From positions 1 to 49,769 of the IMG/VR virus record IMGVR_UViG_3300031857_000304: a stretch of 49,769 nucleotides of DNA; one strand, 5' to 3'. The notes under the pieces are model-generated. The model worked only from the letters and a program-made list of their open reading frames with translations, was not told where the DNA came from and ran no database searches. A program made the translations under genes and the position numbers. Shown piece after piece: positions 1 through 49,769 of this stretch. Numbering within the stretch: position 1 is the stretch's first letter; each line of letters opens with the position of its first letter. The DNA comes from a virus.

Positions 1-56
1 AACTGCTCCCTTCTATCTCTATACGGAACTATTATTGCTATTTTAGCACCTGTCAT
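1..56 (-). CDS. Glycosyltransferase, N-terminal fragment (possible beta-1,4-galactosyltransferase type), cut by window edge
   Basis: The start codon at 56 overlaps the stop of the preceding gene by one base (TAATG), which implies translational coupling. Eighteen codons are visible before the window ends, and the peptide reads MTGAKIAIIVPYRDRREQ. The stretch IAIIVPYRDR is typical of the first beta strand of the beta-1,4-galactosyltransferase (GT7) family and related GT-A enzymes, where the family usually shows an IIVPFRNR-like sequence. Function rests on this short motif and on its position at the end of a run of glycan genes. Any GT-A transferase would also fit. Confidence 0.55.
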   Translation of the reverse strand, partial: MTGAKIAIIVPYRDRREQ

Positions 57-907
57 TATATTAAAACTATTTGTTTGGTTAGTTTATTCCAATTACCGAA
101 AGATACAAAGGATTTTTCAGATTTCCAAGTCCATTCAGAAAAATCTTCTAAATTTATTGAGAGTTTATTTTTTGCCAAAGCCCTATACATTTTTCGGTAT
201 TCTTCTGAAAAAGCGTAATCAGTTCCTACATTTGCAACAGCTCTTAACCTTTCTGCACAAGTACTATCCCATTTAAAATGATGAACTTGTGTAAAACCCT
301 TTTCAATTGGATAACGAAGGGGGTGATTCCATCCCTGCCACCTCCAAGTTGTTTGTCCATTTATTTCTGCATAATGTTGCCCCGCAGTTACCTTTATCCT
401 ACCCTTCATAAGAGTAACCTTATTTGGACAGGCTCCACTTAAAGGGTATCTAAAAAAAGAACTAATCGGAAATGCTTCCCATAAATCAGTATCTTTTGTC
501 ACCAAAGGGAAACTACCATTCTCACCAATCTTATCTATAAAACCTCCTGTTACAAATTCCCAACCATTAGTTTCACACTCTTCAATTATAGAACCTATAT
601 CATCCCAGTACAATTGTAACTCATCATCATCTGAAACTATCCACCAATCATTAGGATATAAGGATTTAATTTCATTGTAAAAAGATGTTACTGCTTCCCA
701 GTTAAATACCTTCTCTTTTCTTTCATGATATACACATCCAAATTCTTCGGCTATATCTCTTGCTTCTTCGAATGATTTTTTATTATCCCTATCAGTAGAG
801 TAATAATTTACCAAATGAATTTCACTCACATTTTTTTTGTAATGTGATAACATTTGCCTCAAAGTATTTGTTCTATACCCAGTGACAGTAACTAATTTTG
901 GTTTCAT
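56..907 (-). CDS. GT-A type glycosyltransferase (GT2-like), 283 aa
   Basis: The N-terminus (LVTVTGYRTNTLRQMLSHY) resembles the nucleotide-sugar binding start of family 2 transferases. An acidic cluster DDDE at residues 93-96, after WWIVS, is a plausible metal-binding DxD motif. A VHHFKW stretch late in the protein matches the histidine often seen near the end of the catalytic domain. The protein therefore probably transfers a sugar from a nucleotide donor; the acceptor is unknown. The gene overlaps the upstream epimerase gene by four bases (ATGA) and the next transferase by one base, so it sits inside a coupled operon that begins with the tail fibre genes. Confidence 0.7.
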   Translation of the reverse strand: MKPKLVTVTGYRTNTLRQMLSHYKKNVSEIHLVNYYSTDRDNKKSFEEARDIAEEFGCVYHERKEKVFNWEAVTSFYNEIKSLYPNDWWIVSDDDELQLYWDDIGSIIEECETNGWEFVTGGFIDKIGENGSFPLVTKDTDLWEAFPISSFFRYPLSGACPNKVTLMKGRIKVTAGQHYAEINGQTTWRWQGWNHPLRYPIEKGFTQVHHFKWDSTCAERLRAVANVGTDYAFSEEYRKMYRALAKNKLSINLEDFSEWTWKSEKSFVSFGNWNKLTKQIVLI

Positions 908-1746
908 AAATTATCTATATATTTCTTCAATCTATCTTTTGGAAACCAACCCAATCTTCTAACTTCATCATCTTTTCTCCTACTCATTGAGTATTGCCCT
1001 AACCCACCTATTTTTTTTTCAATTTGTAAACTGGGAAACCTATTTTTAAACATTTCATAAACATTATGCACACTATATGAAACATCATTACCCATTTCCC
1101 AACCACCTAAATTAATTTCTTTTGTTTTTATTAATCTTACTAAACCATCAACAACATCATCGATATATGTAAATGGTTTTAATTGAGTTCCTAAATTATG
1201 ATAGGTAATAGGTAAATTATTGTTTATCTGATTTCTCCATTTTCCAATTAATGCCGCCATATGTGATTCAATTAATTCACCTGGCCCATATACATTATAT
1301 AATCTCACTATTGTTACATCAACACCCAATCCATTTCTATAAAAACGGCATAACTCTTCACCCATTTTTTTTGATGTGGAATAAGGTGATATAGAATGAT
1401 GAACCGATGATGAACTTGCAAATACTACTTTACACCCATTTCTTTTTGCATATTCTAATACACTTTTAGTTCCATCAACATTTGTGGAAAAAGTATAATT
1501 TTGATGCTCATATGATACCCCAACTCTACTAAATGCTGCTAAGTGATAAATCCAATCATAAGGTTTATCACTAATGTTTTCCATTGCCCTTACATCTCCC
1601 CCAACAAACTTAGCGCCTTCCGCCACTTTTGCTTCTCTACCGATATACTGATTATCCACTATATGAACTTCGTGTCCATCTGTAATCAATTGTTCGGAAA
1701 GTGCATATCCAATAAATCCACATCCTCCCGTAACTAAAATTTTCAT
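904..1746 (-). CDS. NAD-dependent epimerase/dehydratase (extended SDR family), 280 aa
   Basis: The N-terminal Rossmann motif TGGCGFIG (G7, G10, G13) binds NAD(P). The catalytic YxxxK pair is Y122/K126 in SPYSTSKKMGEE, and a serine run just before it (SSSS, from residue 111) supplies the third catalytic residue. RLYNVYGPGE is the usual sugar-nucleotide epimerase substrate region. The enzyme should interconvert or dehydrate an NDP-sugar (UDP-glucose 4-epimerase-like), making donors for the neighbouring transferases. At 280 aa it is a little shorter than typical GalE (about 330). It overlaps both neighbours by ATGA. The exact sugar cannot be read from sequence. Confidence 0.9.
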   Translation of the reverse strand: MKILVTGGCGFIGYALSEQLITDGHEVHIVDNQYIGREAKVAEGAKFVGGDVRAMENISDKPYDWIYHLAAFSRVGVSYEHQNYTFSTNVDGTKSVLEYAKRNGCKVVFASSSSVHHSISPYSTSKKMGEELCRFYRNGLGVDVTIVRLYNVYGPGELIESHMAALIGKWRNQINNNLPITYHNLGTQLKPFTYIDDVVDGLVRLIKTKEINLGGWEMGNDVSYSVHNVYEMFKNRFPSLQIEKKIGGLGQYSMSRRKDDEVRRLGWFPKDRLKKYIDNL

Positions 1747-2498
1747 TTCCTTCTTATTAAAGTAAGACCTGTTGATGATGGTTTATTTTTCACAATACCA
1801 TGATTAAAAAGATTAAATACTTCCCATTTATTACCATCAATTTCTTTTGCTAATTTTATAGGCCCACTCCAATCATCGTGATCTCCTCTATCTTTCACTT
1901 CTTGTGTTACAATAAACTTATCATGATATTTCGGGTCAGTATCATGCATTGAAATAATACCATTCTCACTCATTATCTGAGAATATAATTCAAAATCTTC
2001 TTTTACATTTTCATACGAATGACCTGCATCAATATGTAAATAATCTATTTTTATATCTTGCAATACGAAGAAATCATAGAATGCCTCCTCGGTAGTTGAG
2101 TTTATAATACGAGGGTGAAATGTTCTTCTAAAAAATGATTCTTCCGCAAACCAATCCACAACCCCACCAATACCATTCATAGCATCTACAACATAAGTTG
2201 AACCTATATCACCATAGTTAAAATCAGCATTTCCTTCAAAGATGTTTTGTTTGTGTAAATCGTATCGAGCCTGTGTCATTATACGAGGAATAAATCCACC
2301 ACCGCTACCCAAACAAACACACACTCTGGCCCTCATATATTGGATTAGAGAGTAGATAATTAGTCCATCACCTAAATGTGTATCAGTAGCTCCATGAGAC
2401 CAACGGTAGGGAACAGGATTGATTTCCTCTTCACCTCTAAAATCAAATTCTAAATTGTTGGTGAGATACTTTTTTATGTAGTTAAGGTCTTGTAACAT
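1743..2498 (-). CDS. Class I SAM-dependent methyltransferase (Methyltransf_24-like), 251 aa
   Basis: A glycine-rich SAM loop CLGSGGGFIP lies around residues 62-71. The later IDYLHIDAGHSYENVKEDFE segment contains the HIDAxHxY motif typical of O-methyltransferases of the CmcI/macrocin type, followed by GIISMHDT. Such enzymes methylate hydroxyls of sugars or small molecules, so this one may cap a glycan made by the neighbouring transferases. The start at 2498 is an ATG after a 31-nt gap containing TATATTTAATA, a near match to the late-promoter-like motif seen elsewhere. Its stop overlaps the epimerase start (ATGA). Confidence 0.8.
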   Translation of the reverse strand: MLQDLNYIKKYLTNNLEFDFRGEEEINPVPYRWSHGATDTHLGDGLIIYSLIQYMRARVCVCLGSGGGFIPRIMTQARYDLHKQNIFEGNADFNYGDIGSTYVVDAMNGIGGVVDWFAEESFFRRTFHPRIINSTTEEAFYDFFVLQDIKIDYLHIDAGHSYENVKEDFELYSQIMSENGIISMHDTDPKYHDKFIVTQEVKDRGDHDDWSGPIKLAKEIDGNKWEVFNLFNHGIVKNKPSSTGLTLIRRK

Positions 2499-2529
2499 CT
2501 ATTAAATATAATTATCTTAATCTATAAAA

Positions 2530-3525
2530 TTAGGAATTATTTATGAGATTTCCAACTCTTTTTATCCATTTATTTTTATCCGAAAATTGTAACATATATT
2601 GTTTTAATTTGTTACATTCTTTTACCTTTTTTTCATAGGATGTGTGTATCAACTCATTGACTAAATCATCAAAATCCTCTTTCGTTTCAACCCTATATTC
2701 ATAATCACACTCTACTCCCCATTCCTTATGTAATATAGGCAATTTACCATAATTAACGGCATCAAATACTGAATACCCAAATGGTTCGTTTTTATAGGCC
2801 GAATGGAAAATTTGCCAACTTTTATCTATGAACCAATTACGATGGATGCCCATATCAAACTCATAAAACTTACATCTTTTAAAATTATACATTTCTGATA
2901 TATTGTAATAGTCGTATTTGTGAGTAAGAACTTTTGCCGAATGGTTTGATAGCCAATGTGGATTTTTACGGGATTCAAAACGGGCTGCATATCCTATTGT
3001 TTCCGAACATTCTTCTACTAATGGTCTCTCTTCGGTAAATGTGTAATAATTTGGTATAACCTCACAATCAAAATCATCCAAAAGAGGTGAATGATTTAAT
3101 CCTATCCAAACTCTTTTTTTACATTTTCTTAGCAGAAGGTTTTGCCAACTCAATTCTATTTTGGTTGGATATATTTTAAAATCAGTTCCACTTTCAGTTA
3201 TATCTTTTGCATATGCCTGAATAAAAACGGTATCCCATTTATGTTGATACTCCATAAGATACTCTCTATGTGAATATGGTGGATGAAGAAAAATTATTCT
3301 ATCACACTTATCTAATAAATCTTCCGTCCCTTTTGGATTCTCTAAACGAAATGTATGTGGTATAGGAATAGATGATTCAAGATGGTTAGCACTTCTTTTA
3401 TTATCAATTATGAGATGCACTTCTTCATTAAGAGTAGGGATTACTTCTCTAATAAAATTATTAACCCATATATCTCCTCCACCAATTATTTGATTTCCGG
3501 CAGAGGTCGTAACCATTATTATCAT
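2530..3525 (-). CDS. GT-B type glycosyltransferase (GT4-like), 331 aa
   Basis: The C-terminal half carries the GT-B nucleotide-sugar binding pattern: TIGYAARFESRKNPHWL near residues 177-193 (the usual GRF..KN...L segment) and EPFGYSVFDAVNYGKLPIL near 243-263 (the EPFG...EA...G.P pattern). The N-terminus has a GGGDIWVNNF acceptor-side loop. It likely adds a sugar to a glycan or protein using an NDP-sugar. A second ATG at codon 4 could be the true start. It follows the unknown 243-aa gene after 12 bases in the same operon. Confidence 0.75.
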   Translation of the reverse strand: MIIMVTTSAGNQIIGGGDIWVNNFIREVIPTLNEEVHLIIDNKRSANHLESSIPIPHTFRLENPKGTEDLLDKCDRIIFLHPPYSHREYLMEYQHKWDTVFIQAYAKDITESGTDFKIYPTKIELSWQNLLLRKCKKRVWIGLNHSPLLDDFDCEVIPNYYTFTEERPLVEECSETIGYAARFESRKNPHWLSNHSAKVLTHKYDYYNISEMYNFKRCKFYEFDMGIHRNWFIDKSWQIFHSAYKNEPFGYSVFDAVNYGKLPILHKEWGVECDYEYRVETKEDFDDLVNELIHTSYEKKVKECNKLKQYMLQFSDKNKWIKRVGNLINNS

Positions 3526-3537
3526 AATATAAAAATA

Positions 3538-4269
3538 TTATATCTTTTTTTGATGATTTGAAAATGGACATCCATATACATCTTCTCCATTAAAATAACG
3601 TCTACCACTTCCATGCGGTTTACTTATATCTTTAGTGACTCTTTCTATACCAAAGTCTTTCATCGCTAATCGTTCTTCATCTATTTGCTCTTTGGTAAAA
3701 ATATCTTCACCTCTCTCTAATGAAAATGAATCTATAAAATATCTAGGAGTAGGAATCACACATCCAACTAACTCTCCTTTATTAATTATAATTTTATGAT
3801 TTTTTCTCGTAATTTTTAAATTAAATGTAAAATCTCTACGAAGATTATCGGTTTCAATAACACCGGTCATATGTTGAATACCATCTATCCAATAATTAGG
3901 AGGATTAATTGTCATAAGATTAATATCGGAAGGTGTTCTGAATGTAAATCGATTTTGAATTGTAACGGTTCCCATTCCAAAGTGGGAATTTATATGCTGA
4001 TACATCGGGTTATCGCCATCATCTAAAATCTCAACTTTCGTATTGGACGGAGAATCACCACCATCCCATTCTACCGAAAAAGTTTTTAAAGATTTTATAC
4101 CAAACCCCATTTGATTTCCAATTACCAAAGGTAAACAAAAATATGCATGATTTATAAACCAGTCTCGTTTGTTCTTTCCTTTTAATGGAAAAATAATTAA
4201 ATCATTTGAATTTTCAAATTCAGATGATTCGCATATTGTGATTAATTTATTTTCTGGAACTTTTATCAT
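3538..4269 (-). CDS. Conserved protein of unknown function in the glycan operon, 243 aa
   Basis: I place the start at the ATG at 4269, which overlaps the stop of the upstream transferase gene (ATGA), rather than at an in-frame TTG nine bases earlier. The protein has no signal peptide or membrane segment. It looks globular and beta-rich, with WDGGDSPSNTKVEIL and PTPRYFIDSFSLE as recognisable blocks and a C-terminal GRRYFNGEDVYGCPF. It recalls a group of uncharacterised proteins found beside glycosyltransferases in bacteria and marine phages (possibly DUF6065), but I cannot confirm that without a profile search. Its context suggests a part in sugar modification. Confidence 0.6.
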   Translation of the reverse strand: MIKVPENKLITICESSEFENSNDLIIFPLKGKNKRDWFINHAYFCLPLVIGNQMGFGIKSLKTFSVEWDGGDSPSNTKVEILDDGDNPMYQHINSHFGMGTVTIQNRFTFRTPSDINLMTINPPNYWIDGIQHMTGVIETDNLRRDFTFNLKITRKNHKIIINKGELVGCVIPTPRYFIDSFSLERGEDIFTKEQIDEERLAMKDFGIERVTKDISKPHGSGRRYFNGEDVYGCPFSNHQKKI

Positions 4270-5096
4270 ATGTAACAATATTTATTTTTTCTAAATTTAT
4301 CATATTCCCCTAAATATTCATCAGGTATAAATAAATAATGATTAGGAGACATATATCCTGTCACCGTTTTTTTATTTTTCAATTCATAAGATACTTTACC
4401 TTCTATACAATTAATCTCAAAATCTTCTATTCCCATACCAACATCATGTGATGAAAGAGTAGAATATTTTACACCATTTTCTTTGAATACTTTTTGAGCA
4501 GCATATTGTTCTGATAATCCTTTGAACCAATTATAATTATCTTCATCTAATTTTTCTTTTGCAATTTGATTTAATTCAAATGTTTTATCTAATATTTTTT
4601 CAAATAAATTATCTATTTTTTTAAATGAGGTATTTGGTATAATAAGCTGTCCAGATGGTATCCCATTTTCACCTAACACTTTAAAAAAATGTTCATTATA
4701 TCCTTCATGCAGAGAATATATGTAATCCTCATTGTACTTATCAAAAAAGTATCGTATATCTCCATAAAAAATACTATCTACATCAAAGTTAAAAATAGAT
4801 GTATATCCTTTCAAAAATACTTTATCCATATCATACCATTTTTGAAGATAGACACTATATTTTGTCTTATCAAAATCACTTTTATAAAAAGTTACATTTG
4901 GAAAATCTTTTATAATATTTAAATCAAAATAAGTATTATTCCAAAAATCAAAATCAGGTGAAGATACGCTTATAAAAACATCATAATCTCCTTTATAATA
5001 TTTTGACCAAGTTTCAAGTGCATAATATAGCATAGAATAATATTTCATACTTCTTCTATCTATACACAATACCATATACATTGCATGCTTATTCAT
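4266..5096 (-). CDS. GT-A glycosyltransferase with DxD motif (GT8-like), 276 aa
   Basis: The clearest motif is D105-V-D107 in IFNFDVDSIFYGDI, a classic metal/nucleotide-sugar binding DxD preceded by a hydrophobic strand and followed by an FFDK helix, as in GT8-like transferases. The N-terminal block MYMVLCIDRRSMKYY fits the first strand and helix of a GT-A fold. A glycosyl transfer role is likely, with unknown donor and acceptor. It overlaps the 2OG oxygenase gene upstream by eight bases and the 243-aa gene downstream by four. This makes it the first sugar-transfer gene after the polyproline adhesin and oxygenase. Confidence 0.7.
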   Translation of the reverse strand: MNKHAMYMVLCIDRRSMKYYSMLYYALETWSKYYKGDYDVFISVSSPDFDFWNNTYFDLNIIKDFPNVTFYKSDFDKTKYSVYLQKWYDMDKVFLKGYTSIFNFDVDSIFYGDIRYFFDKYNEDYIYSLHEGYNEHFFKVLGENGIPSGQLIIPNTSFKKIDNLFEKILDKTFELNQIAKEKLDEDNYNWFKGLSEQYAAQKVFKENGVKYSTLSSHDVGMGIEDFEINCIEGKVSYELKNKKTVTGYMSPNHYLFIPDEYLGEYDKFRKNKYCYI

Positions 5097-5637
5097 AATT
5101 CATTGAATGCGTTTTATCAAATGTCCAAAAAGATGTTAAGGTATATCTTATACCATTTATAATTGGGTTTACACCATGAAGAAATTCCAAAGTACCAGGA
5201 AAAAATACTAATGTATTTAATTTTGGTTTAATTTCAATATTTTGGTTTGGAAAGTATATCTCACCTCCTTCATAATCATCATTTAAATAATACACACATC
5301 CAAAATGCCTCCAATTATATATATGAGGTCTACCAACTTCTTCTCCATCTGCATGTGGATGCTGAAAATCTCCAATTTCCCATTTAACCAATCCTAAATA
5401 ATCTGGAAAAATTTGTTCAGATAAATTATAATCTAAGATAATTTTATTCCGAATAGAATCTAATAATTGTTTGTTTTCGTTTTCTAAATTTTCAAATTGG
5501 TTATTGTAAATTACTCTACCAGACCAAACATTGGAATGCGTTCTTTCACCCCAAAGTTTGGTGGTATTTGAAAAATTTTTATATTTTTCAAAATTTATTT
5601 CAGATAACCAATTTTCATTTATTGATATAAACATCAT
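5089..5637 (-). CDS. 2OG-Fe(II) oxygenase, prolyl-4-hydroxylase-like, 182 aa
   Basis: The double-stranded beta helix signature is complete. H95 and D97 (HADG) plus H154 (FLHGV) form the iron triad, and R164 (GIRYTLTSFW) is the 2-oxoglutarate anchor. YYLNDDYEGGEIYFP and PKLNTLVFFPGT are the strands typical of the P4H-like subgroup (2OG-FeII_Oxy_3). The reaction is O2- and 2-oxoglutarate-dependent hydroxylation, with proline in protein the usual substrate of close relatives. It starts six bases after the stop of a protein with 60 prolines in three runs, and it is followed by glycosyltransferases. Substrate assignment is inference. M2 could also be the start. Confidence 0.85.
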   Translation of the reverse strand: MMFISINENWLSEINFEKYKNFSNTTKLWGERTHSNVWSGRVIYNNQFENLENENKQLLDSIRNKIILDYNLSEQIFPDYLGLVKWEIGDFQHPHADGEEVGRPHIYNWRHFGCVYYLNDDYEGGEIYFPNQNIEIKPKLNTLVFFPGTLEFLHGVNPIINGIRYTLTSFWTFDKTHSMNYE

Positions 5638-5643
5638 TTATTT

Positions 5644-6750
5644 TTAAAATGGATTACATAATTCAGTTGAACCAAACGAACCTCCTCCAAATCTAGAGGC
5701 CGTCCATTGTCTGGCATTTACACCATCTGAATAGTATCCTGTACTAGCAATTGTTCCGGAATTATCCGAATATAATTGCGTAGCATCCATCCAATTAGCA
5801 GCATTTATATAATACTGCGATTGTGGTGCATTACAAGAGTTCTGATGAGTGGTATTATCATAACCCAAATATATTGAAGTATAAGCCGGTGGTGGCGGAG
5901 GCGGCGGTGGCGGCGGTGGCGGTGGTGCCGCACATGCCGATACCGTATTAATAGTTCCATTACCTTCAACATAATAAACAGTAGTTCCATTTGAATAATA
6001 CCCATTAGGAGCATTTAATACTCCACCCGCTAACTTTAACACACATCCAGTTGTTAAATTCGTACAAGTACTATAAAATGTATTAGTAGGGTTACTACAT
6101 GCACCCACACTATTTCCAGCATCATATCCCAACTCAAAAGAATATAATGGTGGCGGTGGAGGTGGCGGTGGCGGTGGTGGAGGTGGAGGCGGTGGAGGTG
6201 GTGCCGCAGCGCACGAAATCGTTACAGCGGTAGTATTCACCGTTGTATTAGTCCCATCATAAACCGCAAAATACCAATTACCATCAGGTATCATAATCCA
6301 AGTATATGGATTACCTGGTGATGGTATAGCTTCTCCAAATTCAGAACCCATTCCACCTGCTACCAAATTAGCAACATTTGCCTGAGTGGTATCTCTTGCA
6401 ATTCTAACATATGTTCCGGTGCCCCCAGCCATAGTTGAAGTTACTTGACCCGATCCTCCACTACAAATTACATTTGTCTGAGTAATTGATAGAGCCGGTG
6501 GAGGTGGTGGCGGCGGTGGAGGTGGAGGTGGCGGTGGCGGCGGTGGAGGTGGAGGTGGCGGTGGCGGTGGTGGCGGTGGAGGAGTTGCACCTCCTGCACT
6601 CTTACCATAAAACTCATCCATTCCATGTGGAGTAGAAGGAATACCATACGCAATAGCGGCAGCATCTAGATCAATTCTAGTTCCAGATGCTATACCTCTA
6701 TCGGTATTCATCTGATCCATTGAAATAGGTCCTGATTGTGGTAACGCCAT
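5644..6750 (-). CDS. Polyproline-linked modular tail adhesin, 368 aa
   Basis: The protein starts with MALPQSGPISMDQMN, an N-terminal segment shared by many virion proteins of T4-like phages of Bacteroidota (structural role likely). Three proline runs of 29, 18 and 13 residues separate an Ig-like domain (CSGGSGQVTSTMAGGTGTY region) from two related C-terminal modules. Both modules show LGYD, a CN/CS-P pair, an aromatic YY or FY, and GYYS(D/N)G, and each ends near a final cysteine. Prolines use CCA, CCG and CCT codons, which gives GC-rich islands in an AT-rich genome. ATG at 6748-6750 overlaps the tail fibre stop (TAATG), so it is coupled to the fibre. The likely role is a surface-binding tip or side adhesin held out on stiff polyproline-II rods. 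Confidence 0.75.
   Translation of the reverse strand: MALPQSGPISMDQMNTDRGIASGTRIDLDAAAIAYGIPSTPHGMDEFYGKSAGGATPPPPPPPPPPPPPPPPPPPPPPPPPPPPPALSITQTNVICSGGSGQVTSTMAGGTGTYVRIARDTTQANVANLVAGGMGSEFGEAIPSPGNPYTWIMIPDGNWYFAVYDGTNTTVNTTAVTISCAAAPPPPPPPPPPPPPPPPPPLYSFELGYDAGNSVGACSNPTNTFYSTCTNLTTGCVLKLAGGVLNAPNGYYSNGTTVYYVEGNGTINTVSACAAPPPPPPPPPPPPPAYTSIYLGYDNTTHQNSCNAPQSQYYINAANWMDATQLYSDNSGTIASTGYYSDGVNARQWTASRFGGGSFGSTELCNPF
5894..5935 (-). repeat. Polyproline-coding run (13 prolines)
   Basis: An uninterrupted block of CCN codons, read as cgg/tgg/agg triplets on the plus strand, lies between the second and third globular parts of the adhesin. Codons are mixed, so the run is not a simple trinucleotide expansion. 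Protein-level selection is likely. Confidence 0.85.
6149..6203 (-). repeat. Polyproline-coding run (18 prolines)
   Basis: The second CCN run of the adhesin gene joins the Ig-like domain to the first LGYD module. It mixes CCA, CCG and CCT codons with no CCC. It is much more GC-rich than the surrounding genome. Confidence 0.85.
6496..6582 (-). repeat. Polyproline-coding run (29 prolines)
   Basis: The longest CCN run follows the conserved N-terminal virion segment. At about 3 angstroms per residue in a polyproline-II helix, it would form a rigid spacer of roughly 9 nm (my estimate). Copy number could vary by slippage because the DNA is internally repetitive. Confidence 0.85.
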
Positions 6751-9700
6751 TACTTATTTTTTAATTCTTCTATTTCTTTTTTTAATTCCTTTATTGCTTC
6801 AACTAATAATGGAACTACTTTTTCGTATTGTATTGTCAAATAATTTTCACCAGATTTCGAATTACCATTTCCATCATTATCAAATGGTGCAATCTTTACT
6901 GCTTCAGGTAAAACTTCTTGTACATCTTGTGCAAACATCCCAACTACTTTTTCATCAGTACTATATCCAGCTAATTTATTTGCAGTTTCATTCCAATTAT
7001 AAGTAAACCCGGATAATTTATTTAATTTTTCTAATGGATTGGATAACAATTCTATATTATTTTTCAATCTTCTATCAGATGAGAATGCAGTTATGTTTCC
7101 AGTTGCGGTTAATCCTCCTCCAACAGCAACAAAATCTGCATTATTGGCTCTTTGTACTTCAAAATATCGGGTATTACTAAATACAACTTGAAATCCTCCG
7201 GCTGCCAATTCAGTTTTTGAAACGGGAATAGCTGCCTCAATAGATGAAAGAGATGGAGTATTAATATCCATATAAAAATAAGCCGGAGGATTAAATTGAC
7301 TCATTACTCCTGCGCCATAAACTCCTTTTATAACAGGTGTAAGTGAATAAAACCCTTGTTTTAATACAACGGTTGTTGATAACGTTCCTCCTGACATAGT
7401 ATGAGTAATGATACTAGTACCTATTGTATTCGTTACTTGACTACCATTATAAGAAACAGTACTATATACATCTCCATCTGGTGTTGTTAATCTAAACCCA
7501 TATTCATAGTAAAATTTTTGATATTCTAGATATGTGGCTGGAATTTGTCCATCATCTCCGCTAACTTCAAATCGATTCGGAGTAGCTCCACCTACATTTG
7601 CAGTTATCGTACATGTTCTTCCAATATTAGCATCACCCGCAGATATAGTAAATGAAGTACTTCCACCTGTTAAATCACCAGTATTTTCTCTATAATATTC
7701 AGTTCCTATTTGATTGTTATATGTGTAAGCGGTAAATCCAGCTGATTGTCCGATTGAAGATAAATTAAATCCACTAAAACTAACAGATTTCGGTGATAAA
7801 CCATTATTAGCATTTATATCAACCACTAAACTATTTCCACTATAAAGTTCTACTGATGGTACAGTTGCTGATAATTGAACCTTTTTATTATTCGCAGTTC
7901 CGTATAAAGTTGGACCGGTCAATACCCAACTTCCAATATATCCATCGGTAGCTGCAATAGAACCACTAAAGTATCCACTTGCTGCAACTAACTCTCCACT
8001 AAATGTACCACCGGCAGCTGCTAATTTTCCTTTAAAAAATGCATCTCCCGAAGAACTAATAAAAAAGTTTCTACTTCTTAAAGAACCATTATCTAAATTA
8101 AAAATAGTTCCATTTACAGTATAACCTCCGATGGCCAAAGTTTCACCACTTCCTAATGTATATCCAGTCGATGTTATAACTCCCGTTGAAATCTTACCAC
8201 CATGAATAGTTGTTACATTTGCACCACCAATATGATTTGTAATAGAACCCGATGGTATATGGTTAATTACATTTGTACCATCTTCTAAAGTATTTGCAGC
8301 AGTAAACGTTACCAATCCACTAAATCCGATTGCCTGAACAGGTGTACTAAATGATGGTGTAGAAGATACATCACTTCCTGCAGATGATTCCACCGCAGTA
8401 TATGTTGAATACCAATATTTGTTACTATTTCCGGCAGCGAATGTTGGTGCACCCTTTGCCCAATTCGATGTTAAACCACTAAAGTTTCCGGTACTAAATG
8501 TAAATGAAGTTGCTCCGGGGGTAGATGGTGCAGATCCCGCTGATAATTGATAATAAATTATTCCGGTTGCAGTTCTTAATCCATTTGTACCATTTGTACC
8601 ATTTGTACCATTTGAACCTGAAGGCCCGGTGGCACCGGTAGCACCAGTTGGAACTTTAGTAAATCTAACAACAATTGTTTGGGTTTGCCCCGCAGTTCCC
8701 TCACTATCGGTATGAGTAACTACAATAGTAGCAGATGCTTCTGCTGCATTCATCACCGCCGATGTCATCGTAAGAGTATTTCCACTTATAGTTGGATTCG
8801 TTGAAAACCCACTATATGTTGCAGTCATAGATGTGAATCTACTCGTTGTTCCCTCTAAAGCATTTACAGTAACATTGGATAAAGTTCCAGTTTGTACACC
8901 CGCAGTATTAGCCAATACCGATTGAGCCTGTGGTGATGCACTTACAACCACCAATGGAACTGCCTTTTTAATTTTTGATAATGTTATAGTATCATTAAGA
9001 ATTCTATTTGTACTCTCACTATCAGTAACTCTTGCAGTTAGGGTAATTACGGTTGAATTTACTCCATTACCCAATGTTCTTCCAGCCAAAGTTATTGTAC
9101 TACTAGTAGAACCAGAACTTGCTACTATATTAGAAATATCAGATGATGATGCGGTTATAGAATTTATAGTTAATGATGATGTTACACCATTATATGTTTG
9201 CCTAACAATTACACTTGAATTTGTAAATGCATCAATTTGTTCTCCGGTGGATTTTGCTGATACTGATTGTGCAGCGTTTGTGGTAATGATTTCCAAAACA
9301 GGTGCTGCTTTTTTTACTTTTGATAGCGAAATGCTACCTGAAATATTTCTACTAGATCCTTCTGAATCTAAAACAGTTCCATTCAAAACTAAATCAGCTG
9401 AATCAAACCCATTTGCTAACGATGCCGTTATGAATTCATTTGATACGGTTTTTCCAAATATAACGGCTCCATTCGGAATCGATGTGGGATTTAATGAAGT
9501 TGCTAATCTTCTTGTGGTAACCCCATCATATGTATCAGATATACTCATTGTCACCGGTACAAAAGTTCCAACTTGAATACCAGTTGATGTAGCATCGGTG
9601 CTTTGATTTGAATTAACAATATCAAATGATATGACAGGCGCTGCCTTTTTTACTTTAGAATATGTAATTTCTTTGGATGAACTTATTATTGTTCCCCCAC

Positions 9701-12380
9701 CATCTTTATATTTTACATCTAATACCAAAGAACCACTATCTACTGATAAAGAAGATAATGAATAATTAATACCATTAAAATTAGCGGCAACCCCTGCGGA
9801 TGTAGATGAAGATATACTAGCGCTATATGAATTAGTAACAAATAGTGATGAATAACTTATTACTTCATTTCCAACTTTTACTAACAATGAACCACTACTA
9901 GCATTTAAACTTCCTGATATTGCGCCAGTTGAAAGAGCGGGAAATGATGTATTTTCATTTGTTGCAATTACCGAAAACCCATCTAAAACTTTTACAGGTG
10001 AAATTTTTACAAAATCAGAATACTCTATTCCTAAATTATCAGAACCAGTAAATGCATATGTTACATCTCCTATTGAATAAGGATATGAACTACCAACTAA
10101 GCTGTACGTTGTAACACCATCCACAGTTCCTACTATTGATAACGCAGGTGCACCAGGTGAAGAATTTACTTCAATTGGAACTATTAATGATTCTAAATTT
10201 TGTCTTTTAGCTTGAATTAAAATTGTTTGGCCAACTGGGTTTAAACTTAAATTTGTAGCTTTATAAAAAAATTGATTTGTATTAGAACTTACAAATAAAC
10301 CCTTTGAATCAGTTCCATCTTGTCCACTTGCCCCTGCCACTAATCTACCTATTGTAAATCTTTTTATAAATGGCTGAGTTGATTCGGTTTCTTCTAATGT
10401 ATAGGTAATTCTATCAACTATTGTATCACCACTTTGTGTAGGTAAATTATGAAGAGAACCTGTGAATTTTGTAACATCTAATGAGGCGGAAAAACTATAT
10501 AAATCTTCGTGATAATATGTAAATTCACCTGGATAATTTGCTGCACCCCCATAAACTGATTCTGAAATAACAAATCCTCCGGTGTCAAACACTTGTCTAG
10601 TCAAAGTAAGATTTCCTAAAATTCGATTTTTAGTTCCTACTATATTAATAGATTGAGAAAGAGGTAATGGGTATAAACTAGATGAGAAATTAAAAAATTG
10701 TTTATCTACATCTATTGTAATATTTTTATCAATTAATCCAATGTTACCACTTTGAAATGTTTTAGCGCTTGTTACTACAATGGGAACATAGTTGTTATTT
10801 ATATCGAAAAACTCAAATTTAAAATCAAATGTTTCTCTCTCTAAATCTCTATCCACCGGAATTATAAAACTAAATTCATCTGGTGAAAATCCTAATTCAT
10901 GTGATGCTTTTAAACTCACACTACCAACATGCCAATAAGAATTTGCGGTTGTATTACTTGCTTCAAAATTTATTGTCCAATTATCGGTTATAGGTGGGAC
11001 AAAATTAAATATCCTTTTATTTGCTCCTCTAAATTCATTTGAACCGGTAAATGTTGCCAAACTTTGAGTTACATAATAATTTGAAATACCACTTCCACTT
11101 CGAAGAGTGCTAGTTAAATAAACCTTTAATGTATCGTTTGTATCATTAGATGATGTATCGTAATAATTGTAAAATTCTAATGCATATTCACTACCACTTT
11201 CTAATCTTATATCATCACCCAAATTTGTTGATAAACGATTGTTTCTTAACTTTACAGCTCTATAAATTTTTGATGAATCTAAAATATTACCCGCATTACT
11301 TTGTGTAGCCCAAAATGCATTCCAACTTTGTCCATTCTCATATGATTGGCTAAAATGGCCTACATCTATTGCAGAACCGGATATAATAGTTGTTAATAGT
11401 TCCGATGGTTCTACTCTCGTATCTTGTATAACTTCGTAATCAACATTCGAGGCTCTTGATTTTTTAAATACTTTAATTCTTTCAACATCCCCAACAAAAG
11501 TTTGAAGATGGTTTATTTCAAATCTACCGAATGAACCTAATATAGATGATGCGACGGGATTTTGATTATATTGATATGAAAGAGAATAATTTTTACCACT
11601 AAAATTTGATACCAATCCATCAGATGAAGTAAACGGTGTCGCCACTATTACTGATGTGTTATTAAGGTATTCTACTATTTCAGCATTTTGTATATTAGTT
11701 CCTGTTACTGATATATAAGTTCCACCATCTGCAAATACTCCGCTTTGCTTTTGAATTAAGTATCTTATTCCCCCTCTATATCCTCTTAATGTAGTTCCTT
11801 CCGATGGTGTTAAAGCCACACCTCTTACCAATCCATCATTTTGAGTTGCATTTACTAAATTTCTAGAATAAAAACTTTCATTTAATTCTTCAATTATTAC
11901 TTCCGGTCTTCTTACAAATCTTACTCTCGTTTCGTTAGGAATATTTTTATTAATTTTTATATCCCTTTCCCATTTTATATTATAGATTCCTTCCCAATCT
12001 TCCGGTATAGGTTGAATAAATCCATTTTCATCCAAATACTTATCCAATTCACCCAAAATAGTTATTTTACCTATTCCAATTGGTGTATCTTCATAAACAT
12101 AAACTCCTATTAATTTTGATAAACCTTCATAGTATTCGGGTATACCTTCACCAGGTTGAACAAATAATGGATTACCTTCGGTATCTAAAACTTCAATTTT
12201 GATTTCAGTTGATGGTTTTAGAAATGTAGAACCCTCTATTAGAAATCCATTTTTTCCCGCAGTAAATAAATCTCCTAATTCAGAAATTTTAAAATATTGT
12301 GAAAGGGGGTTATTATCAACTATAAAAGTTTGAAAGTTGGATAAATTTTGTAGTGGAGAAGTTTTCTTTATTCTAGACAT
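6750..12380 (-). CDS. Giant tail fibre protein with C-terminal S74 intramolecular chaperone, 1876 aa
   Basis: The C-terminal ~110 residues are the endosialidase-type chaperone (Peptidase_S74): SSDRRLKNNI from residue 1767 with the serine/lysine pair (S1768, K1773) expected to self-cleave, followed by YNWN, GMFAQDVQEVLPEAV, LTIQYEKVVPLLVEAIK and a terminal coiled coil. A collagen-like stretch (GATGATGPSG then GTN repeats) lies near residues 1245-1265. Three beta-sandwich repeats of about 110 residues, each opening with SKVKKAAP or SKIKKAVP, span roughly 910-1243. The trimeric fibre should bind the host surface. The N-terminus (MSRIKKTSPLQNLSNF) is presumably the baseplate anchor. The gene heads the tail fibre/glycan operon. 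Confidence 0.92.
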   Translation of the reverse strand: MSRIKKTSPLQNLSNFQTFIVDNNPLSQYFKISELGDLFTAGKNGFLIEGSTFLKPSTEIKIEVLDTEGNPLFVQPGEGIPEYYEGLSKLIGVYVYEDTPIGIGKITILGELDKYLDENGFIQPIPEDWEGIYNIKWERDIKINKNIPNETRVRFVRRPEVIIEELNESFYSRNLVNATQNDGLVRGVALTPSEGTTLRGYRGGIRYLIQKQSGVFADGGTYISVTGTNIQNAEIVEYLNNTSVIVATPFTSSDGLVSNFSGKNYSLSYQYNQNPVASSILGSFGRFEINHLQTFVGDVERIKVFKKSRASNVDYEVIQDTRVEPSELLTTIISGSAIDVGHFSQSYENGQSWNAFWATQSNAGNILDSSKIYRAVKLRNNRLSTNLGDDIRLESGSEYALEFYNYYDTSSNDTNDTLKVYLTSTLRSGSGISNYYVTQSLATFTGSNEFRGANKRIFNFVPPITDNWTINFEASNTTANSYWHVGSVSLKASHELGFSPDEFSFIIPVDRDLERETFDFKFEFFDINNNYVPIVVTSAKTFQSGNIGLIDKNITIDVDKQFFNFSSSLYPLPLSQSINIVGTKNRILGNLTLTRQVFDTGGFVISESVYGGAANYPGEFTYYHEDLYSFSASLDVTKFTGSLHNLPTQSGDTIVDRITYTLEETESTQPFIKRFTIGRLVAGASGQDGTDSKGLFVSSNTNQFFYKATNLSLNPVGQTILIQAKRQNLESLIVPIEVNSSPGAPALSIVGTVDGVTTYSLVGSSYPYSIGDVTYAFTGSDNLGIEYSDFVKISPVKVLDGFSVIATNENTSFPALSTGAISGSLNASSGSLLVKVGNEVISYSSLFVTNSYSASISSSTSAGVAANFNGINYSLSSLSVDSGSLVLDVKYKDGGGTIISSSKEITYSKVKKAAPVISFDIVNSNQSTDATSTGIQVGTFVPVTMSISDTYDGVTTRRLATSLNPTSIPNGAVIFGKTVSNEFITASLANGFDSADLVLNGTVLDSEGSSRNISGSISLSKVKKAAPVLEIITTNAAQSVSAKSTGEQIDAFTNSSVIVRQTYNGVTSSLTINSITASSSDISNIVASSGSTSSTITLAGRTLGNGVNSTVITLTARVTDSESTNRILNDTITLSKIKKAVPLVVVSASPQAQSVLANTAGVQTGTLSNVTVNALEGTTSRFTSMTATYSGFSTNPTISGNTLTMTSAVMNAAEASATIVVTHTDSEGTAGQTQTIVVRFTKVPTGATGATGPSGSNGTNGTNGTNGLRTATGIIYYQLSAGSAPSTPGATSFTFSTGNFSGLTSNWAKGAPTFAAGNSNKYWYSTYTAVESSAGSDVSSTPSFSTPVQAIGFSGLVTFTAANTLEDGTNVINHIPSGSITNHIGGANVTTIHGGKISTGVITSTGYTLGSGETLAIGGYTVNGTIFNLDNGSLRSRNFFISSSGDAFFKGKLAAAGGTFSGELVAASGYFSGSIAATDGYIGSWVLTGPTLYGTANNKKVQLSATVPSVELYSGNSLVVDINANNGLSPKSVSFSGFNLSSIGQSAGFTAYTYNNQIGTEYYRENTGDLTGGSTSFTISAGDANIGRTCTITANVGGATPNRFEVSGDDGQIPATYLEYQKFYYEYGFRLTTPDGDVYSTVSYNGSQVTNTIGTSIITHTMSGGTLSTTVVLKQGFYSLTPVIKGVYGAGVMSQFNPPAYFYMDINTPSLSSIEAAIPVSKTELAAGGFQVVFSNTRYFEVQRANNADFVAVGGGLTATGNITAFSSDRRLKNNIELLSNPLEKLNKLSGFTYNWNETANKLAGYSTDEKVVGMFAQDVQEVLPEAVKIAPFDNDGNGNSKSGENYLTIQYEKVVPLLVEAIKELKKEIEELKNK
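8581..8616 (-). repeat. Tandem 9-bp repeat coding Gly-Thr-Asn
   Basis: On the minus strand the unit GGTACAAAT recurs about four times, with the last copy diverged, and encodes the collagen-like GTN triplets of the tail fibre. Near-identical DNA units in frame suggest the triplet number can change by slippage without breaking the gene. Confidence 0.8.
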
Positions 12381-12398
12381 TTTAATTCAGTATTCAGA

Positions 12399-12406
12399 AA
12401 TAAATA
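12399..12406 (-). promoter_or_regulatory. Candidate late promoter element for the tail fibre operon (TATTTATT)
   Basis: The minus strand reads AATATTTATTTCTG, 18 nt before the tail fibre ATG, a 7/8 match to the TATTTATA element found before other virion units. The same gap also holds TATAAATA in this orientation (12418-12425), which is the classical T4 late box, so either could serve. Confidence 0.4.
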
Positions 12407-12417
12407 TTCTTTATATG

Positions 12418-12425
12418 TATTTATA
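12418..12425 (+). promoter_or_regulatory. Candidate promoter element TATTTATA, plus-strand orientation
   Basis: An exact TATTTATA on the plus strand lies 27 nt before the ATG of the only plus-strand gene. Everywhere else this element precedes minus-strand genes in minus orientation, so its reversal here supports a directional function. Confidence 0.4.
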
Positions 12426-12452
12426 TAAGTAAATACTAAAGAAATCTAAAGA

Positions 12453-12638
12453 ATGATAAAGAAATCCGATAGATATGCGATGTTACAACTCCCAAAAGAG
12501 GTTCATACCGTATTAAAAGATTATTGCGATGAGAGAGGTCTAAAAATGAGTAGGTTCGTATCTAATCTAATTAAAGAAAAAATACGAACCACCTCAAAAG
12601 TTAGAAATATACTACCGGCGGAAAGAATCAAAACTTAA
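12453..12638 (+). CDS. Ribbon-helix-helix (Arc/CopG-like) DNA-binding protein, 61 aa
   Basis: The sequence DRYAMLQLPKEVHTVLKDYC followed by KMSRFVSNLIKEKI matches the RHH layout: a short beta strand (YAMLQLP), helix A (KEVHTVLKDYCDERG) and helix B starting MSRFVSN. It probably dimerises and binds an operator. It is the only convincing plus-strand gene. It lies divergent to the tail fibre operon, and its end overlaps the 3' end of the nuclease gene by 11 bases, tail to tail. Autoregulation or control of the fibre operon through the shared 72-nt gap is plausible. The basic C-terminus may add DNA contacts. Confidence 0.8.
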   Translation: MIKKSDRYAMLQLPKEVHTVLKDYCDERGLKMSRFVSNLIKEKIRTTSKVRNILPAERIKT

Positions 12639-15600
12639 CGGAACTAAACCCGCTATCTTTCTTAATTTCTAAAAGAGTATCCACCACATCTCTCATAGAA
12701 TCAATATGTGAAATTACAATCACAAATTCAAATTGAGTTTTTAGATAAGCAAATGCCATAAATAGTGATTGTAAATTCTCACTATCTAATGTTCCAAATC
12801 CTTCATCAATAACTAAAAAGTTTGGTCGAGGAAGATTACAAATGTTAATTAAAGCAACTCTAATTGCTAATCCACTAATAAACTTCTCCATACCACTACA
12901 CATTTCCAACGGCCACTTTCTACTATCTCCATAATTGATATAAGCATTTACATTCTTACCATCCATTTGTAGATTCATACTGAACTCTACTATTTGACCT
13001 AAGATGTTATTAATCTCACCTTCAATAGATGGGAGTGTTTTAGAAATCAACTCATAAGAAATACCATCTCTTTTCACCGCATCTAAATAGTATTCGTATA
13101 ATTTGTTGGTTTCTTCTAATTCTTTTATCTTCGCGATGTTTTCTTCTATTGTAGTCTTTTCTTGCCTCGCTTTGGATATGTTGGTATTTATATGAAGAAT
13201 CGTATCACTTTTTCTTTTTAACTCCCTCTTAATACCATCAACAATTTCTTTAGTATCATTAATATTCTTTCGAAGTTGTTTATTAGTTTCGATTTGTTCT
13301 TTGTTCTTATGATACTCATCGATGTTTGAAGTAGCAACCTTTATACTATCTTCACAATCCCTTATATCTAATTTTGTTTTTGAGATCTGTTCTTTGATTC
13401 GACTAACTAATGTTTTGGAATCATTTATCTCTTTATGTTTTGTCTGATATGTTTTATATGCTTCTTCTATTCCATTTAGTATTTCCAAAGTTTGTCTAAT
13501 ACTCAACACATCAGATAATGCCTCGTCAACAATACTTTCTAATTGAGGTAAAGAAGTTTTTGCATTCATTGCATCTTTTACAAATGCATTATCACAACAA
13601 AACTCACAATTCGGGTCGTATTTATGATTATCTAAATGTTTGATTTTTTCTATTGCACCATCTAAATAAATCTTAGCACTCGAATGAACTTTTTCAGCTT
13701 TAACTAAATCATCTTTTTTTGTTGCATAATCAGAGTATGCATATTCTATATCAACACTACTATCTCCTATTGTAAAATTAGATAATACTTTTTCTTGCTC
13801 AACTAATTGTAATACTATCTCTTCTGCCTGAATAAGTTGGGTATCCATTTTTTCTAACTTATCAATATGAGATTCTAATGAAGATGTTAGTGAATTTAAT
13901 TTATTTGTTTCAACATCTAAATCTAATGTGATTGTAGTTTGGATAATCTGTGATTCTAAATTTGATAAAGTTTTTTCTACTTCAGTTTTATCTAATTCCA
14001 AATCTTCTTTTTCAGATTGAAGTAAATCAAATTGAGATTGACCATCATTAATAATCGTTTCTAATTCCGCCAATCTTTGTGAGAAGTCATCTTTCTTAAA
14101 ATTCTTTAATAGGATAGCCGCTTCTTTATTATCTTCATTTACTACATCGAATAATTTATCAAATACATTTACACCGATGTATTGTGCTAAAATATCTTTT
14201 CTTTCCGATTGTGATTTATCTATGAACAATGCGTTATTACCTTGTAACGAAAGTGATGTCATTACAAAATCTTCATAAGTTCCTAAATACTTTCGGATTA
14301 TATCGTTTGTATCTCTTCTTTCTTCACCATTCAAAGATTCCTCAATTCCATCTACAATTCTATAAAAGTTTACATTCACTTTTACATTCCCACCTTTTGT
14401 AGTATGAGCTTCTCTTTCAATGTAATAATCTACGCCATCAATTTCAAAATTAAACTTACAATTGAATGTATCTTTTTGATTATTCATAATATGGGTAGCC
14501 TTAAATGCTCTACTACACTTATCAAAAATACAAAATGAGAGTGAATCGAAAAGAGATGATTTACCTTGTGTGTTTGGTGCAAATAATCCTATTATACCCC
14601 TTGCATTTTCAAAGTTTATTTTGTTCCCTTCACCATATGAAAACATATTACTGAATTCAAATGTTTTAGGAATCCATAGTATATTATCAGTTTCTTCGTG
14701 AGTAATTTTTAGATTTACATTATTATTTATCTCAACAATTTTATCTAATGTTTTATCATCTAATAAAAACTGCCTTTCCAAATACTCTCTAATCAATCCA
14801 TTCTGAACATTCGGGTCTTTAACATTACCCGCTAAGTTTCTAGCGTTTCGGTTTTTTGATTTTAATGAATTAAGAGTATCTTGTTTGGTAATTGTAATTT
14901 CATTTACCTTAAACATTTGTTGTAATTCAGCTGATACTAATTTTATATCACTAACTTCGGTATCAGAAAAACGAACTCTTAAACGCGGTTGTTTAGGTAA
15001 TTTAGTTCCAATCTCGTTTCTTACCCATTGAGGAATCACACCGTTTATAACATCAATCGTTAGGTAACCATAATCATTGTGAATGTTAAATTCTTCAAAT
15101 GTTTCAGTATCGACATTCCAAAGAAGGTATCCATGATTCTCTAAATACTCTCCATGATTTTGTTGAACTACGGATCCGGCGTAAACTACTATTGGTTTAC
15201 CATTTGCTCTATCTCTTTGTTGAACAACTTGTCTTTTGTGTATATCCCCCATCAATACCATATCAAACCCATCAAACATATCAGGTGTGAAATTGTGAGA
15301 AGATACAACATAACCAATATCGGTTTTTGCCGCATCAACGGGCCCGTGGAAGAAACAAATTTTCTTATTACCATTTACATCAACTCCTTTCGGCCAATTT
15401 TCTTTCTTATCCAAAATCGAATAAACAGTAAAAGTTATATCATCGGTGATTTGATATACACCAGTATCTCTTAAATAAACTAAATTTGGGAGTGAAAGAT
15501 TATCACATATAGGAGTTAGAACATCTAAACGGTCTTTATTGTTTAGATTACAATCATGATTTCCCGTAATAACAAATGTAGGTCTTCTCTTAGCACATTC

Positions 15601-15822
15601 AGTAAAGAACCAAGTGATTTCCCTTACTAATTCAGGAGACATTTCAGTTTTAGCGTGGGCTATATCACCTGCTAAATAGATTATAGAATCCTCTAAATTT
15701 TGGGAATCCACATCAGCTAAAAACTTATTTAATACCTCTCTATACTCTTTATGCCTTTTTAGATTACGAATATGTAAATCGGCCAAATGATAGATGTATT
15801 TAATGTTATCTAATTTAATCAT
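12628..15822 (-). CDS. Fused Mre11/Rad50-type (SbcD-SbcC, gp47-gp46) recombination nuclease, 1064 aa
   Basis: Residues 1-300 are a calcineurin-like phosphoesterase of the Mre11/SbcD/gp47 type: DLH (D15, H17), GDIAH (D53, H56), GNHD (87-90), FFHG (H159) and GDIH (192-195). From about 388 an SbcC/Rad50/gp46 ATPase begins, with Walker A APNTQGKSS (K421), a long coiled coil, a zinc-hook CEFC (C739, C742), an ABC signature near CSGMEKFISG and Walker B FLVIDEGFGTLD (D1006, E1007). In T4 these are two proteins. Here they are one chain, which should process DNA ends for recombination-dependent replication. A Bacteroidota-type -7 box lies 16 nt upstream of the start. Confidence 0.93.
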   Translation of the reverse strand: MIKLDNIKYIYHLADLHIRNLKRHKEYREVLNKFLADVDSQNLEDSIIYLAGDIAHAKTEMSPELVREITWFFTECAKRRPTFVITGNHDCNLNNKDRLDVLTPICDNLSLPNLVYLRDTGVYQITDDITFTVYSILDKKENWPKGVDVNGNKKICFFHGPVDAAKTDIGYVVSSHNFTPDMFDGFDMVLMGDIHKRQVVQQRDRANGKPIVVYAGSVVQQNHGEYLENHGYLLWNVDTETFEEFNIHNDYGYLTIDVINGVIPQWVRNEIGTKLPKQPRLRVRFSDTEVSDIKLVSAELQQMFKVNEITITKQDTLNSLKSKNRNARNLAGNVKDPNVQNGLIREYLERQFLLDDKTLDKIVEINNNVNLKITHEETDNILWIPKTFEFSNMFSYGEGNKINFENARGIIGLFAPNTQGKSSLFDSLSFCIFDKCSRAFKATHIMNNQKDTFNCKFNFEIDGVDYYIEREAHTTKGGNVKVNVNFYRIVDGIEESLNGEERRDTNDIIRKYLGTYEDFVMTSLSLQGNNALFIDKSQSERKDILAQYIGVNVFDKLFDVVNEDNKEAAILLKNFKKDDFSQRLAELETIINDGQSQFDLLQSEKEDLELDKTEVEKTLSNLESQIIQTTITLDLDVETNKLNSLTSSLESHIDKLEKMDTQLIQAEEIVLQLVEQEKVLSNFTIGDSSVDIEYAYSDYATKKDDLVKAEKVHSSAKIYLDGAIEKIKHLDNHKYDPNCEFCCDNAFVKDAMNAKTSLPQLESIVDEALSDVLSIRQTLEILNGIEEAYKTYQTKHKEINDSKTLVSRIKEQISKTKLDIRDCEDSIKVATSNIDEYHKNKEQIETNKQLRKNINDTKEIVDGIKRELKRKSDTILHINTNISKARQEKTTIEENIAKIKELEETNKLYEYYLDAVKRDGISYELISKTLPSIEGEINNILGQIVEFSMNLQMDGKNVNAYINYGDSRKWPLEMCSGMEKFISGLAIRVALINICNLPRPNFLVIDEGFGTLDSENLQSLFMAFAYLKTQFEFVIVISHIDSMRDVVDTLLEIKKDSGFSSVKF

Positions 15823-15838
15823 AGTATATTTCTTGTTG

Positions 15839-15846
15839 CAAAGATA
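15839..15846 (-). promoter_or_regulatory. Bacteroidota-type promoter -7 element (TATCTTTG) for the nuclease gene
   Basis: The minus strand reads TTTTTCGTATCTTTGCAAC, an exact TAnnTTTG match followed by C. No good TTTG -33 box is seen at the usual spacing. The same TTTTTCGTA sequence precedes the -7 box of the 286-aa gene at 17862. Confidence 0.6.
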
Positions 15847-15861
15847 CGAAAAATAAATGAA

Positions 15862-16944
15862 TTATTTAGGTTCTGATAGAATTAAATACTCTTTATTATT
15901 TTCGGAATAGTTTATTTTGTATTTTGAATTTATGGTAGAATTAGCCTGAGAATTTTCTTTATGGTCAAATTCAAATATATCAATTATGTTATGTTTATTT
16001 TTTATCAAATCTACTAAATCAGGTATTGAAATTTTACTACGATTTGAGTATGATATAAGCGTATATTTGGAATCAAAGTCTAATAATCTATTAAATGATT
16101 CAATAACCACATCATCTTTTAAATGCTCAAAATCTGAAATTGCTCCCTCTTTTTTATCAGATGAAACATCTTCTCTTCTATTAGATACGCCAAATAGATT
16201 AGGCTTATCATTCTTTACTACGGTAGTCCATAGGTGATAATATGAAAAATATCTTACTCTCGTAGTTTTAGTTTGTTGATTAGCAGTCCCATATGGAGGA
16301 TCAAAATAAACTAAATCAAAAGAATCGTTTATATCAAAAACATTTTTATTATATACTTTATGATTTAAATCATCAACTTTCCAATATGGAAGTTCCAAGT
16401 GTAGAGGCCTAAGAGATGAACTCGTCCAATCTTTTAAATAAGAAACCTGATGGCCCATATCATTACACTTCGAATCTAATGCAATTAGAAGTGAAGTTAG
16501 TAATACTGATTTATCTATACAATCGGTTGGATATAATTTATCAATTTCCTCTCTTATAGAATCTAATTTACGAGTAACATCAATATAAAAAGGTCTTTTA
16601 GTTCCATCGGGTTGAATAGTACTTCCATTGTTAAATTCACCACCATAGTTATCAGTAAACCAGCCATCAGTTGGATTAAGAGAATTTAAATGCTGAATTA
16701 TTTCATTTAATTCCCTTTTATTATTACCTGCTAATAAAAATGTTTCAGATAATACTTTCGAATATGGTGCTAAATCATTCGAAGTTGTTTGGAATCCAAT
16801 AGATTTAAAATAATTGGATACGGTACCGGAGCCAGAAAACCCATCTAATGCTGTTTTTACATTTAGATGATTTATTATTTGTGTAATTTTTGGTAGTATT
16901 TTAGATTTACCACCACTATATCTTATTGTTTTAAATGAATTCAT
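15862..16944 (-). CDS. DNA N6-adenine methyltransferase, D12 class (Dam-like), 360 aa
   Basis: YSGGKSKIL near the start and D34-GFSGSG-40 form the SAM-binding motifs of D12-class (alpha) adenine methyltransferases. The catalytic motif is DPPYG at residues 215-219, preceded by FDLVYF. It should methylate adenine in a specific short DNA site. At 360 aa it is longer than E. coli Dam (278), with an insert (about 90-190) that may set specificity. It lies three bases after the 286-aa gene, the arrangement expected for a restriction-modification pair, but it could equally be an orphan phage methylase that protects its own DNA. Confidence 0.9.
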   Translation of the reverse strand: MNSFKTIRYSGGKSKILPKITQIINHLNVKTALDGFSGSGTVSNYFKSIGFQTTSNDLAPYSKVLSETFLLAGNNKRELNEIIQHLNSLNPTDGWFTDNYGGEFNNGSTIQPDGTKRPFYIDVTRKLDSIREEIDKLYPTDCIDKSVLLTSLLIALDSKCNDMGHQVSYLKDWTSSSLRPLHLELPYWKVDDLNHKVYNKNVFDINDSFDLVYFDPPYGTANQQTKTTRVRYFSYYHLWTTVVKNDKPNLFGVSNRREDVSSDKKEGAISDFEHLKDDVVIESFNRLLDFDSKYTLISYSNRSKISIPDLVDLIKNKHNIIDIFEFDHKENSQANSTINSKYKINYSENNKEYLILSEPK

Positions 16945-16947
16945 GTT

Positions 16948-17808
16948 TTAATTAGGCTGTGTGAATAAGTTTTTAAATTGAGACCACCATGCATTAGAAT
17001 CTCCATTATAAACATAACTTCCTTCTAAAACCGAATCAAAAACCATTAAGCCTGAAAATGAGTTTTTTCCCTGTTTGTTATAAACCCAAACACCTCTTTG
17101 AAAAGGATTTGCAGTTTTTCCTCCATATTTAAAGTCAATAATCTTATTTCCATTAGAATCATTTAGGAAGAATCGGGTGTGTTTTTTTAATTGTTCAAAT
17201 GTTATTGATTTTACAACATTTTTTAATTTACCTAAATCTAAATTAGTCAATCTATATTTACCATTTTCAAATGTATTCAATCCTAATATAAGTTGGAATT
17301 CATTTGTTTTATCTGATAATTTGTTCAAAAAATTTTCTAAATCAAACTTACCATTTATTACATCCTCTTTATTATCATCTAGAATTTGTCTAGGTTCATG
17401 TGAAGTTGTCAATTGAATATATAGTTCTTTATAAGTTTTAGCGCTAAGGCCAATTACAAAACCCCATTTGGAATTAAGTAATTTATGTAATAAATCTAAT
17501 CTTTTAGAGTGATCAGATTCTTGCTTTTCAACTTCTAATTTTATTTTAATGAACTCACTAAAATTATTAACTATATCAGAATTTGGTGATACTATTACAT
17601 CATGCACGCACCAATCACTATTTGTTAAATTAAGTTTTAACGAAAACCATCCATTTACATTATCATTAATATGCCATTCGAGGATGTTTTCAAACATTTT
17701 ACCCGCTCCTACTCCATTTCCATTTAATTCCTTAAACATCATAAAGGTTGAAACCGAATAATCAAAATTTGATTTACCCAATTCAAGTAAAAAATTTTCT
17801 TTTGTCAT
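16948..17808 (-). CDS. Protein of unknown function beside the DNA methylase; possible restriction endonuclease, 286 aa
   Basis: I do not recognise the fold with certainty. There is no signal peptide or membrane segment. The segment from GAGKMFENILEWHIND through IKIKLEVEKQ has an early glutamate, a central aspartate-containing strand and a late acidic/lysine-rich strand, which could be a degenerate PD-(D/E)xK nuclease core. A later IIDFKYGGKTANPFQRGVWVYN block is conserved-looking. It is transcribed just ahead of the D12 methylase (3-nt gap) from its own promoter, the usual layout for a type II endonuclease/methylase pair. Function is inferred from context. Confidence 0.5.
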   Translation of the reverse strand: MTKENFLLELGKSNFDYSVSTFMMFKELNGNGVGAGKMFENILEWHINDNVNGWFSLKLNLTNSDWCVHDVIVSPNSDIVNNFSEFIKIKLEVEKQESDHSKRLDLLHKLLNSKWGFVIGLSAKTYKELYIQLTTSHEPRQILDDNKEDVINGKFDLENFLNKLSDKTNEFQLILGLNTFENGKYRLTNLDLGKLKNVVKSITFEQLKKHTRFFLNDSNGNKIIDFKYGGKTANPFQRGVWVYNKQGKNSFSGLMVFDSVLEGSYVYNGDSNAWWSQFKNLFTQPN

Positions 17809-17861
17809 TTCAGTAATTTTAGAGTTTTTTATCCTTTGAGATTATACTACAACTCATACCA

Positions 17862-17893
17862 CTAAATTACGAAAAAAATGGGATATATCCAAA
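17862..17893 (-). promoter_or_regulatory. Bacteroidota-type promoter (TTTG-N20-TAATTTAG) for the methylase operon
   Basis: The -33 TTTG is at 17893-17890 and the -7 TAATTTAG at 17869-17862 (one mismatch to TAnnTTTG), with 20 nt between. The ATG at 17808 follows about 53 nt later. The -33 box begins directly beyond the stop codon of the 59-aa gene. Confidence 0.55.
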
Positions 17894-18073
17894 TTATTTA
17901 TTGGAATTCTTTGATTCAGAATACTCTTTTAATTTTACTTCTAAATAATCAATTGATTCAGATGGGCCTTCGTATCCCATATATTTTGCGTATATTCTAA
18001 TCTTATCGGGATCTCTCTCTAATTCTTTTTTCAAATCTTCTAATTTTGAAAGATGTGCTGTTATATATGTCAT
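17894..18073 (-). CDS. Small hypothetical protein, 59 aa
   Basis: The open frame starts at ATG 18073, which overlaps the stop of the cupin gene (ATGA), and ends with TAA at 17894. The peptide begins MTYITAHLSKLEDLKKELER and ends EYSESKNSNK. It is charged and mostly helical, with a central IRIYAKYMGYEGPSESIDYL. Coupled start, clean coding sequence and lack of any other content in this 261-nt stretch make it a likely real gene. Function is unknown. Confidence 0.65.
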   Translation of the reverse strand: MTYITAHLSKLEDLKKELERDPDKIRIYAKYMGYEGPSESIDYLEVKLKEYSESKNSNK

Positions 18074-18441
18074 ATTAAATCGTTTGGCGCATTTCGGTAA
18101 ATTCGGTAACTATCATCATCAAAGTGTTGAGTTGATACTTCAAATACTATTGATTCTGGTTCTAAAGCAATTAATTGATGTGGTTTACCCCTATCTATAT
18201 AAACACATTCTCCAACATTTAGAATTTCTTTGTGTAATTTAGCCTCATCAGTATCTATCCAATGAAACTCAAATGCTCCCTTTTGAACATACCAAGTTTC
18301 ATTTTTAATCATATGATAGTGCATTGAAAATCTATTACCTTCATTTGGGAAAACTAATAATTTTCCGCAGTATTGGGAATCGTTATGTATCCATAATTCA
18401 TATCCCCAATTTTTATCTATTTTAATTGGTTTAAAGGCCAC
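18070..18441 (-). CDS. Cupin, mannose-6-phosphate isomerase type II-like, 123 aa
   Basis: This is a single cupin domain. It starts with KNWGYELWIH (the PWGxE-like opening of type II phosphomannose isomerases). The metal motif is H41-Y-H43 with E48 (MHYHMIKNETW), and a second histidine is H88 in GKPHQL. Such proteins isomerise sugar phosphates or act on NDP-sugars, so it may feed the glycan genes, although it lies among replication genes. The start must be GTG at 18441 because an in-frame TAA lies nine bases upstream. It overlaps the 81-aa gene by 11 bases. Confidence 0.75.
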   Translation of the reverse strand: MAFKPIKIDKNWGYELWIHNDSQYCGKLLVFPNEGNRFSMHYHMIKNETWYVQKGAFEFHWIDTDEAKLHKEILNVGECVYIDRGKPHQLIALEPESIVFEVSTQHFDDDSYRIYRNAPNDLI

Positions 18442-18676
18442 TTCTTTTTATTTTAATTGTTATACCGGCTTTACCCGCTGAAACATCATAAGTATTTCTT
18501 CTATTATCGGTAATAAATCCATAATCTTTAAATCTAAATATAATTACCAATTTTCCTTCGAATACGGCCCAAATTGCATTATCCGCATAATCGATAGATG
18601 GCTGAGAAATAAAACCCATTTTCCAACTATTTCTAAACTCTTCTTCTAATTCGTCAGGTGTTATATGAATTAACAT
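18431..18676 (-). CDS. Small protein of unknown function, 81 aa
   Basis: It has an acidic N-terminal helix (ITPDELEEEFRNSWKMGF) followed by a beta-rich part (AIWAVFEGKLVIIFRFKDYG) and a basic tail (KIKRSGL). No known family is recognised. It lies one base after thyA and overlaps the cupin gene, so it is co-translated with nucleotide and sugar metabolism genes. Confidence 0.7.
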   Translation of the reverse strand: MLIHITPDELEEEFRNSWKMGFISQPSIDYADNAIWAVFEGKLVIIFRFKDYGFITDNRRNTYDVSAGKAGITIKIKRSGL

Positions 18677-18677
18677 T

Positions 18678-19655
18678 CTAATTACTTAATGGTGCTTTAA
18701 TTATAGGGTGGGATTCGTAATTTTCTATTACGAAATCTTCTACTTTGTACATAGGTAAACAATCACCTTCCGCTCGTTTAACATGCTCTGCTATTTTTAA
18801 TGTTGGTAATCCAAATGGAGTTCTATGTAGTTGCTCTTTTGCTTGCTCAATGTGATTTAAGTATAAATGGGTATCCCCTAAGTTACCAATCAATTCATCG
18901 GGTATCATATTCACTTCTTTTGCAATAATCTCCAATAATAACCCATAAGATGCAATGTTGAATGGTAATCCTAAAAATGTATCTACACTTCTTTGATTCC
19001 ACATTAATGAAAGATATCGCTTACCATCTTTCTCTCTTGTCCAACATTGAAATCCATAATGACAAGGTGGCAAAACCATTGCATCTAATGCACCCACATT
19101 CCAAGCAGATACCATCAACCGTCTACTATCAGGATTTGTTTTGAGTTCGTTGATTAGATTTTGGATTTGGTCTATGTGTTCGGATTGTAAATAGAAACCT
19201 TCAGTACCGTCAGTATTACCTTCTACCCACGTGTCACCTTTCCATTGTCTCCATTGTTTACCATAGATTGGGCCTAACTCACCCCACTTCTTAGCAAACT
19301 CTTCATCGGTTTTGATTTGTTTAATAAACTCTTCTTTAGTTAATTGATACTTGAGGTCAAGTGAAGTTTTCCAAGCGTAGTTCTTATATGCATCACCATC
19401 CCAAATGTGGCAATCGTAATCCAAAAGGAATTTGATGTTAGTATCTCCTCTTAAAAACCATAGGAGTTCTGTCACCATAACCTTCCATGCCATTTTCTTT
19501 GTAGTTAATAATGGAAACCCTTCACTCATTTTGTGGCGAATCTGCCTACCAAAAACTGAAAGTGTTCCAGTTCCGGTTCTATCAGTTTTAATTGTTCCAT
19601 TAAGAGCCCCTATATCAGTAAGGAGTTGTTGGTATTGTTTATCTAAATTATTCAT
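18678..19655 (-). CDS. thyA: Thymidylate synthase, 325 aa
   Basis: This enzyme makes dTMP from dUMP with methylene-tetrahydrofolate. The catalytic cysteine is C198 in LPPCHYGFQCW. Phosphate-binding arginines are R26 (KTDRTGTGT) and the R178-R179 pair (DSRRLMVSAWN). QRSVDTFLGLPFNIASY is the substrate-orienting segment, and the C-terminal part has HLYLNHIEQ. At 325 aa it exceeds E. coli ThyA (264) because of an insert around residues 95-155, as in many other bacterial and phage enzymes. Unlike T4 td, no intron is present. It supplies dTTP for phage DNA synthesis and overlaps the 126-aa membrane protein gene by eight bases. Confidence 0.97.
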   Translation of the reverse strand: MNNLDKQYQQLLTDIGALNGTIKTDRTGTGTLSVFGRQIRHKMSEGFPLLTTKKMAWKVMVTELLWFLRGDTNIKFLLDYDCHIWDGDAYKNYAWKTSLDLKYQLTKEEFIKQIKTDEEFAKKWGELGPIYGKQWRQWKGDTWVEGNTDGTEGFYLQSEHIDQIQNLINELKTNPDSRRLMVSAWNVGALDAMVLPPCHYGFQCWTREKDGKRYLSLMWNQRSVDTFLGLPFNIASYGLLLEIIAKEVNMIPDELIGNLGDTHLYLNHIEQAKEQLHRTPFGLPTLKIAEHVKRAEGDCLPMYKVEDFVIENYESHPIIKAPLSN

Positions 19656-20028
19656 ATGATTTTAGTCTTTTATGATTTTCTCTTTCAATTTCATGCGAAT
19701 AATTTTCTTTATGCCCAATAATTCTATGAAAATCTTTGTATGCTTTTGGGTGGTAATCTTTTAAATAAGAAATACCAAATTCATATTCAAATAAAACACT
19801 TTCATATCGGTGTTCTTTATTATCAAATCCATCTTCTATTGAAAATATTTCCATTTGTAAAGAATCAATTACATTTTGTAACGAATCTCTTTTTTGTAAT
19901 GATGTTAGATAACTTTCCTCTGCTTTTGTTATGTTTACTTTAGTATGATTCATACTCATCCCAATCGCAATGATTCCTATAATCAATATTGTAAATAATC
20001 CAATTTTGTATGTTGTGTTCGAATCCAT
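19648..20028 (-). CDS. Single-pass membrane protein with coiled coil, 126 aa
   Basis: A hydrophobic helix at about residues 8-24 (IGLFTILIIGIIAIGMS) is followed by a charged helical region with a heptad-like SYLTSLQKRDSLQNVIDSLQ, then a histidine-rich acidic/basic tail. It should be anchored in the inner membrane with the C-terminal domain outside or inside (topology unclear). It is located between primase and thyA. Function is unknown. Confidence 0.65.
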   Translation of the reverse strand: MDSNTTYKIGLFTILIIGIIAIGMSMNHTKVNITKAEESYLTSLQKRDSLQNVIDSLQMEIFSIEDGFDNKEHRYESVLFEYEFGISYLKDYHPKAYKDFHRIIGHKENYSHEIERENHKRLKSYE

Positions 20029-20029
20029 A

Positions 20030-20956
20030 TTATAATGATAATTTTAGTTTTATTAAATCTTCAAAAGATGAAGTTGTATTGGTTTCAATTTGTTTTGTTA
20101 CTTCGATAAACCCCATTTCCGAAGGGTCTTTACCATTTAAGGTTATTATCTTACAATCAATTCCATTATTAGTAAGGTATTGATAATGCCTCACAGCATC
20201 TCCCATTGCATCGGTATCTAATACGATATTAACTGATGGTTTCTTTGTAAGTATTTTATCACTTAATAGTTTTGGGAGTGTTTTACCAAAAATAGGCACT
20301 GCATTTCTTTTAATTGCAATTGCATCAAATGCCCCTTCACAAAGTGTTATAGGCATATCCCAATTTATAGTTGAATCAAATCCAATTATATTTTTTGATA
20401 CAGGAGGATTTTTATATTTCATATTTTCATTTGGGTAAATACTTCTTGCGATAAAGAAATTTAATCTGCTATCTGAATCATAAGATGGTATAATAACCCT
20501 ACCTTTGTATAACCCACTATCACAATAACCTATTCGATGTTTAAGAATGTCATTATCACTTATTCCCCTCTTCTTTAAATAATTATAAGCTACTTTATAT
20601 TCTATAATATGCTGATTATCTAAAATAGTTTTGTATTCGGAAGGTAATTTAAGTTCAATTTGTTCTTCATCTTTTATATCTCCTCCAATGTTGGCTTCGT
20701 TGTAAATAGTATTAACTTTTACTATTACCTCTCTATCAACTTGTAATTTACGAAGAAGTGTATATACCTTCTTACCCTTTGAATCGCATACCCAACATCT
20801 CCACTTTTGTGATTCTAAATTAACTTGCAATTTAGGTTTATGATGTGAACAAAAAGGGCAATAGTATTGGATTTCATCTTTACCCAAATTTCTACCGCCG
20901 CCTAAAACCTCATCGATTTTAGTTTTAACATATTGCTTATCTATTTCAGAAATCAT
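20030..20956 (-). CDS. DNA primase (DnaG/gp61-like), 308 aa
   Basis: The N-terminal zinc ribbon uses C33/C36 (YYCPFC), nearby histidines and C54/C57 (RCWVC). The TOPRIM core has the catalytic glutamate E207 in TLCEGAFDA and the DxD pair D247/D249 in VLDTDAMGD. GISDNDILKHRIGYC and KGRVIIPSYD are the standard DnaG connecting segments. The protein should make RNA primers for lagging-strand synthesis, with a helicase encoded elsewhere. It lacks a DnaB-type helicase domain, consistent with T4-type separate primase and helicase. It overlaps the SGNH-like gene upstream by 11 bases. Confidence 0.93.
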   Translation of the reverse strand: MISEIDKQYVKTKIDEVLGGGRNLGKDEIQYYCPFCSHHKPKLQVNLESQKWRCWVCDSKGKKVYTLLRKLQVDREVIVKVNTIYNEANIGGDIKDEEQIELKLPSEYKTILDNQHIIEYKVAYNYLKKRGISDNDILKHRIGYCDSGLYKGRVIIPSYDSDSRLNFFIARSIYPNENMKYKNPPVSKNIIGFDSTINWDMPITLCEGAFDAIAIKRNAVPIFGKTLPKLLSDKILTKKPSVNIVLDTDAMGDAVRHYQYLTNNGIDCKIITLNGKDPSEMGFIEVTKQIETNTTSSFEDLIKLKLSL

Positions 20957-21659
20957 AACGCTCTAATAAAAATTTTAGATACCAATTATTTCCTTCATCA
21001 TTTAAATGCTTATCTACTCTAGAAACAAAGTAATTGGTCTTATCGGTTTTCCTTAAATAAGTTTCAATCGAATTGTATTCCCCAAACTTAATATGTTCTG
21101 AATTTAATTCCGAATCGTTTTTAAAGTGAGTATCATAATCGTTGGTAAAAAACAAATACTCAAAATTAATCCCTACACTTCTACATAAATTGGATAGAAT
21201 TTTTAATTCTAAAAGTAAATCTTTTAGTATTCTATAATAATTTAAATGATATACAAATGAGCAATACGGTGAAAATAAATTTTTAATAAGAGGATCTTTA
21301 CTCCACCCTAAATATGGATACAAAGTATTATACATCTTATCCTCAAAAATAGAATTATCCCTAATCAAATTATTTTTTTCTAAATACTCTAAATTTTCAG
21401 GTGATGAGATTGAACTTTGAAATGTATCATTGTAGAGAACCATTAGCCTTTCGGGAACAGTTAGTTGAACCAAAATATTACACCCAAATTTGTTTTCTTC
21501 AATTAATTTATTTACCTTTAACTTTACCAATTTAAGTATATGCTCATTCGATAAAGATGAATGTGAATTATTCTCTAACTGCAAATGCAGGGAATTTTCA
21601 AGTATAAGTTTATCATTTAGCAGAGAAAATGAATCACCAAATAGGTATAATTTTTTCAT
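20946..21659 (-). CDS. SGNH/GDSL-like hydrolase family protein, 237 aa
   Basis: MKKLYLFGDSFSLL carries the block I serine motif (GDSFS). The later LVQLTVPERLMVLYND region fits the block III strand, and the C-terminal FVSRVDKHLNDEGNNWY (D/H near the end) fits the catalytic Asp-His block. I start at the ATG at 21659, not the TTG six bases upstream. SGNH enzymes are esterases or acetyltransferases of lipids and sugars. This one sits directly after a second SGNH-like gene. Substrate is unknown, and activity cannot be read from sequence. Confidence 0.65.
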   Translation of the reverse strand: MKKLYLFGDSFSLLNDKLILENSLHLQLENNSHSSLSNEHILKLVKLKVNKLIEENKFGCNILVQLTVPERLMVLYNDTFQSSISSPENLEYLEKNNLIRDNSIFEDKMYNTLYPYLGWSKDPLIKNLFSPYCSFVYHLNYYRILKDLLLELKILSNLCRSVGINFEYLFFTNDYDTHFKNDSELNSEHIKFGEYNSIETYLRKTDKTNYFVSRVDKHLNDEGNNWYLKFLLERYDF

Positions 21660-21662
21660 ACC

Positions 21663-21694
21663 CAAATGTATGAAATTATTTTATCAATTCCAAA
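21663..21694 (-). promoter_or_regulatory. Possible Bacteroidota-type promoter (TTTG-N20-TACATTTG) before the second SGNH gene
   Basis: TTTG at 21694-21691 and TACATTTG at 21670-21663 are separated by exactly 20 nt, a full match to the consensus. The ATG at 21659 lies only three bases beyond, so a transcript would be nearly leaderless, and the -33 box lies inside the upstream gene. It could be chance. Confidence 0.35.
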
Positions 21695-22497
21695 TATTTT
21701 TTATACAATGTATTGGCTAACCACTTATGGGAAGCGGAGCAAGGGTGGTCATCATTTACCCCTATATTTTGCCTTAAAGTAAGATAACAATCCTTATTCA
21801 TCGAATCCCAACTTCGGTATTCATTTCCATTGAAATTTATAGGTAAATAATATGGACTTTCTTTAATAGTATCATAAATTAAGTGGTGAGAATAAAAATC
21901 TTCCAGCCCCATAAAAAATACACACTTACATCCCATTTCTTCCAACTCCTTAAATTTTTCTATTAGTTTATTGTAAATAATAAAAAATACTTCGGCTATT
22001 GTTTCGTTTAGTGAACTTCTTCTTAAAGGGTCATCTAATAAGTTTATATTTTCTATTATTTTTTTCTTTAAATCTACACCTAACCATCTTACTCCTTCAT
22101 CATGCCCACCAAATGAATTACTATTAGTAAATTCAACTATATCTCTTATTACATTTGTAAATTGAAAAACACAATATTTTGGAACATAATTTTTTTCAAC
22201 CTTAAGGTATTCCATCAAAATTCCTAACCTCTCAATGTTTCTATAATTGTTTCCCCCATTTTCGTTTTTAGTCATTAAGCTAAAATTCAAAAAATTTTTA
22301 AGGATACCAGACCATCTATATTTTTCTCTATACGCTACTAACTCATCCAATGAAATCATTATTAAGGATGAGGGATAATATGTAACTTTATTTTTATATA
22401 ATTCAAAAGATGTTGGGTATTTTTCTTGCCAATGATGAAATTCTAACCCCTCCCCATAAGTAAATGAACAACCAAACGTTAATAATAAATTTGTCAT
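21676..22497 (-). CDS. SGNH/GDSL-like protein, 273 aa
   Basis: LLLTFGCSFTYGEGLEFHHW gives an SGNH block I in which GDS is replaced by GCS, with the catalytic serine retained. VPKYCVFQFTNVIRD resembles the block III region, and the C-terminal GVNDDHPCSASHKWLANTLY supplies the D-x-x-H block (D, H, then SxxG-like helix). It is related in layout to the next gene and to the protein at 42823. The start codon overlaps the stop of the GIY-YIG-like gene start region (ATGA), so it is co-translated. Function is perhaps acyl or acetyl ester chemistry on glycans (inference). Confidence 0.65.
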   Translation of the reverse strand: MTNLLLTFGCSFTYGEGLEFHHWQEKYPTSFELYKNKVTYYPSSLIMISLDELVAYREKYRWSGILKNFLNFSLMTKNENGGNNYRNIERLGILMEYLKVEKNYVPKYCVFQFTNVIRDIVEFTNSNSFGGHDEGVRWLGVDLKKKIIENINLLDDPLRRSSLNETIAEVFFIIYNKLIEKFKELEEMGCKCVFFMGLEDFYSHHLIYDTIKESPYYLPINFNGNEYRSWDSMNKDCYLTLRQNIGVNDDHPCSASHKWLANTLYKKYLELIK

Positions 22498-22937
22498 ATA
22501 TGAGGAATGTCTTTTCTAAAAAATTTTCCCAATATGTTATCATTATAAAAAACATTTGGGTTTTCTAATACTTCTAATGAAAATAGATACTTTGTTTCCA
22601 AGTATGTTAGGTGTTTTGGGGAAAAGGCAAATTGAATAATAGTTCTCTTAAATTCACTACTCTTACCTTCCTTAATAAGTTGTTTGATTTCGGAATGTGA
22701 ACCATAGTAGGATTTCCAATCACTTTCTTTTTGAACTTTCTTTTTCTTACTAGCTCTTTTATCGGTTAATTCCGCTAATTCCTTTTTACCCAAAGCCTTA
22801 GTGGTCACCGAAATAAGTTGTTTTCTTCCTATATATTTTTTGCCAGTTGGAATATGATATACTTCATAAACAAACCCAAAAGCATCTTCCGGTATCTGAT
22901 TAATATCGGAAATTAATTCGTTTTTATACTCCCACAT
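22494..22937 (-). CDS. GIY-YIG-like putative endonuclease, 147 aa
   Basis: FGFVYEVYHIPTGKKYIGRKQL (residues 20-41) matches the GIY...YIG layout with FVY and YIG-R-K. SDWKSYYGSHSEIKQLI (about 72-88) is the conserved second block of a phage family whose members are annotated as Seg-like or putative nucleases in T4-like phages. LTYLETKYLFSLEVL contains the glutamate expected in the active site, and NDNILGKFFRKDI closes the domain. It may cut DNA, but mobility is not indicated because it is not inserted in another gene. Confidence 0.7.
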   Translation of the reverse strand: MWEYKNELISDINQIPEDAFGFVYEVYHIPTGKKYIGRKQLISVTTKALGKKELAELTDKRASKKKKVQKESDWKSYYGSHSEIKQLIKEGKSSEFKRTIIQFAFSPKHLTYLETKYLFSLEVLENPNVFYNDNILGKFFRKDIPHI

Positions 22938-22956
22938 CTGTAACCTTTATTTTAAT

Positions 22957-23187
22957 TTATCTTTTGGTTTTATCTGAATACTTTGATAAATCTACTTGCC
23001 CCTTTCTAGCTCCACTTAATACCTTATCATTTAAATTATAATCAGTATTACCTGTCAATGCTTTTGAAGTAAATCCTTTTACTGCTAATAATCCACCTAC
23101 TTTAGTTTTTATGTAGTCGGTTATTTGGCTAGGAGCATTTTTCTCAGCCATTTTTGAATTTTTGTAAAGATCTATTATCTGTGCCAT
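22957..23187 (-). CDS. Small protein at the end of the virion gene block, 76 aa
   Basis: There is a helical N-terminus (MAQIIDLYKNSKMAEKNAPS), a central hydrophobic patch (VGGLLAVKGFTSKAL) and a basic C-terminus (LSKYSDKTKR). No family is recognised. It has its own TATTTATA element 16 nt upstream, like neighbouring structural genes, which suggests late expression and perhaps a virion or assembly role. Confidence 0.6.
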   Translation of the reverse strand: MAQIIDLYKNSKMAEKNAPSQITDYIKTKVGGLLAVKGFTSKALTGNTDYNLNDKVLSGARKGQVDLSKYSDKTKR

Positions 23188-23203
23188 AGTTTGTTTATTT
23201 TTA

Positions 23204-23211
23204 TATAAATA
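23204..23211 (-). promoter_or_regulatory. Candidate late promoter element TATTTATA
   Basis: An exact match in the minus orientation, 16 nt before the ATG at 23187, in a 24-nt gap between two genes. Confidence 0.45.
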
Positions 23212-24639
23212 TTAAGTATCGAAACGAATAACGAAATTAATAGGATAATCTGGTGTAGATTTAGGTTTAGATGGTATTTTTGCCACCGCTACCATATCAT
23301 AATTTTCATCATATAATCCAATAGTTGTAATATAAGGTGCTAAATAAGAACCCGTTGGGTCTATTGAGGAACTATATTCATATTCATCAAATCCAATTTT
23401 TGTTGTTCCATTATAATCTGAAACCAATCTAAAATCCAAATTATATGCGTTTGTTGCCCCACTTACATTACCCGGTGTGAAAGGTATATATTTTTTTACA
23501 TATACATCTCCATTATAAAATTTAGTAGCAGAAGGATTTGTGGAATAATTGAATTCATTAGGGTTTACTTCCAAAAATAATTCGTTTTCATAGATTGTTT
23601 TAGTTGATTGGAATTTCATATCCCAATTACCATCATTTCCAAAGTTATAATTACTTTCTTGTTCTAATGTATCACTCGCTCTCTCAACACCATAAGTTAA
23701 TACTATGATTCCATTTGAATAAAATATATTACCTATTGTAGTAGCAACATTATATTTGCTTAGTTCCAAAGGAAAGTTAAAATTACCTAATGCTGTCAAT
23801 TCTCCCGATGATACATCAAACTTAAAAATTAAGGTTTCCGATGCCGGTCCACCGCTATAACTTAAATTAATACTTCCTTCATCATCTCCATCAGCATCAC
23901 CCATATCAAAAGAAGTGATGGTTAATGTATAATATAAACCATCATTCATTAAAAATGTAGCCGTATTATTTTCTAAATCAAGTTGTGTTAAATCAACAAA
24001 TGCTTTTCCTAAATAAAGTAAATTACCTTTTCCATCATCTACAATAGTTGAATCATCAGTATAGTTGGTTAAAAGTAATGAATTTTTTTTAATTCCTTCT
24101 CCGATATATCTTTGTGGTATATTCCAAAATAAGAATCTATTACCTAACACTCTTTCAGTATTAGAAGCGTAATTATTCATTTCTCCATACACCTTTGTAA
24201 CATCAGTATATTTACCTTCAAAAATTATCCCCGCATCATCAACTCTATATGAATTACTATCCAAATATTGTTGAAATTCATCGATGTATTTTTTATCTGA
24301 TTGGCTATAATAATACTGAAATGCATTAGTAGTTGGGGTGGATAGGTTATTAGTAATGTTTACATTATATACTTTTAATTGCTTAGCATTATGTTTTCTC
24401 AAATTCCAATTCGTTACAACTCCAATTTGTTTTGCTGAATTAGAATAAAATAATTGCTTTATACCTTTATATAAAGAATACTCTTTATATCCTGCTACCT
24501 CTCTATTCTCGCTATCCTCAAATGAACCCGATATATTTTCAACGGCATAAACAGGTGCAATAGAACTATCTATCGTCCAATTTTTATAGACTTTAAATGG
24601 TCTTACCGTTATATCAGATTTTTGAATTGATTTAAACAT
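23212..24639 (-). CDS. Virion structural protein with shared C-terminal module, 475 aa
   Basis: The protein starts MFKSIQKSDITVRPFKVYKNW. A GTG 33 bases further upstream lies inside the terminator hairpin and is rejected as start. It is long, beta-rich, acidic and threonine/serine/asparagine-rich, without membrane segments, as typical of tail or neck proteins. The C-terminus (EFNYSTNPS, then YITTIGLYDENYDMVAVAK, then NFVIRFDT) is clearly homologous to the end of the next protein upstream, so both share an assembly or interaction module. No named T4 homologue is recognised. It is placed at the end of the baseplate/tail block. Confidence 0.75.
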   Translation of the reverse strand: MFKSIQKSDITVRPFKVYKNWTIDSSIAPVYAVENISGSFEDSENREVAGYKEYSLYKGIKQLFYSNSAKQIGVVTNWNLRKHNAKQLKVYNVNITNNLSTPTTNAFQYYYSQSDKKYIDEFQQYLDSNSYRVDDAGIIFEGKYTDVTKVYGEMNNYASNTERVLGNRFLFWNIPQRYIGEGIKKNSLLLTNYTDDSTIVDDGKGNLLYLGKAFVDLTQLDLENNTATFLMNDGLYYTLTITSFDMGDADGDDEGSINLSYSGGPASETLIFKFDVSSGELTALGNFNFPLELSKYNVATTIGNIFYSNGIIVLTYGVERASDTLEQESNYNFGNDGNWDMKFQSTKTIYENELFLEVNPNEFNYSTNPSATKFYNGDVYVKKYIPFTPGNVSGATNAYNLDFRLVSDYNGTTKIGFDEYEYSSSIDPTGSYLAPYITTIGLYDENYDMVAVAKIPSKPKSTPDYPINFVIRFDT

Positions 24640-24644
24640 ACACC

Positions 24645-24652
24645 TATAAATA
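24645..24652 (-). promoter_or_regulatory. Candidate late promoter element TATTTATA just after a terminator
   Basis: An exact element in minus orientation lies between the terminator hairpin and the start at 24639, five bases from the ATG. If it is a -10 box, the transcript would be leaderless or nearly so. Confidence 0.4.
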
Positions 24653-24658
24653 TAATAA

Positions 24659-24683
24659 TTAAAAAAACCCACCGAAGTGGGTT
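24659..24683 (-). terminator. Factor-independent terminator with UUCG loop
   Basis: On the minus strand AACCCAC-TTCG-GTGGGTT forms a 7-bp stem closed by a UUCG tetraloop and is followed by a run of T. It lies 29 nt after the stop of the 413-aa gene and should end its transcript. Confidence 0.85.
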
Positions 24684-24711
24684 CTATTAAAATTAAGGTT
24701 TAAAATTAAAT

Positions 24712-25953
24712 TTAAAAATCAAGTTTTACCTTAATCAACACCTCCTTATCGAAGGATTTCGCGATTGGTTGCGATGTTTTCGCAACTGCAATCAATTCGT
24801 TAGCATCGTTGTATAAACCAACTGATGTGATATATGTTTTAGGATCAGATTCAAATGAAGGTTCTCTAAATGTTCCATCAGAACCACTTACAAATGTAGG
24901 ATTGTTTGAGAAGTTAAATTCTCTATTAGTCGCTCTTACAAAGAAGTGTTGAGTTGATACATTTTCAGTTCTTCTCATTTCAAAATCTGCTCCGCCTTTA
25001 ATTGCGTTAAATAATAATTTTTGGTTATAAGTTTCAACCGAAGTAGATCCGGTTGTTGGTAATAACTCACTTCCCACTACTGATGCTAATGCGGTTGGAT
25101 TTAATAACATAATACCCAATTTAGGATAGAACTTACCAAATCCTTGTTGATTAGATGCGGTATATGTATTGATAGTTGCTGCTGCCTCAGTTCCAACATT
25201 TGTTGAACCAGAAACTATATTAAAAACAGTTCCTGCTTTACCAGCTTTATCAGAAAACTTCTTACCACTATCATCTATAAAATACCTTATTCCATTAGAA
25301 CCGCTTAATGTTAATGTAAAATTACCCGCATCAGCCTGTTGTCTATATCTAGCTCTTGCTAAGTTAATAACATATGCATGATCTATTTGGTAACCATCTT
25401 CAATTGATGCTGAATATACTGTAAAGTATTCATCAGCTTCACCTTCATAGTTATCATTCAATAACATTCTATATTGTGAATAGATTGCTTTTGTTGGTAA
25501 AAGAGCAGAATCAGATGTTGTTAATTGAACCGAACCACTTGCGAACTTATGCCCGTAAGCAATCGCAAATTCAACAGGTGCAGATGATCCAGTGTTTGAA
25601 CCAGTTAAGTAAACATTTAGATAATACTTCGATGCATCTGAACCACTGTGTCCTGCTATTGTTGTTGTAGAACCGGTCACCATTGAACCATTTAAACTAC
25701 CACTACCATTACTCCACAATCCTTCAGTTACTACTTCAATTTTATTTGAAATCTTATCAAACTCACCAAATTTTTTAAAAATACCTTGTGATAATACACC
25801 ACCACTCGCCACACCCAATCTTTCATTAGGTGGCAATGATGCATTAATTATATTAGCAATCGCAGTTGCATCAATTACACCCGCATTATCGATAAGATAT
25901 TGGGATAATTGTTGTGTTACTGCTGCTCCTTGTGCTCCTGTAATTTGTGCCAT
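24712..25953 (-). CDS. Virion structural protein, 413 aa
   Basis: It begins MAQITGAQGAAVTQQLSQYL and is rich in Ser, Gly, Ala and Thr, with many SGS turns, as seen in phage tail or sheath-associated proteins. The C-terminal module (REFNFSNNPT, YITSVGLYNDANELIAVAK, LIKVKLDF) matches that of the next gene product. No enzyme motif is seen. It is followed by a strong terminator, which is common after abundantly expressed structural genes. It lies 16 nt downstream of the 204-aa gene and is probably co-transcribed with it. Confidence 0.78.
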   Translation of the reverse strand: MAQITGAQGAAVTQQLSQYLIDNAGVIDATAIANIINASLPPNERLGVASGGVLSQGIFKKFGEFDKISNKIEVVTEGLWSNGSGSLNGSMVTGSTTTIAGHSGSDASKYYLNVYLTGSNTGSSAPVEFAIAYGHKFASGSVQLTTSDSALLPTKAIYSQYRMLLNDNYEGEADEYFTVYSASIEDGYQIDHAYVINLARARYRQQADAGNFTLTLSGSNGIRYFIDDSGKKFSDKAGKAGTVFNIVSGSTNVGTEAAATINTYTASNQQGFGKFYPKLGIMLLNPTALASVVGSELLPTTGSTSVETYNQKLLFNAIKGGADFEMRRTENVSTQHFFVRATNREFNFSNNPTFVSGSDGTFREPSFESDPKTYITSVGLYNDANELIAVAKTSQPIAKSFDKEVLIKVKLDF

Positions 25954-25969
25954 TTTCTATTTTTAATTT

Positions 25970-26584
25970 TTATGCTACATAGTTTACTGTCACAGGAATA
26001 GAAACTGAACCCCCGGTCTCGTTTCCATAAACTGTCAAAGTTGTTACAACTGTTGCAGTAAGTGCAGGGTTTGGAATAAATTCAAATGAAGTTCCTCTCC
26101 TAACATCAGCTGTTGCTGCTACTGAATCACTAACTGAAATTTGTCCCGTTGCTGCAACTCCTAAACCGATTAAAGTTCCTGCCGTCTTATCAGCTAAAAC
26201 TGCGGTATATCCAGAAGTTGTATTACCTGCCGGTGAAGTTGTTGGTGAAATAGTAACTTTACCTCTCGTTTGATTTGTGCTAATGGAAGTAGTTCCAATA
26301 GATACCTGAGGTATTTTAGTTGTTCCTTTTGGAAGTGTTACAAGTTTATATTTTAAAACTTGTGTTTCATCTGGTGATGCTTCTAAAATAGGAATTGCTT
26401 TAATAGCCGCATCATAATATGCAGAACCTTTTGGGTGCGCTGCATCATACAATTGGTAATCAATTTCATCATCACCCAATGCAAATTGAGTAATGTTTAA
26501 CGATTGTCCCGCTGCTAATTTTTCTCTACCTTTTTTTGTAAGAATAGCATCTACAATTATGCTCGAATTATCTAAGTAAGCCAT
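25970..26584 (-). CDS. Virion-associated protein, 204 aa
   Basis: The N-terminus MAYLDNSSIIVDAILTKKGREKLAAG is characteristic of a conserved structural protein of marine T4-like phages (recognised by pattern, name unknown to me). FALGDDEIDYQLYD follows, and the C-terminal half is a beta-sandwich-like Ser/Thr-rich domain ending VSIPVTVNYVA. It is probably located in the tail or neck. A TATTTATA element lies 28 nt before its ATG, so it heads a two-gene unit ending at the UUCG terminator. Confidence 0.72.
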   Translation of the reverse strand: MAYLDNSSIIVDAILTKKGREKLAAGQSLNITQFALGDDEIDYQLYDAAHPKGSAYYDAAIKAIPILEASPDETQVLKYKLVTLPKGTTKIPQVSIGTTSISTNQTRGKVTISPTTSPAGNTTSGYTAVLADKTAGTLIGLGVAATGQISVSDSVAATADVRRGTSFEFIPNPALTATVVTTLTVYGNETGGSVSIPVTVNYVA

Positions 26585-26612
26585 TTTTAATTATTTTGGT
26601 CTTTTTTTCAAT

Positions 26613-26620
26613 TATAAATA
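26613..26620 (-). promoter_or_regulatory. Candidate late promoter element TATTTATA
   Basis: The minus strand reads GGTTATATATTTATAATTG in the 63-nt gap before the 204-aa gene, 28 nt before its ATG. It is one of the longest gaps in the structural block. Confidence 0.5.
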
Positions 26621-26647
26621 TATAACCTTTTAGTTTTACAACTTTTT

Positions 26648-29600
26648 TTAATCAACTTCCAAAATTGGTTCTCCACTTCCTCTTCCAGAAGGTGATACTC
26701 TCAATCTATTTGGATTAGTAACAAATACTTCAACAGGCGATGTTCCGTCTAAAGTAGTATCAGAAGTTTGCTTAGAACCCTCATAAAAACTATTTTCTAA
26801 TCCCCTCGCAGTATCCTTTGTATATCTATAATGTCCGCTAGTATATCCATCAAATGGTTCAATAGCGGTTATTATTCCATTTTTATATGGGAATACCCCC
26901 AATGCCGAACTTATATCAGTATAGAATGAGTGTGCAGTAGGAGTTCTAAACGCTCCACTTGCATTTTCATCAAATGGGCTTATTAAAACCATTTTTTTCT
27001 CAAATCTATATTTTAGTTCTAATTCAATTTTATCAGTAACTCCTAATTTAGTGGTATTGTATAGTGATGATGATAAACCATTTTCAGTTACTCTTTTCGG
27101 AACATATCTACCATATCTTATTGTTAGGATATAAGCGTTATATCTTTCGGTTAATACTAATGTTCCATCTTCTCTAAAATATGTTCTATCCAATGCACCA
27201 TTTTCACCATAAAGACCGAATCCTAAATTAAAAGGTGAGTCTGCATCATTTCCTATTTGTTGGTATGAATCCTCTAAATCATATTCTCCTACAATTGTTG
27301 CATTTCGTAATCCTGCATCAATTTTTATTTCAATGCCACCCATCGTTGAACCAGAATTGTAGATGATTTCCCCATCCATTAATTCATCGGTTACCAATGT
27401 GTTACTTGCGGTATAGAAAATGTAATCCGAATTAATGCTCATCAACCCATCAACACTATATGAAGATGAATAGAATGGAGTTGTAACATCTAATTCTCTA
27501 TCCAATTCTACATTAAGACTTCCAGTATGATAAGGAACATCTAAAGTTATTTGTTGCGTTTCAGTTACATCGATAGATGAATCATAATAAATTTTATCCG
27601 CTTTCGGTCTATTAATTTTTATCTTACTTCTATCTAATAAAGAAGGTTCAATTAATATACCTTTTGATACATTAGCTCTCGCAGGTATTACCTGTTCTAA
27701 CATATCAAATAGGGATTTATCAACTGATTTTATCAATCGAATATATTCATCAAAGTTTAATGATGTTCTTTGGAAATAATAATTTCTTAATTCAGTAAGA
27801 CTTGAATAGGTATCAGTTCCATATTCATCTCCCCAATCACCTATATAATCACCTATATTTAATGCACCTAATGAACGAAGAATGTCTAAATTCAATTCTT
27901 TCACCGGTGAGAAAAATAATCCTAATCTATTTGAATCTATCGGTGCTCTATCAAATGCTTTTTTAGTAGCTCTTGCTTTATATGATAATTGACCGGTTAA
28001 TTCTATATCTTCTAATCTAACTTTATCTTTTCCAACGAATCCAATTTGTGGAACTTCTGCGGTTACAAATCTTTCATAACTCTCATAGTGGTAAGGATAT
28101 GTTGAAATTGATTGAGAAACAACTGCAATTACCGATGATGTATATGATGATGTTACCGGTGCCACATTCTTAATAGAGCCGGTTGTATAAAGATTTTTAG
28201 GGTATTCAAAATCTAAACGAAGTAATAAATCTTCGGTTGATGATGATATATGGTTTCCAAATATTACATCAGGATTTAATGTATGCGAAGTTATTACCGA
28301 TGATGATAAAGCGTTATTCCATAATCTAACTTCATCAATTGAACCTACTATTCCACTTGAACCACTTCCATTTACAATAAGTTTTCCACTATAATCAAAT
28401 GGAGATCCAGTGTAGTAAGTGTTTCCATTTACATAAGAAGCAGATGATGATACTTGTAAAGTTAAAGATGCACTTTTGGCTAGTTTTATTCTATCACCAT
28501 TCGCCTCTCTTAAATACATTTGGTATGTATCGTATAATTTACCAGAACTATCCGATGAAGTAGATTTTTGAACTGTCAAAAATTTAAATTCTCCATCGTA
28601 TAGAGGTATATTATCTATACTCATACTACTCGTATAATTAGGTGTTAAATCTACATCTAATATATCAATATCAACTTTTGTATTTACTAATTCAAAATTA
28701 AGATTTCCGAATAATGCACTACCAGTTGGTTCTAAACTTACTCTCCAATAATTACTTCCGGAAACACCATATAATAATTGTGAATTAGTTTTGTTTGCCG
28801 TTTTAAATCTTAACTGAACTGCGTTTGGGACACCATTAATCCAAGGTATATCCAAATACTCATTACTCTTTAAATTTAAAAATACACTTCTATCTTCGTA
28901 AGTAAATTTAGTAGTGTCCGATGGATTATTAGATGGCCCACCAAATTCAATTATTGTTAATAAAGAAGATGGAACACCATAACAAGCTAAAATAGCATTT
29001 ATCGATTTTCTTGTACCCTTATGTTTTAATAAGTAAGGTAAGTTGTTTAGTATTCTTCTCCAAACTTGATTCTTAGCAGCTTCTGGTGTATAGGAGGTTG
29101 CAACATTATTACCTAATGCGTTTTTATTTGAATTAGATTGACCGTTTGGATTTAAACCAAATGCATAATTCCAAAGTTCTTTACCCGCAAATGGATTTTT
29201 GGGATCCCAACCAAAAGATTCCAATAATTCATAAACTAAATTATCAGATATACCATCGATTGATTTATTCTCAACTTTTTTAACTCTATTAATTCCATTT
29301 ATATACCCCCATAGAATGTCAAAATGTTGTCCAATCATTTCAATAAAAGTTAGGTAATCTAAATTATCCGAACTTTCTTGAAGGTATTGTGGTATATGTC
29401 TAACTAAATAGTTTTTATTAGTTTTATCAAATACTTCTGCGTATATAGATTGTGATGTAAAGAATATATCGTTAGAAGATGTGATAGAGAAATCTTCATA
29501 CATCTTTCTTTCAAACCCATCAAATCCATTCTTTACACTTTTAATTTTATCGTTATAAGATGCACTTGTTAGTAAAGAATTTGAAGAGGTTGATAATAAA

Positions 29601-31393
29601 CTAGCTGAATATAAAGTTGTATCTATTTTATTTTCCCACTCTTCTATCGTTCCTATTTTATATTGGAAATTTTCAATCCTACTTAACGCACTTCCAAAAT
29701 TTACAAAGTTTTCAAATTTTAAGAAATACTCACTCGTTTTACTACTACCACTTACATAATCAATTTGTAAATCTTCTAAATTGAATTCACTTTGTGAAAT
29801 GAATTTATTTACTAATTGAGTAGATGATAAACTACCGCTTGAAATTATTTCATCGAAGAATTGTAATCCGGTTTCTTGAATTATATCAGTTCCGAAATTA
29901 GGTTTTAATGGAAGACATTTATCATCATCTTCGTCTGAAATAATAATTGATTCAACTATTGTTGGGATTATCTGCTTTGAAATCCAAACTTGCGTATTTA
30001 AATCAATAGTACCGGGTAGTGGTTCTAATAATTTAACAACTAATGTTCCATAATCTTTATATCCTAATTTCTTTCTAGTACTACCACTTTCAGTATCTAT
30101 TTCAAATTGTGTTTCAACAACTTTTCCACCAAATACTGAATAGGTTAATCTATCCATTGCAGTATTAGTTATTACAAAAGATTGGTCAGCTGATGTTCTT
30201 ACTTGATAATAAAGATGTTTATCATCTTCGAAAACTATTTGGTCTTCGTAATTTCGTTTAGTTAATTCACCGGAAAATAATTGTGCAAATGTGCTAGATA
30301 TATCTCTAACCGCTGTTCCTTTATCTATTAAGAAAGGAGTTCTTTGAACGGTGATTGATACCTGTTCGGTTTTACCAAATATTTTACCACCTATACCATT
30401 AAAATAAGGTCTAAACCCAAATGTAATTAAATAGGTTTTTTGTGTTTCGCTAAAATACTCTTTATAAAGATTATATAATTCTTTTGCATTAAATGAAATT
30501 TTTGAAATACCTTTTGTTATTTCAAAATTTACTTCTCCTACTTTATTTTCTCCTAAAAATACCTCAATACCTTCTGAATTTACTGCCTTTAAATCAAATT
30601 CAAAATTAAAATCTAATGGCCTTAAATCTGCCTCTATTATATTCTTATCATATATAATTTGAGTAACATCTGGCTCACCATAAGTTTTTTCTCTAATTAC
30701 ATCGATAAAAGTTCTTAATTCATCTCTTTCACCTACCTGCCCATTACCTGCAATAATTACTAATTCAAATCTACCCAATGCGTTTGGATTAGATAGATTT
30801 ATTAAAACTTCATTATTATTTGGTGTTATTCTTTTAGAACCATTTTCATCAACTCCTATTTGGTTTGGAAAATAGTATCTTACGAATTGTGTTGAATTTG
30901 ATACATTTACTTTAAGGATAAATTCCTGTGAGTATTCAGTATTCCACACATATCCTTGATTGATAGGTGATATGAATGAAGGGAATTCTCCGGTTTGAAC
31001 TACGTCATAACTATCTACATCAATTCTATAATTTTTATCTATATCGGTAAAATCGAATGTATTTGAGGTGCTCTCCTCAACCAATACATCGTTTTCATCA
31101 TAAATTTTTATGCTTCTTATATTGTATAACGAACTATTCGCTCTTACAATTGAAAGTTTCGAATTTTTTTGTAATCTAAATAGATTCGAATTGGGTATTT
31201 CTAAATTACCAGCATCGGTAATTACCCTTATTGAATTCTTTCCTAAATTATTTGTTACTCTTACTAAAACAACATCGCTAGATGAAGGATCAGATGGTGT
31301 TATAATTTCAGACACCCCAAGTTTCTCAAATGGAACATCCAATTGAAAATTAACCTGATTTAACGGTGGTATAAAATACTCTCTTCTTTCCAT
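26648..31393 (-). CDS. Large baseplate/tail protein with LamG-like domain, 1581 aa
   Basis: It starts MERREYFIPPLNQVNFQLDV. A jelly-roll (LamG/concanavalin-like) domain spans roughly residues 830-1065, with LRFKTANKTNSQLLYGVSGS, YWRVSLEP and the diagnostic GSIDEVRLWNNALSSSVI. The segment before it (residues ~690-800: YLTFIEMIGQHFDILWGYIN, WRRILNNLPYLLKHKGTRKS, ILACYGVPSSLL) resembles proteins attached to the baseplate periphery in marine T4-like phages. Carbohydrate binding by the LamG domain is plausible. It may correspond in position to the T4 gp7/gp10 wedge proteins, but I cannot show homology. Confidence 0.75.
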   Translation of the reverse strand: MERREYFIPPLNQVNFQLDVPFEKLGVSEIITPSDPSSSDVVLVRVTNNLGKNSIRVITDAGNLEIPNSNLFRLQKNSKLSIVRANSSLYNIRSIKIYDENDVLVEESTSNTFDFTDIDKNYRIDVDSYDVVQTGEFPSFISPINQGYVWNTEYSQEFILKVNVSNSTQFVRYYFPNQIGVDENGSKRITPNNNEVLINLSNPNALGRFELVIIAGNGQVGERDELRTFIDVIREKTYGEPDVTQIIYDKNIIEADLRPLDFNFEFDLKAVNSEGIEVFLGENKVGEVNFEITKGISKISFNAKELYNLYKEYFSETQKTYLITFGFRPYFNGIGGKIFGKTEQVSITVQRTPFLIDKGTAVRDISSTFAQLFSGELTKRNYEDQIVFEDDKHLYYQVRTSADQSFVITNTAMDRLTYSVFGGKVVETQFEIDTESGSTRKKLGYKDYGTLVVKLLEPLPGTIDLNTQVWISKQIIPTIVESIIISDEDDDKCLPLKPNFGTDIIQETGLQFFDEIISSGSLSSTQLVNKFISQSEFNLEDLQIDYVSGSSKTSEYFLKFENFVNFGSALSRIENFQYKIGTIEEWENKIDTTLYSASLLSTSSNSLLTSASYNDKIKSVKNGFDGFERKMYEDFSITSSNDIFFTSQSIYAEVFDKTNKNYLVRHIPQYLQESSDNLDYLTFIEMIGQHFDILWGYINGINRVKKVENKSIDGISDNLVYELLESFGWDPKNPFAGKELWNYAFGLNPNGQSNSNKNALGNNVATSYTPEAAKNQVWRRILNNLPYLLKHKGTRKSINAILACYGVPSSLLTIIEFGGPSNNPSDTTKFTYEDRSVFLNLKSNEYLDIPWINGVPNAVQLRFKTANKTNSQLLYGVSGSNYWRVSLEPTGSALFGNLNFELVNTKVDIDILDVDLTPNYTSSMSIDNIPLYDGEFKFLTVQKSTSSDSSGKLYDTYQMYLREANGDRIKLAKSASLTLQVSSSASYVNGNTYYTGSPFDYSGKLIVNGSGSSGIVGSIDEVRLWNNALSSSVITSHTLNPDVIFGNHISSSTEDLLLRLDFEYPKNLYTTGSIKNVAPVTSSYTSSVIAVVSQSISTYPYHYESYERFVTAEVPQIGFVGKDKVRLEDIELTGQLSYKARATKKAFDRAPIDSNRLGLFFSPVKELNLDILRSLGALNIGDYIGDWGDEYGTDTYSSLTELRNYYFQRTSLNFDEYIRLIKSVDKSLFDMLEQVIPARANVSKGILIEPSLLDRSKIKINRPKADKIYYDSSIDVTETQQITLDVPYHTGSLNVELDRELDVTTPFYSSSYSVDGLMSINSDYIFYTASNTLVTDELMDGEIIYNSGSTMGGIEIKIDAGLRNATIVGEYDLEDSYQQIGNDADSPFNLGFGLYGENGALDRTYFREDGTLVLTERYNAYILTIRYGRYVPKRVTENGLSSSLYNTTKLGVTDKIELELKYRFEKKMVLISPFDENASGAFRTPTAHSFYTDISSALGVFPYKNGIITAIEPFDGYTSGHYRYTKDTARGLENSFYEGSKQTSDTTLDGTSPVEVFVTNPNRLRVSPSGRGSGEPILEVD

Positions 31394-31397
31394 CTAA

Positions 31398-31405
31398 TAT
31401 AAATA
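31398..31405 (-). promoter_or_regulatory. Candidate late promoter element TATTTATA
   Basis: An exact match in the 15-nt gap before the 1581-aa gene, four bases from its ATG. As at 24645, the close spacing would mean a leaderless transcript, or else this copy is only AT-rich sequence. Confidence 0.3.
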
Positions 31406-31408
31406 CTT

Positions 31409-32092
31409 TTATTGTATGTTTTCTCTTTGTGTTACATCCGCCAATCCATATCCAGCTCCTCTAAAATCAAGCGGATTAACTTCTCTCATTCCACCTCCTC
31501 CTCCACCGAAGCCACTTACTCCTCCACCACTTCCATCGAATTGTCCGCCGGTTGTGTTTACAAATCCACTTCCTCCATCAGGATTTTCAGCGAACAATCT
31601 TCTTCTAGTATCATTTGCTTCGGTATCTGGTTCAATTATTTCTCTTCTTCTTATCAATCCTATTGGTTCACTTATTATAACATCGTTAAATACATTACCA
31701 TATTCATCTGTCTCTTTTATCACCACTTCATTTTCTTGATTTACTTTTGCTTGTAAAAGAAAAGATTTTTTTGCCTTAACATTTGTTCCTATAAATGAAA
31801 TTCTAGTTGGGTTTAAAATTTGGTAATCGAAAAATTTTAATGTAATCTTACCATTTTGAGATGAACTATCTGTCCACTCTGAGCCATTAACTAAAACTTT
31901 TGCTTGAATACTATTCCCACCTTCTTCCAAAAAGGTATTAAAGGTAATGTTTATTTCCCTCGCAGCAGATACGGGTGTGTAATTATCATTTCCTGCGGTT
32001 CTCCATTCATTTCCTATCCAAACATATCTTTCACCTAATTCATTAGTGAACATTTGTCCAGTATAATAACCGTTTCTATTAGGTATTGGCAT
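31409..32092 (-). CDS. Baseplate/tail protein, 227 aa
   Basis: MPIPNRNGYYTGQMFTNELG is followed by YVWIGNEWRT, a small N-terminal domain common in structural proteins of these phages. Then comes a beta-rich middle and a glycine-rich tail (FDGSGGGVSGFGGGGGG) near the C-terminus, ending in a possible docking peptide. It is two bases downstream of the 475-aa gene. No enzyme motif is seen. Role inferred from position. Confidence 0.68.
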   Translation of the reverse strand: MPIPNRNGYYTGQMFTNELGERYVWIGNEWRTAGNDNYTPVSAAREINITFNTFLEEGGNSIQAKVLVNGSEWTDSSSQNGKITLKFFDYQILNPTRISFIGTNVKAKKSFLLQAKVNQENEVVIKETDEYGNVFNDVIISEPIGLIRRREIIEPDTEANDTRRRLFAENPDGGSGFVNTTGGQFDGSGGGVSGFGGGGGGMREVNPLDFRGAGYGLADVTQRENIQ

Positions 32093-32094
32093 TT

Positions 32095-33522
32095 TTAAAG
32101 TATATTTTCAACGTTATTTCTTTCGTAATCTCTTATGTAATCATCATTAGATGCTCTTTCAATTGTTAGGCCTCCCGCACCACCTACTACTGGTTCTCCA
32201 CCAACTTGAATTGGTTGTGATGGAGTTTGATAAGGGGATTGATATGGAACATCAAATTGAGTTCCTCTACCTCCGGCCTGATACATCATTTCTTCTTGTA
32301 ACCTTCTTAATCTTTCTCTTTCTATATCCCCATCATTAGGTGAAGGTGATACATATGGATTCGATGGTTCAACGGTTACCGCGATTGGTTCATTAAATGG
32401 TTCTTTTAAAACCGGTGTTTCTATAACAATCGGCTTATCACCCGGTATTACCGCAGGTATTATAGTTTTAGTTGTTGTAAATAAATCTTTAACTTCTGCT
32501 ATTGTTGGAGGCTCTACTACAAATTTTTGAGTTTGTGGATTAGTTCTTGTCATATCTGATTTTAATGATTGAACTAATTCTTGTAATTTATCAATACTTT
32601 GTTGTGTAATGTTATCTAATTTAACCTCATCGGATAAAGTTCTCTTTGGTAAATGATAATCTACTGCCTCTTCAAACTTATTGTTTAATAGTTTAACTAT
32701 ATCAGCTTTGTTATAGTATATAAAATCTATATCATCACCTAAATACGCGCCAAATGTATTACTTCCAATTGTAGAATTTTTGTGTAAAAGTGCATGTCTT
32801 ACTGCTACTCTCATCGAATCCAACACTTTACTAAAAAATATTTCCCAACTATTAATACCGAATTCAGAGCCTAATTGTTCAATATATGCCTTTGCTTTTA
32901 TCGATTGAAAAGTATTGTATAGTTGAGCAGGAGTTAATGCATTTAAAACCGCATCAATCTCCGAATACACTTCATCACCACTAAATTTATTTAAAACAAA
33001 ACTATTATAAGATTGATTAAGGTCTATTTTTGTATCTATATCCTCATTTGAAGTTTCATCAAAATTATCATAAGGGAGTAATCGTAATTCTAATCTTGTT
33101 GCAGAAATTTCTTGTATCCACATTTTATCTTTTTCAACCGAACTACCAACTCTATCGTTTACGAAGTTTAATTGAACTCTAAATACACCCACATTATATC
33201 CCGCTTCTTTTATTAGTTTTTTTATATCAACTAAAAATCCGCCACCATCTAATACTTTATCTAGAACATTTTCACTTTGAATTAAGTAATCATTTAATTC
33301 TTGCCCCTTAACATATCTAATTTTACCATAATCTTTTTGTTCTAATATATTGTTAGCAGAATCGTATAGTATAAATTCTAATACATCATTCACACCTAAA
33401 TTAAAAGGAGTTGCCTTAAATCCTTGATTAATTAAAGCTAAATCAATAGGATTTAATTCAGTTGTAAGAGATGTTCCCTTATTTATTACCTCATCAATAT
33501 TTTTAAATTGTTCTAATGCCAT
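32095..33522 (-). CDS. Baseplate/tail protein with C-terminal disordered region, 475 aa
   Basis: Residues 1-150 are an alpha/beta domain (FNLGVNDVLEFILYDSANN, GGGFLVDIKKLIKEAGYNVG) typical of proteins in baseplate wedges of this phage group. The middle (residues ~180-330) is helical. The last ~110 residues are Pro/Tyr/Gln/Gly-rich (PYQSPYQTPSQPIQVGG) and probably disordered. Its position between the coiled-coil protein and the 227-aa protein fits a peripheral baseplate component. No family name can be given. Confidence 0.7.
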   Translation of the reverse strand: MALEQFKNIDEVINKGTSLTTELNPIDLALINQGFKATPFNLGVNDVLEFILYDSANNILEQKDYGKIRYVKGQELNDYLIQSENVLDKVLDGGGFLVDIKKLIKEAGYNVGVFRVQLNFVNDRVGSSVEKDKMWIQEISATRLELRLLPYDNFDETSNEDIDTKIDLNQSYNSFVLNKFSGDEVYSEIDAVLNALTPAQLYNTFQSIKAKAYIEQLGSEFGINSWEIFFSKVLDSMRVAVRHALLHKNSTIGSNTFGAYLGDDIDFIYYNKADIVKLLNNKFEEAVDYHLPKRTLSDEVKLDNITQQSIDKLQELVQSLKSDMTRTNPQTQKFVVEPPTIAEVKDLFTTTKTIIPAVIPGDKPIVIETPVLKEPFNEPIAVTVEPSNPYVSPSPNDGDIERERLRRLQEEMMYQAGGRGTQFDVPYQSPYQTPSQPIQVGGEPVVGGAGGLTIERASNDDYIRDYERNNVENIL

Positions 33523-33535
33523 TTAATTTATATTT

Positions 33536-34546
33536 TTATAAGCTAAAATCATTACCTCTTTGTTTTTGAACTGAAGTAGATAATGAAACGGTTCCATTAG
33601 TTGATTTAAATTCTAATGTTCCGGTATATTCCTTATCACCTGTAAACCCAAACCCTGATGATGGCTTAAACCCATCAACTTTCCCTGCATTATGAGTAAA
33701 TGATATAGTTTTCTTTTCTTGTGGCGGAACGCTTACTGAAAAAGGCCCACCTATGAAACTTACGTTTTTTTCAGTAATTGTTACATTCTGAACCTCTAAT
33801 GAAAAATTAAATATTTCAACTTCTGGACCATTTATCCATTTTCCATTTCCATCATCTTTTGCTCTCGCTCTATAAGTTAAATCATTATATTTTTGGTCAC
33901 CCTTATTAATTACCCTTACCGTAATGTCAGCTCCCGCCTTCGCACCTTCTGCTATTCTTGCATTCTTACCATTCAATTGTTCGGTTAAACTATCTACTTG
34001 TTTTTTAAGCGATTCAATAGTTGCATTTTGACCTTCATTTCTGGCTTTAAGAGATGCATTTTCAATACCCTCCAAAGTCATTCTTTGTATATTACCTTGC
34101 AATGTATCACTAATAATAGCAAATTGAGTTCTTAAACTTTCAGCATTTGCCTCAGCAGTAACTCTTAATAATCTTTCACTATCCAATTCAATATCTAATG
34201 CTGCTGATATAGCAGTTAGATTTGCCACCTCCGATTGTAATAACGATATCTGTAAAGATTGTGAAGTGATTGTTCCATTTGCTAATTCTAATGAACGAGT
34301 TGCATCATTATAAACTGGTCTAGGAACTAAATCTAATTCTAATTCGGGTGAAGATGGGATTAACTCAAAAACGTTTACATCGATTGCTTTTTTTAATTCA
34401 TCGGTATTGTAAACCCTTTTTTTAGATGGAGCATATACATATCCGGTTTTATCCGAATCCAAAGTGGCTTCAAAATAAACATTATCCCTATCTCTTGCGA
34501 CTAGGGATCCACTATTTTGTATATCTTTAATTAATTCAAACTCCAT
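33536..34546 (-). CDS. Coiled-coil tail protein with C-terminal beta domain, 336 aa
   Basis: Residues 1-75 form a small globular head. Residues about 95-200 form a long coiled coil (LLQSEVANLTAISAALDIEL and KKQVDSLTEQLNGKNARIAE). From about 206 to the end there is a beta-sandwich (ADITVRVINKGDQKYND through TGTLEFKSTNGTVSLSTSVQ). This architecture resembles short trimeric tail fibres or baseplate spikes. It overlaps the DNRLRE gene by 11 bases and is part of the gp6-gp25 block. Confidence 0.7.
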   Translation of the reverse strand: MEFELIKDIQNSGSLVARDRDNVYFEATLDSDKTGYVYAPSKKRVYNTDELKKAIDVNVFELIPSSPELELDLVPRPVYNDATRSLELANGTITSQSLQISLLQSEVANLTAISAALDIELDSERLLRVTAEANAESLRTQFAIISDTLQGNIQRMTLEGIENASLKARNEGQNATIESLKKQVDSLTEQLNGKNARIAEGAKAGADITVRVINKGDQKYNDLTYRARAKDDGNGKWINGPEVEIFNFSLEVQNVTITEKNVSFIGGPFSVSVPPQEKKTISFTHNAGKVDGFKPSSGFGFTGDKEYTGTLEFKSTNGTVSLSTSVQKQRGNDFSL

Positions 34547-35525
34547 TACTTCTTATTTCAAATGTTAAATCATCTTCAAAATATTCTTCGTATCCATCTC
34601 TTTCTATCAAAAATAAAAATTTATATACTCTATTTGTTGGGAAATTCGTTGTATCAAATACAAAATAATTTCCAGATGAATTACAATTTATTTTAGTATA
34701 AGTAGAAAAATCTACAATTTTCTTCTTTGTAATTTCATCTCTGATAGCATAATACGAACTCGTTGGAAGATACTTTACATCTAAATAAGAGAATGAGTTA
34801 GAAAAGGTTTTAAGTGGGTATTGCTCTCTGCCAATTACTTTTATCTTTACCTTTCCTCCTTCGGTATAATATGGTTTTAATTCCTTTGTTCTTACTATGA
34901 TTGATGCTGAGGTCAAAGGCCCTAATGTTCCAGTAACAAATGAACCACTTACGTCATCCCAACTTAATTTTAAAAGTGGTTGATGAATAGTATTAGTCTC
35001 CTTTGAATAAAAATTCATAATACCATAATCCAATGAGGATGATTCAACTGAATTAGTATGTTTTAATACTAAACCAAAATTTTCACTCCCTGTCCAATAG
35101 TTGTATAAAGATTTTACATCCATATCGATATCTAAACTTTGATAAGTAAATGATTGAGATGCTGCTGCAGAAGATGATAATATAAATGGTTGAGTGTTCC
35201 ACGTAATACCATCCGCATTTTCCGGTGTGTAATAAAAAGTTCCCACACCCATATTCCAACTTGAAGTTACAGGATATGCAAAAAGAGAAAAACTTACCGG
35301 TAACTCTTCCGCTTCGGTTAATTTTAAATTTAAGGTAGCTGCTGATGCCGTAACATAGGTAGGAACATTAGTTATATCAAAATATAAATAGGCTCTAGCA
35401 TTATCCTCTTCTTCAAAACGTGAATAGTGTTTAGATACGGTTAAGATTTCATCTAAACCCGTATTTTTAGTTTTATACAAAGAATAAACTGTTGCATCTT
35501 TTGATGCCGTTACAAAGTGTATCAT
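34536..35525 (-). CDS. DNRLRE-domain structural protein, 329 aa
   Basis: The N-terminal ~185 residues show the DNRLRE (disaggregatase-related) beta-sandwich pattern: ARAYLYFDITNVP, ATLNLKLTEAEELPVSFSLF, ITWNTQPF, SLDIDMDVKSLYNYWTG and FGLVLKH, with a closing LLKLSWDD. This domain is known from cell-wall and surface-associated bacterial proteins and often appears in phage tail proteins. The C-terminal part (VKIKVIGREQYPLKTF onward) is another beta domain. It is one base from gp6, so it is likely a baseplate-mounted protein that contacts host glycans. Confidence 0.75.
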   Translation of the reverse strand: MIHFVTASKDATVYSLYKTKNTGLDEILTVSKHYSRFEEEDNARAYLYFDITNVPTYVTASAATLNLKLTEAEELPVSFSLFAYPVTSSWNMGVGTFYYTPENADGITWNTQPFILSSSAAASQSFTYQSLDIDMDVKSLYNYWTGSENFGLVLKHTNSVESSSLDYGIMNFYSKETNTIHQPLLKLSWDDVSGSFVTGTLGPLTSASIIVRTKELKPYYTEGGKVKIKVIGREQYPLKTFSNSFSYLDVKYLPTSSYYAIRDEITKKKIVDFSTYTKINCNSSGNYFVFDTTNFPTNRVYKFLFLIERDGYEEYFEDDLTFEIRSNGV

Positions 35526-37567
35526 TATACTGCTCTTCCTTTTATATCTTTATCAGGAAACTTTACTTCAAAGATAGAAGGATCCAATGAAGGATATATT
35601 ATCTTATTCTTTGTAGCACCTTTTATATCATAACTATTTCTCGCATACGCTCCACCACATTTATTTACAATCTCAACTTTTTGAATAGAGGCAACCCCAT
35701 CAACCATTGCCAATCCTAATTCTATATCCGATAGGTTTATGGTTTGATTAAATTGCCAATTATCAATTGAGAAAATTGATTTTATTTCTTCGATACATCT
35801 TAATACTACCTCTTTGGAATTATAGTTTTTGTATACCGTAATATCGAAATTAATACCTATGTTAATGACGAACCCATCTATTATGTTTACACCATCAGTA
35901 AGAATTCTAAATTCGTTTAAGTAGGTTTTTAAGTTTTCTTTTACCGCCCTATTAAGAGTCGTTAATTTACCATTTGAATCATATCCTAATGTGTATAGAT
36001 TAATAGCAAAAGGATTAACTAATTCAGCGTTTTGAGTTGTTTTTTGAACAAAATTTCTTACATTTTGTTTTATCTCATTTGTGGTTGGTAATTTTCCACC
36101 TTTTGCTAATGATGAATTTACAATACTTCTAACAATTTCCGCAAATTCAGTTACATTATCAGTTGAATTTAATACTGATTGCGGTGAATTAGCGTTTAAT
36201 GAATTATCACCAATTGCAAATACTTTAGAAACTGAACCAAACTTTGTCGGCATTGAAAGTGCTCTTACTTGATAATCCTTTGCAGTTACGGCTCTATTTT
36301 GAGATGCGTAATTTGCTAATGCCGTTTCTCTAATTTCTTCTATTGTATCAAACCCTCTACCACCTTTTGCGGGTATTTCATTTTCAACCGCAACTGAATT
36401 TTTTACAAATTGGTAAACAGTATTATCAATATCGACAAATGTATTAATTAAATCATCATTATAAGTTATGTTCGTAATAGTAGTTAAATCTCCTTGTGGA
36501 ACGTTTGAACCAACACCTCCTCCAACTAAATAAGTTACACTTAAAGTGCTATTAGCCGATGGAGCCTGTCCATATGATTTTGTTTTAAGGAAATTAGTAG
36601 GGTCATAAGATTCAGCCATTCTATTAACTGAATTGTTTAAACCTAATCCAACATTCTTAACATTTGGTATAATTAATTCATCCGATAGGGAACTATCTCC
36701 TCCTCCAAAATGAATTGATGTTGTAAAATTATCATTCGTTTTAACTACAAATCTTCTTGAAGTTTTTAATAGTTTTAGAAGGTATGGAACAGTCGTTGAA
36801 AATTGATTTAAATCAGGATCGTTTTGTTCTACATTTGGATAATCAATGTAAATTGTTTCTTGTGCCAAATATGGAACTTCATACCACTTATTACCATTAT
36901 CATCTATCACACTTTCGATTGAGATTACATTTGTTTCTTCAATATCTAATTTCTGAAACGCTTCTGATGTTGTAAATGTTTTTTCTATTGTTTTTTCACT
37001 TGCTGATATAGCCTGAATCTTTTTCTTTACTAAAAAATAATCAGGTATGTTGGTTATTTCAGTTGTGCTGTAAACACTAACCTCTCTATCAGTAGCATCG
37101 TTAAAATCTAAAATTTCAGTAGTTCTAAATGTTATTTCATTATTTACACTAGACCTTACCTCTAATCCTTCATTTATTCTTAATAGGTATTTTGTATCCA
37201 ATTCACCATTAGAAGTTGCTTTACATAATTGGTAAACCGATAGAGTTGTAATTGCAGGTGAGGTTGCTTTTGGTTTATATCCCAATAAGTTTGCCAATGC
37301 AAATACATTTTTTTCTTCACCCGCATATTGTATAAGACTTTCTTTTAATGTAGAATCAGTATAGTATCCTAAAACATCACCAATATAAGATGCCATTTCA
37401 ATAAACATCATACCAGGTGATGCTTCATTAAAATCATTATATGAGGAAGGGAAATAGGTTTTAGCATATTCAACCAAATTATCTCTAAATGATTGAAAAT
37501 CTTTACCCAAGTAGTTTATATCTCTACTATTCCTTCCTATTTTTTTATTTGTTACTTTAAATGCCAT
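35525..37567 (-). CDS. Baseplate wedge protein (gp6-like, baseplate J family), 680 aa
   Basis: This is recognisable as the T4 gp6/baseplate-J type. The N-terminal INYLGKDFQSFRDNLVEYAK is followed by FNEASPGMMFIEMASYIGDV, the canonical start of the gp6 family. The middle contains GGRGFDTIEEIRETALANYA and NRAVTAKDYQVRAL, the core J motif. The C-terminal LSDIELGLAMVDGVASIQKVEI also fits. It forms the wedge ring that connects hub and tail fibres and rearranges at infection. Its start overlaps the gp25-like stop, as in many contractile-tail loci. Confidence 0.93.
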   Translation of the reverse strand: MAFKVTNKKIGRNSRDINYLGKDFQSFRDNLVEYAKTYFPSSYNDFNEASPGMMFIEMASYIGDVLGYYTDSTLKESLIQYAGEEKNVFALANLLGYKPKATSPAITTLSVYQLCKATSNGELDTKYLLRINEGLEVRSSVNNEITFRTTEILDFNDATDREVSVYSTTEITNIPDYFLVKKKIQAISASEKTIEKTFTTSEAFQKLDIEETNVISIESVIDDNGNKWYEVPYLAQETIYIDYPNVEQNDPDLNQFSTTVPYLLKLLKTSRRFVVKTNDNFTTSIHFGGGDSSLSDELIIPNVKNVGLGLNNSVNRMAESYDPTNFLKTKSYGQAPSANSTLSVTYLVGGGVGSNVPQGDLTTITNITYNDDLINTFVDIDNTVYQFVKNSVAVENEIPAKGGRGFDTIEEIRETALANYASQNRAVTAKDYQVRALSMPTKFGSVSKVFAIGDNSLNANSPQSVLNSTDNVTEFAEIVRSIVNSSLAKGGKLPTTNEIKQNVRNFVQKTTQNAELVNPFAINLYTLGYDSNGKLTTLNRAVKENLKTYLNEFRILTDGVNIIDGFVINIGINFDITVYKNYNSKEVVLRCIEEIKSIFSIDNWQFNQTINLSDIELGLAMVDGVASIQKVEIVNKCGGAYARNSYDIKGATKNKIIYPSLDPSIFEVKFPDKDIKGRAV

Positions 37568-37998
37568 TATTCAACTACATTAAATGTTACCGTCTCCAAA
37601 TTTTGTTGTCCCGAAACCCTAAATGATAATGAAATATCAAAATTATATCTATCTCTATCAGAATTTGATTGGTCTACCAAAATTTCTTCAATAGAAACAA
37701 ATGGCATCCACTCTGCAATTGATTCTTCTATTGATGTTTGAACTTTTATTTCTAAATCATCGGTGTTTTGTTCAAATAATGCTTCATATAATGAAGTTCC
37801 AAATGTTGGATGCATTATCCTCTCACCCCTTCTAGTTAATAAAAGGTTTCTAATATTTGATTTTATCTGGTCAATAGTTTGAAACGATTGAGCAAAATAA
37901 CCATTATTACCCCTTTGAAGAGGGAGAGTTACTCCAATCGCTACTCTATCTTTTTCGGGTAAATCTTTGGTTAATTTTGGCCCAATAATTATCGCCAT
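37567..37998 (-). CDS. Baseplate wedge protein gp25-like (GPW_gp25), 143 aa
   Basis: It contains the family core QIKSNIRNLLLTRRGERIMH followed by PTFGTSLYEALFEQ, and the C-terminal FDISLSFRVSGQ strands. The conserved arginine/glutamate in RRGERxMxPxFG is present. Length matches T4 gp25 (132 aa). It is a core wedge subunit next to gp6 that is thought to start sheath contraction. It overlaps gp6 by one base. Confidence 0.95.
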   Translation of the reverse strand: MAIIIGPKLTKDLPEKDRVAIGVTLPLQRGNNGYFAQSFQTIDQIKSNIRNLLLTRRGERIMHPTFGTSLYEALFEQNTDDLEIKVQTSIEESIAEWMPFVSIEEILVDQSNSDRDRYNFDISLSFRVSGQQNLETVTFNVVE

Positions 37999-38001
37999 TT
38001 A

Positions 38002-38457
38002 TTATCTATTTTTATCTTTACTTGCTGCTAAAACCTTTGCACTTCTTGCAATCGCTTTATCTATTAAATCATTACCTGTTACTGGCATAGATTGACCTCT
38101 ATTCGGCTGAGAACTCATTCCTACTTCACCATATCCTATCATTTCAGGAGATAATGTTCCCCATTCACCATCGGTTCTACTAAAGTTCGGTCTCATAGCC
38201 GTTTCATTTAGTATTTGATTTAGAGCAGGATTTTTCGAATACTGTTTTTGTTCGATCTCCCTATCTTCTTCTAATACTGCCAATGCTTTATCGAATGGAT
38301 TTTCTATTTTCCTTTCAGAAATAGTTGGTTTTACATTTGATTTTTTCAGTTCGGCTAGAATTTCCTTCCTAACCTGTTCCTTAATTAAGGAAGTTTGTTT
38401 TTTTACCTCTTCCTTAACTACAATTTGGATTGCTTTAAAAAGTTTGTTAGTGTCCAT
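38002..38457 (-). CDS. Coiled-coil protein in the baseplate operon, 151 aa
   Basis: The N-terminal ~40 residues form an amphipathic charged helix (FKAIQIVVKEEVKKQTSLIK). A proline/glutamine-rich middle and a C-terminal helix (DLIDKAIARSAKVLAAS) follow. Proteins with this layout and a central MRPNFSRTDGEW-like motif occur beside gp25 in other marine T4-like phages, though I know no function. A TATTTATA element lies 18 nt before the ATG, so it heads the gp25-gp6 unit. Confidence 0.68.
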   Translation of the reverse strand: MDTNKLFKAIQIVVKEEVKKQTSLIKEQVRKEILAELKKSNVKPTISERKIENPFDKALAVLEEDREIEQKQYSKNPALNQILNETAMRPNFSRTDGEWGTLSPEMIGYGEVGMSSQPNRGQSMPVTGNDLIDKAIARSAKVLAASKDKNR

Positions 38458-38475
38458 AATTTAATTGATTCTGTT

Positions 38476-38483
38476 TATAAATA
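38476..38483 (-). promoter_or_regulatory. Candidate late promoter element TATTTATA
   Basis: The minus strand reads CAATATATTTATAAACAG in the 49-nt gap before the 151-aa gene, 18 nt before its ATG. Spacing is like that at 23204 and 48666. Confidence 0.5.
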
Positions 38484-38506
38484 TATTGTTCCTATATTAT
38501 CGAATT

Positions 38507-39982
38507 TTATCCTCCGGTTATAGTTGATTTTAATGGATTAGTAACTGCCGCTAATGTGTTTGTATTTTTGGCTGCCAATTGAGCTGCATAACTATTTGCT
38601 TTACCTAACGCAGTTGTGGTTAAGAATCCAGTTCCTTTAGGGTCAATCACTTTACCCGCAACTATACTTGTTATTAAATGGGTAGCCTGTTCTTGTGTTA
38701 AATCATTTTTATTGATGTTCATCTTATTAGCAAAATTATCTAAACTTCTATTTACGAACCAAGCGGTTGCTTCTGCTGCTGCTTTCGGGTCATTTAATAA
38801 ATCTGGATTTTTAACTAATCTATCATCACCATATAATGCTTTTGATGCCGCTGCATAGTTTGCTCTACCTGTAATTTGAATAAATCCTCTACCTCTGAAT
38901 TTGTAGCCATCACCGGGTTGTGTATTTCCTAATGAGTTACCAGGTGCTCCATAGATATAATTTGCAAATGCTTCCGGAGAGGTTTGTATTTGTGCCAATT
39001 CCGCATCTGATAATCTACTAATTCTTTTTCCAAAGATTTCAGTAAGCCTTTCTCTACTATTTTTGGTATAATTAACATTCTCAACTATTACCCTGCCACC
39101 TGTCTCTTTAAGAGCGTTGGCTTGCATCGCTATAATCAATTGAGGATTATCAATCTTAAACTTCTTAGCCGCAGCTGCGATTTCATTTAAGTTAGAATCC
39201 TGATTACCCGCATATGTAATTTGTAATGCACCCCCACCACCACCGGCTGATAGAGCAACTGCTTTTTGTGCATCCGCTTGCTTTATTAATTCTTGTGCTG
39301 CTAATTCTGCATCACTTTGAAGTACCGTTGGGTCTACAATAGTTCCACCGAATCTCGCTTTTAATTCCGCCAAAACCCTCGGATCAGTTTCAAACGCACT
39401 TGGACTAAATGAACTAAAATCAACTGGATTAGCTGAAACCGAGTACCCTTGCCAAGGTAGATAACCAGGTGCAACTACACCACTCGGATATGCTGATGTG
39501 GTGAATGTCCAACCTCCAACGGTAAATAAATGAATGTTAGCTGCTTGGATTATTTTATCTATAAATCTATCAACATTATCCAATCCTTCATATGTAAATG
39601 GAATGGATACTTGAATGCCTGGATTAACAACTATGTTTTGAGTAACAGCGATGTTTGAAATTGCTCCGGGTGCAGGAAGAAGTGGAATAGGTAATTGTTT
39701 GAGGGTTGCCCCCGCCCAATATGCAACGAATCCATTTGCAATTCCATTTATAATTGGAAATTGTATTTCGGAACGAGATTGTTGTATTAAAACTATCTTT
39801 ATAAGATTTTCTAATACCTCAACATTACCCCTTTCAATCGTTATTTTATTAGTTAAATCTCCTGCTGGTGGGAATTTAAGAACATTATCATACGAACTAG
39901 CAATTACCTTTGCCAAATCATCGGATGATTCCGGTGATTGCAACATCACTGCTTTAACTTGTAGTTTAAAAATGTCCCACAT
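38507..39982 (-). CDS. Tail-associated cell-wall hydrolase, GH19 (chitinase/lysozyme) domain, 491 aa
   Basis: Residues 1-175 are a conserved virion domain (MWDIFKLQVKAVMLQSPESS, GIANGFVAYWAGATLKQLPI). A linker with GGGGG around 247-251 follows. From about 263 a GH19 fold begins. The catalytic glutamate is E293 in ANALKETGG, and GDGYKFRGRGFIQITGRANY (358-377) is the family signature, followed by NPDLLNDPKAAAEATAWF. Phage GH19 enzymes cut peptidoglycan. Because it is encoded between gp25 and the hub, it is probably mounted on the baseplate and makes the hole for the tail tube, taking the role of the T4 gp5 lysozyme. Confidence 0.88.
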   Translation of the reverse strand: MWDIFKLQVKAVMLQSPESSDDLAKVIASSYDNVLKFPPAGDLTNKITIERGNVEVLENLIKIVLIQQSRSEIQFPIINGIANGFVAYWAGATLKQLPIPLLPAPGAISNIAVTQNIVVNPGIQVSIPFTYEGLDNVDRFIDKIIQAANIHLFTVGGWTFTTSAYPSGVVAPGYLPWQGYSVSANPVDFSSFSPSAFETDPRVLAELKARFGGTIVDPTVLQSDAELAAQELIKQADAQKAVALSAGGGGGALQITYAGNQDSNLNEIAAAAKKFKIDNPQLIIAMQANALKETGGRVIVENVNYTKNSRERLTEIFGKRISRLSDAELAQIQTSPEAFANYIYGAPGNSLGNTQPGDGYKFRGRGFIQITGRANYAAASKALYGDDRLVKNPDLLNDPKAAAEATAWFVNRSLDNFANKMNINKNDLTQEQATHLITSIVAGKVIDPKGTGFLTTTALGKANSYAAQLAAKNTNTLAAVTNPLKSTITGG

Positions 39983-41226
39983 TAAAATTGAATTTTAACA
40001 CGATTGGATAACATATTACTTAACTTACCTGCTAATTCTTCGAATTCGGTTACCACTTCTTGCTTCATACCGGAAACAGGCCCTGCTGGTGTTAATAATC
40101 CACCATTTCTTAAATTTACAATTAAGCGAATTAGGTCTTCTAAAAATCCTCTTAATAATATACCATCAACCGCAGGTTTTAAATTTTTGTTTCCTAAATT
40201 AATCTCACCACTATCCCCTATGTAAAAATTTATTTGGTTATTAAAAGCCTGTATATCAATTGGCATCTTTGAGTTTATATTAATACCTCTTTCAGCGTCA
40301 ACTGAAAATATGCCATCGGTTATAACCCCATAATGAGATTTACTCCAAAATATCGTTTCATTCTTTCTTGAAGAAAAAACTAATCTATCTGATGATATAA
40401 TACATTGTTCTCCATCATAAACTTTTGGGTATGCTTCAAATCCATATTCATCATCTTTTCCAACATAAACAAATTTAGAAGATTTATCGGGTCTATTTTT
40501 AAAATCAGATGAACCTAACAAATCTGGAGTACCAGGAATAAAATTGATTTTATCTGTCCCACTACTCATCATTATAGTTGAACCATCTCTATTTAAATCT
40601 TCTTCAACTAATGATGAAACAGGTAGGAGATTAAATTTAGATGCTTCTTTATTTCGGATTATTAATTTAGGATTAAAATCGTTTCCCTTATTATTGTATC
40701 CACTTAATCTAATACTTTGTCCGAATTTTGATTGTATTACTGTATCACCTTCGTAAAGTTTCAATCGGTGTATTGGTTTCTTTTTAAAATAACTACCAAA
40801 AGAACCGCCTGCTCCCGCCAATGCACCTATTACTCCACCAAATGATTTAAAGTTTGAAATACCCGTTTGTGGAGTAGAAGCAGTTTTAGTTCCGGCTTCA
40901 GTTCCACCATTATTGATAGTCTTGTTTAAATTTACTCTTCTATAAACTGATACAACTCCATTATAATATACATCTACAATTTCAGTTACTAATGGTATAT
41001 CTAAAAATAATTCACTTTCCGGATAAGCTATAATTTTAGTTGATTTGGTTTTACCATAACACTCAACTTCAATAGTTCCAGGAATAATAGTTCTGCCATT
41101 AGGTTGCTCACCAAATTCCAAATAAACTTTTTTTACTACACCGGCAGTAACTCCTGTTCCGGTATAGGTTGCAGTTTTGGATTGAGGTGAAACCTGATAA
41201 TCATCCCTAAAAGAAAAAATTCCCAT
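39982..41226 (-). CDS. Baseplate hub / spike protein (gp5/VgrG-like, without lysozyme), 414 aa
   Basis: The N-terminal part includes PQSKTATYTGTGVTAGVVKK and strand-rich segments. A central EGDTVIQSKFGQSIRLSGYN motif matches the OB-fold/spike transition of gp5-type proteins (G-W/F-G-x-S-I-R). After it come repeated beta strands (RLVFSSRKNETIFWS, GVITDGIFSVDAERGININS, INFYIGDSGEINLG) that fit the triple-stranded beta-helix needle. No muramidase domain is present. The adjacent GH19 protein may provide it. It overlaps both neighbours by one base. Confidence 0.75.
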   Translation of the reverse strand: MGIFSFRDDYQVSPQSKTATYTGTGVTAGVVKKVYLEFGEQPNGRTIIPGTIEVECYGKTKSTKIIAYPESELFLDIPLVTEIVDVYYNGVVSVYRRVNLNKTINNGGTEAGTKTASTPQTGISNFKSFGGVIGALAGAGGSFGSYFKKKPIHRLKLYEGDTVIQSKFGQSIRLSGYNNKGNDFNPKLIIRNKEASKFNLLPVSSLVEEDLNRDGSTIMMSSGTDKINFIPGTPDLLGSSDFKNRPDKSSKFVYVGKDDEYGFEAYPKVYDGEQCIISSDRLVFSSRKNETIFWSKSHYGVITDGIFSVDAERGININSKMPIDIQAFNNQINFYIGDSGEINLGNKNLKPAVDGILLRGFLEDLIRLIVNLRNGGLLTPAGPVSGMKQEVVTEFEELAGKLSNMLSNRVKIQF

Positions 41227-41651
41227 TATTTTTTATCCAATTTATTTTGAATTTCTTGTAACTCTAATTCGATATCATCAACTTTATCTTTTGTATTTCT
41301 TTCCATTTCATCCGCAACACTACGAACTTCATCTAATAATTGAGCCCTTTCTGCCTCCGATAAGAATCCATCATCAGATGGCCCTTTGGATTCAGCCGCA
41401 ATTATTCTTTGTGCAATAGTCGCTAATCTCAATAGTAAATCATCGTTTTCTACTGAAAATTTAACTAAATCCTTTATAACTGGTCCAATTTCAGCTATAT
41501 CTCCAGCATGTCTAATAGATTTTTTAAATTCCTCTATTAAATCAGCTATTTTTTGTTTTTTGTGTCGTTGATTTGAATATATTTCCTGAAACAAGTCTGA
41601 TAACTTTTTCTCACCAAATAAAACAAAATCTGTTGCCTGTTGTTTTCCCAT
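41226..41651 (-). CDS. Helical protein at the start of the baseplate operon, 141 aa
   Basis: It is almost entirely helical and highly charged, with a C-terminal coiled coil (RNTKDKVDDIELELQEIQNK) and no hydrophobic segment. It is the first gene of the hub-GH19 unit, one base before the hub protein, and has a TATTTATT element 14 nt upstream. It could be a tail assembly chaperone or a baseplate component. No family is recognised. Confidence 0.65.
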   Translation of the reverse strand: MGKQQATDFVLFGEKKLSDLFQEIYSNQRHKKQKIADLIEEFKKSIRHAGDIAEIGPVIKDLVKFSVENDDLLLRLATIAQRIIAAESKGPSDDGFLSEAERAQLLDEVRSVADEMERNTKDKVDDIELELQEIQNKLDKK

Positions 41652-41665
41652 AATCTTTTCTTACT

Positions 41666-41673
41666 AATAAATA
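41666..41673 (-). promoter_or_regulatory. Candidate late promoter element (TATTTATT)
   Basis: The minus strand reads GGGTATTTATTAGTAAG, 14 nt before the ATG at 41651, a 7/8 match to the element seen before other structural units. Confidence 0.4.
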
Positions 41674-41689
41674 CCCAAAACCAAAATAT

Positions 41690-42826
41690 CTAAATCATTG
41701 ATGAAATGATACTATAAACTGGGTAATTATCGTTTTCCACAGTGTTTAATAATAAATCATTTTTATCTTCGTATGAATCAGATAAAATATATCTATATAT
41801 ATTTTCTATATTTAAATTTTTATAAAATAAAAATTTATTATAATTGTGTTCTATCCTTTCCTGAAATTGAGGTTGTAGAACCATTTGTTTAACATCGTAT
41901 GACCTCATCTTACTAATTTGTTCAATTACATCAACATATTTTTTTATAGTCCCATCAACATCGAAATTATCTATTTTAAAATCAAATAAATCATTAAATA
42001 AAATAAACCCTAAATCTTCTATCACTTTAATTTGAGCTTCCGAAGAAATCATTAGTAAGAAGGGTATTTTATGTGCAAAGTTTCTAATTGTTTTTTCAGT
42101 TAGGTGGCAATTAACACCATCATTATCCATTCCAAAGTCGGAAAAGGTTTCTACAACAAAAGCAAAAAATGAGTTTTTATAAACTAATTGAAACTTTCTA
42201 TCTTCTTCCAAAATTGTGTGATAATAAACCTTATCATAATCGTGGCTTTTAAGAATGTTTAAATTATTTTTAATGTTTACATACTTTTCAATGTTCTTAT
42301 CACCATAACATTCATCACCATTCGCACCCACATAACTTTGATTGAAATTTAAATTTCTAGACATTAGTTCATTTAAAACTAATGCTCTCGGAGTTCTTAT
42401 TGCATTATTTAGAAAACTAAATTTTAAAAATCTATGGTCAAAGTTTATAAATCCTGTATCTAATTGTGAATTAACGGTGTGGTCTTTTATCGATAAACCC
42501 TTTGTTAAACAATTAAAATTATCCAAATAATGATTACTACAAAGAAATAAAACATTTTTTTTGTTTAATCCTAAATCCACACACTTTTCAACGAATTGTT
42601 TAGCATTACCAAACGCAATTGGTTCGGTATGATTATAATAAATTATTTTTTTAGTATTGTAATCGTTTGTTTCTAAATCCCTAATGAAATCATTATGGTT
42701 TGAACTACAAACAAAAATGAAATCAGCTGATTGAGGATTATCTATTGTTTCGAAAAAGGTTTCGTTTAATAAATGGCATCTATTAACAAAATCAATTGAT
42801 AGATTATAAAAATAAAATTTTATCAT
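41690..42826 (-). CDS. Glycosyltransferase-like protein (exostosin/GT10-type C-terminus), 378 aa
   Basis: The C-terminal segment FFAFVVETFSDFGM and then HLTEKTIRNFAHKIPFLL, followed by an IKVIEDLGFILF block, is the donor-binding layout of exostosin/fucosyltransferase-like proteins (V-E-(T/N)...(T/S)EK......P......GF..F). The N-terminal half (FIFVCSSNHNDFIRD, KIIYYNHTEPIAF) could be the acceptor Rossmann domain. The donor and acceptor are unknown. It overlaps the SGNH-like gene by four bases and belongs with the carbamoyltransferase in one unit. Confidence 0.55.
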   Translation of the reverse strand: MIKFYFYNLSIDFVNRCHLLNETFFETIDNPQSADFIFVCSSNHNDFIRDLETNDYNTKKIIYYNHTEPIAFGNAKQFVEKCVDLGLNKKNVLFLCSNHYLDNFNCLTKGLSIKDHTVNSQLDTGFINFDHRFLKFSFLNNAIRTPRALVLNELMSRNLNFNQSYVGANGDECYGDKNIEKYVNIKNNLNILKSHDYDKVYYHTILEEDRKFQLVYKNSFFAFVVETFSDFGMDNDGVNCHLTEKTIRNFAHKIPFLLMISSEAQIKVIEDLGFILFNDLFDFKIDNFDVDGTIKKYVDVIEQISKMRSYDVKQMVLQPQFQERIEHNYNKFLFYKNLNIENIYRYILSDSYEDKNDLLLNTVENDNYPVYSIISSMI

Positions 42827-43590
42827 TTTATAAAATTATATAATTCGTTTCCAATAAGCTCATACCCTTTTACATTAGGATGCTGAGTGCTTCTGGTATC
42901 CCAATTTTCATTATACTCCCAATAAGTTGAATCAGTTCTTTTTATTAACCAATCCCTAAACGTATCCTTCTTATATCCCCAATAATTTTGTGATTTAATT
43001 AAATTGGTTTTATCATATTCAGGTATTATTCCCAAAAACATATCTTCAATACCATCACATAAGACGTATTTTATTTTATAATGTTCTAAAAATGATTGCA
43101 GAAATATAATATAATTTTGATTTACGATTGAGTAGTATAAATCATCATATAAATTAGTTAGCCAAAATTTTTTATAATCTTCCATAAAAAAATCATAATA
43201 ACGATTTTCAGTTTGAGTTGATGTAAAAAATCTATCAGGTGTTTGCATTAGATGTTTAGTGCTCCAACTTAACCACTCTCCCTTTGGGCCGTGAGGCATG
43301 AAGGGTAAATAATCTCTTAATGATGAACTCCACATTACAACAACTAAATCATTTTTAGTAGTTATACCATTTTTAACATCATCTATAATTTGATTGAAAA
43401 TTTTATTATTTGGATTTCCACTAATACCATTATTTTCATATGGTAGATTTAATTTATTAGCCAAAAAACTTACCCAACTATTTTCTTTTTGGTAAGCCAT
43501 CTTTTCGTGTTTAGAGAGGGTATCTTCGATTTCTCTATTACAACCCTCTCCAATAGTCCAGCTATCACCGTATGCAACTAATCTTTTCAT
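42823..43590 (-). CDS. SGNH/GDSL-like hydrolase or transferase, 255 aa
   Basis: Block I is LVAYGDSWTIGEGCN (GDSxTxGEG). NNGISGNPNNKIFNQIIDD resembles block II (G..N), and KNDLVVVMWSSSLRDYLPF resembles block III. The C-terminal STQHPNVKGYELIGNELYNF supplies the histidine (HPNxxGY) of block V. The protein is thus a likely ester hydrolase or acyltransferase of the SGNH fold. It is translationally coupled (ATGA) to both the carbamoyltransferase and the glycosyltransferase-like gene, so sugar decoration is a reasonable context-based role. Confidence 0.68.
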   Translation of the reverse strand: MKRLVAYGDSWTIGEGCNREIEDTLSKHEKMAYQKENSWVSFLANKLNLPYENNGISGNPNNKIFNQIIDDVKNGITTKNDLVVVMWSSSLRDYLPFMPHGPKGEWLSWSTKHLMQTPDRFFTSTQTENRYYDFFMEDYKKFWLTNLYDDLYYSIVNQNYIIFLQSFLEHYKIKYVLCDGIEDMFLGIIPEYDKTNLIKSQNYWGYKKDTFRDWLIKRTDSTYWEYNENWDTRSTQHPNVKGYELIGNELYNFIK

Positions 43591-45272
43591 TTTTTTGTCA
43601 AAACATAATTCTCTATTACCAATATATCTAATCCTATATCCAAAAATGTTTTTATTGCAGTTTCGGGATTCATAATCATAGTTTGGTCTTTTACATTAAA
43701 TGATGTGTTTAAAACTATTGGATAACCATTCTTTTTTTCTAATGCTTCCAATAATCCATACACCCTTTCACATTGCGTTTTCTTTAATGTTTGTATTCTC
43801 GCAGTTCCATCAATATGGGTAATAGCAGGTAATTTACCTCTATATTCTTTTCTTACTGAAACGATTTGATTCATATAAGGGACTTCTTTATCCCATTCAA
43901 AATAGAAGGTTTTAGCCTCATCTTTTACTATTGGAGCAAATGGTCTAAACCCTTCTCTTTTTTTAACAATTTGATTGATTCGACCTTTCATTGTAGGATT
44001 CTTTGGGTCAGCAAAAATAGAACGATGGCCCAATGCTCTAGCTCCCAACTCCAATCTACCTTCGAACCAACCAACAACTTTTCCATTTGAAATTTCAGTT
44101 GATACCAAATCGATAATTTCATAATCAGATAATTTTTTATATACTAATTTATTACTATAATTTTTTAATAATTGGAAAATATACTCATTTGAAAATTTTG
44201 GCCCTAAATAAGGATTTGTATTATTTCTTCTTTCTGTGTTCTTACCTCTATAATATGAATTAAGGCAAGCTCCAATTGAAGAACCCGAATCCGATGGTGA
44301 ATATGGAATCCAAACATTTTTAAATCCTGTCTTTTTGCTTATTTTTCCGTTTGCAGTTCCGTTATAAGCACAACCACCTCCTAACACCAAATTATCACAT
44401 TTTGTTTGCTTATGTAATTCTTTTAATAAACGAAAAAAATACATTTCATAAATGAATTGTACTGTTGCCGCTAAATCTTTATGTTGTTGTGTTAATTCTT
44501 CATTCGGTAATCGAGGTAGAAGGTTTAAATGAGTTGAAAGATTTGATGTGAACATTACCTCATCACTTTTATGGTAATTGAACATCTTCATATTCAATTT
44601 ATAGATGCCCTTTTTAGATGGGTATATAATCTCTCTAAACTTATCTATAAATGTACGAGGGTTTCCATAAGGTGCTAACCCCATTACCTTATATTCACCC
44701 TCATTTGGTTTAAATCCTAAAAAGGCAGTAAAGGTTGAATAGAACATACCTAATGAATGTGGGAAAATAGTAGAATCTAATTTTTCCCAATCATTACCTT
44801 CTGCTTTTGCTAATACAGTAGTTTCCCATTCTCCTACACCATCTACACTTAATACGGCTGCCTCATCAAATGGTGAAGTGAAATATGAATAACCAATATG
44901 TGAATCGTGATGTGAATTAAATTTTATTTCCGCATTTGAAAATAAAAATTTGAACTGATTCTTTAAACCCAAATATTGTTTTAACCCCTTTACACCAAAT
45001 TTAAATGCATCTTTTATTTGCCAATTTGATAAACACATTGAAACAACTCTATGTGTTTTTACTAATGGATTTTCATAAAAACAAACCTCTTCAATTTCTT
45101 CAAAGGCTATTTTTGATTCATTCATTATCCAATTTATTGATTTATGTGGAAATGAACTATCATGCTTTATACCACTAAATCTTTCTTCCTCTACTGCTAA
45201 AATTACCTTCCCATCCTTCACTAAACATACTGAACTATCGTGGTAAAAGCAGCTTATTCCTATACTAATCAT
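43587..45272 (-). CDS. Carbamoyltransferase (NodU/CmcH/TobZ family), 561 aa
   Basis: The N-terminal ASKHA-like domain has ISCFYHDSSVCLV (H11, D12) and LAVEEERFSGIKHDSSFP, both family hallmarks. The middle FTAFLGFKPNEGEYKVMGLA and LVLGGGCAYNGTANGKI match the Kae1-like part. The C-terminal YrdC-like domain shows GWFEGRLELGARALGHRSIF and REGFRPFAPIV. The enzyme should make carbamoyl-adenylate from carbamoyl phosphate and ATP and carbamoylate a hydroxyl, typically of a sugar. Length is normal (about 560-600). It is three bases downstream of the sigma factor gene. Confidence 0.92.
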   Translation of the reverse strand: MISIGISCFYHDSSVCLVKDGKVILAVEEERFSGIKHDSSFPHKSINWIMNESKIAFEEIEEVCFYENPLVKTHRVVSMCLSNWQIKDAFKFGVKGLKQYLGLKNQFKFLFSNAEIKFNSHHDSHIGYSYFTSPFDEAAVLSVDGVGEWETTVLAKAEGNDWEKLDSTIFPHSLGMFYSTFTAFLGFKPNEGEYKVMGLAPYGNPRTFIDKFREIIYPSKKGIYKLNMKMFNYHKSDEVMFTSNLSTHLNLLPRLPNEELTQQHKDLAATVQFIYEMYFFRLLKELHKQTKCDNLVLGGGCAYNGTANGKISKKTGFKNVWIPYSPSDSGSSIGACLNSYYRGKNTERRNNTNPYLGPKFSNEYIFQLLKNYSNKLVYKKLSDYEIIDLVSTEISNGKVVGWFEGRLELGARALGHRSIFADPKNPTMKGRINQIVKKREGFRPFAPIVKDEAKTFYFEWDKEVPYMNQIVSVRKEYRGKLPAITHIDGTARIQTLKKTQCERVYGLLEALEKKNGYPIVLNTSFNVKDQTMIMNPETAIKTFLDIGLDILVIENYVLTKK

Positions 45273-45275
45273 ATT

Positions 45276-46001
45276 TTAAAAAAATGTATCTTCTTCTATT
45301 TCGATATCACCTGTATTTAAAAATTCTTCTAAAATTCTATCTTGATGAACTTTCATTATCGAAATAACTTTTGTTATGTAATGTGTTTTGTATCCCGTCA
45401 TTTCTCTTATTAAGAGATAGAGGCTTTTTTTATTAAAATTCTCTATGTAATCAACCCTTCTAAACAATTCTAATATAGCATCTGCGATTTGTATATCTCT
45501 TTTCTTATCGAATACTGAATTTAATTTTTTATCCCAATAATCTAACATTATTACTCTAAATTCAGCGTGATTACTATCAGTTTCAATTGCTACGGTATCT
45601 TCAGCAGGATTCCAACTCTCAGGCATTGCTGACATCAAATCGTTTTGTTTATATCTTTTATAGTTGGAATTATTTAATAGAATAAAATGGTTTAGCGCCA
45701 TTCTGGTAAAATAAGAAAATGCTTTTCCCTTACCTTCCTGAAACATATGAATTTTATAAATCATTTGTGAAACAACCTCTCTTTTCACATCACCCGCCCC
45801 ATCATCAAAATATGAAAACTTATAAGTGTTCAATACATTTTCTGCTAACTTTTCAAAAGCGTATTGTATTCTTTCTTTGTAAAGTTGGTTTTTAACTCTT
45901 TGGTCGGTTGTTTTATTATATTCAATTATAGCTTGTTCGGTATCCAAAGTAAAATACATTTTATTCTTTGGAGTTCTAGGTTTTCTTGTTTTCGCAGGCA
46001 T
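45276..46001 (-). CDS. RNA polymerase sigma factor for late transcription (gp55-like), 241 aa
   Basis: The core GKAFSYFTRMALNHFILLNN followed by YKRYKQ is the conserved region-2-like segment of gp55-type sigma factors in marine T4-like phages. The preceding helix REVVSQMIYKIHMFQEG and the N-terminal YKERIQYAFEKLAENVL fit the same family. The C-terminus ends in acidic residues plus two phenylalanines (EIEEDTFF), reminiscent of the sliding-clamp-binding tail of T4 gp55. It should direct host RNA polymerase to late promoters, possibly the TATTTATA elements in this window. It lies one base after the 82-aa membrane protein gene. Confidence 0.85.
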   Translation of the reverse strand: MPAKTRKPRTPKNKMYFTLDTEQAIIEYNKTTDQRVKNQLYKERIQYAFEKLAENVLNTYKFSYFDDGAGDVKREVVSQMIYKIHMFQEGKGKAFSYFTRMALNHFILLNNSNYKRYKQNDLMSAMPESWNPAEDTVAIETDSNHAEFRVIMLDYWDKKLNSVFDKKRDIQIADAILELFRRVDYIENFNKKSLYLLIREMTGYKTHYITKVISIMKVHQDRILEEFLNTGDIEIEEDTFF

Positions 46002-46002
46002 A

Positions 46003-46251
46003 TTATTCTAAAATGTTTTCAAATGATTCTATCTCGTCTTTTATTTGCGTAAAAACACTACCAACATCATCATCTTTTTCAAATAATTCTTTACTATCTA
46101 TTTCTCTAATTGAATTTAATAGTTGTATGTATTTTTCTCTTCGATTTGATATAAAATTTTCATAATACTCTAATTTATTAAGAGTATTAACTATACCATA
46201 AACTAATACACCAATTACTAAACACAAAAATACTATTATAAAAATTTCCAT
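46003..46251 (-). CDS. Small single-pass membrane protein, 82 aa
   Basis: There is an N-terminal hydrophobic helix (residues 1-21, MEIFIIVFLCLVIGVLVYGIV) followed by a charged helical tail with a coiled-coil tendency (NKLEYYENFISNRREKYIQL) and an acidic end. It is co-transcribed immediately ahead of the sigma gene. Function is unknown. Confidence 0.65.
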   Translation of the reverse strand: MEIFIIVFLCLVIGVLVYGIVNTLNKLEYYENFISNRREKYIQLLNSIREIDSKELFEKDDDVGSVFTQIKDEIESFENILE

Positions 46252-46262
46252 AATTTAATTTT

Positions 46263-46559
46263 TTATGCTTCACCCTTCTCACCGAAATAAGGATACGATT
46301 CTATAATTTCAGTATCTTCTTTTTTCAATTTATCTAACTTTGATTGAAAATCTAATTTAACCTTAACTATATCAATTTTTTTATTCATTATCTCTAATAA
46401 ATCCTCATTAGAAATCACACCTTTATCGATTATTAAATCAGTCATTGATGCTATAAGAATTTCAGCCTCAACTAATCGTTTAGATAGGTTATTTATAGCA
46501 ACGGTTTGATTATCTAAAATCTTAACTATATTTTTAATATCGTTTTCGGTTAATTTCAT
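46263..46559 (-). CDS. Small coiled-coil protein near the sigma factor gene, 98 aa
   Basis: It is mostly helical (IKNIVKILDNQTVAINNLSK, VKVKLDFQSKLDKLKKED) and ends ESYPYFGEKGEA. No domain is recognised. Its position two genes before gp55 would suit an accessory transcription factor such as a gp33 analogue, but nothing in the sequence proves it. Confidence 0.6.
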   Translation of the reverse strand: MKLTENDIKNIVKILDNQTVAINNLSKRLVEAEILIASMTDLIIDKGVISNEDLLEIMNKKIDIVKVKLDFQSKLDKLKKEDTEIIESYPYFGEKGEA

Positions 46560-46565
46560 TTTTTA

Positions 46566-47114
46566 TTACATTATAGTATATCCATTATCGATATACTTTT
46601 GTATGTGTTTATATTTAATTTGCTCAATCAACCCATCGGGTGATTTTGCCATAACCAACTGATTTCTTTCATATTTTACCTGCGATACAACAGGTCTATT
46701 TACATTTCTATCCGCAATCGTAATACCATTTAAGCTATCAATCATTTGTTGAGCATAAATCGTTTCGTTTAATCCTTCTTTATCTTCTTCAGTTCCTTCG
46801 AAAATAACCAAGCCTAAATTATCTGATTGGACTTCAACTCTTACTGCCCTATTAACATATCTATACTTTCTTAAATCATCAAATTCCGAAACTTCTTGTG
46901 ACAAGATAGATTCGTTTGAATACTTTAAGATAGTTGGATTGATTAATAATAAAGGAGTTTCAGAATTAATTACAAATGCTCTAAATGGTAACCCAATTGA
47001 TTGTGTCGATGCAGCGTAAAAGTTATTTTTTTTACAATAAGAAATTAGCCGCTTTCTAATTACCTCCTCATCAGTTTTATTGAATGGAGTTGATTCAATT
47101 TTTTTTAATTTCAT
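46566..47114 (-). CDS. Peptide deformylase-like protein lacking the metal site, 182 aa
   Basis: The fold signature is visible: FYAASTQSIGLPFRAFVI aligns with the GxGLAAxQ region, LLLINPTILKYSN with the LINP strand, and YAQQMIDSLNGITI with the QHExDHLxG helix. In this last motif H, E and H are replaced by Q, M and S. The EGCLS region reads SQEVSEF, so the metal-binding cysteine is missing too. The protein therefore cannot be a standard deformylase. It may bind nascent peptides or ribosomes, or have a new role. A C-terminal extension (LVMAKSPDGLIEQIKYKHIQ) is added. A consensus Bacteroidota promoter lies just upstream. Confidence 0.75.
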   Translation of the reverse strand: MKLKKIESTPFNKTDEEVIRKRLISYCKKNNFYAASTQSIGLPFRAFVINSETPLLLINPTILKYSNESILSQEVSEFDDLRKYRYVNRAVRVEVQSDNLGLVIFEGTEEDKEGLNETIYAQQMIDSLNGITIADRNVNRPVVSQVKYERNQLVMAKSPDGLIEQIKYKHIQKYIDNGYTIM

Positions 47115-47133
47115 ATTATTTTGCTTAATATAA

Positions 47134-47164
47134 CAAATGTAGGGAAAAATTTTATAATTTCAAA
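47134..47164 (-). promoter_or_regulatory. Consensus Bacteroidota promoter (TTTG-N19-TACATTTG)
   Basis: The -33 TTTG is at 47164-47161 and the -7 TACATTTG at 47141-47134, spaced by 19 nt, a full consensus match. The ATG at 47114 follows 19 nt later. It starts the unit that leads through the small genes to the sigma factor. Confidence 0.7.
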
Positions 47165-47434
47165 CTATTCCTTATTTTTTTTATGTGTAATCCAATAGTT
47201 TACAGCATTTTGGTCATTAATCCATTTATTTTTATCACTCCAATCAAAACTAGGTCTAGCATAATATGGTAACATATCTTTGGCTACTAATGCTCTATTT
47301 GGATGTGCAGTAAATTTATCGATTAATCCATCTCCATCGGTATCATATCCATCTATTGAGCCATCTCCATCTAAATCAATACCTCTTCTACTATAATCTC
47401 TTTGTAAGGAATTTAAAACTATATCTTCAAAGAC
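47165..47434 (-). CDS. -1 frame extension with EF-hand-like calcium loops, 89 codons
   Basis: This open frame has no start codon of its own near its beginning; the only ATG is well inside it. It begins directly after the A-rich slippery site at the end of the 350-aa gene. The peptide reads VFEDIVLNSLQRDYSRRG, then a D-rich block (IDLDGDGSIDGYDTDGDG) like thrombospondin type 3 or EF-hand loops, then NYWITHKKNKE before a TAG stop. Codon content is protein-like throughout. It would be added to the membrane protein by -1 frameshifting, giving about 435 aa, or it is the same gene with a one-base sequence error. Confidence 0.65.
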   Translation of the reverse strand, partial: VFEDIVLNSLQRDYSRRGIDLDGDGSIDGYDTDGDGLIDKFTAHPNRALVAKDMLPYYARPSFDWSDKNKWINDQNAVNYWITHKKNKE

Positions 47435-48471
47435 TTTTTTTTTAAAGATTCTTCATATCGTTCTTTAGCTTCAATTAAAGCATCAACGGGTTCGGTAGGC
47501 GTGTTTATTGAATCAAAGAATACTTCCGCATCCTTTTCAGATTGTAGAATATTTTCTACTATTGGTGGGGTTTCTTCTTCTTTTGATAAAATTTTTCCAT
47601 TAAAATTGGTATTTTGTGAATTATTTTCCACTAAATCCTCTTTTTTATCACCATACACCTCATATAAACCTAATTTCTGATCATTTTTCATCATTTCGGT
47701 TAAAATCTCTTTTTGCTTACGCTTTTTATCGGTAATCAACCCATTAAATGCTATTATAAGTGCAACTGCCAACGGATCAAACACAAAAACTATGATAAAA
47801 ATGAAAAATTTTACCACATTATTAAGGGAAACATCAAATGCTTCAGCTACAAATCGAAATCCACCAACTTCTCTCTCTAAATCGATGTTTTTGTTCTTAA
47901 TGTTGTTGATTGAATCTAATGCAACGTTGTTCTGAATGGTTAATTCATCTATTCTTTTCGATATTTTAGTAATTTCTGAATCCGCATTACGAACCATTTG
48001 GGAAAGACGTGATGTTGAACCATTTCTTTCCACTACTTTAGAAATGTTCGCCTCCTGGGAGTTACGAATGTTTTGCTGATTGGTTAATTGAGTTGTGTAT
48101 CTTTCAATCTCTTTATCATTTTTATTGATTTGAGTTTGAAATACTGCAACATCTCTTTCAATTTTTTGTAATTCTAAATTTTGTTGTTGGAAGGCATTGG
48201 AAAGGTATCCAAAAATACCAGCAGATGTAATTAACATAAGAATACCTACTGATAAAGTAAGATACCATTTATTAAATCCATGTATTGAATCCCACATTTG
48301 CTTTAAGTAGGTTGCAGCAACCAATTTGGCAAATTCTAATGAACCTGCCATCACCATTACTGATAATGATGCTCCAGCAAATAATACCCCTAAACCTGTA
48401 ACTGAAAAATATGCAGCACAACCTGCTACCAAAATTGCTGAAAAACCTACTAAGATTTTTAACCAATTCAT
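47419..48471 (-). CDS. Membrane protein with periplasm-size coiled coil, zero-frame form, 350 aa
   Basis: Three N-terminal hydrophobic segments (ILVGFSAILVAGCAAYFS, GVLFAGASLSVMVMAG, LTLSVGILMLITSAGIFGYL) are followed by a coiled coil of about 110 residues (KIERDVAVFQTQINKNDKEI onward). A further membrane helix follows (FFIFIIVFVFDPLAVALIIA), then a charged cytoplasmic tail. A similar architecture is familiar from conserved hypothetical proteins of marine T4-like phages. The zero frame ends only four codons (SLKI) past an A9 tract. It is one base downstream of the 58-aa gene. Possible roles include superinfection control or membrane remodelling (not shown). Confidence 0.8.
   Translation of the reverse strand: MNWLKILVGFSAILVAGCAAYFSVTGLGVLFAGASLSVMVMAGSLEFAKLVAATYLKQMWDSIHGFNKWYLTLSVGILMLITSAGIFGYLSNAFQQQNLELQKIERDVAVFQTQINKNDKEIERYTTQLTNQQNIRNSQEANISKVVERNGSTSRLSQMVRNADSEITKISKRIDELTIQNNVALDSINNIKNKNIDLEREVGGFRFVAEAFDVSLNNVVKFFIFIIVFVFDPLAVALIIAFNGLITDKKRKQKEILTEMMKNDQKLGLYEVYGDKKEDLVENNSQNTNFNGKILSKEEETPPIVENILQSEKDAEVFFDSINTPTEPVDALIEAKERYEESLKKKSLKI
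47435..47443 (-). other. Slippery A9 tract, dnaX-like A AAA AAG frameshift site
   Basis: The zero frame reads TTA AAA AAA AAG TCT, so it contains the heptamer A AAA AAG in the frame used by E. coli dnaX for -1 frameshifting. Slipping back one base opens the 89-codon frame. Only a weak hairpin (TCTTTGAAGA) is visible downstream. Confidence 0.55.
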
Positions 48472-48472
48472 T

Positions 48473-48649
48473 TTATCCTAAGTCTAATAAATCGTTGTTA
48501 CCTTCAACTAAATTTTTAACTTCTTCTAATAATCTAATTGCTTCCGTATTGTTAGCCGGTCTCGCTCCCTTCATCATATCCAAAACAATTCTTAATCTTT
48601 GATTGATTGCTTCATTGTTGTCTTGAATTCTTTGTTTAAATTTTGCCAT
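48473..48649 (-). CDS. Small helical protein, 58 aa
   Basis: ATG at 48649 and TAA at 48473 frame a peptide starting MAKFKQRIQDNNEAINQRLR and ending NNDLLDLG. It is helical and charged. The stop lies one base before the start of the membrane protein (TAA-A-ATG), and a TATTTATA element lies 16 nt upstream right after a terminator. This is strong context for a real gene. Function is unknown. Confidence 0.7.
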   Translation of the reverse strand: MAKFKQRIQDNNEAINQRLRIVLDMMKGARPANNTEAIRLLEEVKNLVEGNNDLLDLG

Positions 48650-48665
48650 AAAATTGATTTGTTTA

Positions 48666-48673
48666 TATAAATA
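48666..48673 (-). promoter_or_regulatory. Candidate late promoter element TATTTATA after a terminator
   Basis: The minus strand reads AATATATATTTATATAAAC between the Hsp20 terminator and the 58-aa gene, 16 nt before its ATG. A terminator-promoter pair recurs at 24645-24683. Confidence 0.5.
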
Positions 48674-48682
48674 TATATTAAT

Positions 48683-48710
48683 AAAAAAGGGAAGATATAA
48701 ATCCTCCCTT
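48683..48710 (-). terminator. Factor-independent terminator after the Hsp20 gene
   Basis: The minus-strand stem AAGGGAGGAT-TTAT-ATCTTCCCTT has ten pairs including one G-U, followed by a T run. It lies about 25 nt after the hsp20 stop codon. Confidence 0.85.
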
Positions 48711-48735
48711 ACTAAATATAGAAATAAAAATCTAA

Positions 48736-49128
48736 TTATCCAACTTTTAGCGAAAGTTTTTTAGGTTTAGATTCTTCTTTTCTTTCAACAATGAATGTCA
48801 AGATACCATTCTTAACTTCTGCTTTAGCACTTCTACCATCTAAATCTTTACCCAAAGTAATTCTTTCATCGATGTTAGCAACTAATTCAGTAAATGGTGT
48901 TTTATCTTCACCTTTTTTTGCTTTTACTTCTATTTTGTCTTCATAACAATTAATCTCAATGTTTTTCGGGTCATGCCCTAAAACTGATAATGCAATAAAT
49001 GCTTTATCATCTTTTACCTCAACCGCAAATTTTGAGGGAACATAGGTATGAGAATAAGTTTCCCATAGCGGGGTTTTGTCTGCAACCATTAATTTGTCAA
49101 CGAATCTGTCGAAATCTGAATAGAACAT
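48736..49128 (-). CDS. Small heat-shock protein (Hsp20, alpha-crystallin domain), 130 aa
   Basis: The alpha-crystallin domain covers about residues 32-118: FAVEVKDDKAFIALSVLGHD, INCYEDKIEVKAKKG, ERITLGKDLD, SAKAEVKNGILTFIVERKEE. The NGILTFIVER segment matches the GxLxxxxP-type signature with R in place of P. The short N-terminal arm (FYSDFDRFVDKLM) follows the family pattern. It should hold unfolded phage or host proteins in an ATP-independent way. Hsp20 genes are typical of marine T4-like phages. It is transcribed from its own TAnnTTTG promoter and stopped by a strong terminator. Confidence 0.9.
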   Translation of the reverse strand: MFYSDFDRFVDKLMVADKTPLWETYSHTYVPSKFAVEVKDDKAFIALSVLGHDPKNIEINCYEDKIEVKAKKGEDKTPFTELVANIDERITLGKDLDGRSAKAEVKNGILTFIVERKEESKPKKLSLKVG

Positions 49129-49200
49129 AGTTTTAAGTTTTTAAGTTTACTTATAGTATTCAATTCTTATACCACCACCCCTTTTGTTACAAAATACTGA

Positions 49201-49208
49201 CAAAATTA
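49201..49208 (-). promoter_or_regulatory. Bacteroidota-type -7 element (TAATTTTG) for hsp20
   Basis: An exact TAnnTTTG lies in the 113-nt gap before hsp20, about 72 nt before its ATG. A TTTG lies only 14 nt further upstream (49226-49223), shorter than the usual 19-21 nt, so the -33 contact is doubtful. Confidence 0.45.
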
Positions 49209-49241
49209 CATTCACAATATAACAAAAAAGAAAAAGTGTCA

Positions 49242-49769
49242 TTAAAATACTCTCAACCCTTGTTGTCTTTCAATAACAGTACTCATATGGTCTGCCCAAT
49301 GTAGAATATACTGAATGGTATAACGAAGGTATTTTGAAGTATCATAAACTTTGTAATACTTTTCATTATCTTCATCATAAACTCCGTCTGTTAATTTAAT
49401 ACCAAACCATTCTTTATCAGAATAGGTAATACCATATTGAGAAAGAGTAAAAAATCCTCTATCAGTAATACTCATAAATGGAATTGCTTCGTTTCTTTTA
49501 AAGTATTCACCCTTATTCTTAATATGCCAATCAGAATCGTTGGCTATATAATGTAATTCACCCTTAATACCCAACTTACCTAAATCGTGATGCAATGCTG
49601 CAAAAATTAATTCTTCATCTGTAAAATCAACTGTTCCACCACATTCAGTAAAAAGATTTTTCATTTTTAAAGAATGCTTACAAACATTAAATATGTGGTC
49701 AATGTAACCACCTTCATACGCATAATGGAAATTCTTATTACCACTCGCTGGTGATAACATTAGGTTAGG
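49242..49769 (-). CDS. HD-domain phosphohydrolase, 5' end cut by window edge
   Basis: The frame is open to the window edge (reading PNL before the first ATG at 49760), so the true start is probably outside. The metal motif is HHDLGK (H57-H58-D59 counting from the 49760 ATG). An earlier YEGGYIDHI supplies another histidine, and LHWADHMS supplies the last aspartate. HD proteins hydrolyse nucleotides, cyclic nucleotides or RNA ends. This subtype opens with ASGNKNFHYAYEGG as in several phage and bacterial phosphohydrolases. A nucleotide-metabolism role is likely. Confidence 0.82.
   Translation of the reverse strand, partial: PNLMLSPASGNKNFHYAYEGGYIDHIFNVCKHSLKMKNLFTECGGTVDFTDEELIFAALHHDLGKLGIKGELHYIANDSDWHIKNKGEYFKRNEAIPFMSITDRGFFTLSQYGITYSDKEWFGIKLTDGVYDEDNEKYYKVYDTSKYLRYTIQYILHWADHMSTVIERQQGLRVF

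Follow-up and report, generated by a model that had tools for sequence, protein, structure and literature searches.

Genes of the locus

The window, that is the whole stretch of DNA analysed (49,769 nucleotides, positions 1 to 49,769 of IMG/VR virus record IMGVR_UViG_3300031857_000304), contains the following genes, given in the direction of transcription.

6750..12380, minus strand: tail fibre with a C-terminal Peptidase_S74 chaperone (PF13884, 57.3 bits; PHROG tail fibre families)
5644..6750, minus strand: proline-run protein, 368 residues, with runs of 29, 18 and 13 prolines
5089..5637, minus strand: prolyl-hydroxylase-like 2OG-Fe(II) oxygenase, 182 residues (PF13640; HxD...H and R)
4266..5096, minus strand: DxD protein, 276 residues, possibly a GT-A-type glycosyltransferase, between the oxygenase and DUF6065 genes
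3538..4278, minus strand: DUF6065 (PF19541) protein, 243 residues from the ATG at 4269
2530..3525, minus strand: 331-residue protein common to several polyproline lineages (homologues in 6 other lineages)
1743..2498, minus strand: methyltransferase (Methyltransf_24); homologues adjoin the cassette in 6 other lineages
904..1746, minus strand: NAD-dependent sugar epimerase/dehydratase
56..907, minus strand: 283-residue protein, a possible glycosyltransferase in which DDDE is invariant (5 other lineages have homologues)

The proline-run protein consists of a 56-residue N-terminal part, 29 prolines (residues 57-85), a Cys-containing domain, 18 prolines (184-201), a further domain, 13 prolines (276-288) and a C-terminal domain, and the three runs reported in the initial annotation were recovered as described in this 368-residue minus-strand product. 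The runs are uninterrupted prolines, without the Gly-X-Y or Ser-Pro(n) motifs of collagen-like or extensin-like repeats. They are not a single-codon repeat, since CCA (36), CCG (20) and CCT (16) are mixed, CCC being absent. In the 37 other genes of the window that were examined the longest proline run is 2 and proline makes up 3.2% of the residues; when the 368-residue protein was shuffled 2000 times, the longest run averaged 3.4 and never exceeded 9. Related contigs from other metagenomes encode runs of 29/18/13 (L002, L004), 23/19/13 (L003) and 32/19/13 (L006). Chance or a reading-frame artefact was ruled out as the origin of the runs by the flanking coding sequence, the shuffles and these relatives. 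No Pfam or PHROG family was matched by the protein, and its N-terminal 58 residues had no INPHARED match at 1e-2. The S74 tail-fibre gene lies directly upstream, and tail-fibre genes were also seen upstream in L063/L271 and L313. This position suggests that the proline-run product is a virion protein, putatively a tail-fibre tip or adhesin.

The oxygenase gene begins 6 bases after the proline-run gene on the same minus strand and encodes, as initially proposed, the iron and 2-oxoglutarate residues (H95, D97, H154 and R164), which are invariant in 60 aligned sequences. With its iron triad, basic 2OG residue and double-stranded beta helix, the product belongs to the 2OG-Fe(II) oxygenase superfamily (PF13640, 44.2 bits, cut-off 27). 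Its structure model (pLDDT 96.2) superimposes on P3H1 with a Z score of 19.0 over 173 residues (rmsd 2.3), the nearest named folds being P3H1, vCPH, PHD2 and Bacillus anthracis P4H, and the best named PDB matches are prolyl hydroxylases both by sequence profile and by fold. The weight of these nearest folds is limited, because many of the structures solved for this fold are prolyl hydroxylases and because uncharacterised oxygenases score well too (6n1f is fourth in the fold comparison). Collagen-type prolyl 4-hydroxylases use Lys as 2OG-binding residue, whereas the phage enzyme has Arg164 at this position (60/60 sequences). On its fold, profile and gene neighbours it is therefore predicted to be prolyl-hydroxylase-like, and it is not of the collagen type.

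The following gene overlaps the oxygenase gene by 8 bases and encodes a DxD motif, both features having been correctly noted in the initial annotation. Its product matched nothing in Pfam, PHROG, NCBIfam or PDB, nor in INPHARED at 1e-3. D105-x-D107 is invariant in the four aligned sequences (the window protein and three homologues), and one homologue (L234) narrowly passes PF03407 Nucleotid_trans (24.1 bits, cut-off 22). The position of the gene is not conserved, as it does not adjoin the oxygenase gene in L008-L011, L020, L023 and L024; other glycosyltransferase-like genes are close by in several lineages. Further downstream, the 331-residue protein, for which a role in sugar transfer would be a guess, had no match in Pfam, PHROG, NCBIfam or PDB, and family and structure searches with the 283-residue DDDE protein likewise gave none.

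Absent from the initial annotation was the DUF6065 gene, which accompanies the oxygenase throughout the near relatives. Its product clearly belongs to PF19541 (125 bits, cut-off 26.6); INPHARED, searched for cultured phages with the system, gave no match for it at 1e-5. The model (pLDDT 89.3) predicts a dUTPase-like fold (Z up to 10.4, rmsd 3.0, 108 residues), a likeness seen only in the predicted model, the sequence profile search with DUF6065 listing no dUTPase.

Conservation of the gene pairing

In each of the 16 viral loci whose oxygenase is at least 61% identical to that of the window, a proline-run gene directly precedes the oxygenase gene and DUF6065 lies downstream; since L002-L006 are mutual near-copies and L021/L022 are a pair, these represent 11 distinct loci. 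The profile scans kept the best 80 of 543 relatives for the oxygenase and the best 80 of 257 for DUF6065, both profiles coming largely from polyproline lineages. Upstream sequence was visible for 265 non-redundant oxygenase genes, which were surveyed. A run of at least 6 prolines was encoded directly upstream of 18 of the 42 oxygenases closely followed by DUF6065 (own-profile score of at least 150 within 1 kb), of none of the 218 others, a class that takes in genuine but divergent DUF6065 genes (for example in L039), and of none of the five with DUF6065 upstream. A wider measure, which accepts at least 10 prolines per 24 residues on the same strand up to 1.5 kb away, gave 16/42, 32/218 and 0/5. 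L012 (oxygenase 41% identical, no DUF6065) was scored as having no run, yet encodes a (PPSF)n protein about 410 bp upstream.

The remaining 24 of the 42 pairs, on 12 bacterial genome contigs and 12 viral contigs, have no upstream run, although the viral cases L026, L030/L031 and L275 carry a proline-rich repeat gene within ~2.5 kb of an oxygenase. The initial annotation had asked for a survey of this kind and had held that an oxygenase regularly found without a proline-rich neighbour would speak against its reading; such oxygenases occur among the distant relatives and not among the near ones.

Pairs without a run, bacterial contigs included, are what would be expected if the oxygenase-DUF6065 module, with its sugar genes, acted on a surface glycan, a sugar nucleotide or another virion protein, its adjacency to proline-run genes reflecting an often-exchanged tail-fibre locus. 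The dUTPase-like predicted fold of DUF6065 could likewise suggest a nucleotide ligand, and DxD homologues lie near DUF6065 in L229, L234 and L252 with no proline run in the displayed neighbourhood. However, 10 loci without runs, inspected by eye only, had no tail-fibre-like gene upstream, and the motif scan described below reached oxygenases from the proline side. We thus regard another target as unlikely.

Further triplets of proline-run, oxygenase and DUF6065 genes were found in divergent phages. Twenty proline-run proteins, those of L008, L011 and L239 being truncated by contig ends, formed 8 groups that share no detectable similarity apart from the runs. The share of proline-rich ORFs fell with distance from the oxygenase, from 31 of 270 ORFs (up to 0.5 kb) to 9 of 180 (0.5-1.5 kb), 3 of 315 (1.5-4 kb) and 1 of 309 farther away. 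On the oxygenase tree the proline label requires only three changes, two of them forced by starred branches, and an independent-pairs test had too few pairs to have any power.

A (CCN)10 stretch was present in 10 of 50 DUF6065 records and 1 of 50 distant-oxygenase records, in a biased comparison; seven of the ten (L251, L257, L260, L266, L280, L141 and L237) were already known to have proline runs, and only L235, L272 and L281 were new. The longer ORF encodes proline in nine of the ten, L141 being ambiguous as it is ended by the contig edge. (CCN)7 was matched in 8 of 16 DUF6065 records, encoding glycine in four (G014, G016, G036, G044), proline in three (G026, G043, G046) and both in a single ORF in G050. 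On one bacterial contig (L326), an ORF with 19 prolines lies two genes after DUF6065.

Scans starting from proline motifs

A DNA scan for (PPFF)3 was run without the oxygenase as bait; this and the other pattern scans each covered a sample of 120 out of at least 120 matching stretches, in no defined order. Of 106 (PPFF)3 loci, 63 had a same-strand oxygenase gene no more than 2 kb away (59 distinct at 90% identity), with the qualification that 78 of the 106 PPFF proteins form one homology group and that the broad oxygenase profile was partly built from such loci. A DUF6065-like gene lay within 4 kb in 44 of the 106; L039, the only one tested against PF19541, passes with 107.5 bits. Control scans gave an oxygenase within 2 kb in 0 of 68 polyglycine loci and 5 of 112 (PT)n loci (5 of 107 with flank). 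Fisher values for these scans take no account of kinship among the loci. Locus L141 has an oxygenase beside a proline run but was classed as polyglycine, since at the contig end its glycine ORF is the longer by 4 residues; with its oxygenase on the other strand, it was left out of the oxygenase count.

The nearest oxygenase was downstream of the repeat in all 63 loci. This constant order argues against neutral co-inheritance of adjacent genes with no functional coupling, as does the recurrence of different proline repeat types beside different oxygenases and of proline runs in 8 otherwise dissimilar groups of upstream proteins. Such hitch-hiking would agree with the few label changes on the oxygenase tree; we nevertheless judge it quite improbable.

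Such an oxygenase is missing from the 2 kb around 48 of 49 unselected polyproline loci, and the single positive one, L171, equals L025 in scores and run lengths and is apparently that locus. Proline runs thus do not require the oxygenase, and with only 1 of 49 having the enzyme, polyproline alone was rejected as the driver of the association. These loci also bear on a possible role in translation. Long proline runs stall ribosomes, and the oxygenase might hydroxylate a host translation component (EF-Tu or a ribosomal protein) and so let ribosomes pass them. The titles of PDB entries 4iw3 and 5v7y speak of bacterial prolyl hydroxylases that bind or modify EF-Tu. However, 48 of the 49 loci manage without the enzyme, and (PPFF)n repeats, where no long proline run occurs, are strongly linked to it too, so that this role appears highly improbable.

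A proposed proline-rod cassette

We consider it probable that these genes act as one cassette for making a proline rod at the tail-fibre tip and modifying it, the oxygenase hydroxylating its prolines. The gene order, the intact active-site residues, the prolyl-hydroxylase-type predicted fold and the repeated appearance of the gene pair in divergent phages were observed directly, and on them a reaction, a substrate, a virion location, a timing and a sugar step can be proposed as follows. The S74 fibre gene would come first and the next gene would supply the proline-run protein, in which stiff PPII helices, the expected form of the polyproline stretches, would space small Cys-containing domains. 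The oxygenase would then hydroxylate the prolines of this protein with Fe(II) and 2-oxoglutarate, DUF6065 possibly serving as a helper, and in the lineage of the window the nearby sugar genes may afterwards attach sugar to hydroxyproline.

The initial annotation had envisaged a rod both hydroxylated and glycosylated. Hydroxylation of the polyproline is the best-supported reading of the gene associations, through the near-relative survey and the converse scan, whereas glycosylation is only plausible because the putative DxD glycosyltransferase of the window is not conserved at its position.

More tentatively, and as something possible rather than probable, tailed phages at large may share a widespread virion-maturation system in which a proline-rich repeat protein (polyPro, PPFF, PPPF, PPYV or PPSF), DUF6065 and one to several prolyl-hydroxylase-like oxygenases yield a hydroxylated and, in some lineages, glycosylated rod on the particle. 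Such a system would be for bacterial viruses what collagen and extensin maturation are elsewhere.

Prolyl-hydroxylase-like 2OG oxygenases are described as widespread in phages of marine bacteria (PMC12774648), and no proposal of a protein substrate for them was found in the PMC passages and matches listed. Similarly, no hydroxylated proline rod of a phage was found among the PMC matches listed. The genomic link to proline-rich, probably virion, proteins offers a concrete substrate candidate for a large group of these oxygenases. If the proposal is true, tailed phages perform hydroxyproline chemistry on their own particles, and a functional context is provided for DUF6065. Small hydroxylases for plain polyproline could also serve as tools.

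Comparison with known systems

In T-even-like phages the small gene that immediately follows the one for the distal tail fibre encodes the gene 38 adhesin, which contains glycine-rich PGII helices. The proline-run gene resembles gene 38 in its position after the S74 fibre gene, with polyproline in place of the glycine-rich helices; homology to gp38 was not found in PHROG or, for the N-terminal 58 residues, in INPHARED. Plant extensins are hydroxylated, glycosylated proline-rich rods, but they are built on Ser-Pro(n) motifs, whereas the phage protein has pure proline runs.

Among the nearest solved structures, PBCV-1 vCPH and B. anthracis P4H share the fold class of the phage oxygenase at ~19-22% identity, the phage enzyme differing by Arg at the 2OG-binding position. 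The 2OG-Fe(II) oxygenases of cyanophages and other marine phages (PHROG 61) belong to the same superfamily, the window oxygenase being less than 60% identical to all 126 matched INPHARED records; no proline-rich neighbour was present in the six cyanophage-type loci examined among these records. EGLN3-like structures are reported for the marine-phage enzymes (PMC12774648) and a possible role in DNA repair is discussed for the P4H domains of Syn9 (PMC2984593), and neither of these passages proposes virion proline as substrate.

A close parallel is found in mimivirus, where, according to PMC9546862, collagen-like repeat proteins are modified by a virus-encoded hydroxylase and glycosyltransferase, and a mimiviral collagen prolyl hydroxylase has been identified. 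As in the proposed cassette, a viral repeat protein is there combined with viral modifying enzymes, namely L230 (lysyl hydroxylase plus glucosyltransferase) and R699. Mimivirus is, however, a giant virus of amoebae with collagen-like proteins and hydroxylysine, whereas the cassette belongs to a tailed phage and combines polyproline with a DUF6065 partner.

Genetic organization of the locus

The genes of the locus, in reading order along the minus strand of this 49,769-base virus contig, are as follows.

6750-12380, minus: tail fibre, 1876 aa, with C-terminal Peptidase_S74 chaperone
5644-6750, minus: proline-run protein, 368 aa, with runs of 29, 18 and 13 Pro
5089-5637, minus: 2OG-Fe(II) oxygenase, prolyl-hydroxylase-like, 182 aa
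4266-5096, minus: DxD protein, 276 aa
3538-4278, minus: DUF6065 (PF19541) protein
next, minus: 331-aa protein, no family match
next, minus: methyltransferase
next, minus: sugar epimerase/dehydratase
next, minus: 283-aa protein, no family match

The 6-base gap between the proline-run and oxygenase genes and the 8-base oxygenase/DxD overlap, both described in the initial annotation, are borne out by these coordinates. A brief Gly-X-Y stretch of collagen type is also present in the fibre (PF01391 score below the cut-off), and a single ORF at 12628-15822 combines a phosphoesterase part resembling SbcD with an ATPase part resembling SbcC (PHROG 100 and 77).

When the 368-aa protein was shuffled 2000 times, the longest Pro run never exceeded 9, and no run longer than 2 was found among the 37 other window genes examined. 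The runs are encoded by mixed CCA, CCG and CCT codons, CCC being absent.

Conservation of the proline-run, oxygenase and DUF6065 genes

Searching viral contigs with the oxygenase as query (profile scan: best 80 of 543 relatives) yielded 16 loci with 61-100% oxygenase identity (contigs L002-L011 and L020-L025), which represent 11 distinct loci because L002-L006 share the same oxygenase and L021/L022 are alike. All 16 have proline runs in the immediate upstream gene and DUF6065 downstream; in L025 the proline-run ORF is split by an apparent frame change (6836-7525 and 7200-7982), and its first segment carries the long runs. The first run is of 23, 29 or 32 Pro even between near-identical contigs. 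DUF6065 directly follows the oxygenase, without the DxD protein, in L008-L011, L020, L023 and L024, and a different protein of ~240 aa takes the DxD position in L007, L021/L022, L025 and L237. As DUF6065 persists while the DxD protein varies, DUF6065 is the constant third gene beside close oxygenases.

The DUF6065 scan (best 80 of 257 relatives) and gene maps revealed wider triplets.

Contigs with a proline-run gene, oxygenase and DUF6065
L237: Pro runs 31, 14, 11
L239: 7, 9
L051/L257: 14, 7
L260-L262: 14, 17, 26
L266: 36
L273/L274/L276/L278/L279: up to 15, 19, 25
L277/L280: 17; 6, 24
L063/L271: 6, in a 75-aa protein between S74 fibre and oxygenase
L313: contig labelled Pseudomonas, tail fibre upstream

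With the runs excluded, 20 proline-run proteins fell into 8 groups without detectable mutual similarity, three of them consisting of one contig-end-cut sequence each (L008, L011, L239) and L063 being grouped solely on a match spanning 24 residues. Upstream sequence was visible for 265 non-redundant oxygenase genes. At least 6 consecutive Pro are encoded directly upstream of 18/42 that DUF6065 closely follows, 0/5 that it precedes and 0/218 others (18/42 versus 0/218: Fisher p 1.4e-16, kinship ignored). Mapped on an 87-oxygenase tree, the Pro label requires 3 changes, at least 2 of them forced by starred branches, versus a shuffled mean of 16.6; its origins are few and its persistence long.

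Other proline repeats beside oxygenases

Proline-rich ORFs were present in 41/93 non-redundant phage loci and were concentrated beside the oxygenases, making up 31/270 of the ORFs within 0.5 kb of the oxygenase, 9/180 at 0.5-1.5 kb, 3/315 at 1.5-4 kb and 1/309 beyond. They are of the polyproline, (PPFF)n, PPPF, PPYV, PPPV and PPSF types, and one is collagen-like. An ORF at most 1.5 kb away with at least 10 Pro in a 24-residue window accompanies 16/42 DUF6065-followed oxygenases versus 32/218 others. Given this clustering beside oxygenases, a converse scan for (PPFF)3 DNA was run in viral contigs. Among the matches listed, 106/120 stretches held the PPFF ORF, a same-strand oxygenase lay within 2 kb of 63/106 (downstream in 63/63), and a DUF6065-like gene lay within 4 kb of 44/106; that of L039 passes PF19541 (107.5 bits). 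The 63 oxygenases reduce to 59 at 90% identity and to 7 single-linkage clusters at 45%; they are not independent cases, because 78/106 PPFF proteins form one homology group. Among the matches listed for the controls, an oxygenase accompanied 0/68 polyglycine, 1/49 unselected polyproline and 5/112 (PT)n ORFs.

Of two PPFF proteins tested for a fibronectin type III domain, L064 scored above the Pfam cut-off and L080 just below; the latter also matches a tail-protein PHROG (8.4e-5). Two separate proline-repeat genes occur near oxygenases in L065 (3566-4885, 14951-16549) and likewise in L064 (4709-5599, 13453-13965). In L275:1786-2868 (PPYT type) and L381:3762-5014 (PPFF type), a Cys-led segment after the repeats looks, by eye, like a Hint-type (intein/hedgehog) autoprocessing domain. 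The large-phage record of L281 (G046, 194,787 bases) carries DUF6065 and, far from it, many Pro-rich stretches, with 82 overlapping (CCN)10 matches; at the few checked the frame is proline, in an ORF of ~880 aa.

Predicted functions of the conserved proteins

A profile of 60 oxygenases matched best prolyl 3-hydroxylase 1 (P3H1; 2.7e-15), followed by B. anthracis P4H, PBCV-1 P4H, PKHD-type hydroxylases (PiuC, Sbal_3634), and then P4H subunit alpha-2 and PHD2/EGLN1. The oxygenase model (pLDDT 96.2) likewise resembled P3H1 most (Z 19.0, 173 residues, rmsd 2.3), with the uncharacterised oxygenase 6n1f, vCPH and PHD2 within two Z units; the 2OG-binding residue is an invariant Arg. The L039 oxygenase, beside a PPFF gene, matches B. 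anthracis P4H best (1.6e-6). The predicted DUF6065 fold (pLDDT 89.3) resembles dUTPases (Z 9.3-10.4 over 104-125 residues among the matches listed), and its sequence-profile matches included no dUTPase.

The oxygenase-DUF6065 pair also occurs without an upstream Pro run (24/42), in 12 viral contigs and in 12 bacterial genome contigs (Comamonadaceae, Gammaproteobacteria, Planctomycetaceae and others):

L312, L314-L318, L320, L321, L323-L325, L327: pair, no upstream Pro run

Three of the viral cases (L026, L030/L031, L275) have a Pro-rich gene of another kind at most ~2.5 kb from an oxygenase. The co-occurrence of oxygenase and proline runs, a survey of which was proposed in the initial annotation, holds throughout the near relatives but not across the pair as a whole. 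No (CCN)7 stretch was found in several sizeable DUF6065 records, such as G002 (45.6 kb) and G007 (114 kb), nor a Pro-rich neighbour at the six cyanophage-type oxygenase loci examined of 126 records matched, and unselected polyproline loci nearly always lack an oxygenase. The bacterial contig L326, with DUF6065, has a 19-Pro-run ORF two genes downstream. As the pair exists without Pro runs in bacteria and viruses, its ancestral job may be a different one, proline rods being a recurrent use. We consider it rather probable that the window oxygenase hydroxylates prolines of the adjacent protein.

Glycosylation of the rod is clearly less probable than its hydroxylation. A hydroxylated and glycosylated polyproline rod on the tail had been proposed; glycosyltransferase-like genes do lie nearby in some lineages, but none is recognised in others. 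The window DxD protein may be a glycosyltransferase, L008 has GT1 and GT9 genes, L023 a GT7 gene, and the L239/L262/L266/L274/L280 group a pair of related proteins that together give a profile matching glycogenin (1.5e-5). On the gene maps of L009/L020, L011, L051, L063 and L313 no glycosyltransferase was recognised beside the pair; the 417-aa gene of L009, the sole gene of this set run through Pfam, gave no match. Since candidate glycosyltransferase genes differ between lineages and in some none was recognised, a sugar step would be lineage-specific at best.

Comparison with known systems

Among the PMC papers listed (subscription papers and preprints lying outside this scope), none appeared to deal with phage proline rods that are hydroxylated. 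Phage prolyl-hydroxylase-like enzymes are noted, with no virion-proline substrate, in the available text of PMC12774648 and PMC2984593, and mycobacteriophage virion glycosylation is cited in PMC12619734. By what it does, the closest published system, as described in PMC9546862, is the collagen modification of mimivirus.
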